From positions 344,726 through 408,725 of the forward strand of contig NZ_BJDT01000001.1 in assembly GCF_005405285.1 (NCBI RefSeq): 64,000 bases of DNA, in the 5' to 3' direction. Shown in pieces: positions 1-64,000 of this stretch. Each line of letters starts with the position of its first letter. Position 1 is the first letter of the stretch. Under the pieces are notes generated by a model that did not search any database, was not told the origin of the DNA, and saw only the letters and a list, made by a program, of their open reading frames with translations. The position numbers and the translations under genes were made by a program. This stretch comes from Weissella sagaensis (GTDB lineage Bacteria > Bacillota > Bacilli > Lactobacillales > Lactobacillaceae).

Positions 1-360
1 TTAGACTTAATGGATCGTTCAGTTCGTTTATACCGTGGTAAAGGTGGCTTATCCGGAAAAGCAATTCACCCATTGGCTGTAGAGTTTATCTGGGAAGCAG
101 CGTCGGTTGTGGATATTCCAATTATAGGGGTTGGTGGTGTGACAACAATTGATGACGCCCTTGAATTAATGTTAGCAGGGGCATCAGCAGTTCAAGTTGG
201 CATTATGAATAAAGAGGATCCACTCTTTTTGTCAAAGTTGATTAAACAATTACCAGCAGCCCTTGATAAATACCATTTTGAAACAGCTGCTGATGTAACA
301 CATGCACTGCAACCGCTGCCTACTGATGAAGATGCATGGGTTAAGGCGCAAGAAAAGTAA
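1..360 (+). CDS. pyrD: Dihydroorotate dehydrogenase, C-terminal part
   Basis: Partial gene entering from the left edge; the frame is open from base 1. The last ~120 residues show the phosphate-binding end of the class 1 dihydroorotate dehydrogenase TIM barrel: a GKGGLSGKAIHP stretch, then IPIIGVGGV and GASAVQVGI. The enzyme oxidises dihydroorotate to orotate in pyrimidine synthesis. It is followed 19 bp later by pyrF and then pyrE, the usual pyr operon order, which fixes the assignment. The N-terminus and promoter lie outside the window, so the electron acceptor subtype cannot be decided. Confidence 0.93.
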   Translation, partial: LDLMDRSVRLYRGKGGLSGKAIHPLAVEFIWEAASVVDIPIIGVGGVTTIDDALELMLAGASAVQVGIMNKEDPLFLSKLIKQLPAALDKYHFETAADVTHALQPLPTDEDAWVKAQEK

Positions 361-379
361 TCATCATAAAGGAGCTATT

Positions 380-1087
380 ATGAATGAAAACAAGCCAGTG
401 TTTATTGCCTTAGATTTTGCCGATGCTAAAACAACCTGGGCATTTTTGGCACAGTTTCCAGCACAGCAATCATTAGCGGTCAAAGTTGGTATGGAACTAT
501 TCTATCGTGAGGGACCGCAATTTGTTGCTGCATTAAAGCAACGCGGATACACGGTCTTTTTAGATTTAAAGTTATACGACATCCCACATACTGTGGGACA
601 AGCGACTAAAAATTTAGCGCGCTTAGGCATCGATTACTTAACACTACATGCAGCTGGTGGTGAGAAAATGTTAACTGCAGCTAAGTCAGCAATTGTTATG
701 GCTAACCAATCAACGAAATTACTAGCAATTACACAATTGACTTCGTTTACGCCAACTGAATTACAGACAACCCAACAGTTGGCTGTGTCATTGGATGAAT
801 CAGTGGTTCATTTGGCGCAATTAGCAAAGCAAGCAGGCATGGCCGGTGTTATTTCATCAGCTTTTGAAACACCAATGATTCATCAAGCAACGAGTACTGA
901 ATTTTTATCAATTACACCAGGGATTCGTTTACAAGGGGATGCCAAAGGTGATCAAAGCCGGATTATGACGCCGCAACAAGCACGTAAAAACGGCGCTAAT
1001 GGTATTGTGGTGGGGCGCTCAATTACACAAGCACCTAATCCAGTTGCTGCCTACACACAAATAACAAAAGCGTTTAATGAGGAGTAA
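380..1087 (+). CDS. pyrF: Orotidine 5'-phosphate decarboxylase
   Basis: Predicted 235-residue cytoplasmic enzyme converting OMP to UMP. The catalytic motif FLDLKLYDIPHT (Asp-Lys-Asp network) is intact, and the phosphate-binding end GIVVGRSI lies near the C-terminus. The frame stays open upstream to 302, but ATG at 380 is the start: AAAGGAG lies at 367-373, and length then matches the family. It sits 19 bp after pyrD and 2 bp before pyrE, so it is co-transcribed and probably translationally coupled to pyrE. Confidence 0.97.
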   Translation: MNENKPVFIALDFADAKTTWAFLAQFPAQQSLAVKVGMELFYREGPQFVAALKQRGYTVFLDLKLYDIPHTVGQATKNLARLGIDYLTLHAAGGEKMLTAAKSAIVMANQSTKLLAITQLTSFTPTELQTTQQLAVSLDESVVHLAQLAKQAGMAGVISSAFETPMIHQATSTEFLSITPGIRLQGDAKGDQSRIMTPQQARKNGANGIVVGRSITQAPNPVAAYTQITKAFNEE

Positions 1088-1089
1088 AC

Positions 1090-1710
1090 ATGACAGACTA
1101 TCAAAAACAGGTTGCCCAGGCATTATTAGATATTGAAGCAGTGAAATTACAACCACAGGCACCTTTTACATGGGCATCAGGGATTAAAAGTCCCATTTAT
1201 ACAGATAATCGTAAAATTATTTCATTTCCGAAAGAACGTGAGATTGTTATTGCAGGATTAACTGCTTTGATTAAAACACAATATCCAGACGTTCAAGCTA
1301 TTGGGGGCGTTGCTACAGCCGGTATTCCTCATGCAGCTTGGGTAGCGCAAGCCATGAATCTTCCCTTAATCTATGTGCGTGCAAAACCGAAAGATCATGG
1401 TACCGGTAAGCAAATTGAGGGGGCTTTGACGGCGCAACAAAAAGTTGTTCTCATTGATGATTTGATTTCAACTGGCGGTTCAGTCTTAGGGGCAGTTAAA
1501 GCAACTCGTGCAGAAGCTGGTAATGTGATTGGTGTGGTATCAATTTTTTCTTATGAATTGCCAGCAGCAGTGAAAAATTTCGCAGCAGCCCAAACCAGTT
1601 TTGCATCATTAACTAATTTTTCTAGCTTAATTCAAGTTGCGCAACAGTCAGGGAAGATTACACCCGCTGAGTTGCAGATGATTCAAGAATGGCATCAAAC
1701 ACTCGCCTAA
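1090..1710 (+). CDS. pyrE: Orotate phosphoribosyltransferase
   Basis: 206-residue enzyme joining orotate and PRPP to make OMP. The PRPP-binding signature VVLIDDLISTGGS is intact and the substrate loop motif YVRAKPKDHG lies upstream. It starts 2 bp after the pyrF stop, with GAGGAG just before the ATG inside the pyrF end. It is the last pyr gene here; no strong terminator is visible before mrnC. Confidence 0.97.
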   Translation: MTDYQKQVAQALLDIEAVKLQPQAPFTWASGIKSPIYTDNRKIISFPKEREIVIAGLTALIKTQYPDVQAIGGVATAGIPHAAWVAQAMNLPLIYVRAKPKDHGTGKQIEGALTAQQKVVLIDDLISTGGSVLGAVKATRAEAGNVIGVVSIFSYELPAAVKNFAAAQTSFASLTNFSSLIQVAQQSGKITPAELQMIQEWHQTLA

Positions 1711-1751
1711 AATGTTTGCCAATACTTACTATCCAAATTTTTGCAATAAAA

Positions 1752-1760
1752 TGGTATGAT
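1752..1760 (+). promoter_or_regulatory. Extended -10 element before mrnC
   Basis: TG at 1752-1753, one base, then TATGAT at 1755-1760 forms an extended -10. No well-spaced -35 is seen. The predicted start of transcription, 7-8 nt downstream, falls on the ATG at 1768, and there is no Shine-Dalgarno, so the mrnC message may be leaderless. This is an inference from spacing only. Confidence 0.45.
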
Positions 1761-1767
1761 AATAAGC

Positions 1768-2193
1768 ATGAATGAGAAGATAAATTATGAACAATTAAAT
1801 GGTTTGGATTTAGCTTATTATGGGGATGCGGTGTATGAAGTATATATTCGTCAACATCTACTAGCAAAGGGCATTACCAAACCAGCAAAGTTACAACGTG
1901 AATCGACAAAGTATGTTTCAGCCAAGGCACATGCTGCATTATATGCATTGATAGTAGAAGATGGCATTTATACTGAAACAGAGCAACAATATTTTAAGCG
2001 TGGACGTAATGCGAATTCGCATACGAAGGCCAAAAACACTGATGTGGTGACATATCGTATTTCAACTGGCTTTGAGGCAGTGATGGGTTATTTAGGTGCA
2101 AGTGGTCAAACAGAACGCTTGGAAGAAATAATTTCATGGATTTATAAACAAGTGGAAAGTGGGCGAACGGCAAATCATGGGACAACAAAATAA
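1768..2193 (+). CDS. mrnC: Mini-ribonuclease III
   Basis: 141-residue RNase III-like catalytic domain without a dsRNA-binding domain, the Mini-III architecture. The signature LNGLDLAYYGDAVYE includes the Asp of the metal site, and RGRNANSHTKAKN is the second conserved block. Mini-III matures 23S rRNA ends in Firmicutes. A frame-matched ATG at 1756 lies inside the -10 box, so 1768 is preferred. Its partner rlmB overlaps its 3' end, the common mrnC-rlmB arrangement. Confidence 0.93.
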   Translation: MNEKINYEQLNGLDLAYYGDAVYEVYIRQHLLAKGITKPAKLQRESTKYVSAKAHAALYALIVEDGIYTETEQQYFKRGRNANSHTKAKNTDVVTYRISTGFEAVMGYLGASGQTERLEEIISWIYKQVESGRTANHGTTK

Positions 2194-3010
2194 CAAACGA
2201 CAAGCTGATCGTAAACCAGCAAAACAACGTCGCCAGCATCCTGCTAAAGAAGTTAGTCAACCAATTGATGATCAAGTTGAATTTGTATTTGGTCATCATG
2301 CCTCAGTTGAAGCACTAAAAGGAACAACCGAAATTAATAAAGTCTGGTTGCAAAATGGCTTAGCAGATAAAGCGCGCAATGAAATTAGTGGCTTGGCAAA
2401 GAAACGTGGCTTAATTATTCAAGAAGCTCCTAAAGCAAAACTTGATGAATTAACGAATGGTCAAAATCACCAAGGGGTCGTGTTATCAATTGCAGCATAT
2501 GCATATGCCACAATTGAAGATTTGTTTGCTAAGGCTGCTCAAAAAGATGAAGCACCATTCTTTTTGGTGCTTGATTCAATTGAAGATCCACATAATTTAG
2601 GATCAATCATGCGAACGGCAGATGCAGCCGGTGTCCATGGTATTATTATTCCAAAACGTCGCGCAGTACAGTTAACATCAGTTGTTGCCAAGACATCAAC
2701 TGGAGCAATTGAACACGTTCCAGTTGCACGAGTAACAAACTTAGTGCAAACCGTTGAACAATTAAAAGAACGTGGCGTTTGGGTATTTGGCACTGATATG
2801 AATGGTAAAGATTACCGTCGTTGGGATGCTAAAGGGGCAACGGCACTAATTATTGGTAATGAGGGTAAGGGTATCTCACCACTACTTAAAAAGTCCGTTG
2901 ATGAAACACTAACGATTCCGATGATTGGCCATGTGCAAAGTCTAAATGCTTCAGTAGCGGCTAGCTTATTAATCTATCAAGGTTATAACAGTCGTAATCC
3001 ATTATCATAA
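2177..3010 (+). CDS. rlmB: 23S rRNA (guanosine-2'-O)-methyltransferase RlmB (TrmH/SpoU family)
   Basis: 277-residue SPOUT methyltransferase. The basic N-terminal tail is followed by a substrate-binding domain (FVFGHHASVEAL) and the knotted SAM-binding domain with the three family motifs: LDSIEDPHNLGSIMRTA, IIGNEGKGI and IPMIGHVQSLNASVA. It methylates a 23S rRNA guanosine. The ATG at 2177 overlaps the mrnC end by 17 bp; an in-frame GTG at 2159 is the alternative start. Neither has a strong Shine-Dalgarno, so coupling to mrnC translation is likely. Confidence 0.94.
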   Translation: MGQQNNKRQADRKPAKQRRQHPAKEVSQPIDDQVEFVFGHHASVEALKGTTEINKVWLQNGLADKARNEISGLAKKRGLIIQEAPKAKLDELTNGQNHQGVVLSIAAYAYATIEDLFAKAAQKDEAPFFLVLDSIEDPHNLGSIMRTADAAGVHGIIIPKRRAVQLTSVVAKTSTGAIEHVPVARVTNLVQTVEQLKERGVWVFGTDMNGKDYRRWDAKGATALIIGNEGKGISPLLKKSVDETLTIPMIGHVQSLNASVAASLLIYQGYNSRNPLS

Positions 3011-3067
3011 AATAACTGATGCAATGGCATAATGCCCGATAAATCACTTGAAATTTCTAACATAATT

Positions 3068-3096
3068 TTGGCAATGACGATAAACCACCGTATGAT
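3068..3096 (+). promoter_or_regulatory. Sigma-A type promoter of the sigma factor/rpmG/secE genes
   Basis: TTGGCA at 3068-3073 and TATGAT at 3091-3096 are separated by exactly 17 bp. Transcription would start near 3103, giving a short leader with AAGGAATGG before the ATG at 3127. An imperfect GGCATAATGCC repeat lies upstream near 3024. Confidence 0.6.
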
Positions 3097-3126
3097 TTTC
3101 TTACATTAGTAAGGAATGGGTATAAA

Positions 3127-3681
3127 ATGGTGGATACAAAGCAAGTACAGCTAATTATTAGGGCACAGTCCGGGGATGAACAGGCTTTTGAACAGATTTT
3201 CATGCAGTTTGAAGGCCTTGTTTGGAAAATGTATTCGCAACAACGAGTACGACCGCAACCAAATGATTGGCAACAAGAATGTCGGGTTGTGTTGCATAAA
3301 ACGCTCCGTTTATTACGTAATCAAACATGGGCAGCGTTGACAATCTATTACCAACGATCGTTGCAGACACACGTGGTCCAAATATGGCGTAATGAATATC
3401 GTGTCTTTGATGTGCAGGTTCCCATTTTGAAAGAAACTATTGCGCCGTATGATGCTAAACAATCGATTGTAAAATATGAGCCAATGATTAATGAATGGTT
3501 AACGACGATTATTGAATGGTATCTAACATTGCCTGGTAAGGAACGCGAATTAGCCTATTTACTGATGCAAGGTTATGGTATAGCAGAGGCTGCGAAAGTA
3601 ATCAAACGTTCACGCTCATGGTGTTATGGTGTTCGGCGTAAGTGGCAACTGTTTTATCATGATGAGATAAGAAAACACTAG
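3127..3681 (+). CDS. SigH/ComX-like alternative sigma factor
   Basis: 184-residue sigma-70-like protein. The N-terminal half resembles region 2 (GDEQAFEQIFMQFEGLVWKM, then a DWQQECRVVL core-binding helix), and the C-terminus has a region 4-like helix-turn-helix (YGIAEAAKVIKRSRSW). The position just before rpmG-secE-nusG-rplK matches sigH in Bacillus and its relatives in lactic acid bacteria, where such factors drive late competence genes. Sequence conservation is weak, as is typical for this group. A second sigma-like gene lies at 47401. Confidence 0.78.
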   Translation: MVDTKQVQLIIRAQSGDEQAFEQIFMQFEGLVWKMYSQQRVRPQPNDWQQECRVVLHKTLRLLRNQTWAALTIYYQRSLQTHVVQIWRNEYRVFDVQVPILKETIAPYDAKQSIVKYEPMINEWLTTIIEWYLTLPGKERELAYLLMQGYGIAEAAKVIKRSRSWCYGVRRKWQLFYHDEIRKH

Positions 3682-3691
3682 CTGTTTAGGG

Positions 3692-3712
3692 GTAAAAGTG
3701 CTACACTTTTAC
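3692..3712 (+). promoter_or_regulatory. Perfect 9-bp inverted repeat over an extended -10 before rpmG
   Basis: GTAAAAGTG (3692-3700) and CACTTTTAC (3704-3712) are perfect inverted arms around CTA. TG-C-TACACT at 3699-3707 within it resembles an extended -10. There is no U-tract after it, so an operator or 5'-leader hairpin is more likely than a terminator. It lies 11 bp after the sigma gene. Confidence 0.45.
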
Positions 3713-3748
3713 ACATAAAATTAAATTTAGAAAGAGCGGTAACGCCAT

Positions 3749-3898
3749 ATGGCAGTGAAGAAAGTCGCTTTAGCATGTAGTGTTTGTGGTTCGCGTAATT
3801 ATATGGTAACTAAAAAGCCAACCCGTGCAGACCGCTTACAAGTTAAAAAGTATTGCAAGTATTGCGATGCGCACACTTTGCATCGTGAGACAATGTAA
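3749..3898 (+). CDS. rpmG: 50S ribosomal protein L33
   Basis: 49-residue protein, family length. Two CxxC pairs (CSVC at 10-13, CKYC at 36-39) mark the zinc-binding form of L33. A weak AAAGAG precedes the ATG. It lies 18 bp before secE in the conserved sigma - rpmG - secE - nusG order. Confidence 0.96.
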
Positions 3899-3916
3899 GT
3901 ATTTAGCAGGAGTGAT

Positions 3917-4090
3917 ATGATGAAATTTATTTCGGGTGTTATTGATGAAATGCATCAAGTAACTTGGCCAACATTTAGCGAAAATGTTCATAATACAACA
4001 ATTGTTGTTATAACTGGATTAGCATTTGCATTAATTTTTGGTGCAGCTGATTGGGTATTTGAACAAGGGATTACTTGGTTGTCTAAGTAA
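3917..4090 (+). CDS. secE: Preprotein translocase subunit SecE
   Basis: 57-residue single-span SecE of the Gram-positive short type. The amphipathic helix with VTWPT (residues 15-19) is the SecE signature, followed by one membrane span (about residues 28-45). It clamps SecY in the Sec channel. The start is an ATG pair at 3917/3920 behind AGCAGGAG. nusG follows after a promoter and hairpin. Confidence 0.96.
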   Translation: MMKFISGVIDEMHQVTWPTFSENVHNTTIVVITGLAFALIFGAADWVFEQGITWLSK

Positions 4091-4107
4091 ACAAAATGCG
4101 CTATACT
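4079..4107 (+). promoter_or_regulatory. Promoter inside the secE end, upstream of nusG
   Basis: TTGTCT (4079-4084) and TATACT (4102-4107) with a 17-bp spacer. The predicted start near 4114 is only ~15 nt before a strong hairpin terminator (4128-4152), so the promoter reads straight into a terminator. It could give a very short RNA, or nusG could depend on read-through. Confidence 0.5.
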
Positions 4108-4127
4108 GTCAGTATGAATTAGCAGAT

Positions 4128-4152
4128 AAAACCCTCAATTATGAGGGTTTTT
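4128..4152 (+). terminator. Terminator/attenuator between secE and nusG
   Basis: AAAACCCTC and GAGGGTTTT arms around AATTAT, ending in a T-run. It separates rpmG-secE from nusG, 42 bp before the nusG start, so it acts as an operon end or a partial attenuator. Confidence 0.8.
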
Positions 4153-4193
4153 AATTTACGAAAAAATAGGTCAATCAGTCTGAGGAGGCAATC

Positions 4194-4751
4194 ATGGCAA
4201 CTGAGTCATTTGATAATCAATGGTACGTTTTGCACACATACGCAGGATATGAAAATCGTGTAAAGTCAAATTTGGAATCACGTATTGAAACAATGGGGAT
4301 GAAGGATTATATTTTCCGTGTCTTGGTACCAGAACAAGAAGTCGAAGTTGAAAAAGACGGTGAAACGAAGATTATTAAAGAAAATGATTTCCCTGGCTAT
4401 GCTTTGGTAGAAATGATTATGACTGACGAAGCTTGGTATGTTGTTCGTAATACACCAGGAGTTACAGGATTCTTGGGATCTCACGGTGGTGGTTCTAAGC
4501 CAGTGCCATTGCTTCCTGAAGAAGTGGATGATATGTTAGCCCGTATGAACATTGTTGAACGTAAAGTTGAACATTTGGATATTGCAGTAGGCGATTTAGT
4601 TGATGTTGTTGCTGGTAGCTTTGCTGGTCAAGAAGGTGCAGCCGTTACTGACGTTGATGAAGAGCACCAAGAAGTTACGGTATTGATTAACATCTTTGGT
4701 CGTGACACGCCAACACAAATCTCATTTAGCGATATTAAGCCAGTTAAATAA
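4194..4751 (+). CDS. nusG: Transcription termination/antitermination factor NusG
   Basis: 185-residue protein. The NGN domain begins at [18 protein letters not shown] and includes FPGYALVEM and [12 protein letters not shown]; the C-terminal KOW domain has [20 protein letters not shown]. NusG binds RNA polymerase and couples transcription to translation or Rho. TGAGGAGGC precedes the ATG. Its own terminator follows, so it seems to be a single-gene unit. Confidence 0.97.
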
Positions 4752-4772
4752 ATTTAATAAAATCGAATACTT

Positions 4773-4797
4773 CTCTTGCCAAGGTGCAAGAGTTTTG
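4773..4797 (+). terminator. nusG terminator
   Basis: CTCTTGC (4773-4779) and GCAAGAG (4786-4792) arms followed by TTTT. A perfect TATAAT at 4802-4807 directly after it is probably the -10 of the rplK-rplA operon; its best -35 match (TTGCCA, 4776-4781) sits in the stem with a 20-bp spacer, which is longer than ideal. Confidence 0.78.
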
Positions 4798-4835
4798 TTA
4801 CTATAATCTAGTATGTGTTGTTACTAGATGCATAT

Positions 4836-4872
4836 GTGGGAGGCGTAAATCGAAACGCGCCATTTACACCAC
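4836..4872 (+). promoter_or_regulatory. L1-binding leader in front of rplK
   Basis: GTGG (4836-4839) pairs with CCAC (4869-4872) and GGCG (4842-4845) with CGCC (4858-4861). Between the two helices is an asymmetric internal loop: GA on the left and ATTTACA on the right. This is the two-helix plus asymmetric loop shape of the L1 site in 23S rRNA and of L1 mRNA leaders. Ribosomal protein L1 represses its own operon by binding such sites. The ribosome binding site of rplK lies 9 nt downstream. Confidence 0.75.
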
Positions 4873-4894
4873 AAACACGAAGGAGGAAACAATC

Positions 4895-5320
4895 GTGGCT
4901 AAGAAAGTTTCAAGTATTGTTAAGTTGCAGATTCCAGCCGGTAAGGCTACACCTGCACCTCCAGTTGGACCTGCTTTGGGTCAAGCTGGTGTTAACATCA
5001 TGGGATTCACAAAGGAGTTTAATGCTCGCACTGCCGATCAAGGTGGTTTGTTAATCCCTGTAGTTATTACTGTATATGAGGATCGTTCATTCGAGTTCGT
5101 TACCAAGACTCCTCCAGCAGCTGTTCTTTTGAAGAAGGCCGCTGGTGTTGAAAAGGGTTCTGGTGAGCCTAACACGAAGAAGGTCGCAACAGTTACTGCA
5201 GCACAAGTACGTGAAATTGCAGAAACTAAGATGCAAGATCTAAACGCAGCTGATGTTGATGCAGCTGTTCGCATGATTGAAGGTACTGCTCGTTCAATGG
5301 GCTTCACTGTTGAAGGCTAA
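4895..5320 (+). CDS. rplK: 50S ribosomal protein L11
   Basis: 141 residues, exactly family length when started at the GTG at 4895, which has AAGGAGG just upstream. The frame is open further upstream, but the leader there is occupied by the L1 site. Family motifs are clear: [20 protein letters not shown] and [12 protein letters not shown]11 forms the GTPase-associated stalk base. Co-transcribed with rplA. Confidence 0.97.
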
Positions 5321-5364
5321 TAACAAGTAACGTACGGATCGCGTAGGAAACTAAGCAAGATCAA

Positions 5365-5391
5365 GCGGGAGGTCAATGACCGTTTGACCGC
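5365..5391 (+). promoter_or_regulatory. Second L1-binding-like hairpin, between rplK and rplA
   Basis: GCGG (5365-5368) pairs with CCGC (5388-5391); GGTC (5371-5374) pairs with GACC (5378-5381); the helices are separated by GA on one side and GTTTGA on the other. The layout repeats that of the leader before rplK, including GGGAGG at the same place. It sits 7 nt before the rplA Shine-Dalgarno, so L1 bound here could block its own gene directly. Confidence 0.6.
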
Positions 5392-5414
5392 ATTTGCAAG
5401 GAGGAATAGCTACC

Positions 5415-6104
5415 ATGGCTAAGTATGGTAAGAATTATTTAGCAGCCGCTGAAAAAGTTGACAGTGCTAAGTTATACACTGTCGAAGAAGCTGCTGCATT
5501 GGTAAAGGAAATTGACTTTGCCAAGTTTGATGCAACTGTTGAAATTGCATTTAACCTAAACGTTGATACGCGTCAAGCTGATCAACAATTGCGTGGTGCC
5601 GTTGTTTTGCCTAACGGTACTGGTAAAGACCAAACTGTTGTTGTCTTTGCTCAAGGTGATAAGGCTAAAGAAGCTGAAGCAGCTGGTGCTGACGTTGTTG
5701 GTGCTGCTGACTTGGTACAACGTATCCAAGGTGGATGGCTAGACTTTGATGTTGCTGTTGCAACACCAGATATGATGGCACAAGTTGGACGTGTTGGACG
5801 TGTCTTGGGACCTAAGGGCTTGATGCCTAACCCTAAGACGGGTACTGTAACATTTGATGTTACAAAGGCTGTTTCAGAAGCTAAGTCAGGTAAGGTTACT
5901 TACCGTACTGATCGTGACGGAAACGTTGCTGTACCAGTTGGTAAAGTATCATTTGATGCTGACAAGCTTGCAGGAAACATCCAATCATTGGCTAATGTTA
6001 TCTTGCGTTCACGTCCAGCCGCTGTTAAGGGAACATACGTACAACACGTATCAATCGCTTCAACATTTGGTCCTGCTGTGAACATTGACATCGCTTCTCT
6101 ATAA
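5415..6104 (+). CDS. rplA: 50S ribosomal protein L1
   Basis: 229 residues, family length. Motifs include [14 protein letters not shown] and the N-terminal KYGKNY. L1 forms the mobile stalk at the E site and is the translational repressor of rplK-rplA. The ATG at 5415 is preceded by AAGGAGG at 5399-5405. An L1-like RNA site lies between rplK and this gene as well as in front of rplK. Confidence 0.97.
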
Positions 6105-6137
6105 TTAGATTTTACTAAAATAGTAAGTGAATGTTGA

Positions 6138-6286
6138 CACTTCCTCGACTACCTGTTAAAGTAGTTGAAGTAATAAATCGATTCTACCTAAGACGCAGGT
6201 GTCGTAAGACTTAATATCCCGCCGAGGAAGTGAAAAACGCGAAAGCGACTTTTGACCCCCGGTGCAGCATGTACTGGGGGTTTTTG
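6138..6286 (+). promoter_or_regulatory. L10 leader with terminator, upstream of rplJ
   Basis: CACTTCCTCG (6138-6147) and CGAGGAAGTG (6223-6232) form a perfect 10-bp closing helix. Between them lies the conserved AGACGCAGGTG...TTAATATCCCGCCG core of L10 leaders, which L10(L12)4 binds. ACCCCC (6255-6260) / GGGGGT (6276-6281) plus T-run is a terminator before rplJ. TTGACA at 6134-6139 with TG-T-TAAAGT at 6154-6162 (17-bp spacer) is promoter-like but overlaps the 5' helix strand. Confidence 0.82.
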
Positions 6287-6323
6287 GTAAGAATCAAAAT
6301 CTAAACAGGAGGAATAATATACC

Positions 6324-6827
6324 ATGAGTGAAGCAACCATTGCTGTTAAAGCACAACAAGTTGCCGAAGTTGCTGACAAGTTTAAGAACGCAACGTCTGC
6401 TGTTGTTGCAGACGTGCGTGGATTGACTGTTGAGCAATCAAACAACTTGCGTGCTGAATTACGTGGAGAAGGTGTTGAACTACGTGTTATCAAGAACAAA
6501 GTCTTGACTCGCGCTGCTGAAGCCGCTGATTTTTCTGAAATGAACGACTTGTTTGCTGGTCCTTCAGCTGTTGCATTTTCAAATGATGATGCAATCGCAC
6601 CTGCCCGCGTATTAAAGAAGTATGCTGATGAAATCGAAGCCTTGGAAATCAAGGGTGGATTCATCGATGGTAATATCGTATCTATTGAAGATATCAATAA
6701 GTACGCTTCATTGCCAGATCGCGACGGTTTGCTATCAATGTTGTTGTCAACGTTGCAAGCACCTGTTCGCAACTTTGCCTATGCAGTTAAAGCTGTATCA
6801 GATTCAAAGGAAGAGGTAGAAGCCTAA
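6324..6827 (+). CDS. rplJ: 50S ribosomal protein L10
   Basis: 167-residue L10: RNA-binding N-terminal domain ([28 protein letters not shown]) and a C-terminal helix that anchors L7/L12 dimers. AGGAGGAA precedes the ATG at 6324. It is the first gene behind the L10 leader and L10 is the feedback regulator. rplL follows after 87 bp. Confidence 0.96.
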
Positions 6828-6914
6828 GCATCCGCTTAGTTTCGCATCTTAAACGGGCATTGCCCATAAATTAAACTTGCAATTAACGCAAATATTAAGA
6901 GGAGATTATTTATC

Positions 6915-7280
6915 ATGGCATTTGATAAGGATTCAATCATTGCTTCATTGAAGGAAGCTACGATTATGGACTTGGCTGACTTGGTTTCAGCTATCGAAGA
7001 AGAGTTTGGTGTTTCAGCTGCTGCCCCTGTTGCAGCTGCTGGTGCAGCTGGTGGAGATGCCGCTGCTAAGACTGAATTTGATGTTGAATTGACTTCAGCT
7101 GGTTCAGCTAAGGTTAAGGTTATCAAGGCAGTTCGTGAAGCAACTGGTTTGGGATTGAAGGACGCTAAGGGTCTTGTTGACGATGCACCTTCAGTTATCA
7201 AGGAAGGTCTTTCAGAAGACGATGCTAACGACTTGAAGGCAAAGCTTGAAGAAGCTGGTGCCGTTGTTACTGTAAAGTAA
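6915..7280 (+). CDS. rplL: 50S ribosomal protein L7/L12
   Basis: 121 residues. The N-terminal dimerisation domain is followed by an Ala/Gly-rich hinge (residues ~36-53) and the factor-binding C-terminal domain ([20 protein letters not shown]). AAGAGGAG precedes the ATG. The C-terminus and downstream terminator are followed by an integrase relic. Confidence 0.97.
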
Positions 7281-7293
7281 TTAAAGTCTTATT

Positions 7294-7357
7294 AAACCGC
7301 TATTTATAGGTATTCTGGTCACTTTTGGTCACCGGAACTTATGAATGGCGGTTTTTT
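7294..7357 (+). terminator. Long terminator of the rplJ-rplL operon
   Basis: AAACCGC (7294-7300) pairs with GCGGTTT (7348-7354), followed by more T. The interior partly pairs (TATTTATAGGT with ACTTATGAAT) and carries a direct repeat GGTCAC at its tip. The integrase relic's 3' end runs into this hairpin, so the site may once have been a phage attachment region. Confidence 0.72.
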
Positions 7358-7565
7358 GTAGCAATTTTTTAGTTAAATTAGATTGAGATTCTTCTTTTTC
7401 TTTAAGCATGTGAGAATATATTTTCAAAGTCATACCAACATTTGAGTGACCAACACGTTTTGAAAAATAGACAATATCGTTATGAAGCAGGTAAGAAACT
7501 TGTGAGTGTTGAAGGCCATGAAACCTAATTGACAGAATTACAACTTTGTCAGTTAAACAGTGCAT
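7329..7565 (-). pseudogene. Tyrosine recombinase (phage integrase) C-terminal relic
   Basis: 78 codons on the minus strand match the C-terminal catalytic end of phage-type tyrosine integrases: RFHGLQHSQVSYLLHND, FSKRVGHSNVGMTLKIYSHM. The second catalytic His and the Tyr (in IYSH) are present, but the conserved Arg of HxxR is Gln (HGLQ), and the first ~3/4 of the protein is missing; upstream sequence (7566-7640) is AT-rich and not coding. It is therefore a decayed remnant of an element that entered at the rplL end. Confidence 0.8.
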
Positions 7566-7626
7566 TCATATGAATTGTGCCGATTAAATATAATAAATTT
7601 GTTATTTTATTTAAAGGTTAATACCG

Positions 7627-7632
7627 TATACT
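7627..7632 (+). promoter_or_regulatory. -10 box abutting the serine hydrolase start
   Basis: TATACT at 7627-7632 is 7 nt before the ATG at 7640. No Shine-Dalgarno is visible at the usual distance, so the message may start at or just before the start codon. No convincing -35 was found at 16-18 bp. Confidence 0.35.
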
Positions 7633-7639
7633 ATTAGTT

Positions 7640-8533
7640 ATGAAAAATAAAAATCAAAGAGGGTTACGTCAAAATAACCAAAATTCAAAAATTGTTAAAT
7701 CAAAAAGGTTAGCAATGCTGATTGTCGGTATTGTGACCATTCTTTTAGGTGCGTTGTTGTGGACACAACGTGAGAAAATTGTGGATACAGTTGCACCAAA
7801 ATTAGGATTTGTTAATCATGAAAAAACTTTAAAACAATCATGGCAAAAAACATTAAAAGGCAAATCAGTAAATGTTGACGTGGCTATCTATAACAATAAA
7901 ACACAAAAATTAATCACAACCCGCCATAGTCAAACGAATAAGTTTGTAATGGCAAGTGCAGTTAAAGTATCTGTTTTAACTGAGTTGTTATTAGAAAATG
8001 AGAAGGCACAAACGGTCTTAACAGATAATCAAAAAGAATTAACGAATAGTATGATTACAGCTAGTGATAATGATGCAACAACGAATTTATTGTACCAAAT
8101 GGGTGGGTATCAAGCACCAGATAATTTATTTAAAACATTGGGCATGAATAATTCAAAAATGAATCCAACAGCGTGGGGATATTCAACAACGACAGCACCA
8201 GATCAGATTAAATTATTACGTCATATTTTTTATAAGAGTGATGTGTTGTCCAAGGATTCACAACACTATGCACAGGGTTTAATGAGTCAAATTGATGATG
8301 ATCAAGCTTGGGGTGTGAGTGCTGGCGTACCAAAAAATGCTGAAATTTCACTAAAAAATGGGTGGTTACCAGATGACGACGATGGCTGGATGGTTAATAG
8401 TTTAGGACATATTAAGACCAAAAAAGTTGATTATGTTATTGCTATATTAACGAATGGTGATACAACAGAACAAAATGGTATTGATTTAATTGAACAATTA
8501 TCACGACAAAGCTATCAAGAATTAGCTAAATAA
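7640..8533 (+). CDS. Class A beta-lactamase-like serine hydrolase, membrane anchored
   Basis: 297 residues: basic N-terminus, one membrane span (about 24-41), then an extracellular serine-hydrolase domain of the class A beta-lactamase/PBP fold. Visible motifs: SxxK as SAVK (Ser106, Lys109), SDN (142-144) and a KTG-like KNG (239-241). The ExxLN Glu that deacylates beta-lactams is not seen, so a role on peptidoglycan or as a D-Ala carboxypeptidase-like enzyme is more likely than antibiotic hydrolysis. Single-gene unit with its own terminator. Function is inferred from fold only. Confidence 0.78.
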   Translation: MKNKNQRGLRQNNQNSKIVKSKRLAMLIVGIVTILLGALLWTQREKIVDTVAPKLGFVNHEKTLKQSWQKTLKGKSVNVDVAIYNNKTQKLITTRHSQTNKFVMASAVKVSVLTELLLENEKAQTVLTDNQKELTNSMITASDNDATTNLLYQMGGYQAPDNLFKTLGMNNSKMNPTAWGYSTTTAPDQIKLLRHIFYKSDVLSKDSQHYAQGLMSQIDDDQAWGVSAGVPKNAEISLKNGWLPDDDDGWMVNSLGHIKTKKVDYVIAILTNGDTTEQNGIDLIEQLSRQSYQELAK

Positions 8534-8542
8534 GGTCAGGAT

Positions 8543-8580
8543 GAACAACTAATATGATAAATATATTGGTTGTTTTTTTT
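8543..8580 (+). terminator. Terminator after the serine hydrolase
   Basis: GAACAACTAATAT and ATATTGGTTGTTT arms around a short AT loop, then eight T. Ends the single-gene unit before the metal transporter operon. Confidence 0.8.
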
Positions 8581-8662
8581 AATACCTAAATTAACGGTTC
8601 GTAAAAATTTCCTTTACAAGGATGACACTTAGTTACAAATATTTTTCATTTAATAAAATATA

Positions 8663-8691
8663 TTGATTAGTTTCATGAAATTTATTATGAT
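8663..8691 (+). promoter_or_regulatory. Promoter of the metal ABC transporter operon
   Basis: TTGATT (8663-8668) and TATGAT (8686-8691), 17-bp spacer. A Fur/MntR/AdcR type operator would be expected near, but no convincing palindrome was found; TTAACGGTT at ~8592 is only a partial AdcR-like match. Confidence 0.5.
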
Positions 8692-8755
8692 GATTAAGTT
8701 GCGTTATGAAAAAATATTTTTAACGACAAAAAAAAATAGAATAGGAGACATATTT

Positions 8756-9489
8756 ATGCTGAAAATCAACGACTTAACGGTCGCTTACAGCAATGTGCCT
8801 GTATTTAGGAATTTATCGGTCGAATTTGCACCTGGTAGGATTACTGGAATTATCGGTCCAAACGGAGCGGGAAAGTCAACGCTTATCAAGGGTGCTCTCG
8901 GTTTAGTTCGTCATTCGGGCCAGACAACATTAGATGGGGTTATGGTTAATCGCGTTCGGCAAAAAATTGCATATGTTGAGCAGCGTGCAGCGCTTGATTT
9001 AACCTTTCCAATCAGTGTTTTTGAGGTGGTTTTAACGGGTACGTATGGAAGTTAGGATTATTCAAAAGCCCTGGTCGCAAGGAAAAGGAAGCTGCTCGAA
9101 ATGCATTGCAACAAGTTAATTTAACTGAATTTGAGCAACGACAAATTGGTGAATTATCAGGTGGTCAATTACAGCGTGTCTTTGTGGCACGGGCAATCGT
9201 ACAACAAGCGGACGTGGTGATATTAGACGAGCCGTTTGTTGGGATTGATATGAAGTCTGAAGAAGAGATTATGAATGTACTTCGTGGTTGGCGTGATGCT
9301 GGTAAGTCAATTATTGTTGTCCATCATGATTTGAATAAGGTTGCGGCATACTTTGATGATTTATTAATTATGAATCATGGTGTTATTGCGCATGGTCCCG
9401 TTGCAACGGTCTATACACAGCAGAACATGCAACAAGCGTTCTCAGCTGACTTAAGTGCCGTATTGTTTAATAAGATAGCAGGTGCTTAA
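8756..9489 (+). pseudogene. Manganese/zinc ABC transporter ATP-binding protein, frameshifted
   Basis: Start at ATG 8756 behind ATAGGAGAC. The first frame has Walker A GPNGAGKST and the Q-loop region, then stops at TAG 9053-9055. The second frame, open from about 9049 to 9489, continues with KLGLFKSPGRKEKEAA, the ABC signature LSGGQLQRV and Walker B VVILDEP. Adding one A in the GGAA run at 9047-9050 would join both into a normal ~245-residue metal-type ATPase (TYGKLGLFK). Either a true frameshift that cripples the transporter or a sequencing error in a short A run. The permease and binding protein downstream are intact. Confidence 0.85.
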
Positions 9490-9490
9490 T

Positions 9491-10351
9491 ATGGCTAGTA
9501 TCATAGAATTTATGCAGGCATTAGGCCGTTACAATTTTTTACAAAGTGCATTAATTGCTGCCATTATGGTAGGAATTATGTATGGGATTATCGGTAGTTT
9601 TATTATTTTACGTGGTATGTCGTTGATGGGAGATGCTATTTCGCATTCTGTTTTACCAGGTGTTGCTGTTGCTTACATGCTGGGCATTAATTTATTAATT
9701 GGTGCAACAGTTTTTGGTGTCATTGCCGCCTTACTAATAGGGTTTGTTGCAACTAATAGTAAATTGAAAAATGATACCGCTATTGGAATTGTATTCTCAG
9801 CATTTTTTGCATTAGGATTTATTTTAATTTCGATGGCAGAGTCGTCAACCAACTTGCATCATATTTTATTCGGAAACGTTTTGGCAGTATCGGATAAAGA
9901 CCTAATATCAACGGTTATTGTCTTAGCAATTGTTGTGATATTTGTTGTGCTGTTATTTAAAGAATTACAAATTACATCTTTTGATGAAGTTTTTGCAAAA
10001 TCATATGGGTTGAATACGAGTATTATCCATTATGGTTTGATGATTATTTTAACGTTGGTTACGGTATCAGCATTACAAACTGTGGGAATTATTTTGATTG
10101 TTGCGATGTTAATTACACCGGCTGCAACAGCGTTCCTATGGACTAATCGTTTGGCATTTATGTTGATTTTGTCATCAACGATTGGTGCAGTGGCATCGAT
10201 TATTGGTTTGTATTTGTCTTATACCATGAACTGGGCGTCAGGACCAGCAATAGTGTTAGTCGCTGCCATTATATTCTTATTGTCGTTTATTATTGCCCCC
10301 AAGCAAGGATTTATCACCAAACTAGGAGTAAAACATGTTAAAGAAGATTAG
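9491..10351 (+). CDS. Manganese/zinc ABC transporter permease
   Basis: 286-residue polytopic membrane protein of the ABC-3 metal permease family, with about eight spans. Typical segments: GSFIILRGMSLMGDAISHS and the later GIILIVAMLITPAATA. It forms the channel for Mn2+ or Zn2+ with the ATPase before it and the binding protein after it. ATG at 9491 is 1 bp after the ATPase stop; an in-frame GTG at 9482 would overlap. The end overlaps the binding protein gene by 17 bp. Confidence 0.9.
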   Translation: MASIIEFMQALGRYNFLQSALIAAIMVGIMYGIIGSFIILRGMSLMGDAISHSVLPGVAVAYMLGINLLIGATVFGVIAALLIGFVATNSKLKNDTAIGIVFSAFFALGFILISMAESSTNLHHILFGNVLAVSDKDLISTVIVLAIVVIFVVLLFKELQITSFDEVFAKSYGLNTSIIHYGLMIILTLVTVSALQTVGIILIVAMLITPAATAFLWTNRLAFMLILSSTIGAVASIIGLYLSYTMNWASGPAIVLVAAIIFLLSFIIAPKQGFITKLGVKHVKED

Positions 10352-11279
10352 TATCGCCTTATTAATTATTTTGATGGTGTGTGGAAGTGTCGTATGGTTT
10401 GTTAAAAGTCGAGATGAACAATCAAGCACACAAAGTGGTCGATTAAGGGTTGTGACAACCAATTCGATTTTAGAAGATATGGTTGAACAAGTTGGTGGTA
10501 AAGACGTTAAGGTTTATAGTATCGTGAAACGTGGTACTGACCCACATGAATATGATCCAACGACTAATGATATTGCAGCTGCAACTGAAGCAGATGTTTT
10601 ATTCCATAACGGTTTAAATCTTGAAACAGGTGGTAGTGGTTGGTTTAATAAATTAACACAGACTGCTAATAAGCGAGATAATAAAGAAGTCTTTGCAGCA
10701 TCTAAAAATGTTAAGCCAATGTATCTAACTGAATCAGGTAAAGAAGATGAAACAGATCCACATGCTTGGCTAGACTTGAGTAATGGTGTTAAATATGTCA
10801 AGTTGATTAGTCGTGTGCTACAAGATAAAGATCCTAAGCATGCTAAGGCATATCAAGAACGTACAGATGCTTATGTGAAGAAATTACAAACTTTGCATAA
10901 CGAAGCACAAAATAAATTTGCAGATATCCCAGTTGCACAACGTTTACTTGTAACATCAGAAGGTGCTTTTAAATACTTCTCAAAAGCATATGGTATTACA
11001 CCAGCTTTTATCTGGGAAATTAATACTGAAGCACGAGGAACACCAGAACAAATGAAACAAGTGCTGGCTAAAATTGATGATTCGGATGTAAAGTCATTGT
11101 TTGTGGAAAGTTCAGTTTCACCAAAATCAATGAAACAAGTGGCAAAAGAAACTAACTTGCCAATTTATTCAAAGATTTATACTGATTCTTTGGCTAAGAA
11201 AGGCACACAAGGTGACACTTATTACGACATGGTAAAGTGGAATATTGATAAAATTCACGATGGTATGTTAGGAAAATAG
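10335..11279 (+). CDS. Metal ABC transporter substrate-binding protein (PsaA/MntC/SitA type)
   Basis: 314 residues. The N-terminal span (about 4-22) is followed by the binding fold with the expected ligand motifs: GTDPHEYDPT, DPHAWLD, the EINTEARGTPEQ block and YTDSLAKKGT near the end. This pattern fits Mn2+/Zn2+ binding proteins; the exact metal cannot be told. The signal has LMVCG, a poor lipobox (Val before Cys), so lipidation is uncertain. Translationally coupled to the permease. Confidence 0.9.
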   Translation: MLKKISIALLIILMVCGSVVWFVKSRDEQSSTQSGRLRVVTTNSILEDMVEQVGGKDVKVYSIVKRGTDPHEYDPTTNDIAAATEADVLFHNGLNLETGGSGWFNKLTQTANKRDNKEVFAASKNVKPMYLTESGKEDETDPHAWLDLSNGVKYVKLISRVLQDKDPKHAKAYQERTDAYVKKLQTLHNEAQNKFADIPVAQRLLVTSEGAFKYFSKAYGITPAFIWEINTEARGTPEQMKQVLAKIDDSDVKSLFVESSVSPKSMKQVAKETNLPIYSKIYTDSLAKKGTQGDTYYDMVKWNIDKIHDGMLGK

Positions 11280-11288
11280 CCTTTGTAT

Positions 11289-11330
11289 AAGTACATTAAT
11301 TAGGAATTAACCTCGTTAATGTGCTTTTTT
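11289..11330 (+). terminator. Terminator of the metal transporter operon
   Basis: AAGTACATTAA and TTAATGTGCTT arms (one mismatch) with a T-run at 11325-11330. Confidence 0.8.
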
Positions 11331-11394
11331 ATATGCCTAGTTTCAAAAATATTTAAAAAAAATATGACTAATTTGTGATTGTTTTCCTTAAAGT

Positions 11395-11403
11395 TGCTAT
11401 AAT
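11395..11403 (+). promoter_or_regulatory. Extended -10 promoter of ndh
   Basis: TG-C-TATAAT at 11395-11403 is a perfect extended -10; TTGTGA at 11373-11378 is a possible -35 at 19 bp. The start near 11410 gives a long, ~140-nt leader before the ndh ATG. Confidence 0.6.
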
Positions 11404-11477
11404 GGAATTGGTGAAATATTTAATCTTGGGCAAACCGTATTTAAGGTTAAGTGATAATATTTACAAATAAGCTTTTC

Positions 11478-11496
11478 AACGATACAATGTATCGTT
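11478..11496 (+). repeat. Perfect inverted repeat in the ndh leader
   Basis: AACGATAC (11478-11485) and GTATCGTT (11489-11496) around AAT. It lies downstream of the predicted start, so it would form an 8-bp hairpin in the RNA or serve as an operator. No U-run follows directly, so it is not a standard terminator. Confidence 0.5.
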
Positions 11497-11549
11497 GGGT
11501 TTATAAATTTATTTGTGTTGTAGAAATTTTTATTGAGGAGAATTTTTAA

Positions 11550-13229
11550 ATGTCTAGTAAGAACATTGTTGTACTAGGAGCCGGCTTTTCTGGTGTATTT
11601 GCTGCTCGTAAGTTGGCTAAAAAGTTAAAGAATACTGATTATCAAATCGTTTTGATTGATCGTCATTCATTTATGACTTATATGACTGAATTGCATGAAG
11701 TTGCTACCAAGCGTGTTGAACCAAAACACGTTCAATTTGATTTAGGTACGCTATTTAAGCACCAATCAAATGTGAAGATTGTCACGGCAAATGTTGAAGA
11801 TATCGACAAGACTGCAAAGGTCGTTAAGACATCAGAAGGTGAATTTACATATGAGAAGCTAGTTATCGCTACTGGTGGTACAACGAACACATTTGGTACA
11901 CCAGGTGTTGAAGAATATGGATACACATTGTGGTCATTTGAAGAAGCTGTCAAGCTTCGTGCACATATTGAAAATGTTATTCGCGAAGGTGCCATGGAGT
12001 CAGATCCAAAGCTCCGTGCTGCTAAATTAACAATTGCCGTTGTCGGATCAGGATTTACTGGTGTCGAATTAGCCGGTGAATTGATTGAACAACGTCGTGA
12101 ATTGGCACGTGATAACAACTTGGATGAATCAGAAATCAAGTTGGAAGTTATTGAAGCTGTGCCAACAATTTTGAACATGCTTTCAGACCGTAAGTTGGCT
12201 GATAAGGGTGAACAATACATGATTAACCACGGTATCACGTTGCGTAAATCAGCTGGTGTTGTTGAAGTTAAAGAACATGCTGCACTATTGAAGGATGGTA
12301 CAGAAGTACCTACTGAAACTTTGGTATGGACTGCTGGTGTTAAGGCTAAGCCACAAGGTGCTAAGTGGGGCTTGCAACAAGGCCCTGGTGGCCGTTTCTT
12401 GGCTGACGAGTACTCACGTGCTTTGGGTGAAAAAGATATCTATGTTGCTGGTGACGTGGCTGCTTATCAAGAACCTGCTTTGGCTGATCCTGATAACCCA
12501 CGTGCTGGTTGGACACCACAAACTGTTGAAGGTGGAGAATCAGCTGCCAATACAGTTGTCCCTAACGTTGTTTATGATGTTACTGGTCAAACTGGTGATC
12601 GTCATGAATTTAAGGGTCACTACCAAGGTTATGCTGTATCAATTGGTTCACATTACACAGTAGGTGTCGTACAACAACTTGGTAACATGAAGCTTGGTAA
12701 GGAAGGTATTCCTGTAACTGGATTCATTGCTAACATGTTCAAGCACATTATTAATTTCTACTTCTTCATGCAAATCACAAGTGGTTACCACATGTTCCAA
12801 TACTCATTGGATGAATTCTTCCGTACACCAAATGGACGTAATCCATTCTTTGGTTGGACTTCACGTGTTGGTAACGTTTTGTGGGCAGTACCTTTGCGTA
12901 TTGTTATGGGAATCACTTGGATCTCACTAGGAGCATCTCTTGGTGGTGGTGCTGGTATTCTTGCCACAATTATTGGTTGGTTGCTAGCCTTTGGTTTGTT
13001 GACTTCATTATCAGCATTCATCGGTTTCATCTTTGGTTTGGTAATGGTATTTGCTGGATCAGGGGTTAGTGTTGCTGCTTTGTTGATTCCATTTGCATCA
13101 CTAGCATTGATGAATGGGGCTGGTCGTACGATTGGATTAGACTACTGGGTAACACCAGTTCTAGAACGTACTTTGGCTAACTCATGGTATGGTAAGGCTC
13201 GTTCACGTTACAACGATATGCGTAAGTAA
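11550..13229 (+). CDS. ndh: Type II NADH dehydrogenase with C-terminal DoxX-like membrane domain
   Basis: 559 residues, against ~400 for ordinary NDH-2. Residues 1-400: FAD-binding GAGFSG (10-15), NADH-binding GSGFTGVELAGEL (166-178), second FAD motif YVAGDVA (298-304). Residues ~440-530 hold three or more hydrophobic segments with an arginine/Trp/Gly pattern (PLRIVMGITWISLG) like DoxX proteins. NDH-2 oxidises NADH and passes electrons to quinone; the tail should anchor it and may shape quinone handling. Similar extended Ndh2 proteins are known from flavin-based extracellular electron transfer loci, but no eet/ppl genes are near. Long leader with its own promoter and terminator. Confidence 0.88.
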   Translation: MSSKNIVVLGAGFSGVFAARKLAKKLKNTDYQIVLIDRHSFMTYMTELHEVATKRVEPKHVQFDLGTLFKHQSNVKIVTANVEDIDKTAKVVKTSEGEFTYEKLVIATGGTTNTFGTPGVEEYGYTLWSFEEAVKLRAHIENVIREGAMESDPKLRAAKLTIAVVGSGFTGVELAGELIEQRRELARDNNLDESEIKLEVIEAVPTILNMLSDRKLADKGEQYMINHGITLRKSAGVVEVKEHAALLKDGTEVPTETLVWTAGVKAKPQGAKWGLQQGPGGRFLADEYSRALGEKDIYVAGDVAAYQEPALADPDNPRAGWTPQTVEGGESAANTVVPNVVYDVTGQTGDRHEFKGHYQGYAVSIGSHYTVGVVQQLGNMKLGKEGIPVTGFIANMFKHIINFYFFMQITSGYHMFQYSLDEFFRTPNGRNPFFGWTSRVGNVLWAVPLRIVMGITWISLGASLGGGAGILATIIGWLLAFGLLTSLSAFIGFIFGLVMVFAGSGVSVAALLIPFASLALMNGAGRTIGLDYWVTPVLERTLANSWYGKARSRYNDMRK

Positions 13230-13245
13230 TTAATTGTAAAAAAAT

Positions 13246-13283
13246 AAGAGGTTGGGACAAAAAATTGTTCCAGCCTCTTTTTA
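13246..13283 (+). terminator. ndh terminator
   Basis: AAGAGGTTGGGACAA (13246-13260) and TTGTTCCAGCCTCTT (13265-13279) arms around AAAA, then T-run. Confidence 0.85.
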
Positions 13284-13319
13284 GTTAAAAATACATTAAT
13301 TATAAGCCTGTAGGTTTTA

Positions 13320-13457
13320 TGGCATAAACGCGTTCAAAAATTCTGAAGCCTCAATATAATGTGATTAACGTAATCCTTGTCCTTCGCGTTGCTACGGCCA
13401 AAAATTACGCCAATCATGTTACACACCGGCTTCAAAACGACTCTTGTCTCGCTCTTT
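13320..13457. repeat. Dispersed intergenic repeat, copy A
   Basis: Non-coding stretch between the ndh terminator and the convergent methyltransferase. It contains a near inverted repeat TGATTAACGTAAT...ATTACGCCAATCA around a GC-rich core CCTTCGCGTTGCTACGGCC (13381-13399), then CTTCAAAACG...CTCGCTCTTT (13430-13457). The same core and tail, at nearly the same spacing (49 versus 47 nt), occur at 59555-59630. Both copies end a few bases from the stop codon of a minus-strand gene. Function unknown. Confidence 0.55.
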
Positions 13458-13461
13458 TTAG

Positions 13462-14064
13462 TTAGGCATGTGGTTGATGTTGTGATGCATAGAATGCGGC
13501 AATAACGCCATGGGCAACGCCGACGTTTATCGAACGAACACTACCATATTGGGGAATGTAAACCATGGCGTCAGCAGCAGCAATTAAGTCATCAGCAAGG
13601 CCAAGCTTTTCTTCGCCAAATAAAAAGGCTGATTTGGCAGGGAATTTTACGTCATATAATGATTGTGGATTGTAGCCTGGTGTGTTATCAATAGCATAAA
13701 TTGTATAACCTTCTTGATGTAATTGCTTAAAAATAGCAGGATAATCAATAATGCGATGATGTTCAATATGCTCATAGTTTTGAGTACCCAGTGATCCGCG
13801 ACGATCCCATTTTTTAATACCTTCTTTCGCATCTGGAATGGCCGGGTTTTCAGGGTTCAAGAAAATAAGTTTACGCATACCAAATGCGTTACTATTGCGA
13901 ACAGCAGATGCTTTATTAAAGTCGTGACTTAGATTTTGCATGATTGAAACCATTTCACCACGTTGCATATCAAGAGCGGTACGAATTTCGTCATCTGTTT
14001 TACCTTTATAAAAGTCGGTAACATTACGATAATCTGCTGAACGGCTAAGGTCGATTTCTGACAT
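13462..14064 (-). CDS. TrmH/SpoU-family RNA 2'-O-methyltransferase
   Basis: 200-residue SPOUT methyltransferase. Motif 1 is an N..HD.N..AVRN type stretch (NLSHDFNKASAVRNSNAFG), motif 2 LFGEEKLGLADDL, motif 3 IPQYGSVRSINVGVAHGV. It resembles tRNA ribose methyltransferases of the TrmH group but lacks the domain typical of RlmB. Target RNA not decidable. GGAG lies 6-9 nt before the start. Divergent from the ECF operon. Confidence 0.85.
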   Translation of the reverse strand: MSEIDLSRSADYRNVTDFYKGKTDDEIRTALDMQRGEMVSIMQNLSHDFNKASAVRNSNAFGMRKLIFLNPENPAIPDAKEGIKKWDRRGSLGTQNYEHIEHHRIIDYPAIFKQLHQEGYTIYAIDNTPGYNPQSLYDVKFPAKSAFLFGEEKLGLADDLIAAADAMVYIPQYGSVRSINVGVAHGVIAAFYASQHQPHA

Positions 14065-14257
14065 TATGGTCTCCTTGTGAACTAGGAATAAGCCTAGTTA
14101 AAAACGATTGATTGATAATTTTATTTTAGTCGTGGCAATATCACGTGTCAAACGAAATAATGCCTGATAAAATAAGATGAAATGACACATTTCAAAGCAT
14201 ATTGGTTATTAATTTGTTATGATAATAGTTATGAGAAAACAAAAAGGAGGCGCGAAC

Positions 14258-15100
14258 ATGACGCCAATTATATCGTTGTCGCATGTAGATTACGCATATC
14301 CAAATAGTGATGTACTGGCTTTGCATGATTTGTCACTAACAATTAATCAAGGTGAATGGGTTGCGATTATTGGGCATAATGGGTCTGGTAAATCAACTTT
14401 TGCAAAACTACTAAATTATCTATTAGCACCAACTAAAGGTGAAATTAAAATTAATGATGTTGTCGCTAACGAAGAAAATATGTGGACCATTCGTGACATG
14501 GTTGGCATGGTCTTTCAAAATCCCGATAATCAGTTTGTTGGGGCAACGGTCGCAGACGACGTGGCTTTTGGGATGGAAAATCGTAGTGTTCCTCGTGAAG
14601 AAATGATGAAACGGGTTGACGATGCACTAACTGAGGTACAAATGATGCCTTTTGCTGATCGTGAACCGGCACGACTATCAGGTGGCCAAAAACAACGTGT
14701 TGCCATTGCTTCAGTGTTGGCGTTACAGCCCAAAATATTAATTTTAGATGAAGCAACAGCTATGTTAGATCCTAAAGGCCGTCGTGAAATGATTGCATTG
14801 GTTCGTGATTTAAAAGCACGAATGGGGGATGACTTAACGGTTATCTCGATTACCCACGACATTGATGAAGCGGCAAGTGCAGAGCGCGTAATGGTCATCA
14901 ATGATGGTGAATTAATTGAAACGGGTTTGCCATCAGAAATTTTTGCAAATGCAGATCAATTACGTCGTTTTGGTTTAGCCGTGCCATTTGCAGAACAATT
15001 GAAAGAAAAATTACGGCAGCGGGGAATTACAGTTCCTGATGAATATTTGACAACGGAAGGATTGGTGACGTGGTTATGGCAATCAATTTCAACCAAGTAG
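14258..15100 (+). CDS. ecfA1: ECF transporter ATP-binding protein EcfA1
   Basis: 280-residue ATPase of the energy-coupling factor module. Walker A GHNGSGKST, Q-loop MVFQNPDNQF, signature LSGGQKQRVA, Walker B ILILDEAT. With EcfA2 and EcfT it powers uptake by interchangeable S-components (vitamins, metals). AAAAAGGAGG directly precedes the ATG at 14258; an in-frame ATG at 14231 would place that Shine-Dalgarno inside the gene and is rejected. Overlaps ecfA2 by 25 bp. Confidence 0.95.
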   Translation: MTPIISLSHVDYAYPNSDVLALHDLSLTINQGEWVAIIGHNGSGKSTFAKLLNYLLAPTKGEIKINDVVANEENMWTIRDMVGMVFQNPDNQFVGATVADDVAFGMENRSVPREEMMKRVDDALTEVQMMPFADREPARLSGGQKQRVAIASVLALQPKILILDEATAMLDPKGRREMIALVRDLKARMGDDLTVISITHDIDEAASAERVMVINDGELIETGLPSEIFANADQLRRFGLAVPFAEQLKEKLRQRGITVPDEYLTTEGLVTWLWQSISTK

Positions 15101-15942
15101 GGTTTACCTATCAGCCTAATACGCCGTTTGCAACACCTGGAATCCATGATGTATCTTTTGATATTCCAGAAGGCCAGTTTACCGCTGTGATTGGACATAC
15201 CGGATCTGGTAAATCAACCATGGTACAAAATTTAGATGGACTTGTGCTACCAACGACTGGGACTATTACAATTGGGAATCAAGTGATTACTGCAGATACA
15301 AAGTTAAAGGCATTAAATGAAGTACGCTCACATATTGGCTTAGTTTTCCAATTTCCTGAAGCACAATTGTTTGAACAAACAGTTTTAAAAGATGTGATGT
15401 TTGGCCCTAAAAATTTTGGTGCTTCCGAAGCAGTTGCTAAGGCATCAGCTGAAGTTGCCTTAGCAAAAGTGGGAATTGCACGTGAATTGTATGAACGTTC
15501 ACCATTTGAACTATCTGGTGGCCAGATGCGTCGTGTTGCGATTGCTGGTGTGATTGCTATGTCACCTGATTTATTGATTTTAGATGAACCAACGGCTGGT
15601 TTGGATCCAAAAGGACAACAGGAATTAATGCAGTTGTTTACGGATTTACAAAAAGAAAAGAAAATGACAGTTGTATTGATTACACATCAAATGGAATACG
15701 TGGCGCAATATGCTGACCATGTGGTTGTCTTTGAGCATGGGACGGTGGTTAAGTCAGGGTCGCCGGCAATTATTTTTGCTGATGAAGCATGGTTGCGTGA
15801 AAAACAATTAGATGTACCAGCGGCTAAACAATTCGCTGATGCATTGTCCCAAAAGGGTGTGCAATTACATGATGTGCTGGATATCGATCAACTAGTTGAC
15901 CAGTTAGCTACGCAGCTAAAAAGGGAGGCAAATCATGTTTAG
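15076..15942 (+). CDS. ecfA2: ECF transporter ATP-binding protein EcfA2
   Basis: 288 residues. Walker A GHTGSGKST, Q-loop LVFQFPEAQLFEQTV, signature LSGGQMRRVA, Walker B LLILDEPTAGLD. Forms the heterodimeric ATPase with EcfA1. The start at ATG 15076 lies inside ecfA1 (an in-frame GTG at 15070 is the alternative); the overlap indicates coupled translation. Overlaps ecfT by 8 bp. Confidence 0.95.
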   Translation: MAINFNQVGFTYQPNTPFATPGIHDVSFDIPEGQFTAVIGHTGSGKSTMVQNLDGLVLPTTGTITIGNQVITADTKLKALNEVRSHIGLVFQFPEAQLFEQTVLKDVMFGPKNFGASEAVAKASAEVALAKVGIARELYERSPFELSGGQMRRVAIAGVIAMSPDLLILDEPTAGLDPKGQQELMQLFTDLQKEKKMTVVLITHQMEYVAQYADHVVVFEHGTVVKSGSPAIIFADEAWLREKQLDVPAAKQFADALSQKGVQLHDVLDIDQLVDQLATQLKREANHV

Positions 15943-16738
15943 TAATATGATTATCGGCCGTTATATGCCGGGTGATTCTTGGATTCACCGTTTAGATGCA
16001 CGGACCAAGCTCGTTTTGAGTATTGCTTTTATTTTTGTTATCTTTTTTGCGAATAATGTAATTGGCTATGCGTTTGCAACGGTTTTTACTTTATTGGCAA
16101 TTATGTTAACTGGTTTAGGTGTTGGTGTCTTTATTCGTGGTGTTAAGCCATTGATTTTATTGATGCTCATTACAACACTATTCCAACTGTTCTTCGTGCA
16201 AACGGGTGATGTGCTAATTCATTGGTGGTTTATTAAAATTACCACTGATGGGGTAATTAACAGTATTGTTGTCTTTGTTCGGTTTATGCTTATTATCATG
16301 TTTTCAACAATCTTAACTTTAACAACACAACCACTAGCTGTTGCTGATGGGATGGAGAGCTTGTTGAAACCATTTAAAAAAATTGGCTTACCTGTTTCAG
16401 AGTTGGCTTTGATGCTATCCATTGCGTTGCGTTTTGTGCCAACACTAATGGATGAAGCACAAAGTATTATGAATGCACAACGTGCACGTGGCGTTAGATT
16501 TAATGAAGGTAGTTTAATGACACGTATTAAGTCGTTCGTGCCACTTTTGATTCCGTTGTTTGTGAATGCTATTAAACGAGCAATTGAGTTGGGGGATGCA
16601 ATGGAAGCGCGTGGTTATCGTGGTGGTGATCAACGAACAAAGTATCGTGTACTAACATGGCATCGACAAGATACAGTTGCGATTATTGGTTTTATTATCT
16701 TTACAGTTGTTTTAATTGCAACTCGTTGGATGATGTAG
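15935..16738 (+). CDS. ecfT: ECF transporter transmembrane protein EcfT
   Basis: 267-residue membrane subunit with N-terminal spans and two coupling-helix motifs with Ala-Arg-Gly (RARGVRFNEG and EARGYRGGD) that contact EcfA1/EcfA2. GGGAGG lies just before the ATG. The tight ecfA1-ecfA2-ecfT-truA order, just before rplM-rpsI, is conserved in Firmicutes. No S-component is encoded in the window. Confidence 0.95.
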   Translation: MFSNMIIGRYMPGDSWIHRLDARTKLVLSIAFIFVIFFANNVIGYAFATVFTLLAIMLTGLGVGVFIRGVKPLILLMLITTLFQLFFVQTGDVLIHWWFIKITTDGVINSIVVFVRFMLIIMFSTILTLTTQPLAVADGMESLLKPFKKIGLPVSELALMLSIALRFVPTLMDEAQSIMNAQRARGVRFNEGSLMTRIKSFVPLLIPLFVNAIKRAIELGDAMEARGYRGGDQRTKYRVLTWHRQDTVAIIGFIIFTVVLIATRWMM

Positions 16739-16750
16739 AAAGGATTAAAC

Positions 16751-17500
16751 ATGCCACGTTATAAAGCAACCATTGCTTATGATGGGACGGATTTTTATGG
16801 TTGGCAGGTCCAACCAAATAAGCGGACGGTGCAAGCTGAAATGGAATTAGTCGTTAATAAGATGGCTAAAAACCCAGCTGAGCATATTCGGGTACAAGGA
16901 TCAGGGCGTACCGACGCTCGTGTGCACGCTAAAGGGCAGGTGGCCCATTTCGATTTACCATTCGATATTCCTGCTGAGGCTGTCCGTAAAGGGCTCTCAA
17001 CGATGTTACCGTATGATATCGGCATTAAAAAAGTTGAAAAGGTGTCAGAGAACTTCCACGCACAATATAGTGCCCACGATAAAACATATTTTTACCGTTT
17101 TTCAACAACTGAATTTATCGACCCCTTTAAGCGGAATTATACGGGCCATTGGCATCGTCGTTTGAAACCAGAACTTATGCAACAAGCAATTGGGGATTAT
17201 GTTGGTGAGCATGATTGGTTAAGCTTTGTTGCTTCAGGCTTCCAGCAAAAAACGACCGTGCGAACAGTGTATTCTGCAAAAATGTGGCTTAAACCTGAAG
17301 AGGATGAAATTTGGTTTGAATTTTCAGGAAATGGCTTTTTATATAACCAAATTCGCATTATGGTTGGTGTCTTATTAGAGATTGGTAATGGTGTTCGACC
17401 AGTCGATGATATCCAACGCTTGTTTGCAGTAAAAGACCGTCAACAAGCGCAATTTACTGCACCAGCACAAGGATTATATTTAATGGACGTTAAATATTAA
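16751..17500 (+). CDS. truA: tRNA pseudouridine(38-40) synthase TruA
   Basis: 249 residues. Catalytic GSGRTDARVHA with the Asp is intact; YDGTDFYGWQ near the start and FLYNQIRIMVG near the end are family motifs. It makes pseudouridine in the tRNA anticodon arm. It starts 12 bp after ecfT behind AAAGGATT, so it is in the same operon. Confidence 0.96.
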   Translation: MPRYKATIAYDGTDFYGWQVQPNKRTVQAEMELVVNKMAKNPAEHIRVQGSGRTDARVHAKGQVAHFDLPFDIPAEAVRKGLSTMLPYDIGIKKVEKVSENFHAQYSAHDKTYFYRFSTTEFIDPFKRNYTGHWHRRLKPELMQQAIGDYVGEHDWLSFVASGFQQKTTVRTVYSAKMWLKPEEDEIWFEFSGNGFLYNQIRIMVGVLLEIGNGVRPVDDIQRLFAVKDRQQAQFTAPAQGLYLMDVKY

Positions 17501-17512
17501 AAAAAGGCAAAC

Positions 17513-17620
17513 TTGTCAAGGCCATTCCATTGACTATTTATCTAAAAGGAGATAATATAGTATTCGGTATTGTTTACCAACCGCAAATGGGAATGTCCTG
17601 GTACGACTTTTTTAATTATT
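17513..17620 (+). promoter_or_regulatory. L13 leader upstream of rplM
   Basis: GGCCATTCCATTG (17520-17532) pairs with CAAATGGGAATGTCC (17584-17598) with small bulges, and GTC/GAC close it outside, followed by a T-run. This long-range helix plus GGTACGACTTTTTT ending is the layout of the L13 ribosomal protein leader found before rplM-rpsI in Firmicutes; L13 or its operon partner would bind it. Confidence 0.62.
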
Positions 17621-17658
17621 GGTAAAGTAAACAAACAGAAAACTGGAGGAAATTTTCC

Positions 17659-18102
17659 ATGCGTACAACTTATATGGCAAAGCCAGGTGAGATCGATCGC
17701 AAGTGGTACATCGTTGATGCAACTGATATTGCATTAGGACGTTTGTCAACTGTCGTAGCATCAATCTTGCGTGGTAAGAACAAGCCTACTTATACACCAA
17801 ACATCGATACTGGTGATAACGTTATCGTTATCAATGCTGGTAAGATTGCTTTGACTGGTAAGAAAGCTACTGATAAGATTTATTACCACCACTCAAATCA
17901 CCCTGGTGGTTTGAAGATGCGTCAAGCAGGTGACTTGCGCGAGAAGAACCCACAACGTTTGATCGAACTTTCAGTTCAAGGTATGTTGCCAAAGGGTACT
18001 CTTGGTCACCAACAAGCTTTGAAGCTACACGTGTTTGCTGGTTCAGAGCACACACACGCAGCTCAAAACCCTGAAGTGTTGGATATCACCAACCTTATTT
18101 AA
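17659..18102 (+). CDS. rplM: 50S ribosomal protein L13
   Basis: 147 residues, family length. Motifs: [31 protein letters not shown] and the C-terminal [25 protein letters not shown] precedes the ATG. Forms an operon with rpsI, 26 bp downstream. Confidence 0.97.
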
Positions 18103-18128
18103 TTTAACGAAAGGAGAATAGTTTAATC

Positions 18129-18521
18129 ATGGCTCAAGTACAATACTCTGGAACTGGCCGTCGTAAGAACTCTGTTGCCCGTGTACGTCTAGTACCTGGT
18201 AACGGTGCCATTACGATCAATGGTCTTTCATCAGAACAATACATTCCTTTCGCTAACTTGCGTGAGGTTATGGTGCAACCATTTAACGTTACTGAAACTC
18301 TAGGAAACTACGACGTTTTGGTTAACGTTAACGGTGGAGGTTTCTCAGGTCAATCTGGTGCAATCCGTCACGGTATCGCCCGTGCCCTATTGACAGTTGA
18401 TCCTGACTTCCGCGCTTCATTGAAGAAGGCCGGTCTACTTACTCGTGACCCTCGTAAGAAGGAACGTAAGAAGCCAGGTCTTAAGAAAGCTCGTAAGGCT
18501 TCACAATTCTCAAAGCGTTAA
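18129..18521 (+). CDS. rpsI: 30S ribosomal protein S9
   Basis: 130 residues. [20 protein letters not shown] at the start and the basic tail ending in SQFSKR, which reaches the P-site tRNA, are both present. AAAGGAG precedes the ATG. Confidence 0.97.
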
Positions 18522-18571
18522 TATTTACTTATTACACTTTATGGGATTGTTCAAGATCCGAATATAAAAAT

Positions 18572-18608
18572 AACTCTCAAGTTGGTTTTACCGACTTGGG
18601 AGTTTTTT
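18572..18608 (+). terminator. rplM-rpsI terminator
   Basis: AACTCTCAAGTTGG and CCGACTTGGGAGTT arms around TTTTA, then six T. Confidence 0.88.
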
Positions 18609-18683
18609 GTTGTTCTAGAAGTTTTTGTGTATAACAAAATGTTATAATATCGGTTAGTATAAAACGTATGGGAGGATTAGGTC

Positions 18684-19472
18684 ATGGGTAAAGGCGTTTG
18701 GGTAGGTATCATTGGTATTGTAGCAGTTATTGGCATTGGTGTAGGTGGCGTTTACGCCCATCAACAAACACAAGATAAAACATTAAAAGCTGAGCAAGCT
18801 AAAACAAAATCGATGTCCAAAAAATTAGATGGTATTGATAATAAAGTGTTAAAGGATAAAAAAGATAAGGAAAGTTCATCTAGTAATCAAACAACCAGTG
18901 ACTTAGATACTAGTAGTAGTCAGTCGTCTGTTAAAGATACACAACTCGTTGAATTAACAGATGCTCAAAAACAAGAAATCAATGAAGCGTTTTTAAACTG
19001 GGCTGATAGACGGGCAACTATTGGTAATATGGCCGTGAACGATTACTACTTTGGTCATGGTGCCGCTGGAAGAGGTGATTGGTACGCCAATACGCCAGAT
19101 GGGCAAATGCAAGTGCAAGATGAAAATAATCCGGGGCCAACGGCATTTCCCATTCACATCATTGGCGGTGCGGTATTTTTAACGATGAAAGATGGTGCAA
19201 CTGGGCGTCAAAATGATATTGTTGAATCAACAGCGGGTGGTTATTCAGACAAGGCAGATATGAGTAAACCAATTACAAAATATATTCTTGGCGACAACGG
19301 TAAAGTTTATGAGCTAAAAACAAATGATGGACAAGTTAGTTTAACAACTGGATTCGGTGAATACAGTGATGATGGTACAGCTAGTGATTACCATCCGGAT
19401 CAGAGTTTTGTTGTGTCAGGTGATAGTGATGCACAAAAAGAGTTACAAAAATTAATTAGTGTGTATCGGTAA
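18684..19472 (+). CDS. Membrane-anchored extracellular protein, possibly DUF4767 family
   Basis: 262 residues. A short N-terminal span (about 6-25) is followed by a Lys-rich then Ser/Thr-rich linker (36-85) and a globular domain (~95-262) with LNWADRRATIGNMAVNDYYF and AFPIHIIGGAVFLTM. The layout and these motifs recall DUF4767 secreted proteins of lactobacilli, but I cannot confirm it. GGGAGGATT before the ATG. Single-gene unit; function unknown. Confidence 0.6.
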   Translation: MGKGVWVGIIGIVAVIGIGVGGVYAHQQTQDKTLKAEQAKTKSMSKKLDGIDNKVLKDKKDKESSSSNQTTSDLDTSSSQSSVKDTQLVELTDAQKQEINEAFLNWADRRATIGNMAVNDYYFGHGAAGRGDWYANTPDGQMQVQDENNPGPTAFPIHIIGGAVFLTMKDGATGRQNDIVESTAGGYSDKADMSKPITKYILGDNGKVYELKTNDGQVSLTTGFGEYSDDGTASDYHPDQSFVVSGDSDAQKELQKLISVYR

Positions 19473-19524
19473 GTTTATAGTAAGTAACTGAAGGGTTGGC
19501 AAAATTTAAATACCTATTTGGTTG

Positions 19525-19564
19525 ATATACAAAGCAACATATTGTTTCTTTGTATATTTTTTTG
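19525..19564 (+). terminator. Inverted repeat/terminator before the HTH-GIY-YIG gene
   Basis: ATATACAAAG (19525-19534) and CTTTGTATAT (19548-19557) are perfect arms with a 13-nt loop, followed by a T-run. It most likely ends the upstream transcript; it could also bind the XRE-type regulator domain of the next gene. Confidence 0.65.
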
Positions 19565-19582
19565 TTTTGCGATAATTAAAAT

Positions 19583-21523
19583 ATGGAAATATATAATTTA
19601 ATAAAATCAAAAAGAATTACATTAGGACTTACTCAAGATGATGTTGCGATTAAATTAAATGTTACACGGCAAGCAGTGCAGAATTGGGAAAATAATAAAC
19701 GCGCAATACCTAATAATTTAATAGCTAAGTATTTTAAAATATTGGATTTTAATGCTGCAGAAATTTTATCATTATTTGGATTTTTAAGTGATGATAATCT
19801 AATGATAGAAGAAATTGATTATTCTAAGAGAGGAATAGATGATTTTCAAAAATATGAAAATACTAAAGTATTAATGAATTTTCCGACACTTTATTTAGGA
19901 GTAGGAAAACAGCGCAATAAATACAGTAACATGGTTAAGCAACTAGCATACGTGGGTGAAGCTAGTTCGATCGTGAGAAGAACAAATGAGCACTTAAATG
20001 CGACTAATGACAAGTTGAATAAAATTAAAAAAGATGCTGATAATAATAAAGAAATATTGTATATTGTAGGGCATTCAAAATTTAATAAATCAGCAACTTT
20101 AGAATTAGAGCAAATGTTTATGGATTCATTATTAGGTGATCCAAAGTTTTCTAAAATTTATAATGGTCGTAATAACGGCTTATCAGCGGATTTTTATGAG
20201 CGAAATGCGTATAGAACAGCAATTTTCCCTGAAATTTGGGAACAGTTAAGGCGAAGAAATGTTGTATCTAGTTTGGAAGAAGTACACAATTCAGCGCTAT
20301 TTGCTAATAGTCCTTTTAAGTCACTAAGTCTAAAACAATTAGAGGCAAAAGAGATAATTACTCAAAAAATTAGTGAGACATTGAATAAAATAAGTGATAA
20401 TACGGTTATTAAAATAGAAGGACTTGCTGGATCAGGAAAAACAGTATTGATGTCCCAACTATTCTACGGTTTTTGGAAAAATCCGGTAAAAGTTATAGAA
20501 AATGAAGGGAAAACAAGTCATGAATCTTCAGTGGCATTGTTAGTAAGGCATGAACAACAGCGTCGGACATATGAGCAAATTGCCAGAAAGCTTAATATGG
20601 ATAAAAATATGGTAATGGATGTTTCGACATTTGTTAATAAAGGAAATAAAGTAGATATTTTATTGGTGGATGAAGCACATTTGTTGTGGAGTGGAAATTA
20701 TAGTCGTGCTAAAGCAGAGACGTGGGTCCCAGAACTGATTGCATTACATAAATTAGCTAAAACATTAGTTTTAATTTATGATTCTAATCAACTTGTATCG
20801 GCTAGATCAAAAGTAGCAGATAATGATAAGTTAATAGATATTTTGAATGGTGATAAGACTGTTATGGTTAATTTAGATGAGCAATGGCGTATTAATGCAA
20901 ATCAAAATACCATCGAATGGATTCAAAATTTAGCACATTTTGATAAAAACTCATTAGTTACCATACCTAAGGATAAAAGTTATGAGATTAAATTTTTTGA
21001 TGATGCAGGTGCATTTAGAAAAGCAATAGAAATAAAAAATCAAAATAACGGTTTAAGTAGAATGGTGGCTACTTATGATTGGAAATATTCACAAGGTTCA
21101 AGGCCAAAGAATGGCAATCGCTTTTGGAATGTGACATTTGGGGACGAAGTTGTCCCTTGGAACTTAGAGTTACCGGAAGTAGAAGAAGCACAAAAAAAGC
21201 AAATTCCGTGGCAGGAAATTGAGAGTAGTCTTTATGAAATAGGTAGTGATTTTACAGTCCAAGGTATCGATTTAAATTATGTAGGGGTTATTCTTGGACC
21301 GTCTGTAGTATGGAATGAAGAAAATAATGCTCTTGATATTGATGCTGATAAATCAATGGACCATCAAAAAATTCGCAAAATAAAGGGCACTTATAATACT
21401 GCTGAAAATAAAACATATTTAAAGAACGTTGTTAATGTCTTGTTAACACGTGGCGTGCATGGATTATATATTTATGCAGTGAATGATATATTGCGGGAAA
21501 AGTTAATGGGATTAACAAAATAG
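19583..21523 (+). CDS. XRE HTH - GIY-YIG nuclease - DUF2075 (Schlafen-type) helicase fusion
   Basis: 646 residues in three parts. Residues 1-60: XRE-type helix-turn-helix (LGLTQDDVAIKLNVTRQAVQ). About 100-210: GIY-YIG nuclease with LAYVGEASSIVRRTNEHL (Tyr123-Gly125, Arg133, His137) and a catalytic-type Glu in ATLELEQMF (174/176). About 255-646: DUF2075 NTPase with Walker A GLAGSGKT (280-287), Walker B DILLVDEAH (358-366), DEQWR (432-436) and SDFTVQGIDLNYVGVILG near the end. The domain set suggests nucleic-acid cleavage coupled to ATP, as in phage defence; not proven. AT-rich, no Shine-Dalgarno: TG-C-GATAAT at 19568-19576 puts the RNA start on the ATG. Followed by a damaged HNH nuclease gene. 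Confidence 0.82.
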   Translation: MEIYNLIKSKRITLGLTQDDVAIKLNVTRQAVQNWENNKRAIPNNLIAKYFKILDFNAAEILSLFGFLSDDNLMIEEIDYSKRGIDDFQKYENTKVLMNFPTLYLGVGKQRNKYSNMVKQLAYVGEASSIVRRTNEHLNATNDKLNKIKKDADNNKEILYIVGHSKFNKSATLELEQMFMDSLLGDPKFSKIYNGRNNGLSADFYERNAYRTAIFPEIWEQLRRRNVVSSLEEVHNSALFANSPFKSLSLKQLEAKEIITQKISETLNKISDNTVIKIEGLAGSGKTVLMSQLFYGFWKNPVKVIENEGKTSHESSVALLVRHEQQRRTYEQIARKLNMDKNMVMDVSTFVNKGNKVDILLVDEAHLLWSGNYSRAKAETWVPELIALHKLAKTLVLIYDSNQLVSARSKVADNDKLIDILNGDKTVMVNLDEQWRINANQNTIEWIQNLAHFDKNSLVTIPKDKSYEIKFFDDAGAFRKAIEIKNQNNGLSRMVATYDWKYSQGSRPKNGNRFWNVTFGDEVVPWNLELPEVEEAQKKQIPWQEIESSLYEIGSDFTVQGIDLNYVGVILGPSVVWNEENNALDIDADKSMDHQKIRKIKGTYNTAENKTYLKNVVNVLLTRGVHGLYIYAVNDILREKLMGLTK

Positions 21524-21527
21524 TTTA

Positions 21528-21568
21528 TACTGTACTTATAATGGATAATAAGATTAGTCAGACAGTAT
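21528..21568 (+). promoter_or_regulatory. Promoter flanked by a 7-bp inverted repeat, before the HNH gene
   Basis: TATAAT at 21537-21542 lies between ATACTGT (21528-21534) and ACAGTAT (21562-21568), perfect inverted arms. This is a plausible operator-promoter for the HNH gene, maybe read by the neighbouring HTH protein. No clear -35. Confidence 0.45.
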
Positions 21569-21579
21569 AGGGAAATACA

Positions 21580-22548
21580 ATGCAAAATATTTATAGGTAT
21601 CTTGAAAATTTAGAAAATGATCAAAAAGATGTTTTGGAATGGTTTTAGCATAGACATGGTACATTAGGAAAACTACCAAAAAGCAAAAAAACTAGTAAAA
21701 ATAATTCAATTGTAAGTCCGGCAATGGGAATATTTAAAGCTAAGGATAATGATTTTGCAACTTCTATAAAACAGACTCTTAAAGGACCATATCAGGATTC
21801 TGAAATCATTACAAATAAAGATAAAATAGGAATATTTTTGTATCATCAACAATCGACTAAAGATAATGGTATCTTTCATGATAAAGCTAATTTAGCAACA
21901 AATATTGCATTAACACAAAATATGAATAAAAAAATTCCAATAGGTATTGTCATACAACAAGAAGGAAAAAAAGATGGACAAAATATATATAAATTCTTTA
22001 TTGGTATGATTTTGTCATGGTATGACGGATTTTTTATTATTCAAATTGCAAATGATGAAAAACTAATCGATATGGATAAGTCGGAATCAGAAATAGAAGA
22101 TATATTAACTTTTAGCAATGAAGCTACAGTAAAGGAAGAATTTAATTTTAAAAATATTGTAGATGCTAGAAAGAAACAAGAAAGAGCTATTATAATTCGT
22201 CAAGGTCAAGTCTCATTTCGTAATAAATTATTGCGCATTTATGATGAAAAATGTGTGATTTCTAAAGTGAATGTTGAGTCAGTGTTAGAAGCAGCACATA
22301 TTTCCCCGTATATGGGCAAAGAAACTAATGTGAGCAAGAATGGACTGTTATTAAGAAGTGATTTACATTTACTATTTGATAAAAAACTTATTAGAATTAA
22401 TGATGAATACATTGTTGAGGTATCCCCTGCATTAATAAATTCTGTTTATGGGAAATATAATGGTATTTCGTTACAATTACCCAAAAATAAAAATGATTAT
22501 CCTGATAAAAAAGCATTGGCTAGTCACTATGATTCTTGTGATTTCTAG
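21580..22548 (+). pseudogene. HNH endonuclease with N-terminal unknown domain, interrupted by an in-frame stop
   Basis: A reading frame begins at ATG 21580, has TAG at 21646-21648 (codon 23) and continues open in the same frame to 22548. The part after the next ATG (21724) is 274 residues. Its C-terminal ~120 residues are an HNH_2-type nuclease: FRNKLLRIYDEKC, LEAAHISPY (His192), NGLLLRSDLHLLFD (His215), counted from 21724. The N-terminal ~150 residues are not recognised. The stop may be a nonsense mutation, a sequencing error, or the true start may be 21724 (no good Shine-Dalgarno). Follows the GIY-YIG/DUF2075 gene by 56 bp. Confidence 0.7.
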
Positions 22549-22633
22549 ATGATAGGAAGTTAATATATTTTTATTATTTATGAATTTATTTTTTAATCAG
22601 AAAACTAATCAATGGATATCATTAACTAACATC

Positions 22634-22662
22634 TTGAAAAAATTTCCGAAAACGCGTAATAT
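22634..22662 (+). promoter_or_regulatory. Promoter of the T-box transcript
   Basis: TTGAAA (22634-22639) and TAATAT (22657-22662), 17-bp spacer. The start near 22669 places the full T-box in the RNA. Confidence 0.55.
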
Positions 22663-22668
22663 TTCATT

Positions 22669-22934
22669 AAATAATGATTAGAAAAAGCTATGAAGAGAAG
22701 AGTAGTTTTTGCTTAGCTTGAACAGAGACGGTTGGTAGTTGAGAAAACCTGAAGCAAGAAAAATGAAGATGAACTCGGAGCATTAATGGTTGTGTAAGCA
22801 ATTGTTACGGTAGACTCGTTATCGTCTAACTTATTTTTTAATGAGTTAAAGAGGTACTTTTTGTGAGAAAAGTATGGAATTAAGGTGGTACAGTGAAACT
22901 TTCACCCTTTTTATAAAGGGGTGGAAGTTTTTTT
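22669..22934 (+). promoter_or_regulatory. T-box riboswitch, probable methionine specifier
   Basis: Stem I has the AGTA motif near 22701, a distal loop with GGTTGGTAGTTGAGAAAACC, and a specifier loop TGAAGATGAA before CTC. Aligning with known T-boxes (GAA, one base, codon, purine) puts the specifier at ATG, 22769-22771. The conserved T-box AAGGTGGTAC is at 22882-22891; UGGU pairs with ACCA after an A discriminator, as in tRNA-Met. The terminator is AAACTTTCACCCTTT (22896-22910) with its partner up to 22930 and T-run. AAG (Lys) just upstream is the alternative specifier. Uncharged tRNA would turn on the M20 peptidase. Confidence 0.85.
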
Positions 22935-22970
22935 ATGCATAATGGTAAATTTAAAGGGGAGCATTTTACA

Positions 22971-24122
22971 ATGGAAAAAGCAGAAAAAATTAAAATCTTA
23001 CAGGATTTAGTTAACATCAATACAGTCAATGGTAATGAAATTGAGGTTGCTAAGTATTTGCAACAATTATTAGCTGATCACGGTATTAAAGCAAATATTG
23101 ATGAGTTTGGCGAGAATCGTGCTAACTTGCAAGCAGAAATAGGCAATCATGGTGTTGATGCTAAAACACTGGTATTTTCCGGACATCAAGATACGGTGTC
23201 AATTGATGATGCATCAGCTTGGGAGTATAGTCCATTTGAAGCACATATTGATGGGGATAAATTGTACGGACGTGGTGCTGCTGATATGAAGAGTGGTCTA
23301 GCTGCGGAAGTGATTGCATTAATTGAATTGTATGAAAATTCTGATGTGAATTTGAATGGAACGTTGCGTTTGATTGTGACAGCAGGCGAAGAGTATGGTG
23401 CACAAGGTGCTTATCGGTTGAACGAGCAACATGCAATTGATGATGCTGATGCTCTAGTAATTGGAGAAGCAACCGATGCCCAAATTATTTATGCCCATTC
23501 TGGTAGTTTTAATTATCGTATTAAAAGCTCTGGTAAAGCTGCTCATAGTTCAACACCAGAACGTGGTGTTAATGCGATTCAAGGATTAGTAAACTATATT
23601 AACTTGGAAAAGGATTTGTTTGATGATGCACCACAAGACCCTTATTTGGGTAAAGTGCAACATAGTATTACTGTTATTCGTGGGGGTGAGCAAGTCAATA
23701 CAATTCCTGCGCAAGCAGAGTTACAAGGAAATATTCGACCAACAGAAGCGTTTAATAATGCTAAAGTTATCTTACGAATTCAAGAGACCATTGATCAATT
23801 AAATGATTTATATGATGCCAAACTTGAATTGGAAATTATTCATAATTTTGAAGCTGTTGAAACACAACAAGATAATGAATTTATTCAAACGGTGCAACGG
23901 GCAGCACAAAAATCATTTGATGATCGCCAAGTTGAATTAACCATTATGAATGGTGCAACGGATGCAAGCGTTTTTGTGAAGAATAATGTTGGTTTACCAA
24001 CAGTTATTTTTGGCCCTGATGGTGATGCAGTTACTCATCAATTAAATGAGTACACAACGATTAGTAGTTATTTGAAATTAATCAATGCTTATCAAGATAT
24101 TGCCCGTGATTTTTTGAAGTAA
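22971..24122 (+). CDS. M20 family metallopeptidase (ArgE/DapE-like deacylase)
   Basis: 383 residues starting at ATG 22971 behind AAAGGGGAG; the frame opens at 22935 but that falls in the terminator tail. Dinuclear zinc ligands: SGHQDTV (His72, Asp74), GAADMKSG (Asp105), TAGEEYG (Glu140/141), and THQLNEYT near the C-terminus. The family removes N-acyl groups or cuts small peptides. Control by a probable Met T-box fits genes that recover methionine from N-acyl-Met or peptides, as seen for M20 genes in methionine transporter loci of streptococci. DapE-like desuccinylase (lysine/DAP pathway) is the alternative. Confidence 0.88.
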   Translation: MEKAEKIKILQDLVNINTVNGNEIEVAKYLQQLLADHGIKANIDEFGENRANLQAEIGNHGVDAKTLVFSGHQDTVSIDDASAWEYSPFEAHIDGDKLYGRGAADMKSGLAAEVIALIELYENSDVNLNGTLRLIVTAGEEYGAQGAYRLNEQHAIDDADALVIGEATDAQIIYAHSGSFNYRIKSSGKAAHSSTPERGVNAIQGLVNYINLEKDLFDDAPQDPYLGKVQHSITVIRGGEQVNTIPAQAELQGNIRPTEAFNNAKVILRIQETIDQLNDLYDAKLELEIIHNFEAVETQQDNEFIQTVQRAAQKSFDDRQVELTIMNGATDASVFVKNNVGLPTVIFGPDGDAVTHQLNEYTTISSYLKLINAYQDIARDFLK

Positions 24123-24195
24123 AAATAGTTGATAATGCTTTTATTCACCATTTTTTATATAATGAAATGAATAAGATGAAAATAGGTGAATTCTT

Positions 24196-24837
24196 TTGAT
24201 AAAAAGACATATTAGAAAGCCAGTTAGATTCGGCTTTGTTTTAGGGATTATTATTAGTCTCTTGGTAGGGGCAGGTATTGCATTGGCTTCATATAAAATC
24301 AGCCATCAGAATAATAAAAGTAATTTAACGCCTAAAACGCAAACCGTATCACAAGATACTTTGACTGTTAAATCATTAACCAAAGAGAAAAAAATTGTTA
24401 TGGTTAATTTAGGGTTATCTGAAATTTTAAATGAAAAACGGACAACTAAACTATTTGGTCAAGATATTGTTGGTACTAATCGTCAAAAAATTATGCAAGC
24501 ATCATTTGATGCTGAATTGGGTATTGATGGGAAAGATGTCAAAATAACGGCAACTGGAGATAATACTTATAAAATAACTGTTAAAAAATTTATTTTTATT
24601 GGTTACAGCAATCCTAACTTTAAGGTGTTAGATGAGCATAATGGTGTTTTTAGTTCATTTACTGCTGATGTTAGTGAAACTGAAATGATTAATAAAGTGT
24701 TAGATACAAAATCAAAACAAAAATATGTTGCTAAATATAATGATTTATTGGAGCAATCAACAACGGATTTTTATCGAAATATTGTTACGGCAACTAATCC
24801 GAAAGCTAAGTTGACGTTTATATTTCCTGAAAAGTAA
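24196..24837 (+). CDS. Membrane-anchored protein, possibly DUF4230 family
   Basis: 213 residues from a TTG start behind AGGTG. One N-terminal span (about 12-32), then an extracytoplasmic domain with FDAELGIDGKDVKI and KITVKKFIFIGYSNPNFKV that looks like DUF4230. TATAAT at 24158-24163 may be its -10. Function unknown. Confidence 0.6.
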   Translation: MIKRHIRKPVRFGFVLGIIISLLVGAGIALASYKISHQNNKSNLTPKTQTVSQDTLTVKSLTKEKKIVMVNLGLSEILNEKRTTKLFGQDIVGTNRQKIMQASFDAELGIDGKDVKITATGDNTYKITVKKFIFIGYSNPNFKVLDEHNGVFSSFTADVSETEMINKVLDTKSKQKYVAKYNDLLEQSTTDFYRNIVTATNPKAKLTFIFPEK

Positions 24838-24890
24838 TTAATAGGTGAATATTATTTAAATGGTTTATACTGTAGCTATGGAGGGATAAT

Positions 24891-25259
24891 ATGACTTGGA
24901 ATAAAGAACGATTAACATATTTTAACGATCATGATGATTTTCATATTGCGCCATTTCGTGCTAGTGGGGTAGCCGGCACACCTACTTGGATTTGGTCTGT
25001 TGTTGTGGATGGACGTTTGTTTGTTCGTGCTTATAATGGTGTACATTCATCATGGTATCAAAGTGCAGTGGCTCAACATGACGGTAATATTGTGTCAAAT
25101 GGTGAGCGTTTGAATGTGATTTTTAAATCAGAAAAGGATCCAACAATTTTAGATAAAATTGATGAGGCATACCATGTCAAATATGACCCTAGTCCATATG
25201 TTGCGCCAATGCTCTCAGAAAAAACAAGAAATGCAACAGTTGAAGTATTGCCAAAATAA
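24891..25259 (+). CDS. DUF2255 family protein
   Basis: 122-residue soluble protein. HIAPFRASG, GTPTWIWSVVVDGRLFVRAY and WYQSAVAQHDG match the DUF2255 (COG4334) pattern of small proteins of unknown function. GGAGGGATA precedes the ATG. Possibly co-transcribed with the gene before (53 bp gap); followed by a terminator. Confidence 0.78.
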   Translation: MTWNKERLTYFNDHDDFHIAPFRASGVAGTPTWIWSVVVDGRLFVRAYNGVHSSWYQSAVAQHDGNIVSNGERLNVIFKSEKDPTILDKIDEAYHVKYDPSPYVAPMLSEKTRNATVEVLPK

Positions 25260-25297
25260 AGTAAGCGTTACCTAGTGTTTTAAATTAGAAATAAATT

Positions 25298-25337
25298 AAA
25301 AAGTAGCTATAACTTAAGGGTTATGGCTACTTTTTTT
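25298..25337 (+). terminator. Terminator after the DUF2255 gene
   Basis: AAAAAGTAGCTATAAC and GTTATGGCTACTTTTT arms around a short loop; T-run to 25337. Confidence 0.86.
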
Positions 25338-25393
25338 AATGATATTTTTTATAAAACGTGCGCTTCCTTATGATTTATAAGTGATTAATACGC

Positions 25394-25422
25394 TTGCTTA
25401 CTCCCGAAATATTAGATATAAT
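25394..25422 (+). promoter_or_regulatory. Promoter of the oppA-like gene
   Basis: TTGCTT (25394-25399) and a perfect TATAAT (25417-25422), 17-bp spacer. Start near 25429; leader ~50 nt. Confidence 0.65.
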
Positions 25423-25481
25423 TTAGAAAATTAAAAATTTTTAATTTATTGGGCAATTTTTTTGTTAGAGGGGTAAGGTTA

Positions 25482-27119
25482 ATGGGAATTAATAAAATAG
25501 GCTGGCAGACGGCCGTACTAGCGACGAGTGTCATCGCTGGAATTGGGGTAGTAACGCATACAGCTGATGCCAAGGCGAAACAGGTTATTAGTACGTATTC
25601 TAGTACTGAAATTTCATCGTTGGATACTGCAAAGGCAACAGAATTAAATGCTTTTACACAGTTAGATAATATTACAGAAGGTTTGTATGTTTATGATAGT
25701 AAAGGACGACCACAGAAAGCTTTAGCACAAAAGACGAAGATTTCTGAGGATAAAAAAACATACACAATTGATATTCGCAAAGATGCTAAGTGGAGTAATG
25801 GTGATCCAGTAACGGCTGCAGACTTTGTTTTCGCATGGCAACGAGCTGTTGATCCAAAGACGGCTAGTGAGTATGCTTATTTATTCGATAACATTGAAAA
25901 TGCTAAAGCAATTCAAGATGGTGAAAAGACACCGGATACTTTGGGCGTTAAGGCAACTGATAAGCATCAATTACAGATTCAGTTAGTGGCACCGCAAGAG
26001 TACTTTAAAATGATTTTGGCGCGTGAAACATTAGCGCCATTGAATGAAAAGTTCGTTGAACAACAGGGTGATAAATATGGAACATCATCTAAAACAACGC
26101 TATATAATGGACCGTTTGTAAGTAAGGGCTGGTCTGGTTCGACAACGCAATGGACGTTAAATAAAAACCCCTACTATTGGGATAAAAAGCATGTTAAGTT
26201 GAGCAAGATTAATTACTCAGTTATTAAAGATCCTTCAACTGCTTATAATTTATATCAAACTAAGAAGTTAGATCAAATGACGTTAGTTGGCGAGCAAGCA
26301 CAACAATTATCAAAGCATAAAGATGTTGTGAAACGTAATTTAGCTGCAACATCGTACTTGCAATATAATTTGAAAAAGAATAATGGTCTGGAGAATGCAA
26401 AGATTCGCCAAGCCATTTCACTTTCAATTAATCGTAAGCAATTAACTGAAAGAATTTTAAAGAATGGTTCAAAACCAGCTGCTGGCTTTGTCCCACGTCA
26501 AGTCGCCACAAAACCAAATGGCAAGGAAGATTTCTATGATGCGACAAAGGTTAAAAATACGGCAGAGTATAAACCAAAGTTAGCAAAGAAGTTATTTGCT
26601 GAAGGTCTAAAAGAAGTTGGCAAAGATAAAATTAGTGCAACGGTGATTACTGCTGATGCAAGTGCTTCTGAGCAAGTTGCTGTCTTTATTCAAGATCAAC
26701 TACAAAAAAACTTACCCAAGCTTGAATTGACATTGCAAAAGGTACCACAGAAGAGCCGCATTGCTTCTGTTAATGCAGGTAACTTTGATATTTCATTCCA
26801 GGGTTGGTCAGCTGACTTTGCTGATCCGTATACTTTCTTGCAAATTTTCCCAAGTGATAGTGCGCAAAACCATACTGGTTGGAAAAATGAGGCATATGAT
26901 CAAGCCATTACAGATTCATTGAATAAGAATGCAGCTAATAAAACAGCGCGTTGGAATGATTTAGTGAAGGCTGAAAAGATTTTGATGAAGGATCAAGTTG
27001 TTACACCAATTTATCAAACAAATAATGAGGACTTAGTTAACCCACGTCTAAAAGGCATTGGTTATAACCAAATTAACGGACATTATAGTTACAAGCTAGC
27101 TTATGTAACGGGTAAATAA
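25482..27119 (+). CDS. Peptide ABC transporter substrate-binding protein (OppA family)
   Basis: 545 residues from ATG 25482 (GGGGTAAGG upstream). Signal peptide 1-~32 (HTADAKA), then the family-5 solute-binding fold: SLDTAKATELNAF, TIDIRKDAKWSNGDPVTAADF, NGPFVSKGW, FQGWSADFADPYTFLQIF. Binds oligopeptides for import. The usual lipobox Cys is absent, so it would be secreted or retained otherwise; no oppBCDF genes are nearby, so it is an orphan receptor. The M42 aminopeptidase follows after 24 bp, suggesting a peptide-use pair. Confidence 0.9.
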   Translation: MGINKIGWQTAVLATSVIAGIGVVTHTADAKAKQVISTYSSTEISSLDTAKATELNAFTQLDNITEGLYVYDSKGRPQKALAQKTKISEDKKTYTIDIRKDAKWSNGDPVTAADFVFAWQRAVDPKTASEYAYLFDNIENAKAIQDGEKTPDTLGVKATDKHQLQIQLVAPQEYFKMILARETLAPLNEKFVEQQGDKYGTSSKTTLYNGPFVSKGWSGSTTQWTLNKNPYYWDKKHVKLSKINYSVIKDPSTAYNLYQTKKLDQMTLVGEQAQQLSKHKDVVKRNLAATSYLQYNLKKNNGLENAKIRQAISLSINRKQLTERILKNGSKPAAGFVPRQVATKPNGKEDFYDATKVKNTAEYKPKLAKKLFAEGLKEVGKDKISATVITADASASEQVAVFIQDQLQKNLPKLELTLQKVPQKSRIASVNAGNFDISFQGWSADFADPYTFLQIFPSDSAQNHTGWKNEAYDQAITDSLNKNAANKTARWNDLVKAEKILMKDQVVTPIYQTNNEDLVNPRLKGIGYNQINGHYSYKLAYVTGK

Positions 27120-27143
27120 TGAGTATATATTAGGGGGTAAATT

Positions 27144-28223
27144 TTGAAAGAACAAGAACAGATTGAATTAGTAAAAGCATTCTCTGACTTAAATGGGGTA
27201 CCAGGTTTTGAGACTGAAGTAGCAAAGTATTTTGAAGAGCGTGCTACGCCTTACGGACAAGTTAGCCGTGATGGTATCTTTAATAGTTACGTTGATCGCA
27301 CGGAAAATACGGGTCAAAAGCCGGTGGTGCAAATTGATGCCCATGCTGATTCTGTTGGCTTTATTGCACAAGCTGTACGTCCCAATGGTTTGATTAAATT
27401 CGTCACATTAGGTGGTTGGGCACCAACTAATGTCCCAACAACACGGGTGCGAGTGCGTAATAAAGAGGGTCAATATATTAGAGGTGTTGTTGCTAGTAAG
27501 CCACCACACTTTATGACGGATGAGGAGAAGAAGCAGGTGCCAAAGATTGCTGAGATGTCAATTGATGTTGGTTCAACAAGTCGTGATGAAACGATTAAGC
27601 ATTTTAAGATTGATACAGGCTGTCCAATTTTTCCTGATGTTGATTGTGAGTACTATCCATCAACCCGACTATTCTTTGGCAAGGATTTTGATAATCGGGT
27701 TGGATCAGCAGCGTTAGTTGATGTACTAGACCAAGTGCATGGTCAAAGCTTAGATGTTGATGTCGCTGTCGCACTATCAACACAAGAAGAAGTTGGTACA
27801 CGTGGTGCAAAGGTGACGGCAAATAAAATTTCTCCTGATCTGGCAATTGTATTTGAAGGATGTCCATGTGATGACACATTTGAAGAAGATTGGTTAATTC
27901 AGACTGGTTTGAAGCGCGGCCCAATGTTACGTGATATGGATACGTCATTTATTGCAAATCCATTATTTGAGGAATATGCAGCTAAGATTGCAGATGAACA
28001 CAATATTCCATATACGCGTTCAGTAAGAACTGGTGGTGGTGTAAATGGTGCGCCTATTCAATACTGGAACGGTGCGCCGACCATCGTGATTGGTATTCCA
28101 GTGCGTTATGAACATACAGCGTATAACTGGGCATCATTAGATGATTTCCAACATGCAGTTGAGTTGACTGTTGAAATTTTAAAAGACTTAGATGCAGAAA
28201 AAATTACTAGCTTCTTTGGATAA
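27144..28223 (+). CDS. M42 family glutamyl/aspartyl-type aminopeptidase
   Basis: 359 residues from a TTG behind AGGGGG. Metal ligands: IDAHADS (His67, Asp69), GKDFDNRVG (Asp183), STQEEVG (Glu215/216), FEG (Glu238), YEHTA (His324). M42 enzymes are tetrahedral cytosolic aminopeptidases (PepA/FrvX type). Directly behind the OppA-like gene, so it probably degrades the imported peptides. Confidence 0.9.
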   Translation: MKEQEQIELVKAFSDLNGVPGFETEVAKYFEERATPYGQVSRDGIFNSYVDRTENTGQKPVVQIDAHADSVGFIAQAVRPNGLIKFVTLGGWAPTNVPTTRVRVRNKEGQYIRGVVASKPPHFMTDEEKKQVPKIAEMSIDVGSTSRDETIKHFKIDTGCPIFPDVDCEYYPSTRLFFGKDFDNRVGSAALVDVLDQVHGQSLDVDVAVALSTQEEVGTRGAKVTANKISPDLAIVFEGCPCDDTFEEDWLIQTGLKRGPMLRDMDTSFIANPLFEEYAAKIADEHNIPYTRSVRTGGGVNGAPIQYWNGAPTIVIGIPVRYEHTAYNWASLDDFQHAVELTVEILKDLDAEKITSFFG

Positions 28224-28268
28224 TGATGTAGATTTGTGAAATAGATTGTGGAATTTAGATAGTATGCT

Positions 28269-28339
28269 TTAGTCTCCTAGAGATATTGATGGAAGAAGGA
28301 AGATGATTCCTTTTACCAATAACCTCTAGGAGTCTTTTT
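28269..28339 (+). terminator. Long hairpin terminator after the M42 gene
   Basis: AGTCTCCTAGAG at 28271-28282 pairs with CTCTAGGAGTCT up to 28335, and the inside continues pairing (TATTG, TGG, AAGGAA with TTCCTT). A T-run ends it. The rest of the 330-bp gap to 28553 is AT-rich with no further gene; it should hold the promoter of the next unit. Confidence 0.8.
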
Positions 28340-28553
28340 ATATGTCACGCAATCAAAGTATCCATATGTTAATTTTACTTAGTGTTTTTTGTAGTTCATT
28401 AATACATTTCATTATCACATTTTTTTATAATGTAAAAAAAGGTAATAATTCAATAAATTTAATTTATATTTATGTTATTTTTAATCCAGGTTAGTTTGTT
28501 AATGAATTAACCGTCTGTATGCTTATATTTGTATCAAAAAGAAGGAATATATC

Positions 28554-29168
28554 GTGTTAAAATATATTAAACCAATTGTTATATCTAGTGTTGCCATTTT
28601 GGGGATTAGTACAATATCAACTAATTCTTGCATTTCTGTAAATGCAAGTTCAATTGACACTGAACAAAGATCAACTTCTCAATTGTCTAATCGGGTAGTT
28701 GATATCTCAGATAGGTACATTAATTTTAACAATCGTACAAATCAGTTTTATGTTGATGATAGTTTGCATCAACAGTTGACGAGTGTAGAATATCAATCAG
28801 TTATTGTACAGGTGAAAAACACAAATGAACAAATTTCACTTGCTATTTCGGATGATAAGGATGTTAATACAGATATTTCTGTAGTTGATCCAAATAATGG
28901 AGAGATGATATTAATAACGCAATATGGACGTGCAGCTGGTAAAACAGCCATTAAATTTTATTGGAATTACGCGCGCATATGGATTAAAGCAGCAGATTTA
29001 AGAAATGCTTTGCAAGTTGGCTTTGCAATTGGTGGCGTATATGCACCGACTAAAGCGATTATTGCTGCTATGAGTATTGCGGGTATAGCAGCAAGCAATA
29101 TTAAAAATGGTATTTGGTTTGATTATAACTATTATGCGGGTTCAGTACTAAAAGCTGGTCAACAATAA
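28554..29168 (+). CDS. Secreted protein of unknown function with hydrophobic C-terminal segment
   Basis: 204 residues from a GTG behind AAGAAGGAA. Sec signal peptide 1-~31 ending VNA-SS. Middle part is polar; the C-terminal third (about 125-204) has a basic/aromatic stretch (AIKFYWNYARIWIKAADLR), a Gly/Ala-rich hydrophobic segment (~148-178, with GFAIGGVYAPTKAI) and a WFDYNYYAG end. Not recognised. The hydrophobic tail and the tiny membrane protein right after it recall bacteriocin/immunity or toxin/immunity pairs, but this is inference. Confidence 0.65.
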   Translation: MLKYIKPIVISSVAILGISTISTNSCISVNASSIDTEQRSTSQLSNRVVDISDRYINFNNRTNQFYVDDSLHQQLTSVEYQSVIVQVKNTNEQISLAISDDKDVNTDISVVDPNNGEMILITQYGRAAGKTAIKFYWNYARIWIKAADLRNALQVGFAIGGVYAPTKAIIAAMSIAGIAASNIKNGIWFDYNYYAGSVLKAGQQ

Positions 29169-29183
29169 TTGCGAAAGGACAAG

Positions 29184-29414
29184 ATGAAATCAATATATTT
29201 AAAAGCATTTGAGTATGCATCAAGCGCAATTGGTAGTGTTTTTATATTAATTTTGATTAGCAGTTTGTTCACAGATTTTTTTGTAAAGCCTTTTATAGAA
29301 AATAGGCAAATAACAAGTTTAATATTATTAATAATATTTATAGGTGTTTTACTTAGATATTATTTTAAAATTAAAAAAAAAAATAATAATGAATTGAACG
29401 TCAAAAATTGTTAG
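29184..29414 (+). CDS. Small two-span membrane protein, possible partner/immunity protein
   Basis: 76 residues from ATG 29184 (GAAAGGAC upstream; the frame extends to a TTG at 29169 directly after the previous stop). Two hydrophobic segments (about 10-27 and 38-56) and a Lys-rich tail KIKKKNNN. Starts 15 bp after the secreted protein gene and shares its terminator, so the two are one unit. No family recognised. Confidence 0.6.
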   Translation: MKSIYLKAFEYASSAIGSVFILILISSLFTDFFVKPFIENRQITSLILLIIFIGVLLRYYFKIKKKNNNELNVKNC

Positions 29415-29429
29415 GTAATTTAATCAGAT

Positions 29430-29485
29430 AACTGGTCGGAAAGATTTCGGGATTGAACTGAAATTTTTCCGACCAGTTTTATTTT
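29430..29485 (+). terminator. Terminator after the secreted/membrane pair
   Basis: AACTGGTCGGAAA and TTTCCGACCAGTT arms with a partly paired interior, T-run after it. Confidence 0.85.
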
Positions 29486-29537
29486 AATGTGTTTATTAAG
29501 TGGTTATTAGATTTTCTTTTTCCAAATAGACTTAGAA

Positions 29538-29548
29538 AGATAATATCT
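29538..29548. promoter_or_regulatory. Distal AGATA-N-TATCT operator of the dgo operon
   Basis: Perfect 11-bp palindrome AGATAATATCT, 105 bp upstream of the next copy. Same sequence family as the two copies at 29643 and 29663. Likely site of the GntR-type regulator at the operon end; looping between distal and proximal sites is possible. Confidence 0.55.
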
Positions 29549-29598
29549 ATTTCATGACGTCAATAATTGTTATAGCCTATTTGGTTTGCTTTTAATGC

Positions 29599-29628
29599 TT
29601 GACACACTATATTGAAAACGGTTACAAT
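29599..29628 (+). promoter_or_regulatory. dgo promoter overlapped by a perfect cre site
   Basis: -35 TTGACA (29599-29604), -10 TACAAT (29623-29628), 18-bp spacer. TGAAAACGGTTACA at 29613-29626 matches the CcpA consensus TGWAANCGNTNWCA at every position and covers spacer and -10, so CcpA would block the promoter under glucose. Confidence 0.82.
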
Positions 29629-29642
29629 GATTCTGTTGATAA

Positions 29643-29673
29643 AGATACTATCTTAATTAAATAGATAATATCT
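29643..29673. promoter_or_regulatory. Proximal operator pair of the dgo operon
   Basis: AGATACTATCT (29643-29653) and AGATAATATCT (29663-29673), both AGATA-N-TATCT palindromes, start 20 bp apart (two helical turns), just downstream of the promoter. Binding there would block elongation. A third copy is at 29538. Confidence 0.65.
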
Positions 29674-29705
29674 TTTACTAAAATAAAAATTATTGGAGTT
29701 AAATC

Positions 29706-30854
29706 ATGAAAATTACAAACTATGAAACATTTGCTGTACCACCACGCTGGTTATTTTTAAAAGTTGAAACAGATGAAGGCGTTAGTGGTTGGGGAGAACC
29801 CGTTATCGAAGGACGTGCTGCAACCGTAGAAGCTGCTGTTCATGAACTAATGGATTCATTGATTGGTTCTGATCCATTCCGTATTGAAGATGCATGGGAA
29901 AAAATGTATCGTAGCGGCTTTTATCGTGGTGGTCCCATTCTAATGAGTGCGATTGCGGGTATTGACCAAGCCTTGTGGGATATCAAAGGTAAAGCATTAG
30001 GACAACCTGTTTATGAATTAATGGGTGGTGCCGTCCGTGATAGTATCAAAGTTTATTCTTGGGTAGGTGGTGATCGACCAAGTAATGTTGGTGAGGCTGC
30101 ATTGGAACGTAAAAATGCTGGTTTCACAGCAATAAAGATGAATGCCACTGAAGAACTACAAATGATTGATAGTTATGAAAAAATTCAAGAAGTTGTTGAG
30201 CGCGTTAAGGCTATTAGAGAAGCCTGTGGCCCTTATTTCGGTATTGCAGTTGATTTCCATGGACGTGTTCACAAGCCAATGGCAAAAGTTTTGGCAAAAG
30301 AATTGGAACCTTATAACTTAATGTTTATTGAGGAACCTGTTTTACCAGAAAATAATGAAGAACTTGGTAAAATTGGTCAATTATCAAAAACCCCAATCGC
30401 TACGGGTGAAAGAATGTTTACTCGCTGGGACTTTAAGAAACTATTAGAGTCAGGTGATGCAGATGTTATTCAACCAGATTTATCACATGCTGGTGGAATT
30501 ACCGAATGTAAAAAAATTGCCTCAATGGCTGAAGCGTATGATGTGGCGGTTGCCTTCCATTGCCCACTTGGACCGATTGCTTTAGCAGCTTGTTTACAGG
30601 TTGATGCTACGGTTTATAATGCATTTATCCAAGAGCAAAGTTTAGGTATTCACTACAACGCTTCTAATGATTTGTTGGATTATGTTAAAAATCCAGAAGT
30701 ATTTGAATATGAAAACGGTATGGTAAAGATTCCAAGCTTACCAGGCTTAGGTGTCGAAGTTAATGAAGAGTTAGTTCGTGAAAAGGCAAAAGAAACCACA
30801 AATTGGCATAACCCAGTTTGGCGTCACGAAGACGGCTCTATTGCTGAGTGGTAA
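29706..30854 (+). CDS. dgoD: D-galactonate dehydratase
   Basis: 382 residues, the same length as E. coli DgoD and collinear with it. Enolase-superfamily active site: Asp183 and His185 (VDFHGRV), Glu209 (FIEEP), Glu235 (TGERM), His285 (FHCPLGP); the end [11 protein letters not shown] is also typical. It dehydrates D-galactonate to 2-dehydro-3-deoxygalactonate. First gene of a complete De Ley-Doudoroff operon under a cre-covered promoter. Confidence 0.96.
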
Positions 30855-30872
30855 GCAGAAAGGTGTTTAAGT

Positions 30873-31862
30873 ATGATGAACCTAGTAACGATTGATACGG
30901 GAACCACAAATACAAGAGTGATGCTTTGGCAAGATGGTAAAAAAATTGCCAAAGTTGCACGACCTGTTGGGGTGAAAAGTACATCTATTACAGGTAGTAA
31001 GGATACCTTACATCAAACAATTAAATCAGCAATTGATGAATTATTAACAACAGCTCAAGTTGAATTGAATTCAGATGTTAAATTTATAGCGTCAGGGATG
31101 ATTACATCTAATTTAGGATTAGCTGAGATACCACATCAATCAGCGCCGGTAAGCATGAGTGATTTGGCAGCCAATATGGAAAAGATTATGATTCCAGAAG
31201 TTTGTTCGCAACCAATTTGGTTTGTACCAGGTGTCAAAAATGACGTCCAAACAATCACATCTGAAAATATTGATCAAATGGATGTCATGCGTGGTGAAGA
31301 GGTTGAGGCATTTGGGGCATTAACGCAATTACAGGCCAAAAAGCCATTTATTCTAGTATTGCCTGGTTCTCATACAAAATTTATTAAAATTGATGAGGAC
31401 GGTAAAATTGCCGGTTCTATTACATCAATGGCTGGTGAATTAATTTCATTATTAACCAAAGATTCAATTTTATCAGACTCACTAAAGCATAATTTTTCAG
31501 ATGAACTTGATGTCAAAACACTAGCTCTTGGTGCTGAGAGTTGTGCCAAAAATGGATTGGGACGAGCAGCGTTTACGGTTCGATTATTAGATTTGTATAC
31601 CAATTACACGCGTAATCAAATGGCTAATTATTTGTTGGGTGTTGTTTTACAAAATGATGTTACAGCGATAAAAACGACACAAGCGTTTGATATTAACGCA
31701 GATGATACTTTTGTGGTTATTGGTAAACCTGCTCTTCGTGATGCGCTACAGGTATTGTTAAATAACGATGATTATTTTACTGGTAATATTTTGACAATTG
31801 ATGTACCTGAATTAGCCAGTGTTGGTATTATGGCAATCGCAAAGATGCGAGACATTATTTAA
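30873..31862 (+). CDS. dgoK: 2-dehydro-3-deoxygalactonokinase
   Basis: 329-residue sugar-acid kinase. The N-terminal phosphate motif VTIDTGTTNTRV and the mid-domain LVLPGSHTKFI are those of DgoK. It makes KDPGal from the dgoD product. Starts 18 bp after dgoD behind AGAAAGGTG. Confidence 0.93.
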   Translation: MMNLVTIDTGTTNTRVMLWQDGKKIAKVARPVGVKSTSITGSKDTLHQTIKSAIDELLTTAQVELNSDVKFIASGMITSNLGLAEIPHQSAPVSMSDLAANMEKIMIPEVCSQPIWFVPGVKNDVQTITSENIDQMDVMRGEEVEAFGALTQLQAKKPFILVLPGSHTKFIKIDEDGKIAGSITSMAGELISLLTKDSILSDSLKHNFSDELDVKTLALGAESCAKNGLGRAAFTVRLLDLYTNYTRNQMANYLLGVVLQNDVTAIKTTQAFDINADDTFVVIGKPALRDALQVLLNNDDYFTGNILTIDVPELASVGIMAIAKMRDII

Positions 31863-31879
31863 AATGAGGGACAAATATA

Positions 31880-32503
31880 ATGAATATTGAAAACTATCCA
31901 AAGTTAACAGTAATTATGCGTGGTTATAGTTATGAACAAGCCATGCTTATTATAAAGTTATTGAGCCGTTATGAAGGAAAAGTAGGGGTTGAAGTTACGA
32001 CAAATAATCCAGATCATTTAAAAGTTATTGCAGACGGTAATAAACAGTATGGTGACAGCGTAAACATTGGGGTAGGTACAGTTACAACAGCAAATCAGGC
32101 ACAAGAAGCAATTGCAGCAGGTGCTAAATTTATGCTTGGACCCCAAGCTTTTTCAGAGGACATTTATCGACTAGCACAACAAAATGATGTGATTACGGTT
32201 CCTGGTGCAATGACGCCAACAGAGATACAAACAGAAGTCAATAAAGGTGCGGATATTGTTAAAGTATTTCCAGCGATTACGGTAGGTCCTGTTTTTTTCA
32301 AACAAATTTCTGGACCAATGCCTGGATTACGACTTATGGCAGTCGGGGGCGTTGATATTAAAAATAGTCAATCATTCATGTCAGCAGGTGCTGAATATTT
32401 GGGTATCGGATCTAGTTTCTTTAATAAACAGGATTTAGAAAATATGGATGAACAAGCTTTAGACAACTCAATACAAGAATTTTTATTAGCCGTTAGTAAG
32501 TAA
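31880..32503 (+). CDS. dgoA: 2-dehydro-3-deoxy-6-phosphogalactonate aldolase
   Basis: 207-residue class I aldolase of the KDPG/KDPGal family. Early Arg motif (VIMRGYSYEQA), Schiff-base Lys in DIVKVFPAI, and GIGSSFF at the end. It splits KDPGal to pyruvate and glyceraldehyde 3-phosphate. Starts 17 bp after dgoK. Confidence 0.93.
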   Translation: MNIENYPKLTVIMRGYSYEQAMLIIKLLSRYEGKVGVEVTTNNPDHLKVIADGNKQYGDSVNIGVGTVTTANQAQEAIAAGAKFMLGPQAFSEDIYRLAQQNDVITVPGAMTPTEIQTEVNKGADIVKVFPAITVGPVFFKQISGPMPGLRLMAVGGVDIKNSQSFMSAGAEYLGIGSSFFNKQDLENMDEQALDNSIQEFLLAVSK

Positions 32504-32546
32504 TTTTGACAATTGATCATCATCTGTAGAATAAAAGGGGAAAATC

Positions 32547-33881
32547 ATGCCATTACTAATAGTAGTATTAGGGGTTTTATTGTTAATCTTTTTGATTACC
32601 AAGCTAAAGCTTAATACTTTTGTATCATTAATTATCACATCCTTTGTTGTAGCCTTTGCCTTGGGAATCCCATTGGATAAAGTCCCTACAACAATTACGG
32701 AAGGTTTAGGTAATCAACTAGGTAGTTTGGCTATTGTGTTTGGAATGGGATCAATGATTGGTAAGTTGGTTTCAGACGCTGGTGGTGGCCATCGTATTGC
32801 CCACACTTTAATTGAAAAATTTGGGCGTAAGCGAATTCAAATAGCCGTAATTTTAGCATCATTTATCATTGGACTAGCATTGTTCTTTGAGGTTGGTTTA
32901 GTAGTGTTGTTGCCAATTATATTCATTATTGCGCGTGAATTGAAAATGCCATTAATGTCATTAGCCATTCCAATGGCAGCGACGTTAAATGTTATGCATG
33001 GATTTATTCCGCCACATCCGGCACCAACTGCTATTTCACAAGTCTTTGGGGCAAATATTGGTCACGTTATTTTGTTAGGAATTGTTGTTGCAATTCCCAC
33101 AGTGATTGTATCTGGACCAGTCTATAATCACTTTTTACGTAAGTTGTATCCACAAGTGTACAAAATACAGACAGAAAATCCCCGTTTAGGTAAAATAGAA
33201 GAATTTGATTTAGATAAGACACCTAAGTTTGGTATTAGTGTATTAACTGCTATGATGCCAGTTATTTTAATTGGGATATCAACGATTCTTGAATTTACAG
33301 TAGCCAAAGGTAGTTTGGCTCACGATATTTTTGGTTTAGTTGGAAATCCTGATTTTGCAATGATGGTATCATTAGTTTTTGCCATTTATACAATGGGAAT
33401 TAAGCAGCATATTAGTATGAAACGTATTGGTCAAACAGTGGAAAATGCAATTATTCAAATTGCAGGGATGTTATTTATTATTGGTGGTGGTGGTGCTTTC
33501 AAACAAGTACTTGTATCAGGTGGCATCTCAGATTATATCTCACAGATGTTTGCTACTATTAACATGTCACCATTATTGGCTGCTTGGTTAATTACTGCTC
33601 TACTACGTGTTAGTTTGGGATCATCAACTGTTGCTGCGTTAACGGGTGCTGGTTTAGTAGCACCGATGATTGCAGCTTCGGGTGTTAGTCCGACCTTAAT
33701 GGTATTATCAGTTGGAGCTGGTAGTATATTTGGCGGTCACGTTAATGATGCAGGTTTCTGGATGGTTAAAGAATACTTTAATTTATCTTTGAAAGAAACG
33801 CTAACTGCTTGGTCACCATTAACTTGTGTGATTGGGGTAGTTGGTTTAGGAGCTGTCATGACGCTATCAGTCTTTATGTAA
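32547..33881 (+). CDS. GntP-family sugar-acid permease (probable galactonate importer)
   Basis: 444 residues, about 12 spans, GntP (gluconate:H+ symporter) family: GFIPPHPAPTAISQVFGANIG, GGGGAFKQVLV and GSIFGGHVNDAGFWMVKEY are signature segments. In E. coli galactonate uses an MFS carrier (DgoT); here a GntP-type protein takes that place, so galactonate as substrate is inferred from context. AAAAGGGGA precedes the ATG. Confidence 0.9.
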   Translation: MPLLIVVLGVLLLIFLITKLKLNTFVSLIITSFVVAFALGIPLDKVPTTITEGLGNQLGSLAIVFGMGSMIGKLVSDAGGGHRIAHTLIEKFGRKRIQIAVILASFIIGLALFFEVGLVVLLPIIFIIARELKMPLMSLAIPMAATLNVMHGFIPPHPAPTAISQVFGANIGHVILLGIVVAIPTVIVSGPVYNHFLRKLYPQVYKIQTENPRLGKIEEFDLDKTPKFGISVLTAMMPVILIGISTILEFTVAKGSLAHDIFGLVGNPDFAMMVSLVFAIYTMGIKQHISMKRIGQTVENAIIQIAGMLFIIGGGGAFKQVLVSGGISDYISQMFATINMSPLLAAWLITALLRVSLGSSTVAALTGAGLVAPMIAASGVSPTLMVLSVGAGSIFGGHVNDAGFWMVKEYFNLSLKETLTAWSPLTCVIGVVGLGAVMTLSVFM

Positions 33882-33889
33882 TAAATTAT

Positions 33890-33927
33890 AAAACCACTAA
33901 TTAGTGTTTAGCTAATTAGTGGTTTTT
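33890..33927 (+). terminator. Terminator between the GntP permease and the GntR gene
   Basis: AAAACCACTAATTAG (33890-33904) and CTAATTAGTGGTTTT (33912-33926) perfect arms, T-run. Confidence 0.88.
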
Positions 33928-33981
33928 AACATTTAAATAAAGTACCATTAGTATAAGCGTGATGGTAGGAGAGATTATAAA

Positions 33982-34653
33982 ATGGAAGCTTATAAAGAGA
34001 CAATTTATGAAAAAGCATTACGAGAACTAAAGGAAAAAATAATAAATGGTGAATGGCAACCAGGCCAAAGACTGCCATCGATGAAACAACTTGCACAAAT
34101 ATTAGGGGTCAGCGTGACGACCATTCGAGAAGTACTACATACTTTGGAAAATAAAAATATTGTGAGTATTGAACATGGGCGCGGAATTTATTTACGTAAT
34201 GATCCTAATTCGAGTGCAACGCAAATGATTTCAGTCAATCAAGATGTGTCGCTTCTGTCAGTGTTAAAAGCACGCTTGTTAGTAGAGCCAAAGCAAGCAT
34301 ATTATTGTGCACAAAAGGCAGATGAACATTTATGTAACGAATTAGAGGCAGCAGCAAACAAATTAGACTCTGAAATGCACATACATGATGATTTTCTAAA
34401 AACAGATTTATTATTTCATCAGTTAATTGCAGAAGGGGCACAAGAGCCTGCACTACAAACGATGTCTAATTCTATTGAACAATATCAAATATCGGGTCGT
34501 CGTATGACCAATACATTACCATTAATGCGAACAAAAGCTGCGTTGTATCATCAATTAATCTCAGCAGCGATTGCAACGCATAATGCAGTAGAAGCAGAAC
34601 AATTAATGACCATGCATATTGAATCTATGATTGCACCGCTTGAACAAAAATAA
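33982..34653 (+). CDS. GntR family (FadR-type) regulator of the dgo operon
   Basis: 223 residues. The N-terminal winged helix (ALRELKEKIINGEWQPGQRL, LGVSVTTIREVLHTLENK) is followed by an all-helical FCD-type ligand domain with spaced His residues. Behind its own Shine-Dalgarno (GTAGGAGAG) and a terminator, so it may have a separate promoter plus read-through. Likely represses dgoD-dgoK-dgoA-permease via the AGATA-N-TATCT sites, with galactonate as inducer; this is inferred from position. Confidence 0.88.
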   Translation: MEAYKETIYEKALRELKEKIINGEWQPGQRLPSMKQLAQILGVSVTTIREVLHTLENKNIVSIEHGRGIYLRNDPNSSATQMISVNQDVSLLSVLKARLLVEPKQAYYCAQKADEHLCNELEAAANKLDSEMHIHDDFLKTDLLFHQLIAEGAQEPALQTMSNSIEQYQISGRRMTNTLPLMRTKAALYHQLISAAIATHNAVEAEQLMTMHIESMIAPLEQK

Positions 34654-34667
34654 AATATTATTAAGGT

Positions 34668-34706
34668 AAATAGTTGAGCAAATTACATATGTTCAGCTAT
34701 TTTTTT
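34668..34706 (+). terminator. Terminator after the GntR gene
   Basis: AAATAGTTGAGCA and TGTTCAGCTATTT arms around TTACATA, then T-run. Confidence 0.8.
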
Positions 34707-36680
<1,974 letters not shown>

Positions 36681-36681
<1 letters not shown>

Positions 36682-38492
36682 TGGGATTTAAAAGTAGCCA
36701 GCGAATAGCAGCAATTGAAAATTTAAAAGAAAATGATTTTGATGTTGTTATTATTGGTGCTGGAATTACTGGAGCCGGTATTGCGCTTCAAACAGCAGCT
36801 TCTGGATTACGAACAGCCATTATTGATATGCAAGATTTTGCTGAAGGAACAAGTAGTCGTTCAACAAAGTTAGTCCACGGTGGTATTCGCTACTTAAAGA
36901 CTTTCGATGTTGATGTTGTTGCTGATACAGTGAGTGAACGTGCACGAGTACAACATGTTGCGCCACATATTCCGCGACCAGCACACATGTTGATGCCGCT
37001 TTATGATGATGCTGAAGCAACATTTACACCAATGAGCGCCGAAATTGCAATGGAAATTTATGACAAGTTGGCAGAAGTGCCAGCAGATAGTCCATTTGTA
37101 CATCGTTTATTGTCAGCAGAAGAAGCCCGTGATTATTTACCAATGTTAGATCATAAAGGCTTAGTTGGATTAGCAATCTATTTAGATTACCAAAACAATG
37201 ATGCCCGTCTAACAATTGAAAATATTAAACAAGCTGTTCATGATGGTGCTGTAGCTGTTAGTCATCTAAAGGCGACTGCTGTTGTAGCAGATGGGGATGG
37301 CAAAAAAATTAGTGTTGAAGATACTTTTACGAAAGAGTTGTTTGATATTAAAGGAAAAGTTGTTATTAATGCAGCTGGTCCATGGCATGACACAATTACG
37401 AAAATTGCCGATGAAGAAACAAAAGATACCATTCGTCCTACTAAGGGTGTTCATTTAGTTATTAACCAAGATCGTTTGCCAGTACCAAATACAGTATACT
37501 TTGATTCTGGTTTCCATGATGGTCGTATGATATTTGTTATTCCACGTGCTAATAAAACATATTTTGGAACAACTGATACTGATTATACTGGTGATTATTT
37601 GCATCCAAAGGTTGAACAAGTCGATGTTGATTACTTATTGGCAACGATTAATAATCACTTCCCTAAAGCACACATTACAATTGACGATGTGCAAGCTAGT
37701 TGGGCAGGGCTACGACCATTGATTGGTGGTGCAGGTGATTATAATGGTAATACAACTAAAAAGACAGCATCCGATGAAAGTTTGCATGAACTTGGTGCTA
37801 ACATAGATAAATACTTTAATAATGAAATCGAACGTCAAGAAATTGATGACCAACTAAAGCAGTTAACCAGTGGGGATAAGAGTGCTTCAAGTGTCTCGCG
37901 TGGTTTCCAGATTAAGGTTGAAAATGGCATTGTTAACGTATCTGGTGGTAAGTTAACAGATTATCGTTTGATGGCTTCAGAAACTTTGACAGCTTTAACT
38001 GAAATTTTTGCTGATAAGTTTGCAACAGATATTACACCGGTAGATTCAACAACCTACCCAGTGTCAGGTGGTCATTTTGATTTCCAAAATGTTGATGCTG
38101 AACTTGAAAAGTATGCTGAAATGTTAGAAGAATATGATGTTAACGAAGTTAAGGCTAAAGAAATTGCTAACTTGTATGGATCTAACACACCGCAAATAAT
38201 TGAATATATCAAAACAGGTGTTTCAGCACCTAAGTTATCAGTAGCTGAAACAAGTATGTTGCATTATGCAATTGATAAAGAATTTGTTTTGCGTCCGATA
38301 GATTACTTCTTGCGTCGTACAAATTATCTATTGTTTAAATCAGAAGACCTAGATCGGCTTGAAACACCAGTAATCAATGAGATGGCTAAAATTCTTGACT
38401 GGTCTGATGAAACAAAACAAGCGATGACAGAAGAATATACACGTTTACGTGATGAGGCACAACTAAGAGCGCTAAAGAAGGAGACAGAATAA
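36681..38492 (+). CDS. glpO: Alpha-glycerophosphate oxidase (GlpO type)
   Basis: 603 residues. FAD motif VVIIGAGITGAGIALQ, then STKLVHGGIRYLK and WAGLRPL. About 50 extra residues (roughly 370-420, a Lys/Glu/Asp-rich stretch before SSVSRGFQ) are the insert that marks the O2-using oxidase of lactic acid bacteria as opposed to the quinone-linked dehydrogenase. Product DHAP plus H2O2. One-base overlap with glpK and with the isomerase after it, so a tightly coupled operon. Confidence 0.9.
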
Positions 38493-39259
38493 TGTCGAAG
38501 AGAGTTCCTTTGATTGTTGGAAATTGGAAAACAAACAAAAAAGTAGCCGAAGTTTACGACTTCTTGCAAGAGATTAAAGGGCAATTACCTGATCCAAAAC
38601 AAGTCCAAGTCGGTATTGCAGCACAAGATATTTACCTGCATGAAATGGTAAAACGCAGCCAAGAATTGGATATTCCAGTAGATGTGTTTGCAGAAAACAT
38701 TCATTGGGCTGACGAAGGTTCTTATACTGGTGAAACTTCACCTGCTGCGTTAGCTGATATCAATGTTTCAGGATCAATTATTGGTCATTATGAACGTCGT
38801 AAGATGTTTAAAGAAACAAATGGATCAGTGGGCTTAAAGGTGACGGCTTCGCTTCGTAATGGATTGGTACCAGTTGTTGCTATCGCCGAAGATACAACAC
38901 GTTATAATCCAGATGATGAAGACATGGCACCTTTAACGGAGATTGCGGTTGGCTTAGCTGGTGTTGATAAAGCTAAGGCAGAAAACATTGTTATTGCTTA
39001 CGAACCAGCATGGGCAATTGGTGCTAGTGAAGCACCATCCTTAGAAGTAATCGAACATGCTGGACGAGTAATTCGTAATTCATTAGCAATCTTGTTCACA
39101 CAAGAAGTTGCTGACAAGATTCGGATTCAATATGGTGGTTCAGTAACACCAGAAAATTCAAAGGAAATTCTTGGGTTAGAAGATATCGATGGGTTGTTGA
39201 TTGGGCGTGCATCACTCGAACCTGCTGCATTCTTGAGCATGGTTAAAGATGCTATTTAA
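38492..39259 (+). CDS. Divergent triosephosphate isomerase in the glycerol operon
   Basis: 255 residues, TIM fold. Kept: Asn11/Lys13 (GNWKTNK), His99, Glu171 (AYEPAWAIG), and the phosphate site YGGSVTPEN. Changed: the near-invariant Ser after the catalytic His is Tyr100 (GHYERR instead of GHSERR), the VxCVGE segment reads VVAIAED, and GGASL reads GRASL. Probably converts DHAP from GlpO to glyceraldehyde 3-phosphate; a related phospho-sugar (tetrulose phosphate isomerase-type) is the alternative. Likely a paralogue of a housekeeping tpiA outside the window. TAATG overlap with glpO. Confidence 0.85.
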   Translation: MSKRVPLIVGNWKTNKKVAEVYDFLQEIKGQLPDPKQVQVGIAAQDIYLHEMVKRSQELDIPVDVFAENIHWADEGSYTGETSPAALADINVSGSIIGHYERRKMFKETNGSVGLKVTASLRNGLVPVVAIAEDTTRYNPDDEDMAPLTEIAVGLAGVDKAKAENIVIAYEPAWAIGASEAPSLEVIEHAGRVIRNSLAILFTQEVADKIRIQYGGSVTPENSKEILGLEDIDGLLIGRASLEPAAFLSMVKDAI

Positions 39260-39270
39260 GGGTAAATAAA

Positions 39271-39963
39271 ATGAAAAAGAAAATATTTGGGGAAGTTTTT
39301 GGAAGTGCATTACTAGTATTCTTTGGACCCGCTTTAGTTATTATGGGAGGCGGATACAATGACCTATTAGGACCATCTATTGGATGGGGAGTTTTGCTAG
39401 CTGTATTGGTTTATGCTTTTGGACCTTTGTCGGGTGCTCACTTTAATCCGGCAGTAACCTTTATGAACTTTTTGAACAAGCAAATGAAGGGTACAGAGAC
39501 AATCATTTATATTGTTTCACAGTTAGTAGGTGGTTTGATTGGTGGGTTTGTTCTAAAGTTTACTTATCAAGCTTATCTAAATGGCGCTGGCTTGAAGTGG
39601 TCAACAGAAGTTGCTAAAAATCATTTGAATTCGACAGTATTTCCAAATATTTCAGCTGGTATGGCTTTCTTCGTTGAGGTTATATTGACGACAGTATTGT
39701 TAGTTGTTATTTTGGCTTTGAATGATCCTAAGACTAAGACTTACAATCTACAAGCACCAATTGCTGTTGGTTTGACGATTGCGTTACTAGTTTTTGTTGC
39801 TGGTAACTTAACGGGTGCTTCAATGAACCCTGTACGTTCATTGTTCCCTGCAATCTTTGCTGGTGGTCTAGCTATGCAAGACATATGGGTATATCTAACA
39901 GCACCGTTTGTTGGTTCGATTATTGGGGCGTTGATTCACCGTTATATTTTGACAGAAAAATAA
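39271..39963 (+). CDS. glpF: Glycerol uptake facilitator (aquaglyceroporin)
   Basis: 230 residues, six spans plus two half-helices. The two NPA-type boxes are HFNPAVT and SMNPVRS; the second has Val for Ala. It allows passive entry of glycerol for GlpK. Starts 11 bp after the isomerase; last gene of the operon. Confidence 0.92.
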   Translation: MKKKIFGEVFGSALLVFFGPALVIMGGGYNDLLGPSIGWGVLLAVLVYAFGPLSGAHFNPAVTFMNFLNKQMKGTETIIYIVSQLVGGLIGGFVLKFTYQAYLNGAGLKWSTEVAKNHLNSTVFPNISAGMAFFVEVILTTVLLVVILALNDPKTKTYNLQAPIAVGLTIALLVFVAGNLTGASMNPVRSLFPAIFAGGLAMQDIWVYLTAPFVGSIIGALIHRYILTEK

Positions 39964-40007
39964 ATGATGTTGATTTAACAAAGTTGACGTTAGATAACAA
40001 ATGTAAA

Positions 40008-40044
40008 TAACCGTTTCTCTAGTAACATAGAGGGACGGTTTTTT
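40008..40044 (+). terminator. Glycerol operon terminator
   Basis: AACCGTTTCTCT and AGAGGGACGGTT arms around AGTAACAT, then T-run. Confidence 0.86.
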
Positions 40045-40081
40045 GTGTGAAATTATATAACTTTTAGTTGTATATGGGTGA

Positions 40082-40095
40082 TGTAAGCGTTGTCA
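40082..40095. promoter_or_regulatory. cre site upstream of the DUF5695-like locus
   Basis: TGTAAGCGTTGTCA matches the CcpA consensus at all constrained positions. It lies 56 bp before the start codon, so near the promoter; TTGTCA at its right end could serve as -35, but no good -10 was found. Confidence 0.75.
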
Positions 40096-40150
40096 TTAAC
40101 GTGCTAAACTACAGAGGTAGCTTAATTAAAAGAGGCTAAAGGAGTCAAAA

Positions 40151-42496
40151 ATGGAGAATAATAAACTGCAAATGCAGGTACATCCCCGAGGTTATGTACA
40201 ATCATTAGTTATGAAAGATGATCCCTATCATATGAATTGGGTTATTGATAATGAGTATTTGAAACAAGCGTCATTTAATGAGTCAGATAAATTATTTGGT
40301 GAATTTACGATTACAATTGATGGTCAAACAATCAATAGTACTGATAATCAACCGCAAGTAATAACGAAGCAACAACAAGTAGTGGTTACCTATGAATTAT
40401 TAAAAAAAATACAAGTAACATTTGAATATGATTTATCAATTGAGGATCAGTTAAATTGGCATATTAGTTTAGATAATTTAACATCAGAGAATATTAAAAT
40501 TAATAATTTTGGTGTTTGGTTATCATTAGCATATGTTATGTTTCGAGATAAAAATGTTGCAAAAAACATTCATGAATCAGCAGCAGTGTATCCATCAATA
40601 TCACGTGATTTTACAAAAATTAACGCAGTGAGACGCGATAATCAATCTGGTAATCTTGGCATTTATCAAACGTATGGACAAACATTGTCGATAGGAACTT
40701 ATGCAGCATATAATAATTTATTCTTTGAAAATGTTTCACCTTCGTTAGACGGTATGCTGTTTCATCAGCTCATTCTCGCAGGTGGGTATGATGAGCATTT
40801 TGAAAATAATGATTGGATTTATGATAAAAGTCCGGTTACAGTAAAAGCCAGTGCCTCAATATCGTGGCATTATGTGATGAAAAAAAATGACTCGGAGCAA
40901 GAATTTTATAAAAACGCTAGTAAAGTAGGCCAACCAACAATCTCGTATCAACCATTGAACATTTTGCACCAACCAAGTTATCTAACAGTTAATGGGGATG
41001 CTCATGAATTAGTTTCTGTAATAGCTTATGCTGGTGAAGGCGGTAAACAAGAAGTAAAATTACAATTTCAACAACAATTATCAAATCAATATCAAGTATC
41101 ATTTAAACCAGTTATGCTTGGTGAACATAAAATAGTTTTTGATTTTTCAGATGGTACACAAGATTCGGTTGTTTTAAATGTTATGACTCCACTAAACGAA
41201 GTCATTGATAAACGCGTAAAATATATTTCGGAAAAATTGTACCAAGGTAAAGATGGGAAAACACCATATGCTTTTACACCAATATCTAATCAAGGTGAAT
41301 CATTAGGTAAGTTAAGTCTTGTTTTGAAGAAAAATTTGATGGGAACTTTAGATAAGCAACAGGTGCAACAAGTTGAAGCGAGTGCGGTAAATTATGTGCG
41401 TCCAAAATGGTTTATTAATGGTGACTTTAAAAAGCCAAATAATTTATATGGTGATTTCTATCGTTGTATGGATTTTGAATATATTGCTCACTTGTTCCTA
41501 CTATTATCAGACTTTGATAATGAGACCTTATTATTAAATTCAGCTGAGGACTATTTACAGTGGGCTGCTGATGTTTTTATGTTACGTGTTAATCCTGATT
41601 TTCATGAAACTAAACGTGGGAAAGAAGAAGCACGTATGTTGGGTGTTTATTTTCTATATATCCAAGATTTACTCAAAAAGTTGAAGCAACATGGCTTAAC
41701 AGATTATTATGAAAAAATTAATAACCTTTGGCAACAAGTCACCAATAAAATTAATGAGAATCGTACAACATATCAAGCTGCTATTACGGAACATTATTTT
41801 GATAATGCTGGTTTTGGACCAACTGCTGGTGCATTAAGTGAAGCTGGTTTTAAAGATGGTGCAAGGATGTATGGCCAATTATTATTAGCGAATATTGGTT
41901 ATTCAAACGACTTTCGAGTACAAAACCCAGATCGTTGGTGGGAAGCACTTGCATATATGATTCACTCGCTATGGGGGGGTGTCACTGCTGCAGCAACTTT
42001 TAAAGTTTATGAGGCATTAAAAAATCCTGCTTATTTACAAGCTAGCTATCGTGCAACTGCAGCAATTATGTATTGTTATGATACAAATTCAGTTACCACA
42101 GCGAAATTAGATGAAGGGATGGCCACATCAACGTATGCGGTTGCCGGACCACATCTTAATCGACCAGATTTGTCTCGTAACCGCTTTGGTCAGTCAACAT
42201 TTTATTCAGATGGTGGTATCTTCAAAAAATTATTTAATAGCGCTAACGAGACGCCAGATTGGGACATGGGTGAGGAGCTAGTTGCATATCTTGATGGGAT
42301 TGGACAAAGGACCTATCTAGTGCATCAGGACAATCATTGGTCAGTCATTAATGGGACATATGAACAACAAAAAAATCGAATTAAGGTCATTAGTTTTGCG
42401 CCATACCAAAAAGAATTTTGGCTAATTGATGACACAGGTACCAAGCAACTAACTGAATCGACATTAGCTCAAAATTACTTATTTGATATTAAGTAA
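40151..42496 (+). CDS. Large intracellular probable glycoside-active enzyme (DUF5695-like)
   Basis: 781 residues, no signal peptide or membrane span. The N-terminal ~330 residues look beta-rich (SLVMKDDPYHMNWVIDNEYL near the start); from ~350 on the protein is helical with repeated W/Y-rich stretches (YGDFYRCMDFEYIAHLFLLL, RWWEALAYMIHSLWGG), as in (alpha/alpha)6-barrel glycosidases or lyases. The start recalls proteins annotated DUF5695. Catalytic residues not assigned. With an AraC regulator and a GPH transporter it forms a sugar-use locus; a cytoplasmic enzyme acting on an imported oligosaccharide is inferred. Confidence 0.62.
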   Translation: MENNKLQMQVHPRGYVQSLVMKDDPYHMNWVIDNEYLKQASFNESDKLFGEFTITIDGQTINSTDNQPQVITKQQQVVVTYELLKKIQVTFEYDLSIEDQLNWHISLDNLTSENIKINNFGVWLSLAYVMFRDKNVAKNIHESAAVYPSISRDFTKINAVRRDNQSGNLGIYQTYGQTLSIGTYAAYNNLFFENVSPSLDGMLFHQLILAGGYDEHFENNDWIYDKSPVTVKASASISWHYVMKKNDSEQEFYKNASKVGQPTISYQPLNILHQPSYLTVNGDAHELVSVIAYAGEGGKQEVKLQFQQQLSNQYQVSFKPVMLGEHKIVFDFSDGTQDSVVLNVMTPLNEVIDKRVKYISEKLYQGKDGKTPYAFTPISNQGESLGKLSLVLKKNLMGTLDKQQVQQVEASAVNYVRPKWFINGDFKKPNNLYGDFYRCMDFEYIAHLFLLLSDFDNETLLLNSAEDYLQWAADVFMLRVNPDFHETKRGKEEARMLGVYFLYIQDLLKKLKQHGLTDYYEKINNLWQQVTNKINENRTTYQAAITEHYFDNAGFGPTAGALSEAGFKDGARMYGQLLLANIGYSNDFRVQNPDRWWEALAYMIHSLWGGVTAAATFKVYEALKNPAYLQASYRATAAIMYCYDTNSVTTAKLDEGMATSTYAVAGPHLNRPDLSRNRFGQSTFYSDGGIFKKLFNSANETPDWDMGEELVAYLDGIGQRTYLVHQDNHWSVINGTYEQQKNRIKVISFAPYQKEFWLIDDTGTKQLTESTLAQNYLFDIK

Positions 42497-42537
42497 CTTA
42501 TCTATTATCCGTTTTGAAGATGGATTGGAGGAAACAG

Positions 42538-43401
42538 ATGAATCAACAAATTATTTCGATTTCAATGCCACCATTCCCAAGTTTTATCGAAGGAAATTAT
42601 ACGATGTTCAAGGCAGGGCAGCGTCATGTGCATCGCTATAATATTGGTTTTTTTGATTTAATTTTTGTAAAAAAAGGTACTTTATTTTTACGTGAAGATT
42701 CAAAGCAATATACGATTCATGAAAATGAAATGTTTATACTCCTTCCAAATGCAGAACATGGTTCTTGGCAACCTTGTGAAGAGGAAACAAGTTTCTTTTG
42801 GATGCACATCTATACAGACTCTAGATGGCAACAAGCCAATTTTCCGATGCGCTTTGTGTCAGATTTGCCAATTCCAGAATTACACTTCCATCAAAAGTCG
42901 TATACTTTACAATTACCAAAACTGGGAAAAATTGCTGAACCAGAACTAATATTTGATTTGCTGGACGATATTCAAAAAAGTACCGCTAGTCACCGTATCG
43001 ATAGTATTTGGTATACCGAAGAGTTATTTTTGAAATTCTTGAAATATATCGATACTCAGGGAATAGCAAAAGATCGTACCACATTATTAGCTGAAAAAGT
43101 TCATCTGTATTTGGCAGAACATCTTTCTGAACATGTTGATAATAATCTTTTGTCAGAAAATTTCCATTTGCATGTAAATTACATTGCACGTGTCATGACA
43201 AAAGTCTATGGTAAAACACCAATGGAATTGTTAGAAGAATTAAGGGTAGAAACGGCTAAACAATATTTGATTCATACAAACAAATTGATCAAGAATATTG
43301 CAGAACTTGTTGGCTTTGAAACTTATATTTCATTTACTAATCGTTTTAAAAAATTAACCGGTATGTCTCCAAAAGCATATCGTGCCACATATAAAAAATA
43401 A
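42538..43401 (+). CDS. AraC family transcriptional regulator
   Basis: 287 residues from ATG 42538 behind TTGGAGGAA. N-terminal cupin-like sensing domain (~10-150, KKGTLFLREDSKQY, FILLPNAEHGSW) and C-terminal double HTH (~190-287, ending FETYISFTNRFKKLTGMSPK). Probably senses the sugar taken up by the adjacent transporter and activates the locus through the region upstream of 40151. Confidence 0.92.
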   Translation: MNQQIISISMPPFPSFIEGNYTMFKAGQRHVHRYNIGFFDLIFVKKGTLFLREDSKQYTIHENEMFILLPNAEHGSWQPCEEETSFFWMHIYTDSRWQQANFPMRFVSDLPIPELHFHQKSYTLQLPKLGKIAEPELIFDLLDDIQKSTASHRIDSIWYTEELFLKFLKYIDTQGIAKDRTTLLAEKVHLYLAEHLSEHVDNNLLSENFHLHVNYIARVMTKVYGKTPMELLEELRVETAKQYLIHTNKLIKNIAELVGFETYISFTNRFKKLTGMSPKAYRATYKK

Positions 43402-43425
43402 AAATACTTTTTGGGGAGAAAAATA

Positions 43426-44763
43426 ATGCAAAAAAAATTAAGCATGACAAATATTCTAGCTTATGCCAGTACTGACACAGCCGGAAATTTGCTTTATTGT
43501 ACACTAACAAGTTTTATTCTTTACTTCTATACTGACGTTTTTGGAATATCAGTCGGTGCAGCTGGAACAATCTTATTAATTGCGCGTGTTATTGATTCAT
43601 TAGATGCACCCATTTGGGGATTAATTATTGATCATACACATTCAAAATATGGTAAAAGTCGGCCATGGTTTTTGTGGTTAGCAGCGCCGTTTGGTATTTT
43701 TTTAACACTATCATTTTTATCGCCTGATTTATCAGCTACACAAAAAGGTATTTATGCTTTAATAACTTATCTTGTTACTGGTATTATCTATACCGGAATT
43801 TCAACGCCAATTACGTCTATTTTGCCAAATTTAAGTAGTGATTCTAATGAACGCGTGAAATTAAATTCTTACCGTATGGTTGGGGGAAATATTGGCTATT
43901 TTGTCACAGCCTCATTTACTTTGCCACTTGTGGCATTTTTTGGTGGGGGTAATGATCAAAAAGGATTTGCGATAACTGCTGCGATTTATTCTATTATTGG
44001 AATTCTAATGTTTGTTTTTGCATTTGCTAAAACACAAGAGGTTAATTCTGGACCAGTAGAAACACAAAGTATTCCAGTTAAGGATAGCTTCAAATCTATG
44101 ATGGGAAACTGGCCTTGGATCATTATAGTATTAGCAAATGTAATGTACTGGTTGGGAAATACAGTACGTACTTCAACAGTTATTTATTATGCACAATATA
44201 ATTTAGGTCATCAAAATTATGCTTCATTATTGAACGGATTAGTTTTATTCCAAGTAGTTGGGAATATATTAATTCCATTCATGGTTAGAAAATTTTCAAA
44301 GGGACAAACATTAATTATTGGGTTTACTATTGCTACAATTGGGCAAATTCTTATGGGATTTGTCGGTGATAGCTTTGCACTGATTGTAGCAGCATGGATT
44401 TTTACATCTATTGGAACAGGAATTGCTGTTTCAATGCCATTTGCCATGCTATCTGACACTGTTGATTACGGTGAATGGAAGACAGGAATTCGTTCCGCCG
44501 GATTCTTAACAGCAATTGGTAGTGCATTTTGTATTAAAATGGGTTCAGGTTTAGGTGGTTTCTTGCCTTCTAAAATTATGTCGGCATCTGGTTATGTAGC
44601 TCATCATCAACAGACTGCGTCAGCATTAGCGGGTATTAAGTTTTCATTCATCTGGCTACCTGCTATTTGTTTCATGATTGGTGCAGCAATTATGTTAATG
44701 TATCCAAAGTTTGAGAGAAAAGAAGAACAAATTAAACAAGATTTATTAAGTCGAGGTAACTAG
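43426..44763 (+). CDS. GPH family (MelB-type) sugar:cation symporter
   Basis: 445 residues, 12 spans. The cation/sugar motif ARVIDSLDAPIWGLIIDHT with GKSRPW is that of the glycoside-pentoside-hexuronide family. GGGGAG precedes the ATG at 43426. Last gene of the three-gene locus; the substrate is probably the glycoside used by the 781-residue protein. Confidence 0.92.
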   Translation: MQKKLSMTNILAYASTDTAGNLLYCTLTSFILYFYTDVFGISVGAAGTILLIARVIDSLDAPIWGLIIDHTHSKYGKSRPWFLWLAAPFGIFLTLSFLSPDLSATQKGIYALITYLVTGIIYTGISTPITSILPNLSSDSNERVKLNSYRMVGGNIGYFVTASFTLPLVAFFGGGNDQKGFAITAAIYSIIGILMFVFAFAKTQEVNSGPVETQSIPVKDSFKSMMGNWPWIIIVLANVMYWLGNTVRTSTVIYYAQYNLGHQNYASLLNGLVLFQVVGNILIPFMVRKFSKGQTLIIGFTIATIGQILMGFVGDSFALIVAAWIFTSIGTGIAVSMPFAMLSDTVDYGEWKTGIRSAGFLTAIGSAFCIKMGSGLGGFLPSKIMSASGYVAHHQQTASALAGIKFSFIWLPAICFMIGAAIMLMYPKFERKEEQIKQDLLSRGN

Positions 44764-44783
44764 TATTCGAAATTAGCGGAAAT

Positions 44784-44828
44784 AAAGTTTGTAACTCTAA
44801 AATTTAAAGTGGGATTACAAACTTTTTG
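44784..44828 (+). terminator. Terminator of the DUF5695-like/AraC/GPH locus
   Basis: AAAGTTTGTAA (44784-44794) and TTACAAACTTT (44815-44825) perfect arms, T-run. Confidence 0.82.
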
Positions 44829-44842
44829 TTATTCTAATAATT

Positions 44843-44894
44843 AAAATAAGACCCGTACATTGGGAATTTCTTCAATGTATAGGCCTTATTTTTT
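44843..44894 (-). terminator. Terminator of the ndt gene (usable on both strands)
   Basis: AAAATAAGACCCGTACATTG and CAATGTATAGGCCTTATTTT arms around GGAATTTCTT, with T-runs on both strands. It lies directly after the minus-strand deoxyribosyltransferase gene. Confidence 0.8.
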
Positions 44895-44923
44895 ATACTG
44901 TGATTTAACAGCAATATATTATT

Positions 44924-45466
44924 TTAAATAATCTTTCCATCATAAATACGTGATGCAATACTCATAAAGTCAAATGTTGCTAGCTCATTTGTTGAACGAA
45001 CGTATGATGAGGGACCAATAGCTGGCATCAAGTTAATTGGATTAGCTACCCAATCTCCGTCGTAGAATGCAACTGTTGGGCGACCAAGAGCATTTGCATA
45101 ACCTAATTCAAATGCGGTACCACTATCTTCATTACCGGCTGTAATAACACCTAACGTAACGTCAGAATTTTGGATGGCTGTTATATCGGCATCATATGTA
45201 GCAACAGCCCACTTAAAATCAGGTTCAAAATCGCCATTTTCGTCAAAAGCTTGTCCACCAAATTGGTTAAGTAATGGCACATGAACGTAACTAATCGTTG
45301 GATTATTGTTTAATGCTTTATATGAAGCAATTAAAGTATCGATTTGTTGTTCTGAAAACCAACCAGCACCTAAGTAAATTGTCTTGGCACCAGGTACTTT
45401 AGTGACTTCTGATGAAGCCTCTTTGATGTCTTGTAGTTGTTGAATCAAGTCGTTCATACTAAGCAT
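44924..45466 (-). CDS. Nucleoside 2-deoxyribosyltransferase
   Basis: 180 residues. KTIYLGAGWFSEQQ, WAVATYDADITAI and DSGTAFELGYA (with the nucleophilic Glu) match class II NDT of lactobacilli, and the end IYDGKII resembles FYDG at the family's C-terminus. It swaps bases between 2'-deoxynucleosides in the cytosol for nucleotide salvage. ~25 extra N-terminal residues compared with the classic enzyme. GGGAGA precedes the start. Confidence 0.9.
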   Translation of the reverse strand: MLSMNDLIQQLQDIKEASSEVTKVPGAKTIYLGAGWFSEQQIDTLIASYKALNNNPTISYVHVPLLNQFGGQAFDENGDFEPDFKWAVATYDADITAIQNSDVTLGVITAGNEDSGTAFELGYANALGRPTVAFYDGDWVANPINLMPAIGPSSYVRSTNELATFDFMSIASRIYDGKII

Positions 45467-45733
45467 ATAAATCTCCCAAAAAAATTTTATTTATAAATAC
45501 TATTATGACATGCAAGTTGAATGAAAGGGACTGAAAAATAAAAATTTAGGATATTTTTGGTAAATTTACAAAACAAAAAGTTTGTAAGGTAAATATTTAC
45601 ACAAATAACACCAAACCAACATGAACTCCCTATTAAACCATGACAAATGTTTAATAGAATAAAAGTGTCGAAAAGACAACGCTGATTCGATTTATTGTTT
45701 TTGATACTATAACTACCATAGAAGGAGTTTGTG
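45467..45733 (+). promoter_or_regulatory. Divergent region between ndt and pstS
   Basis: 267-bp AT-rich gap. TATAAC at 45708-45713 is a likely -10 for pstS. TTTACA occurs at 45565-45570 and 45596-45601, reminiscent of Pho-box halves, but the spacing is not standard. GAAGGAG at 45721-45727 is the pstS ribosome binding site. Confidence 0.35.
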
Positions 45734-46606
45734 ATGAAAAAAGGGTTATTGTTAGTAGGAACAGCAGGAATCATTGCTGCTGGTGGGTTAACGGGAACTA
45801 CTGTTCATGCTGCATCAACGAAACAGGTAACTGCGGTTGGTTCAACTGCGCTACAGCCGTTAGCTGCGCAAGTTGCTGAAGAATTTGGTAATCGTAATCC
45901 TGGCGTAACTGTTAATGTTCAGGGTGGTGGTTCAGGTGCTGGATTAAGTCAAGTCGGTAAAGGTAATGTGACGATTGGTAATTCAGATATTTTTGCTGAA
46001 CAAAAAGATGGCATTGATGCTAAAAAATTAAAAGATCATAAAGTAGCCGTAGTAGGTATTACGCCAGTTGTTAATGCAGACGTTAAAGTATCTAACTTAA
46101 AAATGGATCAACTACGTGACATTTTCACAGGAAAAATTACGAATTGGCAAGAGGTTGGTGGTCAAGACCAAAAGATTGCCGTCATTAATCGTGCCCAAGG
46201 GTCTGGTACACGATTTACTTTTGAACAAGAGGTCTTAGATGGTAAAACTGCTAAAACTTCACAAGAGCAAGATGATAATGGTGCTGTACAAAAGATTGTT
46301 TCAACAACGCCAGGGGCAATTTCATACTTAGCATTTTCGTATACATCAGGTAGTCAGGCTAAAAATTTAAAGCCTGTTTCAATTGATAAAGTACGTCCAA
46401 TAGAAAAAAATGTGCAAAAAAATAAGTGGTCAATTTGGGCATATGAGCACATGTATACAACAAAGAAAACAGATAAAAATACGACAAAATATATTAAATT
46501 TATGAAGTCGAATACAATGAAGAGCACAGTTAAAAAATTGGGTTATATTCCGATGAGCGATATGCAAGTCAAAAAAGATGCCGAGGGTGATGTTACTAAG
46601 AAATAA
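45734..46606 (+). CDS. pstS: Phosphate-binding protein PstS (stand-alone)
   Basis: 290 residues. Signal peptide 1-~26 (TVHAAS) without a lipobox Cys. Phosphate ligands and family motifs: AVGSTALQPL, VQGGGSGAGLSQV, NRAQGSGTRFTFEQ. The ATG at 45734 is preferred over GTG 45731 by spacing. No pstC/A/B genes follow; the gene stands alone between terminator-bounded neighbours, so it either serves a remote transporter or has another role. Confidence 0.9.
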   Translation: MKKGLLLVGTAGIIAAGGLTGTTVHAASTKQVTAVGSTALQPLAAQVAEEFGNRNPGVTVNVQGGGSGAGLSQVGKGNVTIGNSDIFAEQKDGIDAKKLKDHKVAVVGITPVVNADVKVSNLKMDQLRDIFTGKITNWQEVGGQDQKIAVINRAQGSGTRFTFEQEVLDGKTAKTSQEQDDNGAVQKIVSTTPGAISYLAFSYTSGSQAKNLKPVSIDKVRPIEKNVQKNKWSIWAYEHMYTTKKTDKNTTKYIKFMKSNTMKSTVKKLGYIPMSDMQVKKDAEGDVTKK

Positions 46607-46631
46607 AGCATAATTCAATAGAAAATTTTAT

Positions 46632-46667
46632 AAAATGTCATACCTGTGTCAGTGTATGACATTTTTT
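46632..46667 (+). terminator. pstS terminator
   Basis: AAAATGTCATAC and GTATGACATTTT arms, then T-run. Confidence 0.86.
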
Positions 46668-46740
46668 ATTGATGCTGATGTGTGTTTTATTTTTAGAAAG
46701 TGGTTACAATTAGCTTATATAAAACAAAGGGGAACTAGTA

Positions 46741-47169
46741 ATGAAAAACGATATACGATGGGATAAAGCAATGTACACGACTGACACATATAATGTTGAA
46801 GGATTAAATGGCCATGCTTATGCTGAAAACGGCATTTCTGTAGAGACGAGTAGTCCGTTGAGTGATGAACCAGGTACCAATCCAGAACAATTATTGGGGA
46901 TGTCGTTGTGTACTTGTCTGGTTGGTACGATGGCAGTAATTTTACAAGAACATCATATTAATGAACAAGCGAAGGCACATGCAAAAATTTCATACGTAAA
47001 AGGGAAAGGACGCTATGAATTTTTAGTTCATGCGCAAGTTTGTGTGCCTGGACAAACTTTACCTCAAACACGAGCATTGGTTAGTGAGGTCGAGAATCGT
47101 TGTTGTGTTTCACAGTTACTTAGTGGTAGTGACAACTATAGTATTGAAGCAGTGTTGGATTGGGAATAA
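46741..47169 (+). CDS. OsmC/Ohr family peroxide-reducing protein
   Basis: 142 residues. The two redox Cys positions are in GMSLCTCLVGTM and VENRCCVSQLL. The GTNPEQLL stretch before the first is the OsmC family hallmark. These proteins reduce organic hydroperoxides with Cys chemistry. AAAGGGGAA precedes the ATG. Ohr versus OsmC subtype not decided. Confidence 0.85.
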   Translation: MKNDIRWDKAMYTTDTYNVEGLNGHAYAENGISVETSSPLSDEPGTNPEQLLGMSLCTCLVGTMAVILQEHHINEQAKAHAKISYVKGKGRYEFLVHAQVCVPGQTLPQTRALVSEVENRCCVSQLLSGSDNYSIEAVLDWE

Positions 47170-47355
47170 ATGTTATTATATGGGCTGATTTATGTTTATC
47201 TTGCATATCAATTTAAGACGCTTTTGGCTGTCTACCCCTTTTTATAATAAAAATGAATGAAAACTATGGCTAGTACAATATGTGAAATGCCTAGGAAATA
47301 CGTGTAAACATATATTCTCTGGTGATATTGCTTATTTCTGTGGTTATGCAAACAA

Positions 47356-47380
47356 TTTTGGGTGTTATGGTAACACAAAA
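47356..47380. promoter_or_regulatory. Inverted repeat just upstream of the ComX-like gene
   Basis: GTGTTA (47362-47367) and TAACAC (47371-47376) with TGG between, extended by TTTT and AAAA outside (two unpaired G). It lies ~20 bp before the ATG at 47401, over or near the ribosome binding site, so an operator or translational hairpin is possible. The rest of 47170-47355 shows no gene. Confidence 0.45.
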
Positions 47381-47400
47381 TATGACCAGAGGAAATTGCA

Positions 47401-47904
47401 ATGACTAAAGAATTGGCAGCGAAATTACAACAGTATGAATTATTGATTTATGGTGTCCTTAAAGCAGGTGGTGTGTATCGTCACAGTGTTAACTTTGAGG
47501 ATTATTTGCAAGAATTACGATTGCTTGTTTTAAAACGTTTATTAGCTGGTGAAGTGTTTCAAGCACGCGATAATCCAACGTTATTTAAATGGTTACTTTG
47601 GCGTTTGCGTGATTTACAACGCGGTTCACAACGATACGAAACACGACATCTATTTACAAATGAGATGCCAGAAGTGATTGCTGATGAACAAAATTTTATA
47701 CAGTTGGAACTTTTAATGACAATTGATAAGTTGATTTCTTGCCATGGACAGGCAACACATTTGAAACAATTGGTAACTGATTTTGTGATGTATCCAGATG
47801 ATACGGTGATTAAACGTTGTTTACGTTTAAAAATGCATCGCATGACTTATTACCGCCGTTTAAAATTATTACAGCAAGTGATAAATGAAAATCATTATGC
47901 ATAA
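47401..47904 (+). CDS. ComX/SigH-like sigma factor homologue
   Basis: 167 residues. NFEDYLQELRLLVLKRLL resembles the core-binding helix of region 2 in ComX/SigH-type sigma factors; the C-terminus CLRLKMHRMTYYRRLKLLQQ resembles a short region 4 HTH. Divergent, so subclass is uncertain. The ComK-like gene follows after 23 bp, which supports a role in competence. Distinct from the sigma gene at 3127. Confidence 0.62.
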   Translation: MTKELAAKLQQYELLIYGVLKAGGVYRHSVNFEDYLQELRLLVLKRLLAGEVFQARDNPTLFKWLLWRLRDLQRGSQRYETRHLFTNEMPEVIADEQNFIQLELLMTIDKLISCHGQATHLKQLVTDFVMYPDDTVIKRCLRLKMHRMTYYRRLKLLQQVINENHYA

Positions 47905-47927
47905 TTTTGAATAGAGGAATAAGAAAA

Positions 47928-48635
47928 ATGGCATATACAGTCACAGTATCAGAAAAGGGTTATTGTTCAGATATTTTAATGTCCGTTGCTGAAACAGGCG
48001 ATATTTGTCCACAAACAACATTGATGATTGTTGCAGCACACGATCGTTATCAACGTTCAGTTTCACGAATTTATTATACTGATGGGATGGTTGTTGACGT
48101 TAACGTTTCAACAAATCATTTACTGAAACGATTAGAAGAAAAAACCGCTTTTAAGCGGGGACAACAAGTCGAGGCGTACTATCGTCTATTACCGCCAGAT
48201 TTAACTGGACAAATGCGTAGTTGGATTATGCAAAATTATGCTTTGATTCCAGTTACTAGTTATAAAAGTGGTCCGACAACATGGATTAATGCTAGATATA
48301 TTAGCAATGTTCAGACACGGGGAATGCAGACCAGTATTGTTTTAGTGGATGGGTCCGTTTTAAACATTAATAAGCATAAAGATAAATTTATGAAGCAGCT
48401 AGTGGCAACTAAGGTAGTGAGCTTGTGGATGACCCAATATGCTTTTGGTCATGGTGACCATTTTGATAAAATATTATTACCATTTATAAATTGGCCAGCA
48501 CGGGTTGCGCATCAAATTAATCGAAGCCGTTTACAATGTCTATTAGTGATAACGATGTTGGAAGGTTTAATGATTAAAGCAACCGAAACTAATGTTAAGA
48601 AATTAAATTATGTGATTCGTTTGATGGAACAATAA
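47928..48635 (+). CDS. ComK-like competence transcription factor
   Basis: 235 residues from ATG 47928 (AGAGGAATAAG upstream). The central part aligns by eye with Bacillus ComK: SRIYYTDGMVVDVNVS in the beta-strand region, then ALIPVTSYKSGPTTWINARYI where ComK has LFPT...CGWISHVHV, then a strand plus LNINKHKDKFMKQL. ComK activates DNA-uptake genes in Bacillus. Longer than Bacillus ComK by ~40 residues, mostly at the C-terminus. Operon with the ComX-like gene; ogt follows 19 bp after. Confidence 0.7.
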   Translation: MAYTVTVSEKGYCSDILMSVAETGDICPQTTLMIVAAHDRYQRSVSRIYYTDGMVVDVNVSTNHLLKRLEEKTAFKRGQQVEAYYRLLPPDLTGQMRSWIMQNYALIPVTSYKSGPTTWINARYISNVQTRGMQTSIVLVDGSVLNINKHKDKFMKQLVATKVVSLWMTQYAFGHGDHFDKILLPFINWPARVAHQINRSRLQCLLVITMLEGLMIKATETNVKKLNYVIRLMEQ

Positions 48636-48654
48636 GGGAGATTACAAACAGATA

Positions 48655-49158
48655 ATGCAATATGTTCAAGTTGTTAATACACCATTAGGAAAGATAACGT
48701 TGTTGAGTGATGATGAATTTTTATTAGGAAGTTGGTTTGAGGGGCAGAAACATTTTGGTAGTAAATATGATTTATCCTCAGCAATATTTGCAGAGACACC
48801 AATATTAAAGCAAGCGAAGAAATGGTTGTCAGCTTATTTTGCTGGTGAACAACCAGATGATAGTGGTTTAACCATACAGATGAATGGCACAATTTTCCAA
48901 AAAAAAGTTTTACAAGCCTTGCGACAAGTACCTTATGGACAGACAGTGACTTATAAACATATTTGTCAGATGATTACTAGTGATGAGGCGCAGGCTAATA
49001 AATTATCGCGGGCAGTGGGGAATGCGGTTAGTAAAAACCCTTTTGTCTTGTTTATTCCTTGTCATCGTGTGGTTGGTAGCGATGGTTCATTAACTGGTTA
49101 TGCTGGGGGGATTGAACGTAAACGTTCGTTATTAGTGTTAGAGCAAGTGACGTTTTAA
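48655..49158 (+). CDS. ogt: Methylated-DNA--[protein]-cysteine S-methyltransferase
   Basis: 167 residues. Active-site IPCHRVVGSDGSLTGYAGG with the acceptor Cys, and the HTH part (FQKKVLQALRQVPYGQTVTY). It removes O6-alkyl groups from guanine in a suicide reaction. The Shine-Dalgarno GGGAG is unusually far (14 nt) from the ATG. It may be co-transcribed with the ComK-like gene. Confidence 0.93.
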   Translation: MQYVQVVNTPLGKITLLSDDEFLLGSWFEGQKHFGSKYDLSSAIFAETPILKQAKKWLSAYFAGEQPDDSGLTIQMNGTIFQKKVLQALRQVPYGQTVTYKHICQMITSDEAQANKLSRAVGNAVSKNPFVLFIPCHRVVGSDGSLTGYAGGIERKRSLLVLEQVTF

Positions 49159-49260
49159 TCTAAATAGAATTTTTTACTAACTTAAGAAAAGTATGTTATC
49201 ATAAACATGAAATGAGGCATTAGCTTCATACAAAAAATATAACAATAGAGGGGTATTCAG

Positions 49261-50151
49261 ATGACTTTAGAATTTGCAAATAAGTTAGGCTTAGGAACCA
49301 ACAAGGTTGGTGGACATAATCTATTTGATAATTTAGATGAGCAAGATGGATATGATTTGGTTCGTGCAGCATTGGATGCTGGTATTAATGTCATTGATAC
49401 AGCTTTTGTTTATGGTGTTGGTCGTTCAGAGGAAATTATTGGGGATGTTATCCAGGATTACGATCGTAGTAAAATTATTATTGCAACTAAAGGTGCTCAA
49501 AATCCGGATAAGGATTTAGCACCAGATAACAGTCCAGAATTTTTGATTAAGACAGTTGAAGATTCATTGAAGCGGTTAAAGACAGATTATATTGATATTT
49601 TCTTTATTCACTTCCCAGATGATGATTCAGATAAGTTAGCAGCTGTAGAAGCATTAGATGAATTAAAACAAGCAGGTAAGATTCGTGCAATTGGTGTGTC
49701 AAACTTCAGTTTTGATCAACTAAAGGAAGCTAATGCTACTGGTAAAGTGGACTTTGATGAAGATTACTATAGTTTGGCGCATCGTGATGAGGAAGTAGAA
49801 CGTTTTGCTTACTTGGATGAACATGACATTAAGTTTGTGCCATATTTCCCATTGGAATCAGGGCTATTAACAGGTCGTTATGGTGCTGATGATCGTGCCA
49901 AGTTTGATCGTTTGGATGACGCGAAGTTTGATCAAATTATCAAAGGACTTGATGTTATCAAAGATATTGCAGCGACACATGATGCTTCAATGACGCACGT
50001 GGTTTTGGCATGGTACATGGCACATCCAAGCATTGGTTTGGTTATTCCGGGTGCACGTAATGCTGAGCAAGCTAAGGATTTGGCTAAATCGTTAGATGTT
50101 AAGTTGTCAGATGAAGAATTCAAGGCAATTGATGAAGCTTTCAAAGCTTAA
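49261..50151 (+). CDS. Aldo/keto reductase
   Basis: 296 residues. Catalytic tetrad visible: Asp in NVIDTAFVYG, Tyr of FVYG, Lys in IATKG, His in FFIHFP. NADP-binding end VIPGARNAEQA. Substrate unknown. GAGGGG before the ATG; single-gene unit with its own terminator. Confidence 0.92.
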   Translation: MTLEFANKLGLGTNKVGGHNLFDNLDEQDGYDLVRAALDAGINVIDTAFVYGVGRSEEIIGDVIQDYDRSKIIIATKGAQNPDKDLAPDNSPEFLIKTVEDSLKRLKTDYIDIFFIHFPDDDSDKLAAVEALDELKQAGKIRAIGVSNFSFDQLKEANATGKVDFDEDYYSLAHRDEEVERFAYLDEHDIKFVPYFPLESGLLTGRYGADDRAKFDRLDDAKFDQIIKGLDVIKDIAATHDASMTHVVLAWYMAHPSIGLVIPGARNAEQAKDLAKSLDVKLSDEEFKAIDEAFKA

Positions 50152-50167
50152 ATAGTAAAGATTTAAC

Positions 50168-50198
50168 GGATTGATACAGATGTATTGATCCTTTTTTT
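50168..50198 (+). terminator. Aldo/keto reductase terminator
   Basis: GGATTGATAC and GTATTGATCC arms (one T-T mismatch) plus seven T. Confidence 0.75.
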
Positions 50199-50208
50199 GG
50201 TATATACG

Positions 50209-50238
50209 AAAAAATCTAGATTGTGCATCTAGATTTTT
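50209..50238 (-). terminator. Terminator of the PASTA gene (two-way)
   Basis: AAAAATCTAGAT and ATCTAGATTTTT arms around TGTGC; T-runs on both strands. It ends 4 bp from the PASTA gene stop. Confidence 0.8.
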
Positions 50239-50241
50239 AGG

Positions 50242-50700
50242 TTAATGTTTTGTTATTTTTTTTGCTTTATCAGCAACCTTTTTAATTTGTGCTTTGTGTT
50301 TTTCTTTTGTGGCAGTTTTTTTAGCAAGGGTTGCGTCGCGTTTTTGCATGCTTTCATTAATAATTGTTTCATCAGCATAATACAGTTTGACGAATGTATT
50401 AGGTGAAACATTACTACCACCTTTAGGCGTAAGTTTTAGAACGGTATCAGCAGGTTGCAAAGCAATCTTCCCGCTAGCTGGTAGTTTGATTAACGAATAG
50501 TTGAAATGGTATTTTGTTAAGACTTCAGTTGCTTCATTAATGGGGAGCGATAGGACGTCAGGTATTTTAATATAGTCCTTCTTTTTTTCTTTTTGCTGTT
50601 CATTAATTTTATTAACTTGTTCAATAACTGCTGGAGCAGCCTTGATAACGAAAGGGGCTGCGATTTTAACCGCCTTACCAATAAGTTGTATTTTTCCCAT
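50242..50700 (-). CDS. Small PASTA-domain protein
   Basis: 152 residues. N-terminal weakly hydrophobic Lys/Ala-rich helix (5-~30), a charged linker, one PASTA domain (~42-110; IPDVLSLPINEATEVL, then LKLTPKGGSNVSPNTFVKLYYAD) and a Lys-rich C-terminal tail (~120-152). PASTA domains bind peptidoglycan stems in PrkC/PBP proteins; here there is no kinase or PBP and no clear Sec signal. Role unknown. GGAGGG before the start. Confidence 0.78.
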   Translation of the reverse strand: MGKIQLIGKAVKIAAPFVIKAAPAVIEQVNKINEQQKEKKKDYIKIPDVLSLPINEATEVLTKYHFNYSLIKLPASGKIALQPADTVLKLTPKGGSNVSPNTFVKLYYADETIINESMQKRDATLAKKTATKEKHKAQIKKVADKAKKITKH

Positions 50701-50782
50701 GATCCCTCCTATGCAGATGATTAGCCATATTTTACACTATCTGGCGATAAGATGGTAGATAAAATGTCTTTTTAATGGATAA

Positions 50783-50807
50783 GTGGCCATAGCAATGGCC
50801 ATTTTTT
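50783..50807 (+). terminator. Orphan plus-strand terminator in the divergent region
   Basis: TGGCCAT (50784-50790) and ATGGCCA (50795-50801) around AGCA, then six T. The gene to the left is on the minus strand and the next plus-strand promoter lies after the hairpin, so no known transcript ends here. A second partial inverted repeat lies at 50731-50769. Confidence 0.6.
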
Positions 50808-50838
50808 AGAAACCGCTTACAAAAAATAGCGCTATAAT
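50808..50838 (+). promoter_or_regulatory. cre-like site and -10 box before the PTS operon
   Basis: AGAAACCGCTTACA (50808-50821) fits the cre consensus at 13 of 14 positions. TATAAT at 50833-50838 is the likely -10; the cre covers the -35 region. AAAGGAAGTGA precedes the regulator ATG. Confidence 0.65.
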
Positions 50839-50864
50839 TATACATGTAGAAAGGAAGTGAAAGA

Positions 50865-52259
50865 ATGAGCAGCAATAATTTAGATAATAAAATATTGATG
50901 TTTTTAGGGCAGCAAATTGATTTTGTGGATGCCTTAACCATTTCGCGGACTTTTAATGTGTCAAAAAAGACAGTTTACCGAACGATTAATAAACTTAATC
51001 AAATTGATATGGTTGTGGAATCACAAAGAGGCCGAGGCTACCGTTTGATAGATAACAAAATATCAACATCAGCAACGGAACAAGATGAGCAACGTCAAAT
51101 TGATTTAGCTATTAATTTATTACATTCATTTCCTCGTGGACTAAACCGCTGGCATTTGTTAGAAAAGTTATATATTTCGGAGTCAACTTTACATCGTGAC
51201 TTAAATGCTTTAAATGAGCTGTTCATACCATTTCATATCAGTATTGATCGATCTGCTGGTAACGCAAAAGTGGTTGGAACAGAGTCACAAGTGCGTAAAG
51301 CATTAAATTATTTTTTATTGGAAAATACAGTTACGCAACAAGTTGTTGAAGGATTAGCCGGTGTTTTTCCAGATATTACTAAAAAAGATCAGGCTTTTAT
51401 TAGTTCACAAATGACACTGATTGAAAAGGAATTGGATGTTGAAATTTTAGATCCGTATACTGTTAATATTTTTTCACACCTCTACATTTTGTTGGATAGA
51501 GTCAGGCAACATAATAGTGAGTCAATCATTAAGGAACAGTCAAAGGTTCATTATGATGAGTTATTACTACGAGTTGCTCGTCAAGTAGTTAATAATATAA
51601 GTGAGTATGCACATGTTGTTATTAACCCTGAGGAGGTTAATAATCTTGTCTTATATTTAGTCGGATTACGTTATGACCGAACATTAGATGATAGTCAAGA
51701 TGGTGAGGCGCACCAATTAGTAGCTTATTTGGTTGATGAATTGTCATTACCAAATCACGTGAATGTTGAAAATTTGAAAAATGCTCTGATTGGCCATGTT
51801 CGACCAATGATTCATCGTTTAAAAGAGGACATACTAATTGTTAATCCGCTATTGAACGATATTCAGTTTAGCTATAATGCAACATTTACACAGGTAAAAA
51901 CAATACTAGCCGGTACGTCTTATCACGTTTCAGATGATGAAGTTGGTTTTTTAACATTATATGTTGTTCGAGCTTTAGAAGAAGCGAGTGTTAGAAAAAG
52001 AGTTCTGCTAATGTGTTCAACGGGTATTGGAACAGCACAATTGTTACAAACACGAGTACGTCGAGCTTTTCCAGATTTTGAAATAGTCGGTACTGTTTCG
52101 GCACGTGATTATGAAATCAATTTAAAACACTTTGAACAAGTTGATTTGGTTATATCCACGGTTGTAATTCATTTTCAACCAGTTTCACCAGTTATTCAGG
52201 TGAGTGCCTTGTTTAATGAAGGTGATCGGCGACGTGTTGAGGAATTACTATATGGTTAA
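50865..52259 (+). CDS. PRD-containing transcriptional activator (MtlR/LicR type) lacking its EIIA domain
   Basis: 464 residues: HTH (1-60) and second HTH (75-130), PRD1 (~180-280, His205), PRD2 (~285-375, His311), and an EIIB-like domain (379-464) with Cys384 in LLMCSTGIGTA. The EIIA domain normally at the C-terminus is missing; the next frame, overlapping by 8 bp, encodes it. It should activate the galactitol-type PTS genes downstream according to phosphorylation state. Confidence 0.88.
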   Translation: MSSNNLDNKILMFLGQQIDFVDALTISRTFNVSKKTVYRTINKLNQIDMVVESQRGRGYRLIDNKISTSATEQDEQRQIDLAINLLHSFPRGLNRWHLLEKLYISESTLHRDLNALNELFIPFHISIDRSAGNAKVVGTESQVRKALNYFLLENTVTQQVVEGLAGVFPDITKKDQAFISSQMTLIEKELDVEILDPYTVNIFSHLYILLDRVRQHNSESIIKEQSKVHYDELLLRVARQVVNNISEYAHVVINPEEVNNLVLYLVGLRYDRTLDDSQDGEAHQLVAYLVDELSLPNHVNVENLKNALIGHVRPMIHRLKEDILIVNPLLNDIQFSYNATFTQVKTILAGTSYHVSDDEVGFLTLYVVRALEEASVRKRVLLMCSTGIGTAQLLQTRVRRAFPDFEIVGTVSARDYEINLKHFEQVDLVISTVVIHFQPVSPVIQVSALFNEGDRRRVEELLYG

Positions 52260-52641
52260 ATTAGAGTTTTTATCAATTCCCGCAATGCCAACTGTGCCAA
52301 TGATTGCACAATTAACAGCGCAACGTTTTAAGTTGAGTGAAGAGCACGTAAAACAAGCGATGCTTGAACGTGAAGCTCTTGGTAGTACGGTAGTCGCACA
52401 AGGGATTAGTATACCGCATGTTGAATTAGCAAATATTAAGACGCAGGGGTTGTTTTTAATCAAAGATAAACAACAATTGGCTTTGGTGTTAATCATTGAT
52501 CAGAGTCAACCCGATGAACAACTTATCAAAATTTTACAAGGATTACTAGCAGAACAATCATTGGAAAAATTAAGGCATATTAAATCAGAGGAAGCATTCA
52601 AAATACTTATAAAGGAGGTGGCAAATCGTGTTGTCAGATAA
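52252..52641 (+). CDS. Separate EIIA-like domain (detached part of the PRD regulator)
   Basis: 129 residues from ATG 52252, overlapping the regulator stop. REALGSTVVAQGISIPHVEL with His56 is the phosphorylation site motif of mannitol/fructose-class EIIA domains. In LicR/MtlR proteins this domain is fused behind EIIB; here it is +1 shifted. Either a true gene split with coupled translation or a frameshift near 52250. Overlaps the real EIIA-Gat gene by 14 bp. Confidence 0.78.
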   Translation: MVKLEFLSIPAMPTVPMIAQLTAQRFKLSEEHVKQAMLEREALGSTVVAQGISIPHVELANIKTQGLFLIKDKQQLALVLIIDQSQPDEQLIKILQGLLAEQSLEKLRHIKSEEAFKILIKEVANRVVR

Positions 52642-53077
52642 AATTATTTTACTAGATGAATCAGCAACTGATAATCAAGATGCTTTGGGAAAGCTTGCGA
52701 ATCAATTATTAAAAAGCGGGGCAGTTAAAGAATCGTATAAACCAGCGCTTTTGAAACGTGAAGTTGAATTTCCAACAGGTTTAGCAACAGATAAAATTGG
52801 GATTGCGATGCCACATACCGATGCTGAACATGTTAATTATGATCAAATTGCATTTATGCGGTTGCATCAACCAGTGCAATTTTTACAAATGGGTGACGGA
52901 GAAAAAATACAAGTCAAATTTATTTTTATGTTGGCATTGAAAGAAGCCCATTCACAATTAGATATGTTACAAACGTTAATTGCTTTAATTCAAGATGAAG
53001 CAAAAATACAGCAATTATTAGCAGCAACAACTGAAGATGAAGTTGTTCAAATCTTAAAAGATGCAGGAATAGAATAA
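52628..53077 (+). CDS. PTS galactitol-family EIIA
   Basis: 149 residues from a GTG behind AAAGGAGG. IAMPHTDAEHV contains the phospho-His. Belongs with the EIIC and EIIB genes next to it. Galactitol-family systems move galactitol and pentitols such as xylitol or arabitol; the substrate is not known. Confidence 0.9.
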   Translation: MLSDKIILLDESATDNQDALGKLANQLLKSGAVKESYKPALLKREVEFPTGLATDKIGIAMPHTDAEHVNYDQIAFMRLHQPVQFLQMGDGEKIQVKFIFMLALKEAHSQLDMLQTLIALIQDEAKIQQLLAATTEDEVVQILKDAGIE

Positions 53078-53090
53078 AGGGGATAAAATT

Positions 53091-54428
53091 ATGGCAGTAA
53101 TTAATTGGTTACTAGATGCTGGTCCAACAGTATTTTTGCCACTACTACTATTTATTTTTGGATTAGTATTACGAATTAAGCCAGGTAAGGCATTCAAGGC
53201 CGCGTTAATGGTTGGAATTGGCTTTACGGGGTTGAACTTAATTATTGGGTTACTAACTGATAACTTAGGACCAGCTGCACAAGCAATGGTGAAGAATTTT
53301 GGGTTGTCATTAAATGCAATTGATGTTGGTTGGCCAGCAGCGTCAGCCATTTCTTATGGGACAACACTAGGAAGTTTAGCAATTCCGATTGGTGTCGCTT
53401 TAAATGTTTTCTTGTTGGTCATTGGTCTAACTAAAACGTTGGATGTCGATTTATGGAATTACTGGCACATTGCCTTTTCAGGTTCATTAGTTTATGCAGC
53501 AACTAATAATTTTGGTTTAGGTTTGTTTACAATGATCGTCCATGCAATGTGGATTTACTTCTTAGCTGATTTGGCTGCGCCAACGATTCAAAAGCATTAT
53601 GGCTTAGAAGGCATTTCATTCCCACAAGGTGCTTCAGCGCCCGGTTTCGTATTAGCACTACCAATTAATTGGTTATTGGATCGTATTCCAGGTGTTAAAA
53701 ATATTCATTGGACACCAGAAACAATTCAAAAGAAATTGGGGATTTTTGGTGATTCAGCTGTTATGGGACTAATTATTGGAATTGTTATTGGTGCTTTGGC
53801 ACAATATGATTTGACCAAGATGTTAAACTTGGGAATTACAACGTCAGCTGTCCTAATTTTGATGCCACGAATGGTTGCTATTTTGATGGAAGGGTTATCA
53901 CCTATTTCCGAAGCAGCTAATACGATGGTTCAAAAGAAATTCCCTGGTCGTAACTTATATATTGGTATGGATTCAGCCTTAGCTGTTGGTCAAGAAGCGG
54001 TGTTGTCAGCATCATTGATTTTGGTGCCAGTTTCACTACTAATCGCTGTTATCCTACCAGGTAATCGTGTTTTGCCGTTCGGTGATTTGGCAACTATTCC
54101 ATTTATGTTAGCTGTTATGGCTGCTGTATTTGGTGGAAACGTGTTTAGAATTGTTGTCGGGGGTGTTATTGATTTAGCAGTTTCATTGTATATTGCATCA
54201 TGGATTGCACCTTTGCTAACATCAGCTGCTAAGTCAGCCCACTTCGCAATGAACGGTGCAACATCAATTTCTGTTCTATCAGATGGTGGTGCTTGGACGA
54301 CCTTACTAATTGTTGGTATGGGAAAGTTGATGTCATGGGGTGGTATGGCAATTGTATTTGCTATTGTACTAGGCTTGATGATTTGGTTAAATAAGTTTAG
54401 AAAGTCAGATAAGCCGATTTCAGAATAA
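53091..54428 (+). CDS. PTS galactitol-family EIIC
   Basis: 445-residue membrane channel with ~9-12 spans. TVFLPLLLFIFGLVLRIKPG at the start and NNFGLGLFTMIVHAMWIYFL are typical of the Gat family. Forms the sugar pathway. AAAGGGGAT precedes the ATG. Confidence 0.92.
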   Translation: MAVINWLLDAGPTVFLPLLLFIFGLVLRIKPGKAFKAALMVGIGFTGLNLIIGLLTDNLGPAAQAMVKNFGLSLNAIDVGWPAASAISYGTTLGSLAIPIGVALNVFLLVIGLTKTLDVDLWNYWHIAFSGSLVYAATNNFGLGLFTMIVHAMWIYFLADLAAPTIQKHYGLEGISFPQGASAPGFVLALPINWLLDRIPGVKNIHWTPETIQKKLGIFGDSAVMGLIIGIVIGALAQYDLTKMLNLGITTSAVLILMPRMVAILMEGLSPISEAANTMVQKKFPGRNLYIGMDSALAVGQEAVLSASLILVPVSLLIAVILPGNRVLPFGDLATIPFMLAVMAAVFGGNVFRIVVGGVIDLAVSLYIASWIAPLLTSAAKSAHFAMNGATSISVLSDGGAWTTLLIVGMGKLMSWGGMAIVFAIVLGLMIWLNKFRKSDKPISE

Positions 54429-54460
54429 AGCGGCTTTAGTTTAAAAAGGGAGATATAATC

Positions 54461-54748
54461 ATGGCAAAGTCATTAATGGTCGTATGTGGAACTGGAATTG
54501 CAACATCAACTGTTGCAACTGGAAAGATTAAGGATTATCTAGCATCAGTTGGCAAAACTGATCAAGTAAAGTTTTTACAATCAAAGATTGCCGATGAAGT
54601 TAGTGCAATTGAAAATGATGATTATGATATTGTTGTTTCAACAACTATGGTACCAAGTGCCATTAAGGATAAGGTTATTAATGGGGTCTCCTTATTAACT
54701 GGGGTCGGTGTTCAAAAAGTATTTGATGAAATCGAAGCACAATTGTAA
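54461..54748 (+). CDS. PTS galactitol-family EIIB
   Basis: 95 residues. Phospho-Cys in MVVCGTGIATST. Receives phosphate from the EIIA and gives it to the sugar in EIIC. Order A-C-B; terminator after it. Confidence 0.93.
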   Translation: MAKSLMVVCGTGIATSTVATGKIKDYLASVGKTDQVKFLQSKIADEVSAIENDDYDIVVSTTMVPSAIKDKVINGVSLLTGVGVQKVFDEIEAQL

Positions 54749-54756
54749 TGAATCGT

Positions 54757-54793
54757 AAAAGCCAATCAGCTGTCCATAGTTGGTTGGCTTTTT
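54757..54793 (+). terminator. PTS operon terminator
   Basis: AAAAGCCAATCA and TGGTTGGCTTTT arms around GCTGTCCATAGT; T-run. Confidence 0.8.
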
Positions 54794-54889
54794 GTGTGGG
54801 AAAGTTATGAGAGGTAGTATCTTTAGTTAATTTTTAGTAAGCTTGAAGATATCATATATGAAATTAATTTATCAAAAAAAGGGGACACG

Positions 54890-56386
54890 ATGCCAAAAGA
54901 TGTTGTATTAGGAGTTGATTTGGGGACGTCTGCAGTTAAAGTATCTGCAGTTGATCGACAAGGAAATATTGTAGCTCAAGAAACATACAGTTATCCATTA
55001 TTACAATCGGCGCCAGGTTATAGTGAACAGAATCCACAAGAATGGGTGAGTGGGACAACTGTGGCGATTGTTCGTTTAATTTTAAATGACCATCTTACAG
55101 CTGAACAAATTAAAGGGATTTCTTTTTCTGGTCAGATGCATGGATTGGTCACGTTGGATAAAGCTAACAAGGTCATTAGACCGGCAATTTTATGGAATGA
55201 TACGCGTGCTACAAAGCAGGTACAAGAGATCAATAATCAGTTAGGGGATGACTTTTTACAAGTTACTCGTAATCGAGCACAGGCAGGATTTACATTACCA
55301 TCCCTTTTATGGTTAAAAGAAAATGAAACAGAAAATTTTGCAAAAATTCATAAGATTGTGACACCAAAAGACTATTTACGTTATCGCATGACGGGAAAGC
55401 TACAAATGGAAATTTCGGATGCAGCTGGTACTGTAGCATTAGACGTTGCAACAGGAACCTGGTCTAATTTAGTGCAGGAGGCTTTTGGTTTGTCAGCAAC
55501 CATGTTTCCAGAAATTATTCAATCAATTGATAATGTTGGGCCAATCTCTGATACGTATGCAGAATTTTCAGGGCTATCAACAAAAACACAAGAAATCGGT
55601 GGTGCCGCAGATAATGCAGCTGGTGCAGTAGGTGCAGCTATCTTAAAACCTAATATGGTAATGTCGTCAATTGGGACATCAGGTGTTGTGCTAAAGTATG
55701 AAGATAATGCTGATATTGATTACCATGGTAAAGTTACGTTTTTCAACCATGCAATTCCTCACAAATATTATTCAATGGGCGTGACTTTATCAGCGGGCTA
55801 TTCATTGTCATGGTTTAAGAAAACATTTGCAAGTGACCTTTCATTTGATGAAATGGTTGCCTTAGCGCAAGAATCTACCATCGGTGCACATGGATTAATA
55901 TTTACACCATACATTGTTGGTGAACGTGGAGATGGTGATATTCGCGGTTCATTTATTGGTGTTGATGGTACGCAAACGCGAAGTGACTTTGTCAGAGCCG
56001 TGTTGGAAGGTATCATTTATTCCTTTAAAGATTTATTTGCAATTTATGAAAATACTGGCTCAAATTTTGAGACAGTTGTGGCAATTGGTGGTGGCGCTAA
56101 ATCTGCTTTGTGGCTGCAAATTCAAGCAGATATATTTAATACCAGGGTTGTTGCATTGAAAAATGAGCAAGGACCCGGTATGGGAGCCGCTATTTTAGCT
56201 GCAGTTGGGTTAGGTTGGTTTGAGAGCGTTCAAGATGCTGCTAATACCTTTACAAGTTTTGATAAAACATATGAACCCAATCCGGCAAGTGTGGCAAAAT
56301 ATGATGAATATTATCAAATTTATAAACGTATTTATACACAAACTGCTGCTTTGTCACATGATTTGTTGGCATTAAGAAGAAAATAA
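54890..56386 (+). CDS. xylB: Xylulokinase
   Basis: 498 residues, FGGY kinase. [15 protein letters not shown] at the start, [12 protein letters not shown] (Met-His of xylulokinases), ILWNDTRA and [18 protein letters not shown]. Phosphorylates D-xylulose for the phosphoketolase pathway. Separate unit 97 bp after the PTS terminator. Its neighbourhood suggests the PTS handles a pentitol; but a PTS gives the phosphate ester, so the kinase is not strictly on that path, and no polyol dehydrogenase is present. Confidence 0.92.
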
Positions 56387-56442
56387 ACTAAACAAACAGA
56401 CTGGGATATTAAAAACACCCCAGTCTGTTTGTTTAGTTTATT
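56382..56442. terminator. Two-way terminator between xylB and the cupin gene
   Basis: A long near-perfect inverted repeat: AAACTAAACAAACAGACTGG on the left pairs with CCAGTCTGTTTGTTTAGTTT on the right, loop ~12 nt. It overlaps the xylB stop and reaches the stop of the convergent cupin gene. Confidence 0.88.
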
Positions 56443-56938
56443 AGTGTTTCGGAATTTCTTTATACGCTAATTTTTCGATTATCTGACTGTGTTGTGGATA
56501 GTCGCTTAATAAGTCTTGCTGTGTAAATAGTTCAAAATCTTGATAGTCAAAGCCAGGCGCTACTATACAACTGACGATACTAAAGCCAGTATCAACACTT
56601 GAGCCAAAAATGGTGTCGTGCGGTACTGTAAACGATAATGTTTCTCCTTTTTCGATGTTAGGACCAATCTTGATGCCTTCATAATGACCATCGGGGAAAA
56701 TACAATGAACTGTTAATGGTTTACCAGCATGATATAACCATGTTTCATCAGATTTCAACCGATGAAAGTGTGATGGGTTTTCAGATGTTAATAAGAAAAT
56801 AATCGATGTATATAAAGTGCGTGTTCCTTGAGGCAAAGCAAGCGTTTGCTCACTTTTGGTTGTTTCAGTAAAGTAACCGCCTTCGGGATGAGGTTCTAAA
56901 TGCAAGTTTTTAATCCAATAATCGATGCTTGTAGTCAT
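56441..56938 (-). CDS. Cupin family protein (DUF985/cupin_5)
   Basis: 165 residues. HPEGGYFTETTKS, TSIIFLLTSENPSHFHRLKSDE and FSIVSCIVAPGFDYQDFEL are the cupin_5 pattern. HFHRLKSDETWLYHAG holds the metal-type His/Glu residues. Biological role of the family is unclear. GGAGGTT before the start. Confidence 0.88.
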   Translation of the reverse strand: MTTSIDYWIKNLHLEPHPEGGYFTETTKSEQTLALPQGTRTLYTSIIFLLTSENPSHFHRLKSDETWLYHAGKPLTVHCIFPDGHYEGIKIGPNIEKGETLSFTVPHDTIFGSSVDTGFSIVSCIVAPGFDYQDFELFTQQDLLSDYPQHSQIIEKLAYKEIPKH

Positions 56939-57053
56939 GATAATTAACCTCCTGTTTGTATGATTATTATAACAAATGCAGTGCTGATTATGGATGGCTT
57001 TTCATATTTGAGTGTGGGAAATTTAGTAGTCTGAAAAGACTATCTTTATTGAT

Positions 57054-57067
57054 TGTAAACGTTTACA
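57054..57067. promoter_or_regulatory. Perfect palindromic cre site before the glucosidase gene
   Basis: TGTAAACGTTTACA is a fully symmetric match to the CcpA site. LacI-family sugar regulators such as MalR bind similar sites, so it may serve one of those instead. TAGATA at 57087-57092 may be the -10. Confidence 0.82.
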
Positions 57068-57135
57068 CAACCTGTTAAGATGTCAGTAGATAGAAAAAGA
57101 ACATCATCGCATTTTTATAGTGGGGGAATTATAAT

Positions 57136-58827
57136 ATGACAACAAAATGGTGGCAAAACGAAGTTGTTTACCAAGTCTATCCAAGATCATTTCAAGATAG
57201 CAATCATGATGGTATTGGGGATATTCAAGGAATCATTAGTCACTTAGATTATATCAAGAGCCTTGGTGTTACTATGATCTGGGTCTCGCCCATTTATCAA
57301 TCACCAATGGTAGATATGGGCTATGATATTTCGGATTATCAAGCCATCGATCCACAATTTGGTTCGCTGGATGATTTTAAAGCATTATTAGCTGAAGCAA
57401 AGCAGCGTGATATTAAAATTATTATGGATTTGGTTGTTAATCACACATCTGACCAACATGCTTGGTTTAAGGATGCATTGGCAAATCCTGATAGTCCATA
57501 TCGTGATTATTATATTTTCAAGAAAACAAGTAATGGTGAAAAACCTAATAATTGGCGCAGTATCTTTGGTGGTTCAACATGGGAGCCACTCCCAAATGAT
57601 CCTGATACGTACTATTTCCATACATTTGCCAAACAGCAACCTGATTTAAATTGGGAAAATCCAAAGCTACGTCGAGCAATTTATGACATGATTAATTGGT
57701 GGCTAGAGATGGGGGTTGCTGGTTTTCGTGTAGATGCCATTACGCATATTAAAAAGGACTTAGATTGGTTAAGTATCCCTGCTGATGATGTGGATGGCTT
57801 AGCATCAGTTGTTAAGAAGGGACGTAACCGACCGGGAGTGGGTGAATTCTTAACGGAATTGAAACAAGAAACGTTTGATAAGTATGATGCTGTCACTGTT
57901 GGTGAAGCCTATGGTTTGTCTGATAAAGAATTACCAAATTTTGTGGGACCTGATGGTTATTTCTCAATGGTCTTTGATTTTTCATATATGAATATTGATG
58001 TAAAAAATGATGATGAATGGTATCGTGGTCGTGCTGATTGGACAGCAATAGATTTGAGAAATGCATTCTTTGATGCGCAAGAAACAACGGCTAACGCACA
58101 AGATTCGCTAGCAAATGTTTTAGAAAATCATGACCAGCCACGTGTCTTATCGAAGCTCGTACCAGATAAAAATTATCAAACACCCCAGGCTGCTAAAGCA
58201 TTAGGGACAATGTATTACTTTTTGCCAGGTGTGCCTTTCATTTATCAAGGACAAGAAATTGGTATGAAGAACTTTGAACGCCAAAGCATTGCAGATTTCA
58301 ATGATGTGTCATCAATTAATAATTATAATACGGCCTTACAAGATGGCTATACTGCAGCAGATGCATTAGAAGCAGTTAACCATAAGTCACGTGACAATGC
58401 GCGGACACCGATGCAGTGGGATGATAGTGTCTATGGTGGCTTTTCTGATGTACAACCTTGGCTTGCAATGGGTAATGACCGAGACGGCATTAATGTTGCT
58501 AGTGAGCAACAGCATAATCAATCTGTTTTAAAATATTATCAAGCGTTAGGTGCGTTACACCATCATTCAGACTGGGAACCAGTAATTATTAATGGTGATT
58601 TTCAGCCAATGCGGTCACTGCCAGATACAGTGGTTGGTTATCAACGTCGCTTAGGTCAACAAGTATTGACGGTATTAGTCAACTTAGGTACAAAAGCGGC
58701 GCGTGTTAATTTGGTACAAACTGGGCAAACGCTTCAGCAAGCTGGGGATGTCCAAGTTCGTGATAAGCGTGTCAAGATGAGTCCTTATAGTGCCATTGTT
58801 TTAGGAGTTATGCAAGAAGAAGGTTAA
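57136..58827 (+). CDS. Alpha-glucosidase / oligo-1,6-glucosidase (GH13)
   Basis: 563 residues. GH13 regions: WWQNEVVYQVYPRSF, DLVVNHTSDQH, GFRVDAI with the nucleophile Asp200, VGEAYG with the acid Glu257, ENHDQPR with Asp333. Cytoplasmic (no signal). Val at VGEAYG-type positions and total length fit the GH13_31 oligo-1,6-glucosidase/dextran glucosidase group, acting on isomalto-oligosaccharides. Followed by a UDG gene after 2 bp. Confidence 0.92.
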   Translation: MTTKWWQNEVVYQVYPRSFQDSNHDGIGDIQGIISHLDYIKSLGVTMIWVSPIYQSPMVDMGYDISDYQAIDPQFGSLDDFKALLAEAKQRDIKIIMDLVVNHTSDQHAWFKDALANPDSPYRDYYIFKKTSNGEKPNNWRSIFGGSTWEPLPNDPDTYYFHTFAKQQPDLNWENPKLRRAIYDMINWWLEMGVAGFRVDAITHIKKDLDWLSIPADDVDGLASVVKKGRNRPGVGEFLTELKQETFDKYDAVTVGEAYGLSDKELPNFVGPDGYFSMVFDFSYMNIDVKNDDEWYRGRADWTAIDLRNAFFDAQETTANAQDSLANVLENHDQPRVLSKLVPDKNYQTPQAAKALGTMYYFLPGVPFIYQGQEIGMKNFERQSIADFNDVSSINNYNTALQDGYTAADALEAVNHKSRDNARTPMQWDDSVYGGFSDVQPWLAMGNDRDGINVASEQQHNQSVLKYYQALGALHHHSDWEPVIINGDFQPMRSLPDTVVGYQRRLGQQVLTVLVNLGTKAARVNLVQTGQTLQQAGDVQVRDKRVKMSPYSAIVLGVMQEEG

Positions 58828-58829
58828 AA

Positions 58830-59408
58830 ATGAGTGATGCCATTAAACAGGCGATTATGGCCGATGAACAAAATAAAGTTTATACGGAACGTGGAATAGG
58901 ACCAGTTTATCAAGTTGGTCCGGACGTCCGTATTTTGATTATTGGTCAGGCACCAGGAGCAAAAGTTGAACAAACTGGTATACCATTTAATGATAAAAGT
59001 GGTGATCGTTTACGTGAGTGGATGGGGGTTACAGCTGACGAATTTTATCATAGTGGAAAAATCGGTAATTTGCCGTTGGATTTTTATTTTCCAGGTAAGG
59101 GGAAAAATGGTGACTTGCCACCTCGTAAAGATTTTGCAACTAAATGGCATCCAAAGCTGTTAGCTGAAATGCCCAAAGTTGCTCTTGTTATTTTAGTTGG
59201 TGCTTACGCACAGCATTATTATTTGCCAATTAAAAAAACAGAGTCCATGACAGCTGTTATTAAAAGGTATGAAACTTTTGGTCCGAAATATTTACCAATT
59301 GTTCATTCATCCCCACGTAACAATATTTGGTTACGTAAAAATCCGTGGTTTGAGGCTGAAATTGTGCCTAAGTTACAGGAACGTGTGCGTGAATTGATGA
59401 TGGATTAG
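58830..59408 (+). CDS. Uracil-DNA glycosylase superfamily protein
   Basis: 192 residues. GQAPGAKVEQTGIPFNDKSG is the water-activating/uracil-loop motif; VHSSPRNNIW is the C-terminal motif (H-S-P in DNA loop). The UDG-like fold (COG1573-type) removes uracil from DNA. Starts 2 bp after the glucosidase, probably only by co-transcription. Confidence 0.85.
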   Translation: MSDAIKQAIMADEQNKVYTERGIGPVYQVGPDVRILIIGQAPGAKVEQTGIPFNDKSGDRLREWMGVTADEFYHSGKIGNLPLDFYFPGKGKNGDLPPRKDFATKWHPKLLAEMPKVALVILVGAYAQHYYLPIKKTESMTAVIKRYETFGPKYLPIVHSSPRNNIWLRKNPWFEAEIVPKLQERVRELMMD

Positions 59409-59418
59409 TTAGCAAATG

Positions 59419-59463
59419 AAAAAGCCAGTGACGATGCTATAAGCATCAGCCACTGGCTTTTAT
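59419..59463 (+). terminator. Terminator after the UDG-family gene
   Basis: AAAAAGCCAGTG and CACTGGCTTTTA outer arms, GATGC and GCATC inner arms. Confidence 0.86.
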
Positions 59464-59630
59464 TTTAGACTTCAAAACGGTAGTTATATCCGCTCTTTGT
59501 ATAAATGCGATAAACTACCAGTCCGTCAAAAATAAGTAATAAATATGTCACGCGCCTACGCTACGCTGCGGCAACATGCCAAATTTACGACTTATTTTAG
59601 ACTTAAAAACGGTAGTTATATCCGCTCTTT
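59460..59630. repeat. Dispersed intergenic repeat, copy B, with internal 39-bp direct repeat
   Basis: A 39-bp sequence at 59460-59498 recurs at 59592-59630 with one difference (C versus A after GACTT). Between them: AAAATAAGT...ACTTATTTT inverted arms around the GC-rich core CCTACGCTACGCTGCGGCA (59555-59573). Core and tail match copy A at 13381-13457 in order and spacing. No gene. It ends 5 bp before the stop of the minus-strand aldo/keto reductase. Confidence 0.65.
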
Positions 59631-59635
59631 ATTTT

Positions 59636-60475
59636 TTACTCAAATTCTTCATACTCGTTAGGGTCTTGACCATCAATACGGCCATCCGCACGATTTAGGT
59701 CATTAATAGCAGTAATTTCACTGTTTGTTAGTTCAAAATCAAAGACGTCAAGATTTTCACGTTGGTGAGCTGGATTTGCTGATCGTAAAACAGGAATAAT
59801 GCCACGATCAAGGTGCCAACGGGTAATGATTTGACTCGTTGACTTACCATACTTATCGGCAATTTCTTGTACAATAGGTTCCTTTAATGCAGAACTACCA
59901 CGGCCAAGAGGACTCCATGCTTGTACCTTAACAACACGACGTAAGTTTTCTAATAAGTTTTCTTCTTGAACCCAGTAGGGGTGCACTTCGATTTGGTTAA
60001 CAGCAGGTGTCACACCAGTTTTTTCAATAATACGATCTAGATGCTCAGGTTCAAAGTTTGAAACACCGATTGAACGGATCAAACCTTGCTTTTGTGCATC
60101 AACTAAGGCTTGCCATGCTTCGACATATAGACCACGCTTTGGCAAAGGCCAGTGAATGATAAATAGATCAAAATAATCCAGTCCCATTCGAGCTAGTGAC
60201 TCTTGAATAGCATCGCGAGCGCTTTCGTAATCATGATACTTACCAGGTAGTTTAGAAGTTACAAAGAATTCTGCACGAGGTACGCCGGACATGCGAATTG
60301 CTTTACCAACGATTCCTTCGTTATCATAATTTGTAGCAGAATCAATTAGCCGGTAACCGCTTTTAATAGCAGCTAGAACTTGTTGTAGTCCTGACCCACC
60401 TTTTAATTGATATGTTCCTAGTCCTAAGTTTGGTAATTTGTGACCATCATTTAATGTGACTTCTGGAATTGACAT
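59636..60475 (-). CDS. Aldo/keto reductase (2,5-diketogluconate reductase-like)
   Basis: 279 residues. LPNLGLGTYQLKGG, LIDSATNYDNE (Asp, Tyr), VTSKLPG (Lys), LFIIHWPLP (His), and IPVLRSANPAHQRENLDVFDF for the cofactor. Reduces aldehydes or ketones with NADPH; substrate unknown. GGAGG before the start. Distinct from the one at 49261, which is of another AKR subgroup. Confidence 0.92.
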   Translation of the reverse strand: MSIPEVTLNDGHKLPNLGLGTYQLKGGSGLQQVLAAIKSGYRLIDSATNYDNEGIVGKAIRMSGVPRAEFFVTSKLPGKYHDYESARDAIQESLARMGLDYFDLFIIHWPLPKRGLYVEAWQALVDAQKQGLIRSIGVSNFEPEHLDRIIEKTGVTPAVNQIEVHPYWVQEENLLENLRRVVKVQAWSPLGRGSSALKEPIVQEIADKYGKSTSQIITRWHLDRGIIPVLRSANPAHQRENLDVFDFELTNSEITAINDLNRADGRIDGQDPNEYEEFE

Positions 60476-60606
60476 AAATGCATCCTCCTTAATAATCTAA
60501 CACTACTGTCGCATTTAAATTGTAAATTTGCAAGCGATTTCTATCGCATTATGAGCTGACAAAAGGTAACATATAATTAGTGATTTTATATGAGGGAGTA
60601 AGTGAC

Positions 60607-60849
60607 GTGAAAAAGAAACGCATTTTTAGTGATGGGGTACTGATATTAGTTGGTGTAATGATGATTCTTTTAGGAATTTATTCATTATTTGATGTGTTTA
60701 CACCACATGTCATTTGGTATCATGGGATTTTCATGCTTCTATTTGCATGCGCAATTTTTGGTAGACGGAATAAAATAAAATGGTTGTTTATTGCAACGTC
60801 AGGGGTTTGGCTCTTAAATATACTGTGGGATATTATCCGTTTAATTTAA
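60607..60849 (+). CDS. Small membrane protein of unknown function
   Basis: 80 residues from GTG 60607 (GAGGGAG upstream). Three hydrophobic segments (about 8-30, 36-50, 58-78) and basic residues at the N-terminus and in GRRNKIK. Not recognised. 21 bp before the HerA-like gene, so the two may be one unit. Confidence 0.65.
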   Translation: MKKKRIFSDGVLILVGVMMILLGIYSLFDVFTPHVIWYHGIFMLLFACAIFGRRNKIKWLFIATSGVWLLNILWDIIRLI

Positions 60850-60870
60850 GCAAATAAAGAAGGGGAAAAT

Positions 60871-62052
60871 ATGATTTCAATACCATTATCAAGTCAGTTA
60901 ACGATTTCGGCTGATGATTTATTACAGCAACATTTATTGATTTTAGGGGCGACTGGTAGCGGTAAATCAACGAGTGCAATGACAATATTGCATGGATTGA
61001 TGAATGCTAATCAAACAACGATGATTATTGATCCAACAGGGGAATACCAACATTTACCAAATGCAGTTGTTGCTAAACTTGGTTACAATGCGTACATTGA
61101 TTATGAACAGTTAACAGGGGCGGATTTTAACTTATTATTTGGTGTTACTGATTCAGATGTGCAGGAAAAATTAACGGATGCACTAACGAGTTTAAAGATT
61201 CAAAAAAATATCATCGGCCAACCAGGAGTTTATAAAAAAGTAAATCGATCGTGGCAAGCTTTTGAGGCAGATGTTAAACGTTTGTATCATTATCCACAAC
61301 CCGTTGATATCAACTTATTACCAGAACAATTACGCCAAGAATATGCAGTACCTGTAGATGATTTTGATTTAATTGGGCAAGAAATTGATGAAGCAGGTTT
61401 TAAAAAATGTTTACCGCTTATTCGGCGAATTAAACGACTAACCAGTCAGCCACGGTTTCAGCGATTATTCCATATGCCAATGGTAGATGAGGCGAGCGTT
61501 GAAGCAACTGACATGCAGACAGATGTGATGTACTTATTGCGGTTATTTGCAAGTCATAAAAGTGACCATAAAATTTTAGTAATTGACTGTTCAATATTTG
61601 CTGATAATTTAGCGCTTGGTAAGGTGTTGGTGTCTTTGTTAACGACAGCGCTTTTACGAGAAAAGCAACAATTAAAACATAGTGTGCCGGTAACAGTATT
61701 AATTGATGAGGCACATCGCTATTTGATGGCTGACAATTTAGAGACGACGGGGATTTTTAGAATTGCTCGTGAAGGACGTAAATTGGGATTATTTTTGATG
61801 CTCACAACACAAAGTCCGTTAGATCTTGCGCCACAGTTACTGGGACAATTTGGTCATTATTTAGTGCACCAGTTAAATACAGCGAGTGAACTTGCGCAAT
61901 TGCCAGTATTGCAAGCACACGCACAACAAATTGTTAAAGCTGGTATTGGTCAGGCCTTGTTAGCAGGGAATAATTTAAAATCGCCACAATTGTTAGATGT
62001 TCAAATGGTGCCAGAAATGAATCATCAAACAGCAACCCCTAAATTTTTTTAG
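60871..62052 (+). CDS. HerA-like (DUF87) ATPase
   Basis: 393 residues. Walker A LGATGSGKST (25-34), Walker B TVLIDEAH (~274-281), TTQSPLDLAPQL after it with the sensor region. This is the HerA/FtsK-like hexameric translocase fold. HerA usually works with NurA nuclease or in defence systems (with Sir2 or DUF4297-type partners); neither is next to it. The middle part (~85-200) is a helical insert. Function unknown. Confidence 0.82.
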   Translation: MISIPLSSQLTISADDLLQQHLLILGATGSGKSTSAMTILHGLMNANQTTMIIDPTGEYQHLPNAVVAKLGYNAYIDYEQLTGADFNLLFGVTDSDVQEKLTDALTSLKIQKNIIGQPGVYKKVNRSWQAFEADVKRLYHYPQPVDINLLPEQLRQEYAVPVDDFDLIGQEIDEAGFKKCLPLIRRIKRLTSQPRFQRLFHMPMVDEASVEATDMQTDVMYLLRLFASHKSDHKILVIDCSIFADNLALGKVLVSLLTTALLREKQQLKHSVPVTVLIDEAHRYLMADNLETTGIFRIAREGRKLGLFLMLTTQSPLDLAPQLLGQFGHYLVHQLNTASELAQLPVLQAHAQQIVKAGIGQALLAGNNLKSPQLLDVQMVPEMNHQTATPKFF

Positions 62053-62059
62053 CAAAGTA

Positions 62060-62095
62060 AAAAGGACGTTTACACTATGTAGGCGTCCTTTGTTA
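62060..62095 (+). terminator. Terminator after the HerA-like gene
   Basis: AAAGGACG and CGTCCTTT arms around a ~14-nt loop, then TGTTATTT. T-run is imperfect. Confidence 0.65.
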
Positions 62096-62105
62096 TTTAT
62101 TGTAC

Positions 62106-62396
62106 TTATGATTCTTTATTTTCCGGAATAAAAGTGTCAACAGCAGACCAAAATGTCACTAGTGAAAAGACGATGGTGAAATGCCAAAAAATAGTTGACC
62201 AAGCATTTCCATAGACGTTGGTATAGGTATTGATAAAGCGTTGAGCAAAGATAAGCGCAATGACTTCTTCAACTCCAATAACTAACGCCGTTAAAGCAAT
62301 TGCAGCAGCTAACACAGCACCAATTAATAAAATAAGTGACGCAAGATGTTGTGCAATCCAGCGCAAAGACCATGCTTTGGCAGCCTTATGATTCAT
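62106..62396 (-). CDS. Small membrane protein of unknown function
   Basis: 96 residues: two long hydrophobic segments (about 14-48 and 66-86). Basic start (MNHKAAKAW) suggests the N-terminus stays inside. GGAGGTC 9 nt before the start. Not recognised. Minus strand, convergent with the HerA-like gene and divergent from uvrA; the 204-bp gap to uvrA carries a TATAAT at 62562-62567. Confidence 0.6.
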   Translation of the reverse strand: MNHKAAKAWSLRWIAQHLASLILLIGAVLAAAIALTALVIGVEEVIALIFAQRFINTYTNVYGNAWSTIFWHFTIVFSLVTFWSAVDTFIPENKES

Positions 62397-62600
62397 GAGT
62401 TGACGACCTCCGTTGAGTAATATTACAGTCTATTATACGTGAAATTATAAGCGTTGGTTGATAATTATTAAAAAAATTGTAAAAAAACGGGCTATATTTC
62501 GTTAAAATTAATGATGGCGTGATGGATTAGGTTTTAGCTAACAAAAAATTGCTAAAAGCGTTATAATATAAGCAGTAGAGCAGAGCAAAGGAGACGTTTT

Positions 62601-64000
62601 ATGGTCAATGATTGGATAAAGATTCATGGTGCCCGCGCGCATAATTTGAAAAATGTAGATGTTGCAATTCCTAGAGATAAATTTGTTGTCATGACAGGCT
62701 TATCTGGGTCAGGAAAAAGTTCATTGGCATTTGATACGTTATATGCTGAAGGACAACGACGATATGTCGAAAGCTTGTCATCGTATGCCCGTCAGTTTTT
62801 AGGACAAATGGATAAGCCAGATGTTGATGCTATTGATGGTTTGAGTCCAGCGATTTCAATTGATCAAAAAACAACATCTAAAAATCCCCGTTCGACAGTG
62901 GGAACCGTTACAGAAATTAATGATTACTATCGGTTGTTGTTTGCTAGAGTAGGTAAGCCAGATGCAACAACTGATGGTATTATTGTAAAAAAATCAATTG
63001 ATCAAATGTTAAATGATTTGTCAGAGCAACTAAATGAAGGAAGCCGAATGCAGATTTTGGCTCCCATTATTCGGCATAAAAGAGGATCACATGCAACAGC
63101 CTTTGAACGGATTCAAAAAGAAGGGTTTGTTCGTTTCTTAGTGGATGGGGAGATGCATGAGGTGACTGATGAAATTGAATTAAATAAAAATAAATATCAT
63201 GATATCGCGATTGTGGTCGACCGGATTATTTTACGTGACAATTCACGCGCACGTCTGTTTGAATCTTTTGAATCAGCAATGCGGTTAGCTGATGGTCTAG
63301 TAACAGTTGATGTTATTGGTGGCGAACAATTAACCTATTCTGATCATTATACAGGCGCCTTGAAAAAGTTTGCAGTCGGGAAATTAGAACCACAATTATT
63401 TTCTTTTAATGCACCACTTGGCGCTTGTCCAGTTTGTGGGGGCTTGGGTATAACATTAGAGGTTGATATTGATTTGGTGATACCTGATCAAAGTAAAACT
63501 TTAGCAGAGGGTGCTTTGGCAGCATGGAATCCTATTTCATCATCTTATTATCCCGAGATGTTACGTCAATTTGCAGAATCAGTTAATATCCCGATGGATG
63601 TGCCTTTTGAAGACTTAACGGACGAACAGCGTCAGTTGGTATTGTATGGCGATGAAGAAAATACTTTCCATTTTCATTACGAAAATGATTTTGGTGGTGT
63701 ACGTGATGTGGATGTTAATTTTGAAGGGGTTATGAATAACATTAATCGTCGTTATCGTGAATCAAATTCAGACTTTACGCGTGAGCAAATGCGTAGCTAT
63801 ATGAACGAATTAACGTGTAATGCCTGTCATGGTTATCGTTTGAATGAAGGTGCACTTTCGGTTAAAGTTGGTCAGTTAAATATTGGTGAAATTTCAGAAC
63901 AATCAGTTGCTAAAGAATTAGCGTATTTTGAACACTTAACCTTTGGACAACAAGATCAAGAAGTAGCAGCACCCATTGTTAAAGAGATTAAAGATCGTTT
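62601..64000 (+). CDS. uvrA: Excinuclease ABC subunit A, N-terminal part
   Basis: Starts at ATG 62601 behind AAAGGAG and runs off the right edge (466 codons seen). IKIHGARAHNLKNV, Walker A GLSGSGKSSLAFDT, YVESLSSYARQFLGQM, GLSPAISIDQKT and the CPVCGGLG and CNACHGYRL cysteine pairs are UvrA signatures. DNA damage recognition in nucleotide excision repair. The second ATPase half lies outside. Confidence 0.97.
   Translation, partial: MVNDWIKIHGARAHNLKNVDVAIPRDKFVVMTGLSGSGKSSLAFDTLYAEGQRRYVESLSSYARQFLGQMDKPDVDAIDGLSPAISIDQKTTSKNPRSTVGTVTEINDYYRLLFARVGKPDATTDGIIVKKSIDQMLNDLSEQLNEGSRMQILAPIIRHKRGSHATAFERIQKEGFVRFLVDGEMHEVTDEIELNKNKYHDIAIVVDRIILRDNSRARLFESFESAMRLADGLVTVDVIGGEQLTYSDHYTGALKKFAVGKLEPQLFSFNAPLGACPVCGGLGITLEVDIDLVIPDQSKTLAEGALAAWNPISSSYYPEMLRQFAESVNIPMDVPFEDLTDEQRQLVLYGDEENTFHFHYENDFGGVRDVDVNFEGVMNNINRRYRESNSDFTREQMRSYMNELTCNACHGYRLNEGALSVKVGQLNIGEISEQSVAKELAYFEHLTFGQQDQEVAAPIVKEIKDR

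Follow-up and report, generated by a model that had tools for sequence, protein, structure and literature searches.

What does the gene downstream of rplM-rpsI in Weissella sagaensis do, and does it act together with the nuclease gene beside it? We analyzed a 64,000-nucleotide stretch of this genome (the window), in which one gene (ORF1) encodes a fusion of an XRE-type HTH domain, a GIY-YIG nuclease, and a SLFN group-3 (SLFN-g3) helicase, and is followed by a gene with an HNH nuclease domain (Table 1). A first-pass annotation had suggested that the pair has the layout of a self-regulated phage-defense unit. We give a probability of roughly 60% to a modified version of this idea: ORF1 is a self-repressing nuclease-helicase defense gene, with an optional SRA-HNH partner that is broken here. 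Its components are familiar from defense systems, and their arrangement looks like a variant that has not been described. The machinery is of the defense type, the catalytic and Walker residues are kept, and restriction systems occupy the same site in some other Weissella; the fixed pair is not supported.

Table 1. Features of the locus, numbered by position in the window
Feature	Position	Strand	Details
Palindrome, probable operator for the fused HTH	19525..19557	.	In 9/9 HTH-bearing copies
Extended -10 TGCGATAAT, predicted leaderless promoter	19568..19576	+	Ends six bases before the ATG
ORF1, HTH - GIY-YIG - SLFN group-3 helicase fusion	19583..21523	+	646 aa, intact
XRE-type HTH_3 domain, ORF1 residues 7-58	19601..19756	+	36.6 bits (cutoff 23)
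GIY-YIG nuclease domain, ORF1 residues ~100-198	19880..20176	+	Pfam match below cutoff, plus invariant columns
SLFN-g3 helicase domain PF09848, ORF1 residues 275-633	20405..21481	+	236.8 bits (cutoff 24)
Interrupted SRA-HNH endonuclease gene	21580..22548	+	In-frame TAG at 21646-21648 (codon 23)
Remaining open ATG ORF, 274 aa	21724..22548	+	Part of the SRA-like domain, and HNH
HNH_2 nuclease domain	22252..22401	+	45.4 bits

ORF1 is an intact protein with three domains

The three-part architecture that was first proposed for ORF1 is correct, with the GIY-YIG domain matching Pfam (PF01541, residues 118-177) at 21.5 bits, just under the cutoff of 22.6. The match to PF09848, which we take to be the SLFN-g3 helicase family formerly named DUF2075, covers positions 3-353 of a 354-position profile, so the model is nearly complete (6.2e-71 in a search of the whole genome). 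We examined conservation in an alignment of 16 sequences that includes the window's copy. All 16 sequences share Y104, Y123-V-G-E126, R133, E176, and N194 in the GIY-YIG part, which include the catalytic set of two tyrosines, an arginine, and a glutamate (Y104, Y123, R133, and E176). In the helicase part, G280, A282, G283, G285, K286, D363, E364, Q434, R436, Q560, G561, D563, R623, and G624 are invariant as well. We presume that the usual names of the GIY-YIG, Walker A and B, and helicase motifs apply to these residues. As originally described, then, the GIY-YIG motifs and both Walker motifs are kept, except that H137 and T287 are near-invariant.

Comparison of coding sequences indicates that ORF1 is under purifying selection, with omega of about 0.1 (0.11 against the copy in genome G023, and also 0.11 against the first 536 codons of the copy in G013). 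Relative to the window, omega is 0.08-0.12 for the parts beyond the HTH and ranges from 0.14 (G013) to 0.27 (G023) for the HTH itself.

Against models of antitoxins and phage repressors, the HTH matches weakly (those from NCBIfam are below their cutoffs). Matches of ORF1 to PADLOC are all partial, and the best is to PDC-S41 (5.1e-7, residues 542-631); the HNH ORF matches an HNH model (2.2e-16, residues 123-269), and neither protein has a full-length match to a PADLOC system model. A profile search of the PDB returned general P-loop matches and 9kwf, a "putative deoxyribonuclease," at 6.4e-5 over the ATPase part. The predicted structure of ORF1, from a two-row alignment, had a pLDDT of 39.5 and was unusable.

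A predicted operator accompanies the HTH

Two inverted repeats had been pointed out as possible autoregulatory sites. The first, with arms ATATACAAAG (19525-19534) and CTTTGTATAT (19548-19557), is real: it is present at a conserved position upstream of all nine HTH-bearing copies. Its core, AGCAAC..GTTGCT, is exact in eight of them and has one substitution in the window's copy. Arms of at least 12 bp with at most one mismatch occur in 8/9 HTH-bearing copies, as compared to 12 of 2,700 mononucleotide shuffles. The palindrome is absent upstream of the 34 HTH-less homologues (0/34), whose start codons were placed mechanically; at least two of these (L039 and L041) are gene fragments and were anchored as such. 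The core also occurs 3-16 times per genome in each of 12 genomes. The second repeat (ATACTGT/ACAGTAT) exists in the window, but we did not see it by eye in the comparable gaps of G001 and G023, so only the first is a conserved candidate for regulation.

Next to the palindrome, all nine HTH-bearing copies have TG[A/C]GATAAT at the same distance from the ATG, and no Shine-Dalgarno-like motif is found within 70 bases upstream of any of the nine. In all 34 HTH-less homologues, TGNGATAAT is missing from the last 40 bases upstream. (A consensus promoter scan did not list this -10 element; the scan requires a match to the -35 region.) Because the leaderless-type promoter and the palindrome are found only with the HTH-bearing copies, we consider that there is good evidence, at the sequence level, for autoregulation of ORF1 by its own HTH via the predicted operator.

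The palindrome is followed by a run of T, so it could also act as a terminator. We consider it less likely that it is merely the terminator of the upstream gene: it accompanies ORF1 across differing upstream genes, and in G023, the palindrome comes after a separate inverted repeat that is also long and has its own T-run. For these reasons, we prefer the operator reading; a double role, as operator and terminator both, is possible.

The adjacent SRA-HNH gene is probably inactive

The HNH gene that was annotated 56 bp downstream of ORF1 does have an HNH_2 domain, but the frame that begins at 21580 is broken. Its intact homologue in W. thailandensis has 333 amino acids and aligns upstream of 21724, and when the full-length W. 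thailandensis protein is used as the query, it meets "1 TAG" in the window's genome. The in-frame stop at codon 23 implies that the gene is interrupted, and it is probably inactive. The ORF that remains is missing 48 codons from the start of the frame, begins 200 bp after ORF1, and has no Shine-Dalgarno sequence that we could see by eye. A search for terminator-like sites listed none in the gap between ORF1 and the HNH gene. Omega for the HNH gene is 0.13-0.14, and H192, N206, H215, and D219 (window numbering) are invariant in 3/3 and 6/6 aligned sequences.

The HNH_2 domain matches 6yex and 6ghs (TagI) by sequence. For the N-terminal domain, for which structure prediction had been recommended, we used the W. 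thailandensis homologue (mean pLDDT 57). Its N-terminus resembles the SRA domain of SUVH5 (Z = 10.1, rmsd 3.0, 122 aligned residues). The top match for the model in Foldseek is TagI (E = 7.6e-5), with Z = 8.6 and an rmsd of 13.3 over both domains. So the N-terminal domain models as an SRA domain, which suggests a TagI-like architecture (type IV, for modified DNA). A PYxD motif and a later tyrosine are invariant in 6/6 sequences and may correspond to the base-flipping pocket of TagI (Tyr, Asp, and Tyr at Y55/D58/Y67).

Distribution of the fusion and its relatives

The HTH-bearing copies form one clade of nine, with four in Weissella and five in a second genus. The tree supports a single origin (100/100), and the four nearest relatives of this clade lack the HTH. 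Three of the nine copies (G001, G013, and G295) are broken or split, which implies that the gene is dispensable. More broadly, matches to the first 270 residues of ORF1 are found in 101 of 378 Lactobacillaceae genomes, from 26 of 40 genera, and 34 plasmid records contain relatives.

Co-occurrence of the two genes across genomes had been suggested as a check. They are adjacent at three of the four Weissella loci, but the HNH gene is beside none of the five copies in the second genus, and it does not occur again among the 378 family genomes. Judging from these counts, the SRA-HNH partner is optional; with the window's own copy interrupted, the pair cannot be described as one fixed unit. (The HNH protein also has two loci in viral contigs, 37% identical, and six loci in a genome-contig scan, which used two narrow peptide patterns and so is not a census.) The first-pass annotation had named three findings that would count against its idea: no co-occurrence, random neighborhoods, and loss of the key residues. 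Judged in this way, the idea still stands, although the two genes co-occur in one genus only.

Many of the HTH-less relatives have another partner. A MazG-like gene adjoins them at 22 of 42 loci, as compared to 0/9 HTH-bearing loci and none of the controls. The MazG model draws on 17 HTH-less loci that are themselves part of this count, and the zeros are independent of it. Some loci are near-copies (L090 and L112) or short (L193-L195); we removed one weak, non-adjacent match (L039, 3.9e-5), which reduced the count from 23. Among ten aligned HTH-less proteins, the nuclease-helicase core is 33-52% identical. Passages of PMC13092281 list MazG NTP pyrophosphohydrolases as predicted defense domains. 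Our literature searches found no published description of pairs of GIY-YIG/SLFN-g3 helicases with MazG-like genes.

Genomic context

The locus is AT-rich, as noted before: the GC content is 0.26-0.35 across 19500-22750 versus 0.34-0.46 from 14000 to 18500. It is still low (0.29-0.36) at 24000-25500. Besides ORF1, the sizeable ORFs at 18684-24122 are one of 262 amino acids with no Pfam match, the HNH ORF, and one of 395 amino acids that appears by eye to be peptidase-like; there is no cognate methyltransferase among them.

In some other Weissella, the site downstream of rpsI contains other systems. For example, G019 has matches to DndF, DndG, and DndH; G018 has HsdM and HsdR; G012 has a C5 methylase and a match to a type II restriction enzyme; G003 has a phage integrase; and G009 has a generic helicase. 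These genomes, along with G024, were picked as unusual-looking from the 24 without the HTH-bearing gene, so the hotspot is a matter of examples and not of a rate. Separately, G020 may have an integrase at this site, which was assigned solely from a similar start, and G010 ends at a contig edge.

For the best 5 of the 34 plasmid records, the neighbors are a DNA adenine methylase and an HNH gene; a helicase with DUF2357; HsdS and an N-6 methylase; Cas6/Cas10; or DUF262 and a restriction endonuclease. Proximity to known defense genes was not borne out by a controlled scan. We compared 20 of the 34 HTH-less loci, those with a control stretch, to 20 control stretches (119 proteins each) using PADLOC, and found matches to 62 families near the HTH-less loci and to 60 in the controls, with no clear excess of known defense genes. 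Among the 25 commonest families, the 119 neighbors included Cas9 three times and Cas1 and Cas2 twice each; the controls had one type I restriction-modification set, and mad3 was found twice in either set. Rarer genes are uncounted in both sets, so we claim no enrichment.

Comparison to known systems

TagI (6ghs) is the closest parallel for the SRA-HNH protein. Passages of PMC6212794 describe an N-terminal SRA-like fold and a C-terminal HNH domain with H, N, H, and then an Asp four residues past the last His. The differences are that sequence similarity is confined to the HNH part, that the window's copy is interrupted, and that its neighbor is a GIY-YIG helicase.

Several defense proteins resemble ORF1 in having a GIY-YIG nuclease. 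CMoRE, a GIY-YIG type IV restriction system, is also a single protein, but according to extracts of PMC12923530 it combines GIYxY-YIG with a C-terminal modification sensor; in ORF1, the first motif is PT-x-Y and the additional Tyr is missing, as judged by eye from the 16 aligned sequences, and the C-terminus is a helicase. SNIPE, as described in parts of PMC13190303, has a membrane anchor and DUF4041, where ORF1 has the HTH and the SLFN-g3 helicase. PD-T4-3 and PD-lambda-1 are listed with GIY-YIG in a section of PMC10952713. Hna is an anti-phage system, and the title of PMC13381803 mentions DNA degradation in connection with it.

The regulation resembles that of AhdI-type C proteins, which are HTH regulators that have leaderless transcripts and control a nuclease (passages of PMC5333194). 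C transcripts are not always leaderless, with EcoRV as an exception in the same text. Unlike C proteins, the HTH of ORF1 is fused into the nuclease-helicase, and we saw no adjacent cognate methyltransferase. The pairs with MazG-like genes in Lactobacillaceae share their core with ORF1, and they lack the HTH; the palindrome was not found with them.

Other explanations for ORF1

ORF1 might instead be a regulated nuclease-helicase for DNA repair or recombination, with the SRA-HNH gene as unrelated cargo at an insertion site. Standalone SLFN-g3 ORFs are present in 24 of 28 Weissella genomes, so this helicase family also has roles that are not necessarily defense. The genomes without one (at E = 1e-20) are the window's genome, G001, G013, and G026, so the fusion might replace the standalone gene. 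The five copies without an adjacent HNH gene and the PADLOC result fit a repair role as well. However, G023 has both the fusion and a standalone gene. Also, the GIY-YIG/SLFN-g3 family is patchy, sometimes broken, and also plasmid-borne, and the five plasmids that we inspected have restriction-modification, CRISPR, or helicase genes nearby. We therefore consider a housekeeping role to be unlikely.

A toxin-antitoxin-like or abortive-infection system, in which the HTH represses and restrains the nuclease and relief of this restraint kills the cell, seems less plausible still. Autorepression is a feature that toxin-antitoxin-like systems share; the HTH's weak matches to antitoxin and phage-repressor models, and the absence of the MazG-like partner from the HTH-bearing loci, would fit. 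But there is no separate antitoxin, ORF1 otherwise consists of nuclease and helicase domains, and its four closest relatives in the tree do without the HTH.

GIY-YIG is a classic class of homing nuclease, and ORF1 could have helped an island to spread, given the phage integrase at the same site in G003 and the fall in GC across the locus; we rejected this reading as very improbable because just 4 of 50,697 phage records match ORF1, each at under 60% identity, the 24 pattern matches in IMG/VR yielded no confirmed case, we saw no integrase-like ORF by eye at 17000-25500, and, to our knowledge, a nuclease-helicase fusion is not a homing layout.

How a self-repressing defense gene might work

If ORF1 is a self-repressing defense gene, then an HTH dimer would bind the palindrome, whose right arm would overlap a -35 region. 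The bound HTH would repress a leaderless transcript whose start lies at the ATG or right beside it, and this would limit the amount of a nuclease-helicase that might otherwise harm the cell; the sequence supports this step well. During infection, the helicase part may engage foreign or replicating DNA and translocate, while the GIY-YIG domain cuts, and the recruitment of ORF1 off its operator could relieve the repression. Where the neighbor is intact, as in W. thailandensis, its predicted fold suggests that the SRA domain would read a modified base and the HNH domain would cut, as in type IV restriction.

A more specific possibility, which we view as doubtful, is a titration switch: phage DNA would draw the protein off the operator, the leaderless transcript would fire, and the defense would amplify itself. 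If this is true, then ORF1 would be a one-gene immune system in which the repressor is also the effector and the sensor, without the MazG-like partner that accompanies many of its relatives.

Implications

These results point to a family of GIY-YIG/SLFN-g3 helicases with a recurrent MazG-like partner, of which we found no description in the literature. ORF1 would be a naturally occurring variant whose effector contains its own regulator, and the conserved predicted operator makes its control directly testable. Finally, differing restriction systems appear to settle downstream of rpsI in Weissella, which are food-associated bacteria.

A nuclease-helicase fusion under selection

ORF1 matches three Pfam families: HTH_3, GIY-YIG (with a score slightly below Pfam's cut-off), and the full SLFN-g3 helicase (PF09848, the former DUF2075). 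This agrees with the three-part fusion described in the first-pass annotation. In an alignment of 16 sequences, with as little as 33% identity to the window's protein, the GIY-YIG residues PT-x-Y (in the first motif), YVGE, R133, E176, and N194 are invariant, and so are the main helicase residues. Omega is 0.11 versus W. thailandensis (G023) and also versus the readable part of another Weissella genome, G013. The HTH alone is under weaker constraint (0.27 and 0.14, respectively). The conserved residues and the omega of 0.11 indicate that ORF1 is a real gene under selection. The protein would have nuclease and helicase activity, and its HTH would bind DNA.

The first 270 residues of ORF1 have a match in 101 of 378 genomes from the family. 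The match extends to residue 1 in 9 genomes, 5 of which are from a second genus (g17). (An order-level search of 345 genomes, at E = 1e-25, gave a match through the HTH in the window's genome only, but this sample evidently excluded the eight remaining carriers.) A tree built from 48 helicases gives the nine HTH-bearing copies a single origin: they form one clade with 100/100 support, and next to it are four relatives that lack the HTH, from Weissella and a Fructilactobacillus plasmid. Six of the nine copies are open as one frame (the window, G023, G204, G339, G182, and G282), and three are broken or split (G001 of W. bombi, G013, and G295). In W. bombi and in G016, the nuclease half and the helicase half are encoded by two different ORFs, with the break around residue 240-264; these could be either damaged genes or a genuine two-gene form.

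A palindrome and promoter accompany the HTH

The HTH-bearing copies share a promoter and a palindrome. In all nine, TG[A/C]GATAAT ends exactly six bases 5' of the ATG, and we found no Shine-Dalgarno-like motif upstream, so the transcript is predicted to be leaderless. According to PMC5333194, AhdI is a restriction-modification system with a C protein whose transcript is leaderless, like that predicted for ORF1; the EcoRV C transcript is not leaderless.

The palindrome, AGCAAC..GTTGCT, lies at about -60 to -25 in all nine copies (with one substitution in the window). Its outer arms vary, yet their complementarity is mostly kept. In 8 of 9 copies (not G204), the arms are at least 12 bp long with no more than one mismatch, versus 12 of 2,700 mononucleotide shuffles. 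Upstream of 34 HTH-less loci (for at least two, L039 and L041, the anchor was a gene fragment), we found neither this motif nor TGNGATAAT, and the last 120 bases held no inverted repeat of at least 8 bp with a spacer of up to 10. Therefore, the HTH and the palindrome come together, as expected if ORF1 is an autorepressor, which strengthens the earlier suggestion that the inverted repeat upstream of ORF1 is an autoregulatory site. The palindrome could also act as a terminator. The core pattern alone is not unique: with spacers of 1-8 allowed, each of the 12 genomes searched has 3-16 occurrences (0-4 for the reversed pattern, a control). The window's genome has nine exact core sites, none of them at ORF1 because of the substitution.

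The neighboring gene encodes a putative SRA-HNH endonuclease

The HNH gene was thought to begin 56 bp past ORF1, at 21580, but this frame is interrupted by an in-frame TAG (21646-21648). Homologs from W. thailandensis (333 aa) and two Rhizobium species align upstream beyond the start of the open ORF at 21724, and a full-length query meets one TAG in the window's genome. In W. bombi, a single TGA interrupts the gene roughly four-fifths of the way in; W. thailandensis has an intact copy. Because omega for the window's gene is 0.13-0.14 (versus G023 and G001), the damage looks recent.

The C-terminal part of the protein matches 6yex (titled VcaM4I) and TagI by sequence. It carries H, N, H, and then Asp four residues on, which is the pattern given for TagI in PMC6212794. 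For the N-terminal domain, listed as unknown in the first-pass annotation, we modeled the W. thailandensis protein with five relatives (mean pLDDT of 57), and the predicted fold is SRA-like. Foldseek ranked TagI first (E = 7.6e-5, the sole match at E ≤ 0.001). A second structural aligner gave Z = 10.1 for the SRA of SUVH5 (rmsd 3.0 over 122 residues), 8.6 for TagI, 7.6 for ScoMcrA, and 6.3-6.8 for LpnPI, AspBHI, and MspJI. SRA proteins fill nearly all of its top 43 rows; four are titled only as oocyte lattices, which contain UHRF1, and one row is the HNH part of VcaM4I. Together, these results are good, though not conclusive, evidence that the protein is a modification-dependent SRA-HNH enzyme, which would read modified bases.

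The HTH-bearing gene is present in 4 of 28 Weissella genomes (G000, which is the window's, G001, G013, and G023). The HNH gene is present in three of these, always adjoining it, but not in G013, and at E = 1e-15 the same three are the only carriers among the 378 family genomes. Across 398 genomes from the phylum, the HNH query found the window's genome and one C-terminal match. The proposed pairing thus holds for three of four Weissella copies but not for g17, where no HNH neighbor was among the ORFs listed. The two genes are associated in Weissella but do not make up a fixed system. Distant HNH relatives (two Vibrio, one Rhizobium, and one archaeal MAG) had no recognizable GIY-YIG helicase ORF adjoining; in the MAG, two nearby ORFs resemble DNA methyltransferases (by eye).

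Genomic neighborhoods

PF12643 (MazG-like) accounts for 13 of 119 neighbors at 20 HTH-less loci and is absent from the 25 families listed for control neighbors. A local model places a MazG-like gene of ~100-135 aa next to 22 of the 42 HTH-less loci; it found none at the 9 HTH-bearing loci or in the 20 control stretches. The MazG-like gene may be up- or downstream, on either strand (HTH-less loci in L081-L111 and L193). We found no description of this pairing with GIY-YIG/SLFN-g3 in the literature searched.

A standalone SLFN-g3 helicase ORF (393-505 codons open) occurs in 24 of 28 Weissella genomes. At E = 1e-20, none was found in G000, G001, G013, or G026, which include three of the four fusion carriers. 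The other PF09848 match in G000 (L002) is weak and below the cut-off.

Some homologs lie near known defense genes. Cas9 neighbors 3 of 20 HTH-less loci; by ORF lengths and starts, these are L093 and L098, where it is the ORF immediately downstream, and L097, where it lies a further two ORFs away. Plasmid relatives (best 5 of 34 records) are near restriction, CRISPR III-A, or helicase/DUF2357 genes. However, in PADLOC scans 62 families matched among the 119 neighbors and 60 among the 119 controls, which is no clear difference.

Gene content 3' of rpsI varies among the 28 Weissella genomes. We scanned this site in 6 of the 24 genomes that lack the HTH-bearing gene, and examples of other restriction genes occur there (see table). 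The island adjoins a gene of 250-268 aa whose product looks hydrophobic (by eye) over an N-terminal stretch and matches no Pfam family. In W. bombi, full and shortened copies of it flank ORF1 and the HNH gene, and might aid recombination at this site.

Features of the locus and of the site downstream of rpsI
Feature	Genome	Position	Comment
ORF1	window	19583-21523	646 aa
HNH gene, open ATG ORF	window	start 21724	
Split nuclease/helicase ORFs	W. bombi	L036:9318-11266	
Split nuclease/helicase ORFs	G016	L041 = G016:C13:270518-272226	
250-268 aa gene	window	18684-19472	
250-268 aa gene	W. bombi	L036:6714-7520 and 11337-11792	
250-268 aa gene		L037:8681-9469	
250-268 aa gene		L038:18470-19225	
DndF, DndG, DndH matches	G019	L151, 549-9107	directly downstream of rpsI
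HsdM and HsdR	G018		3' of rpsI
C5 methylase and type II restriction-enzyme match	G012		3' of rpsI, beside broken GIY-YIG helicase
nSTAND3 NTPase	G024		3' of rpsI
Phage integrase	G003		3' of rpsI
Generic helicase	G009		3' of rpsI
KAP NTPase (PDC-S49)	W. bombi (G001)		3' of rpsI, besides HTH-bearing gene

The literature searched (few subscription journals and few preprints) contained no work joining DUF2075 with GIY-YIG or "defense." PMC12839542 cites a preprint from 2025 that deals with bacterial Schlafens and phage defense. The locus probably has a role in defense.
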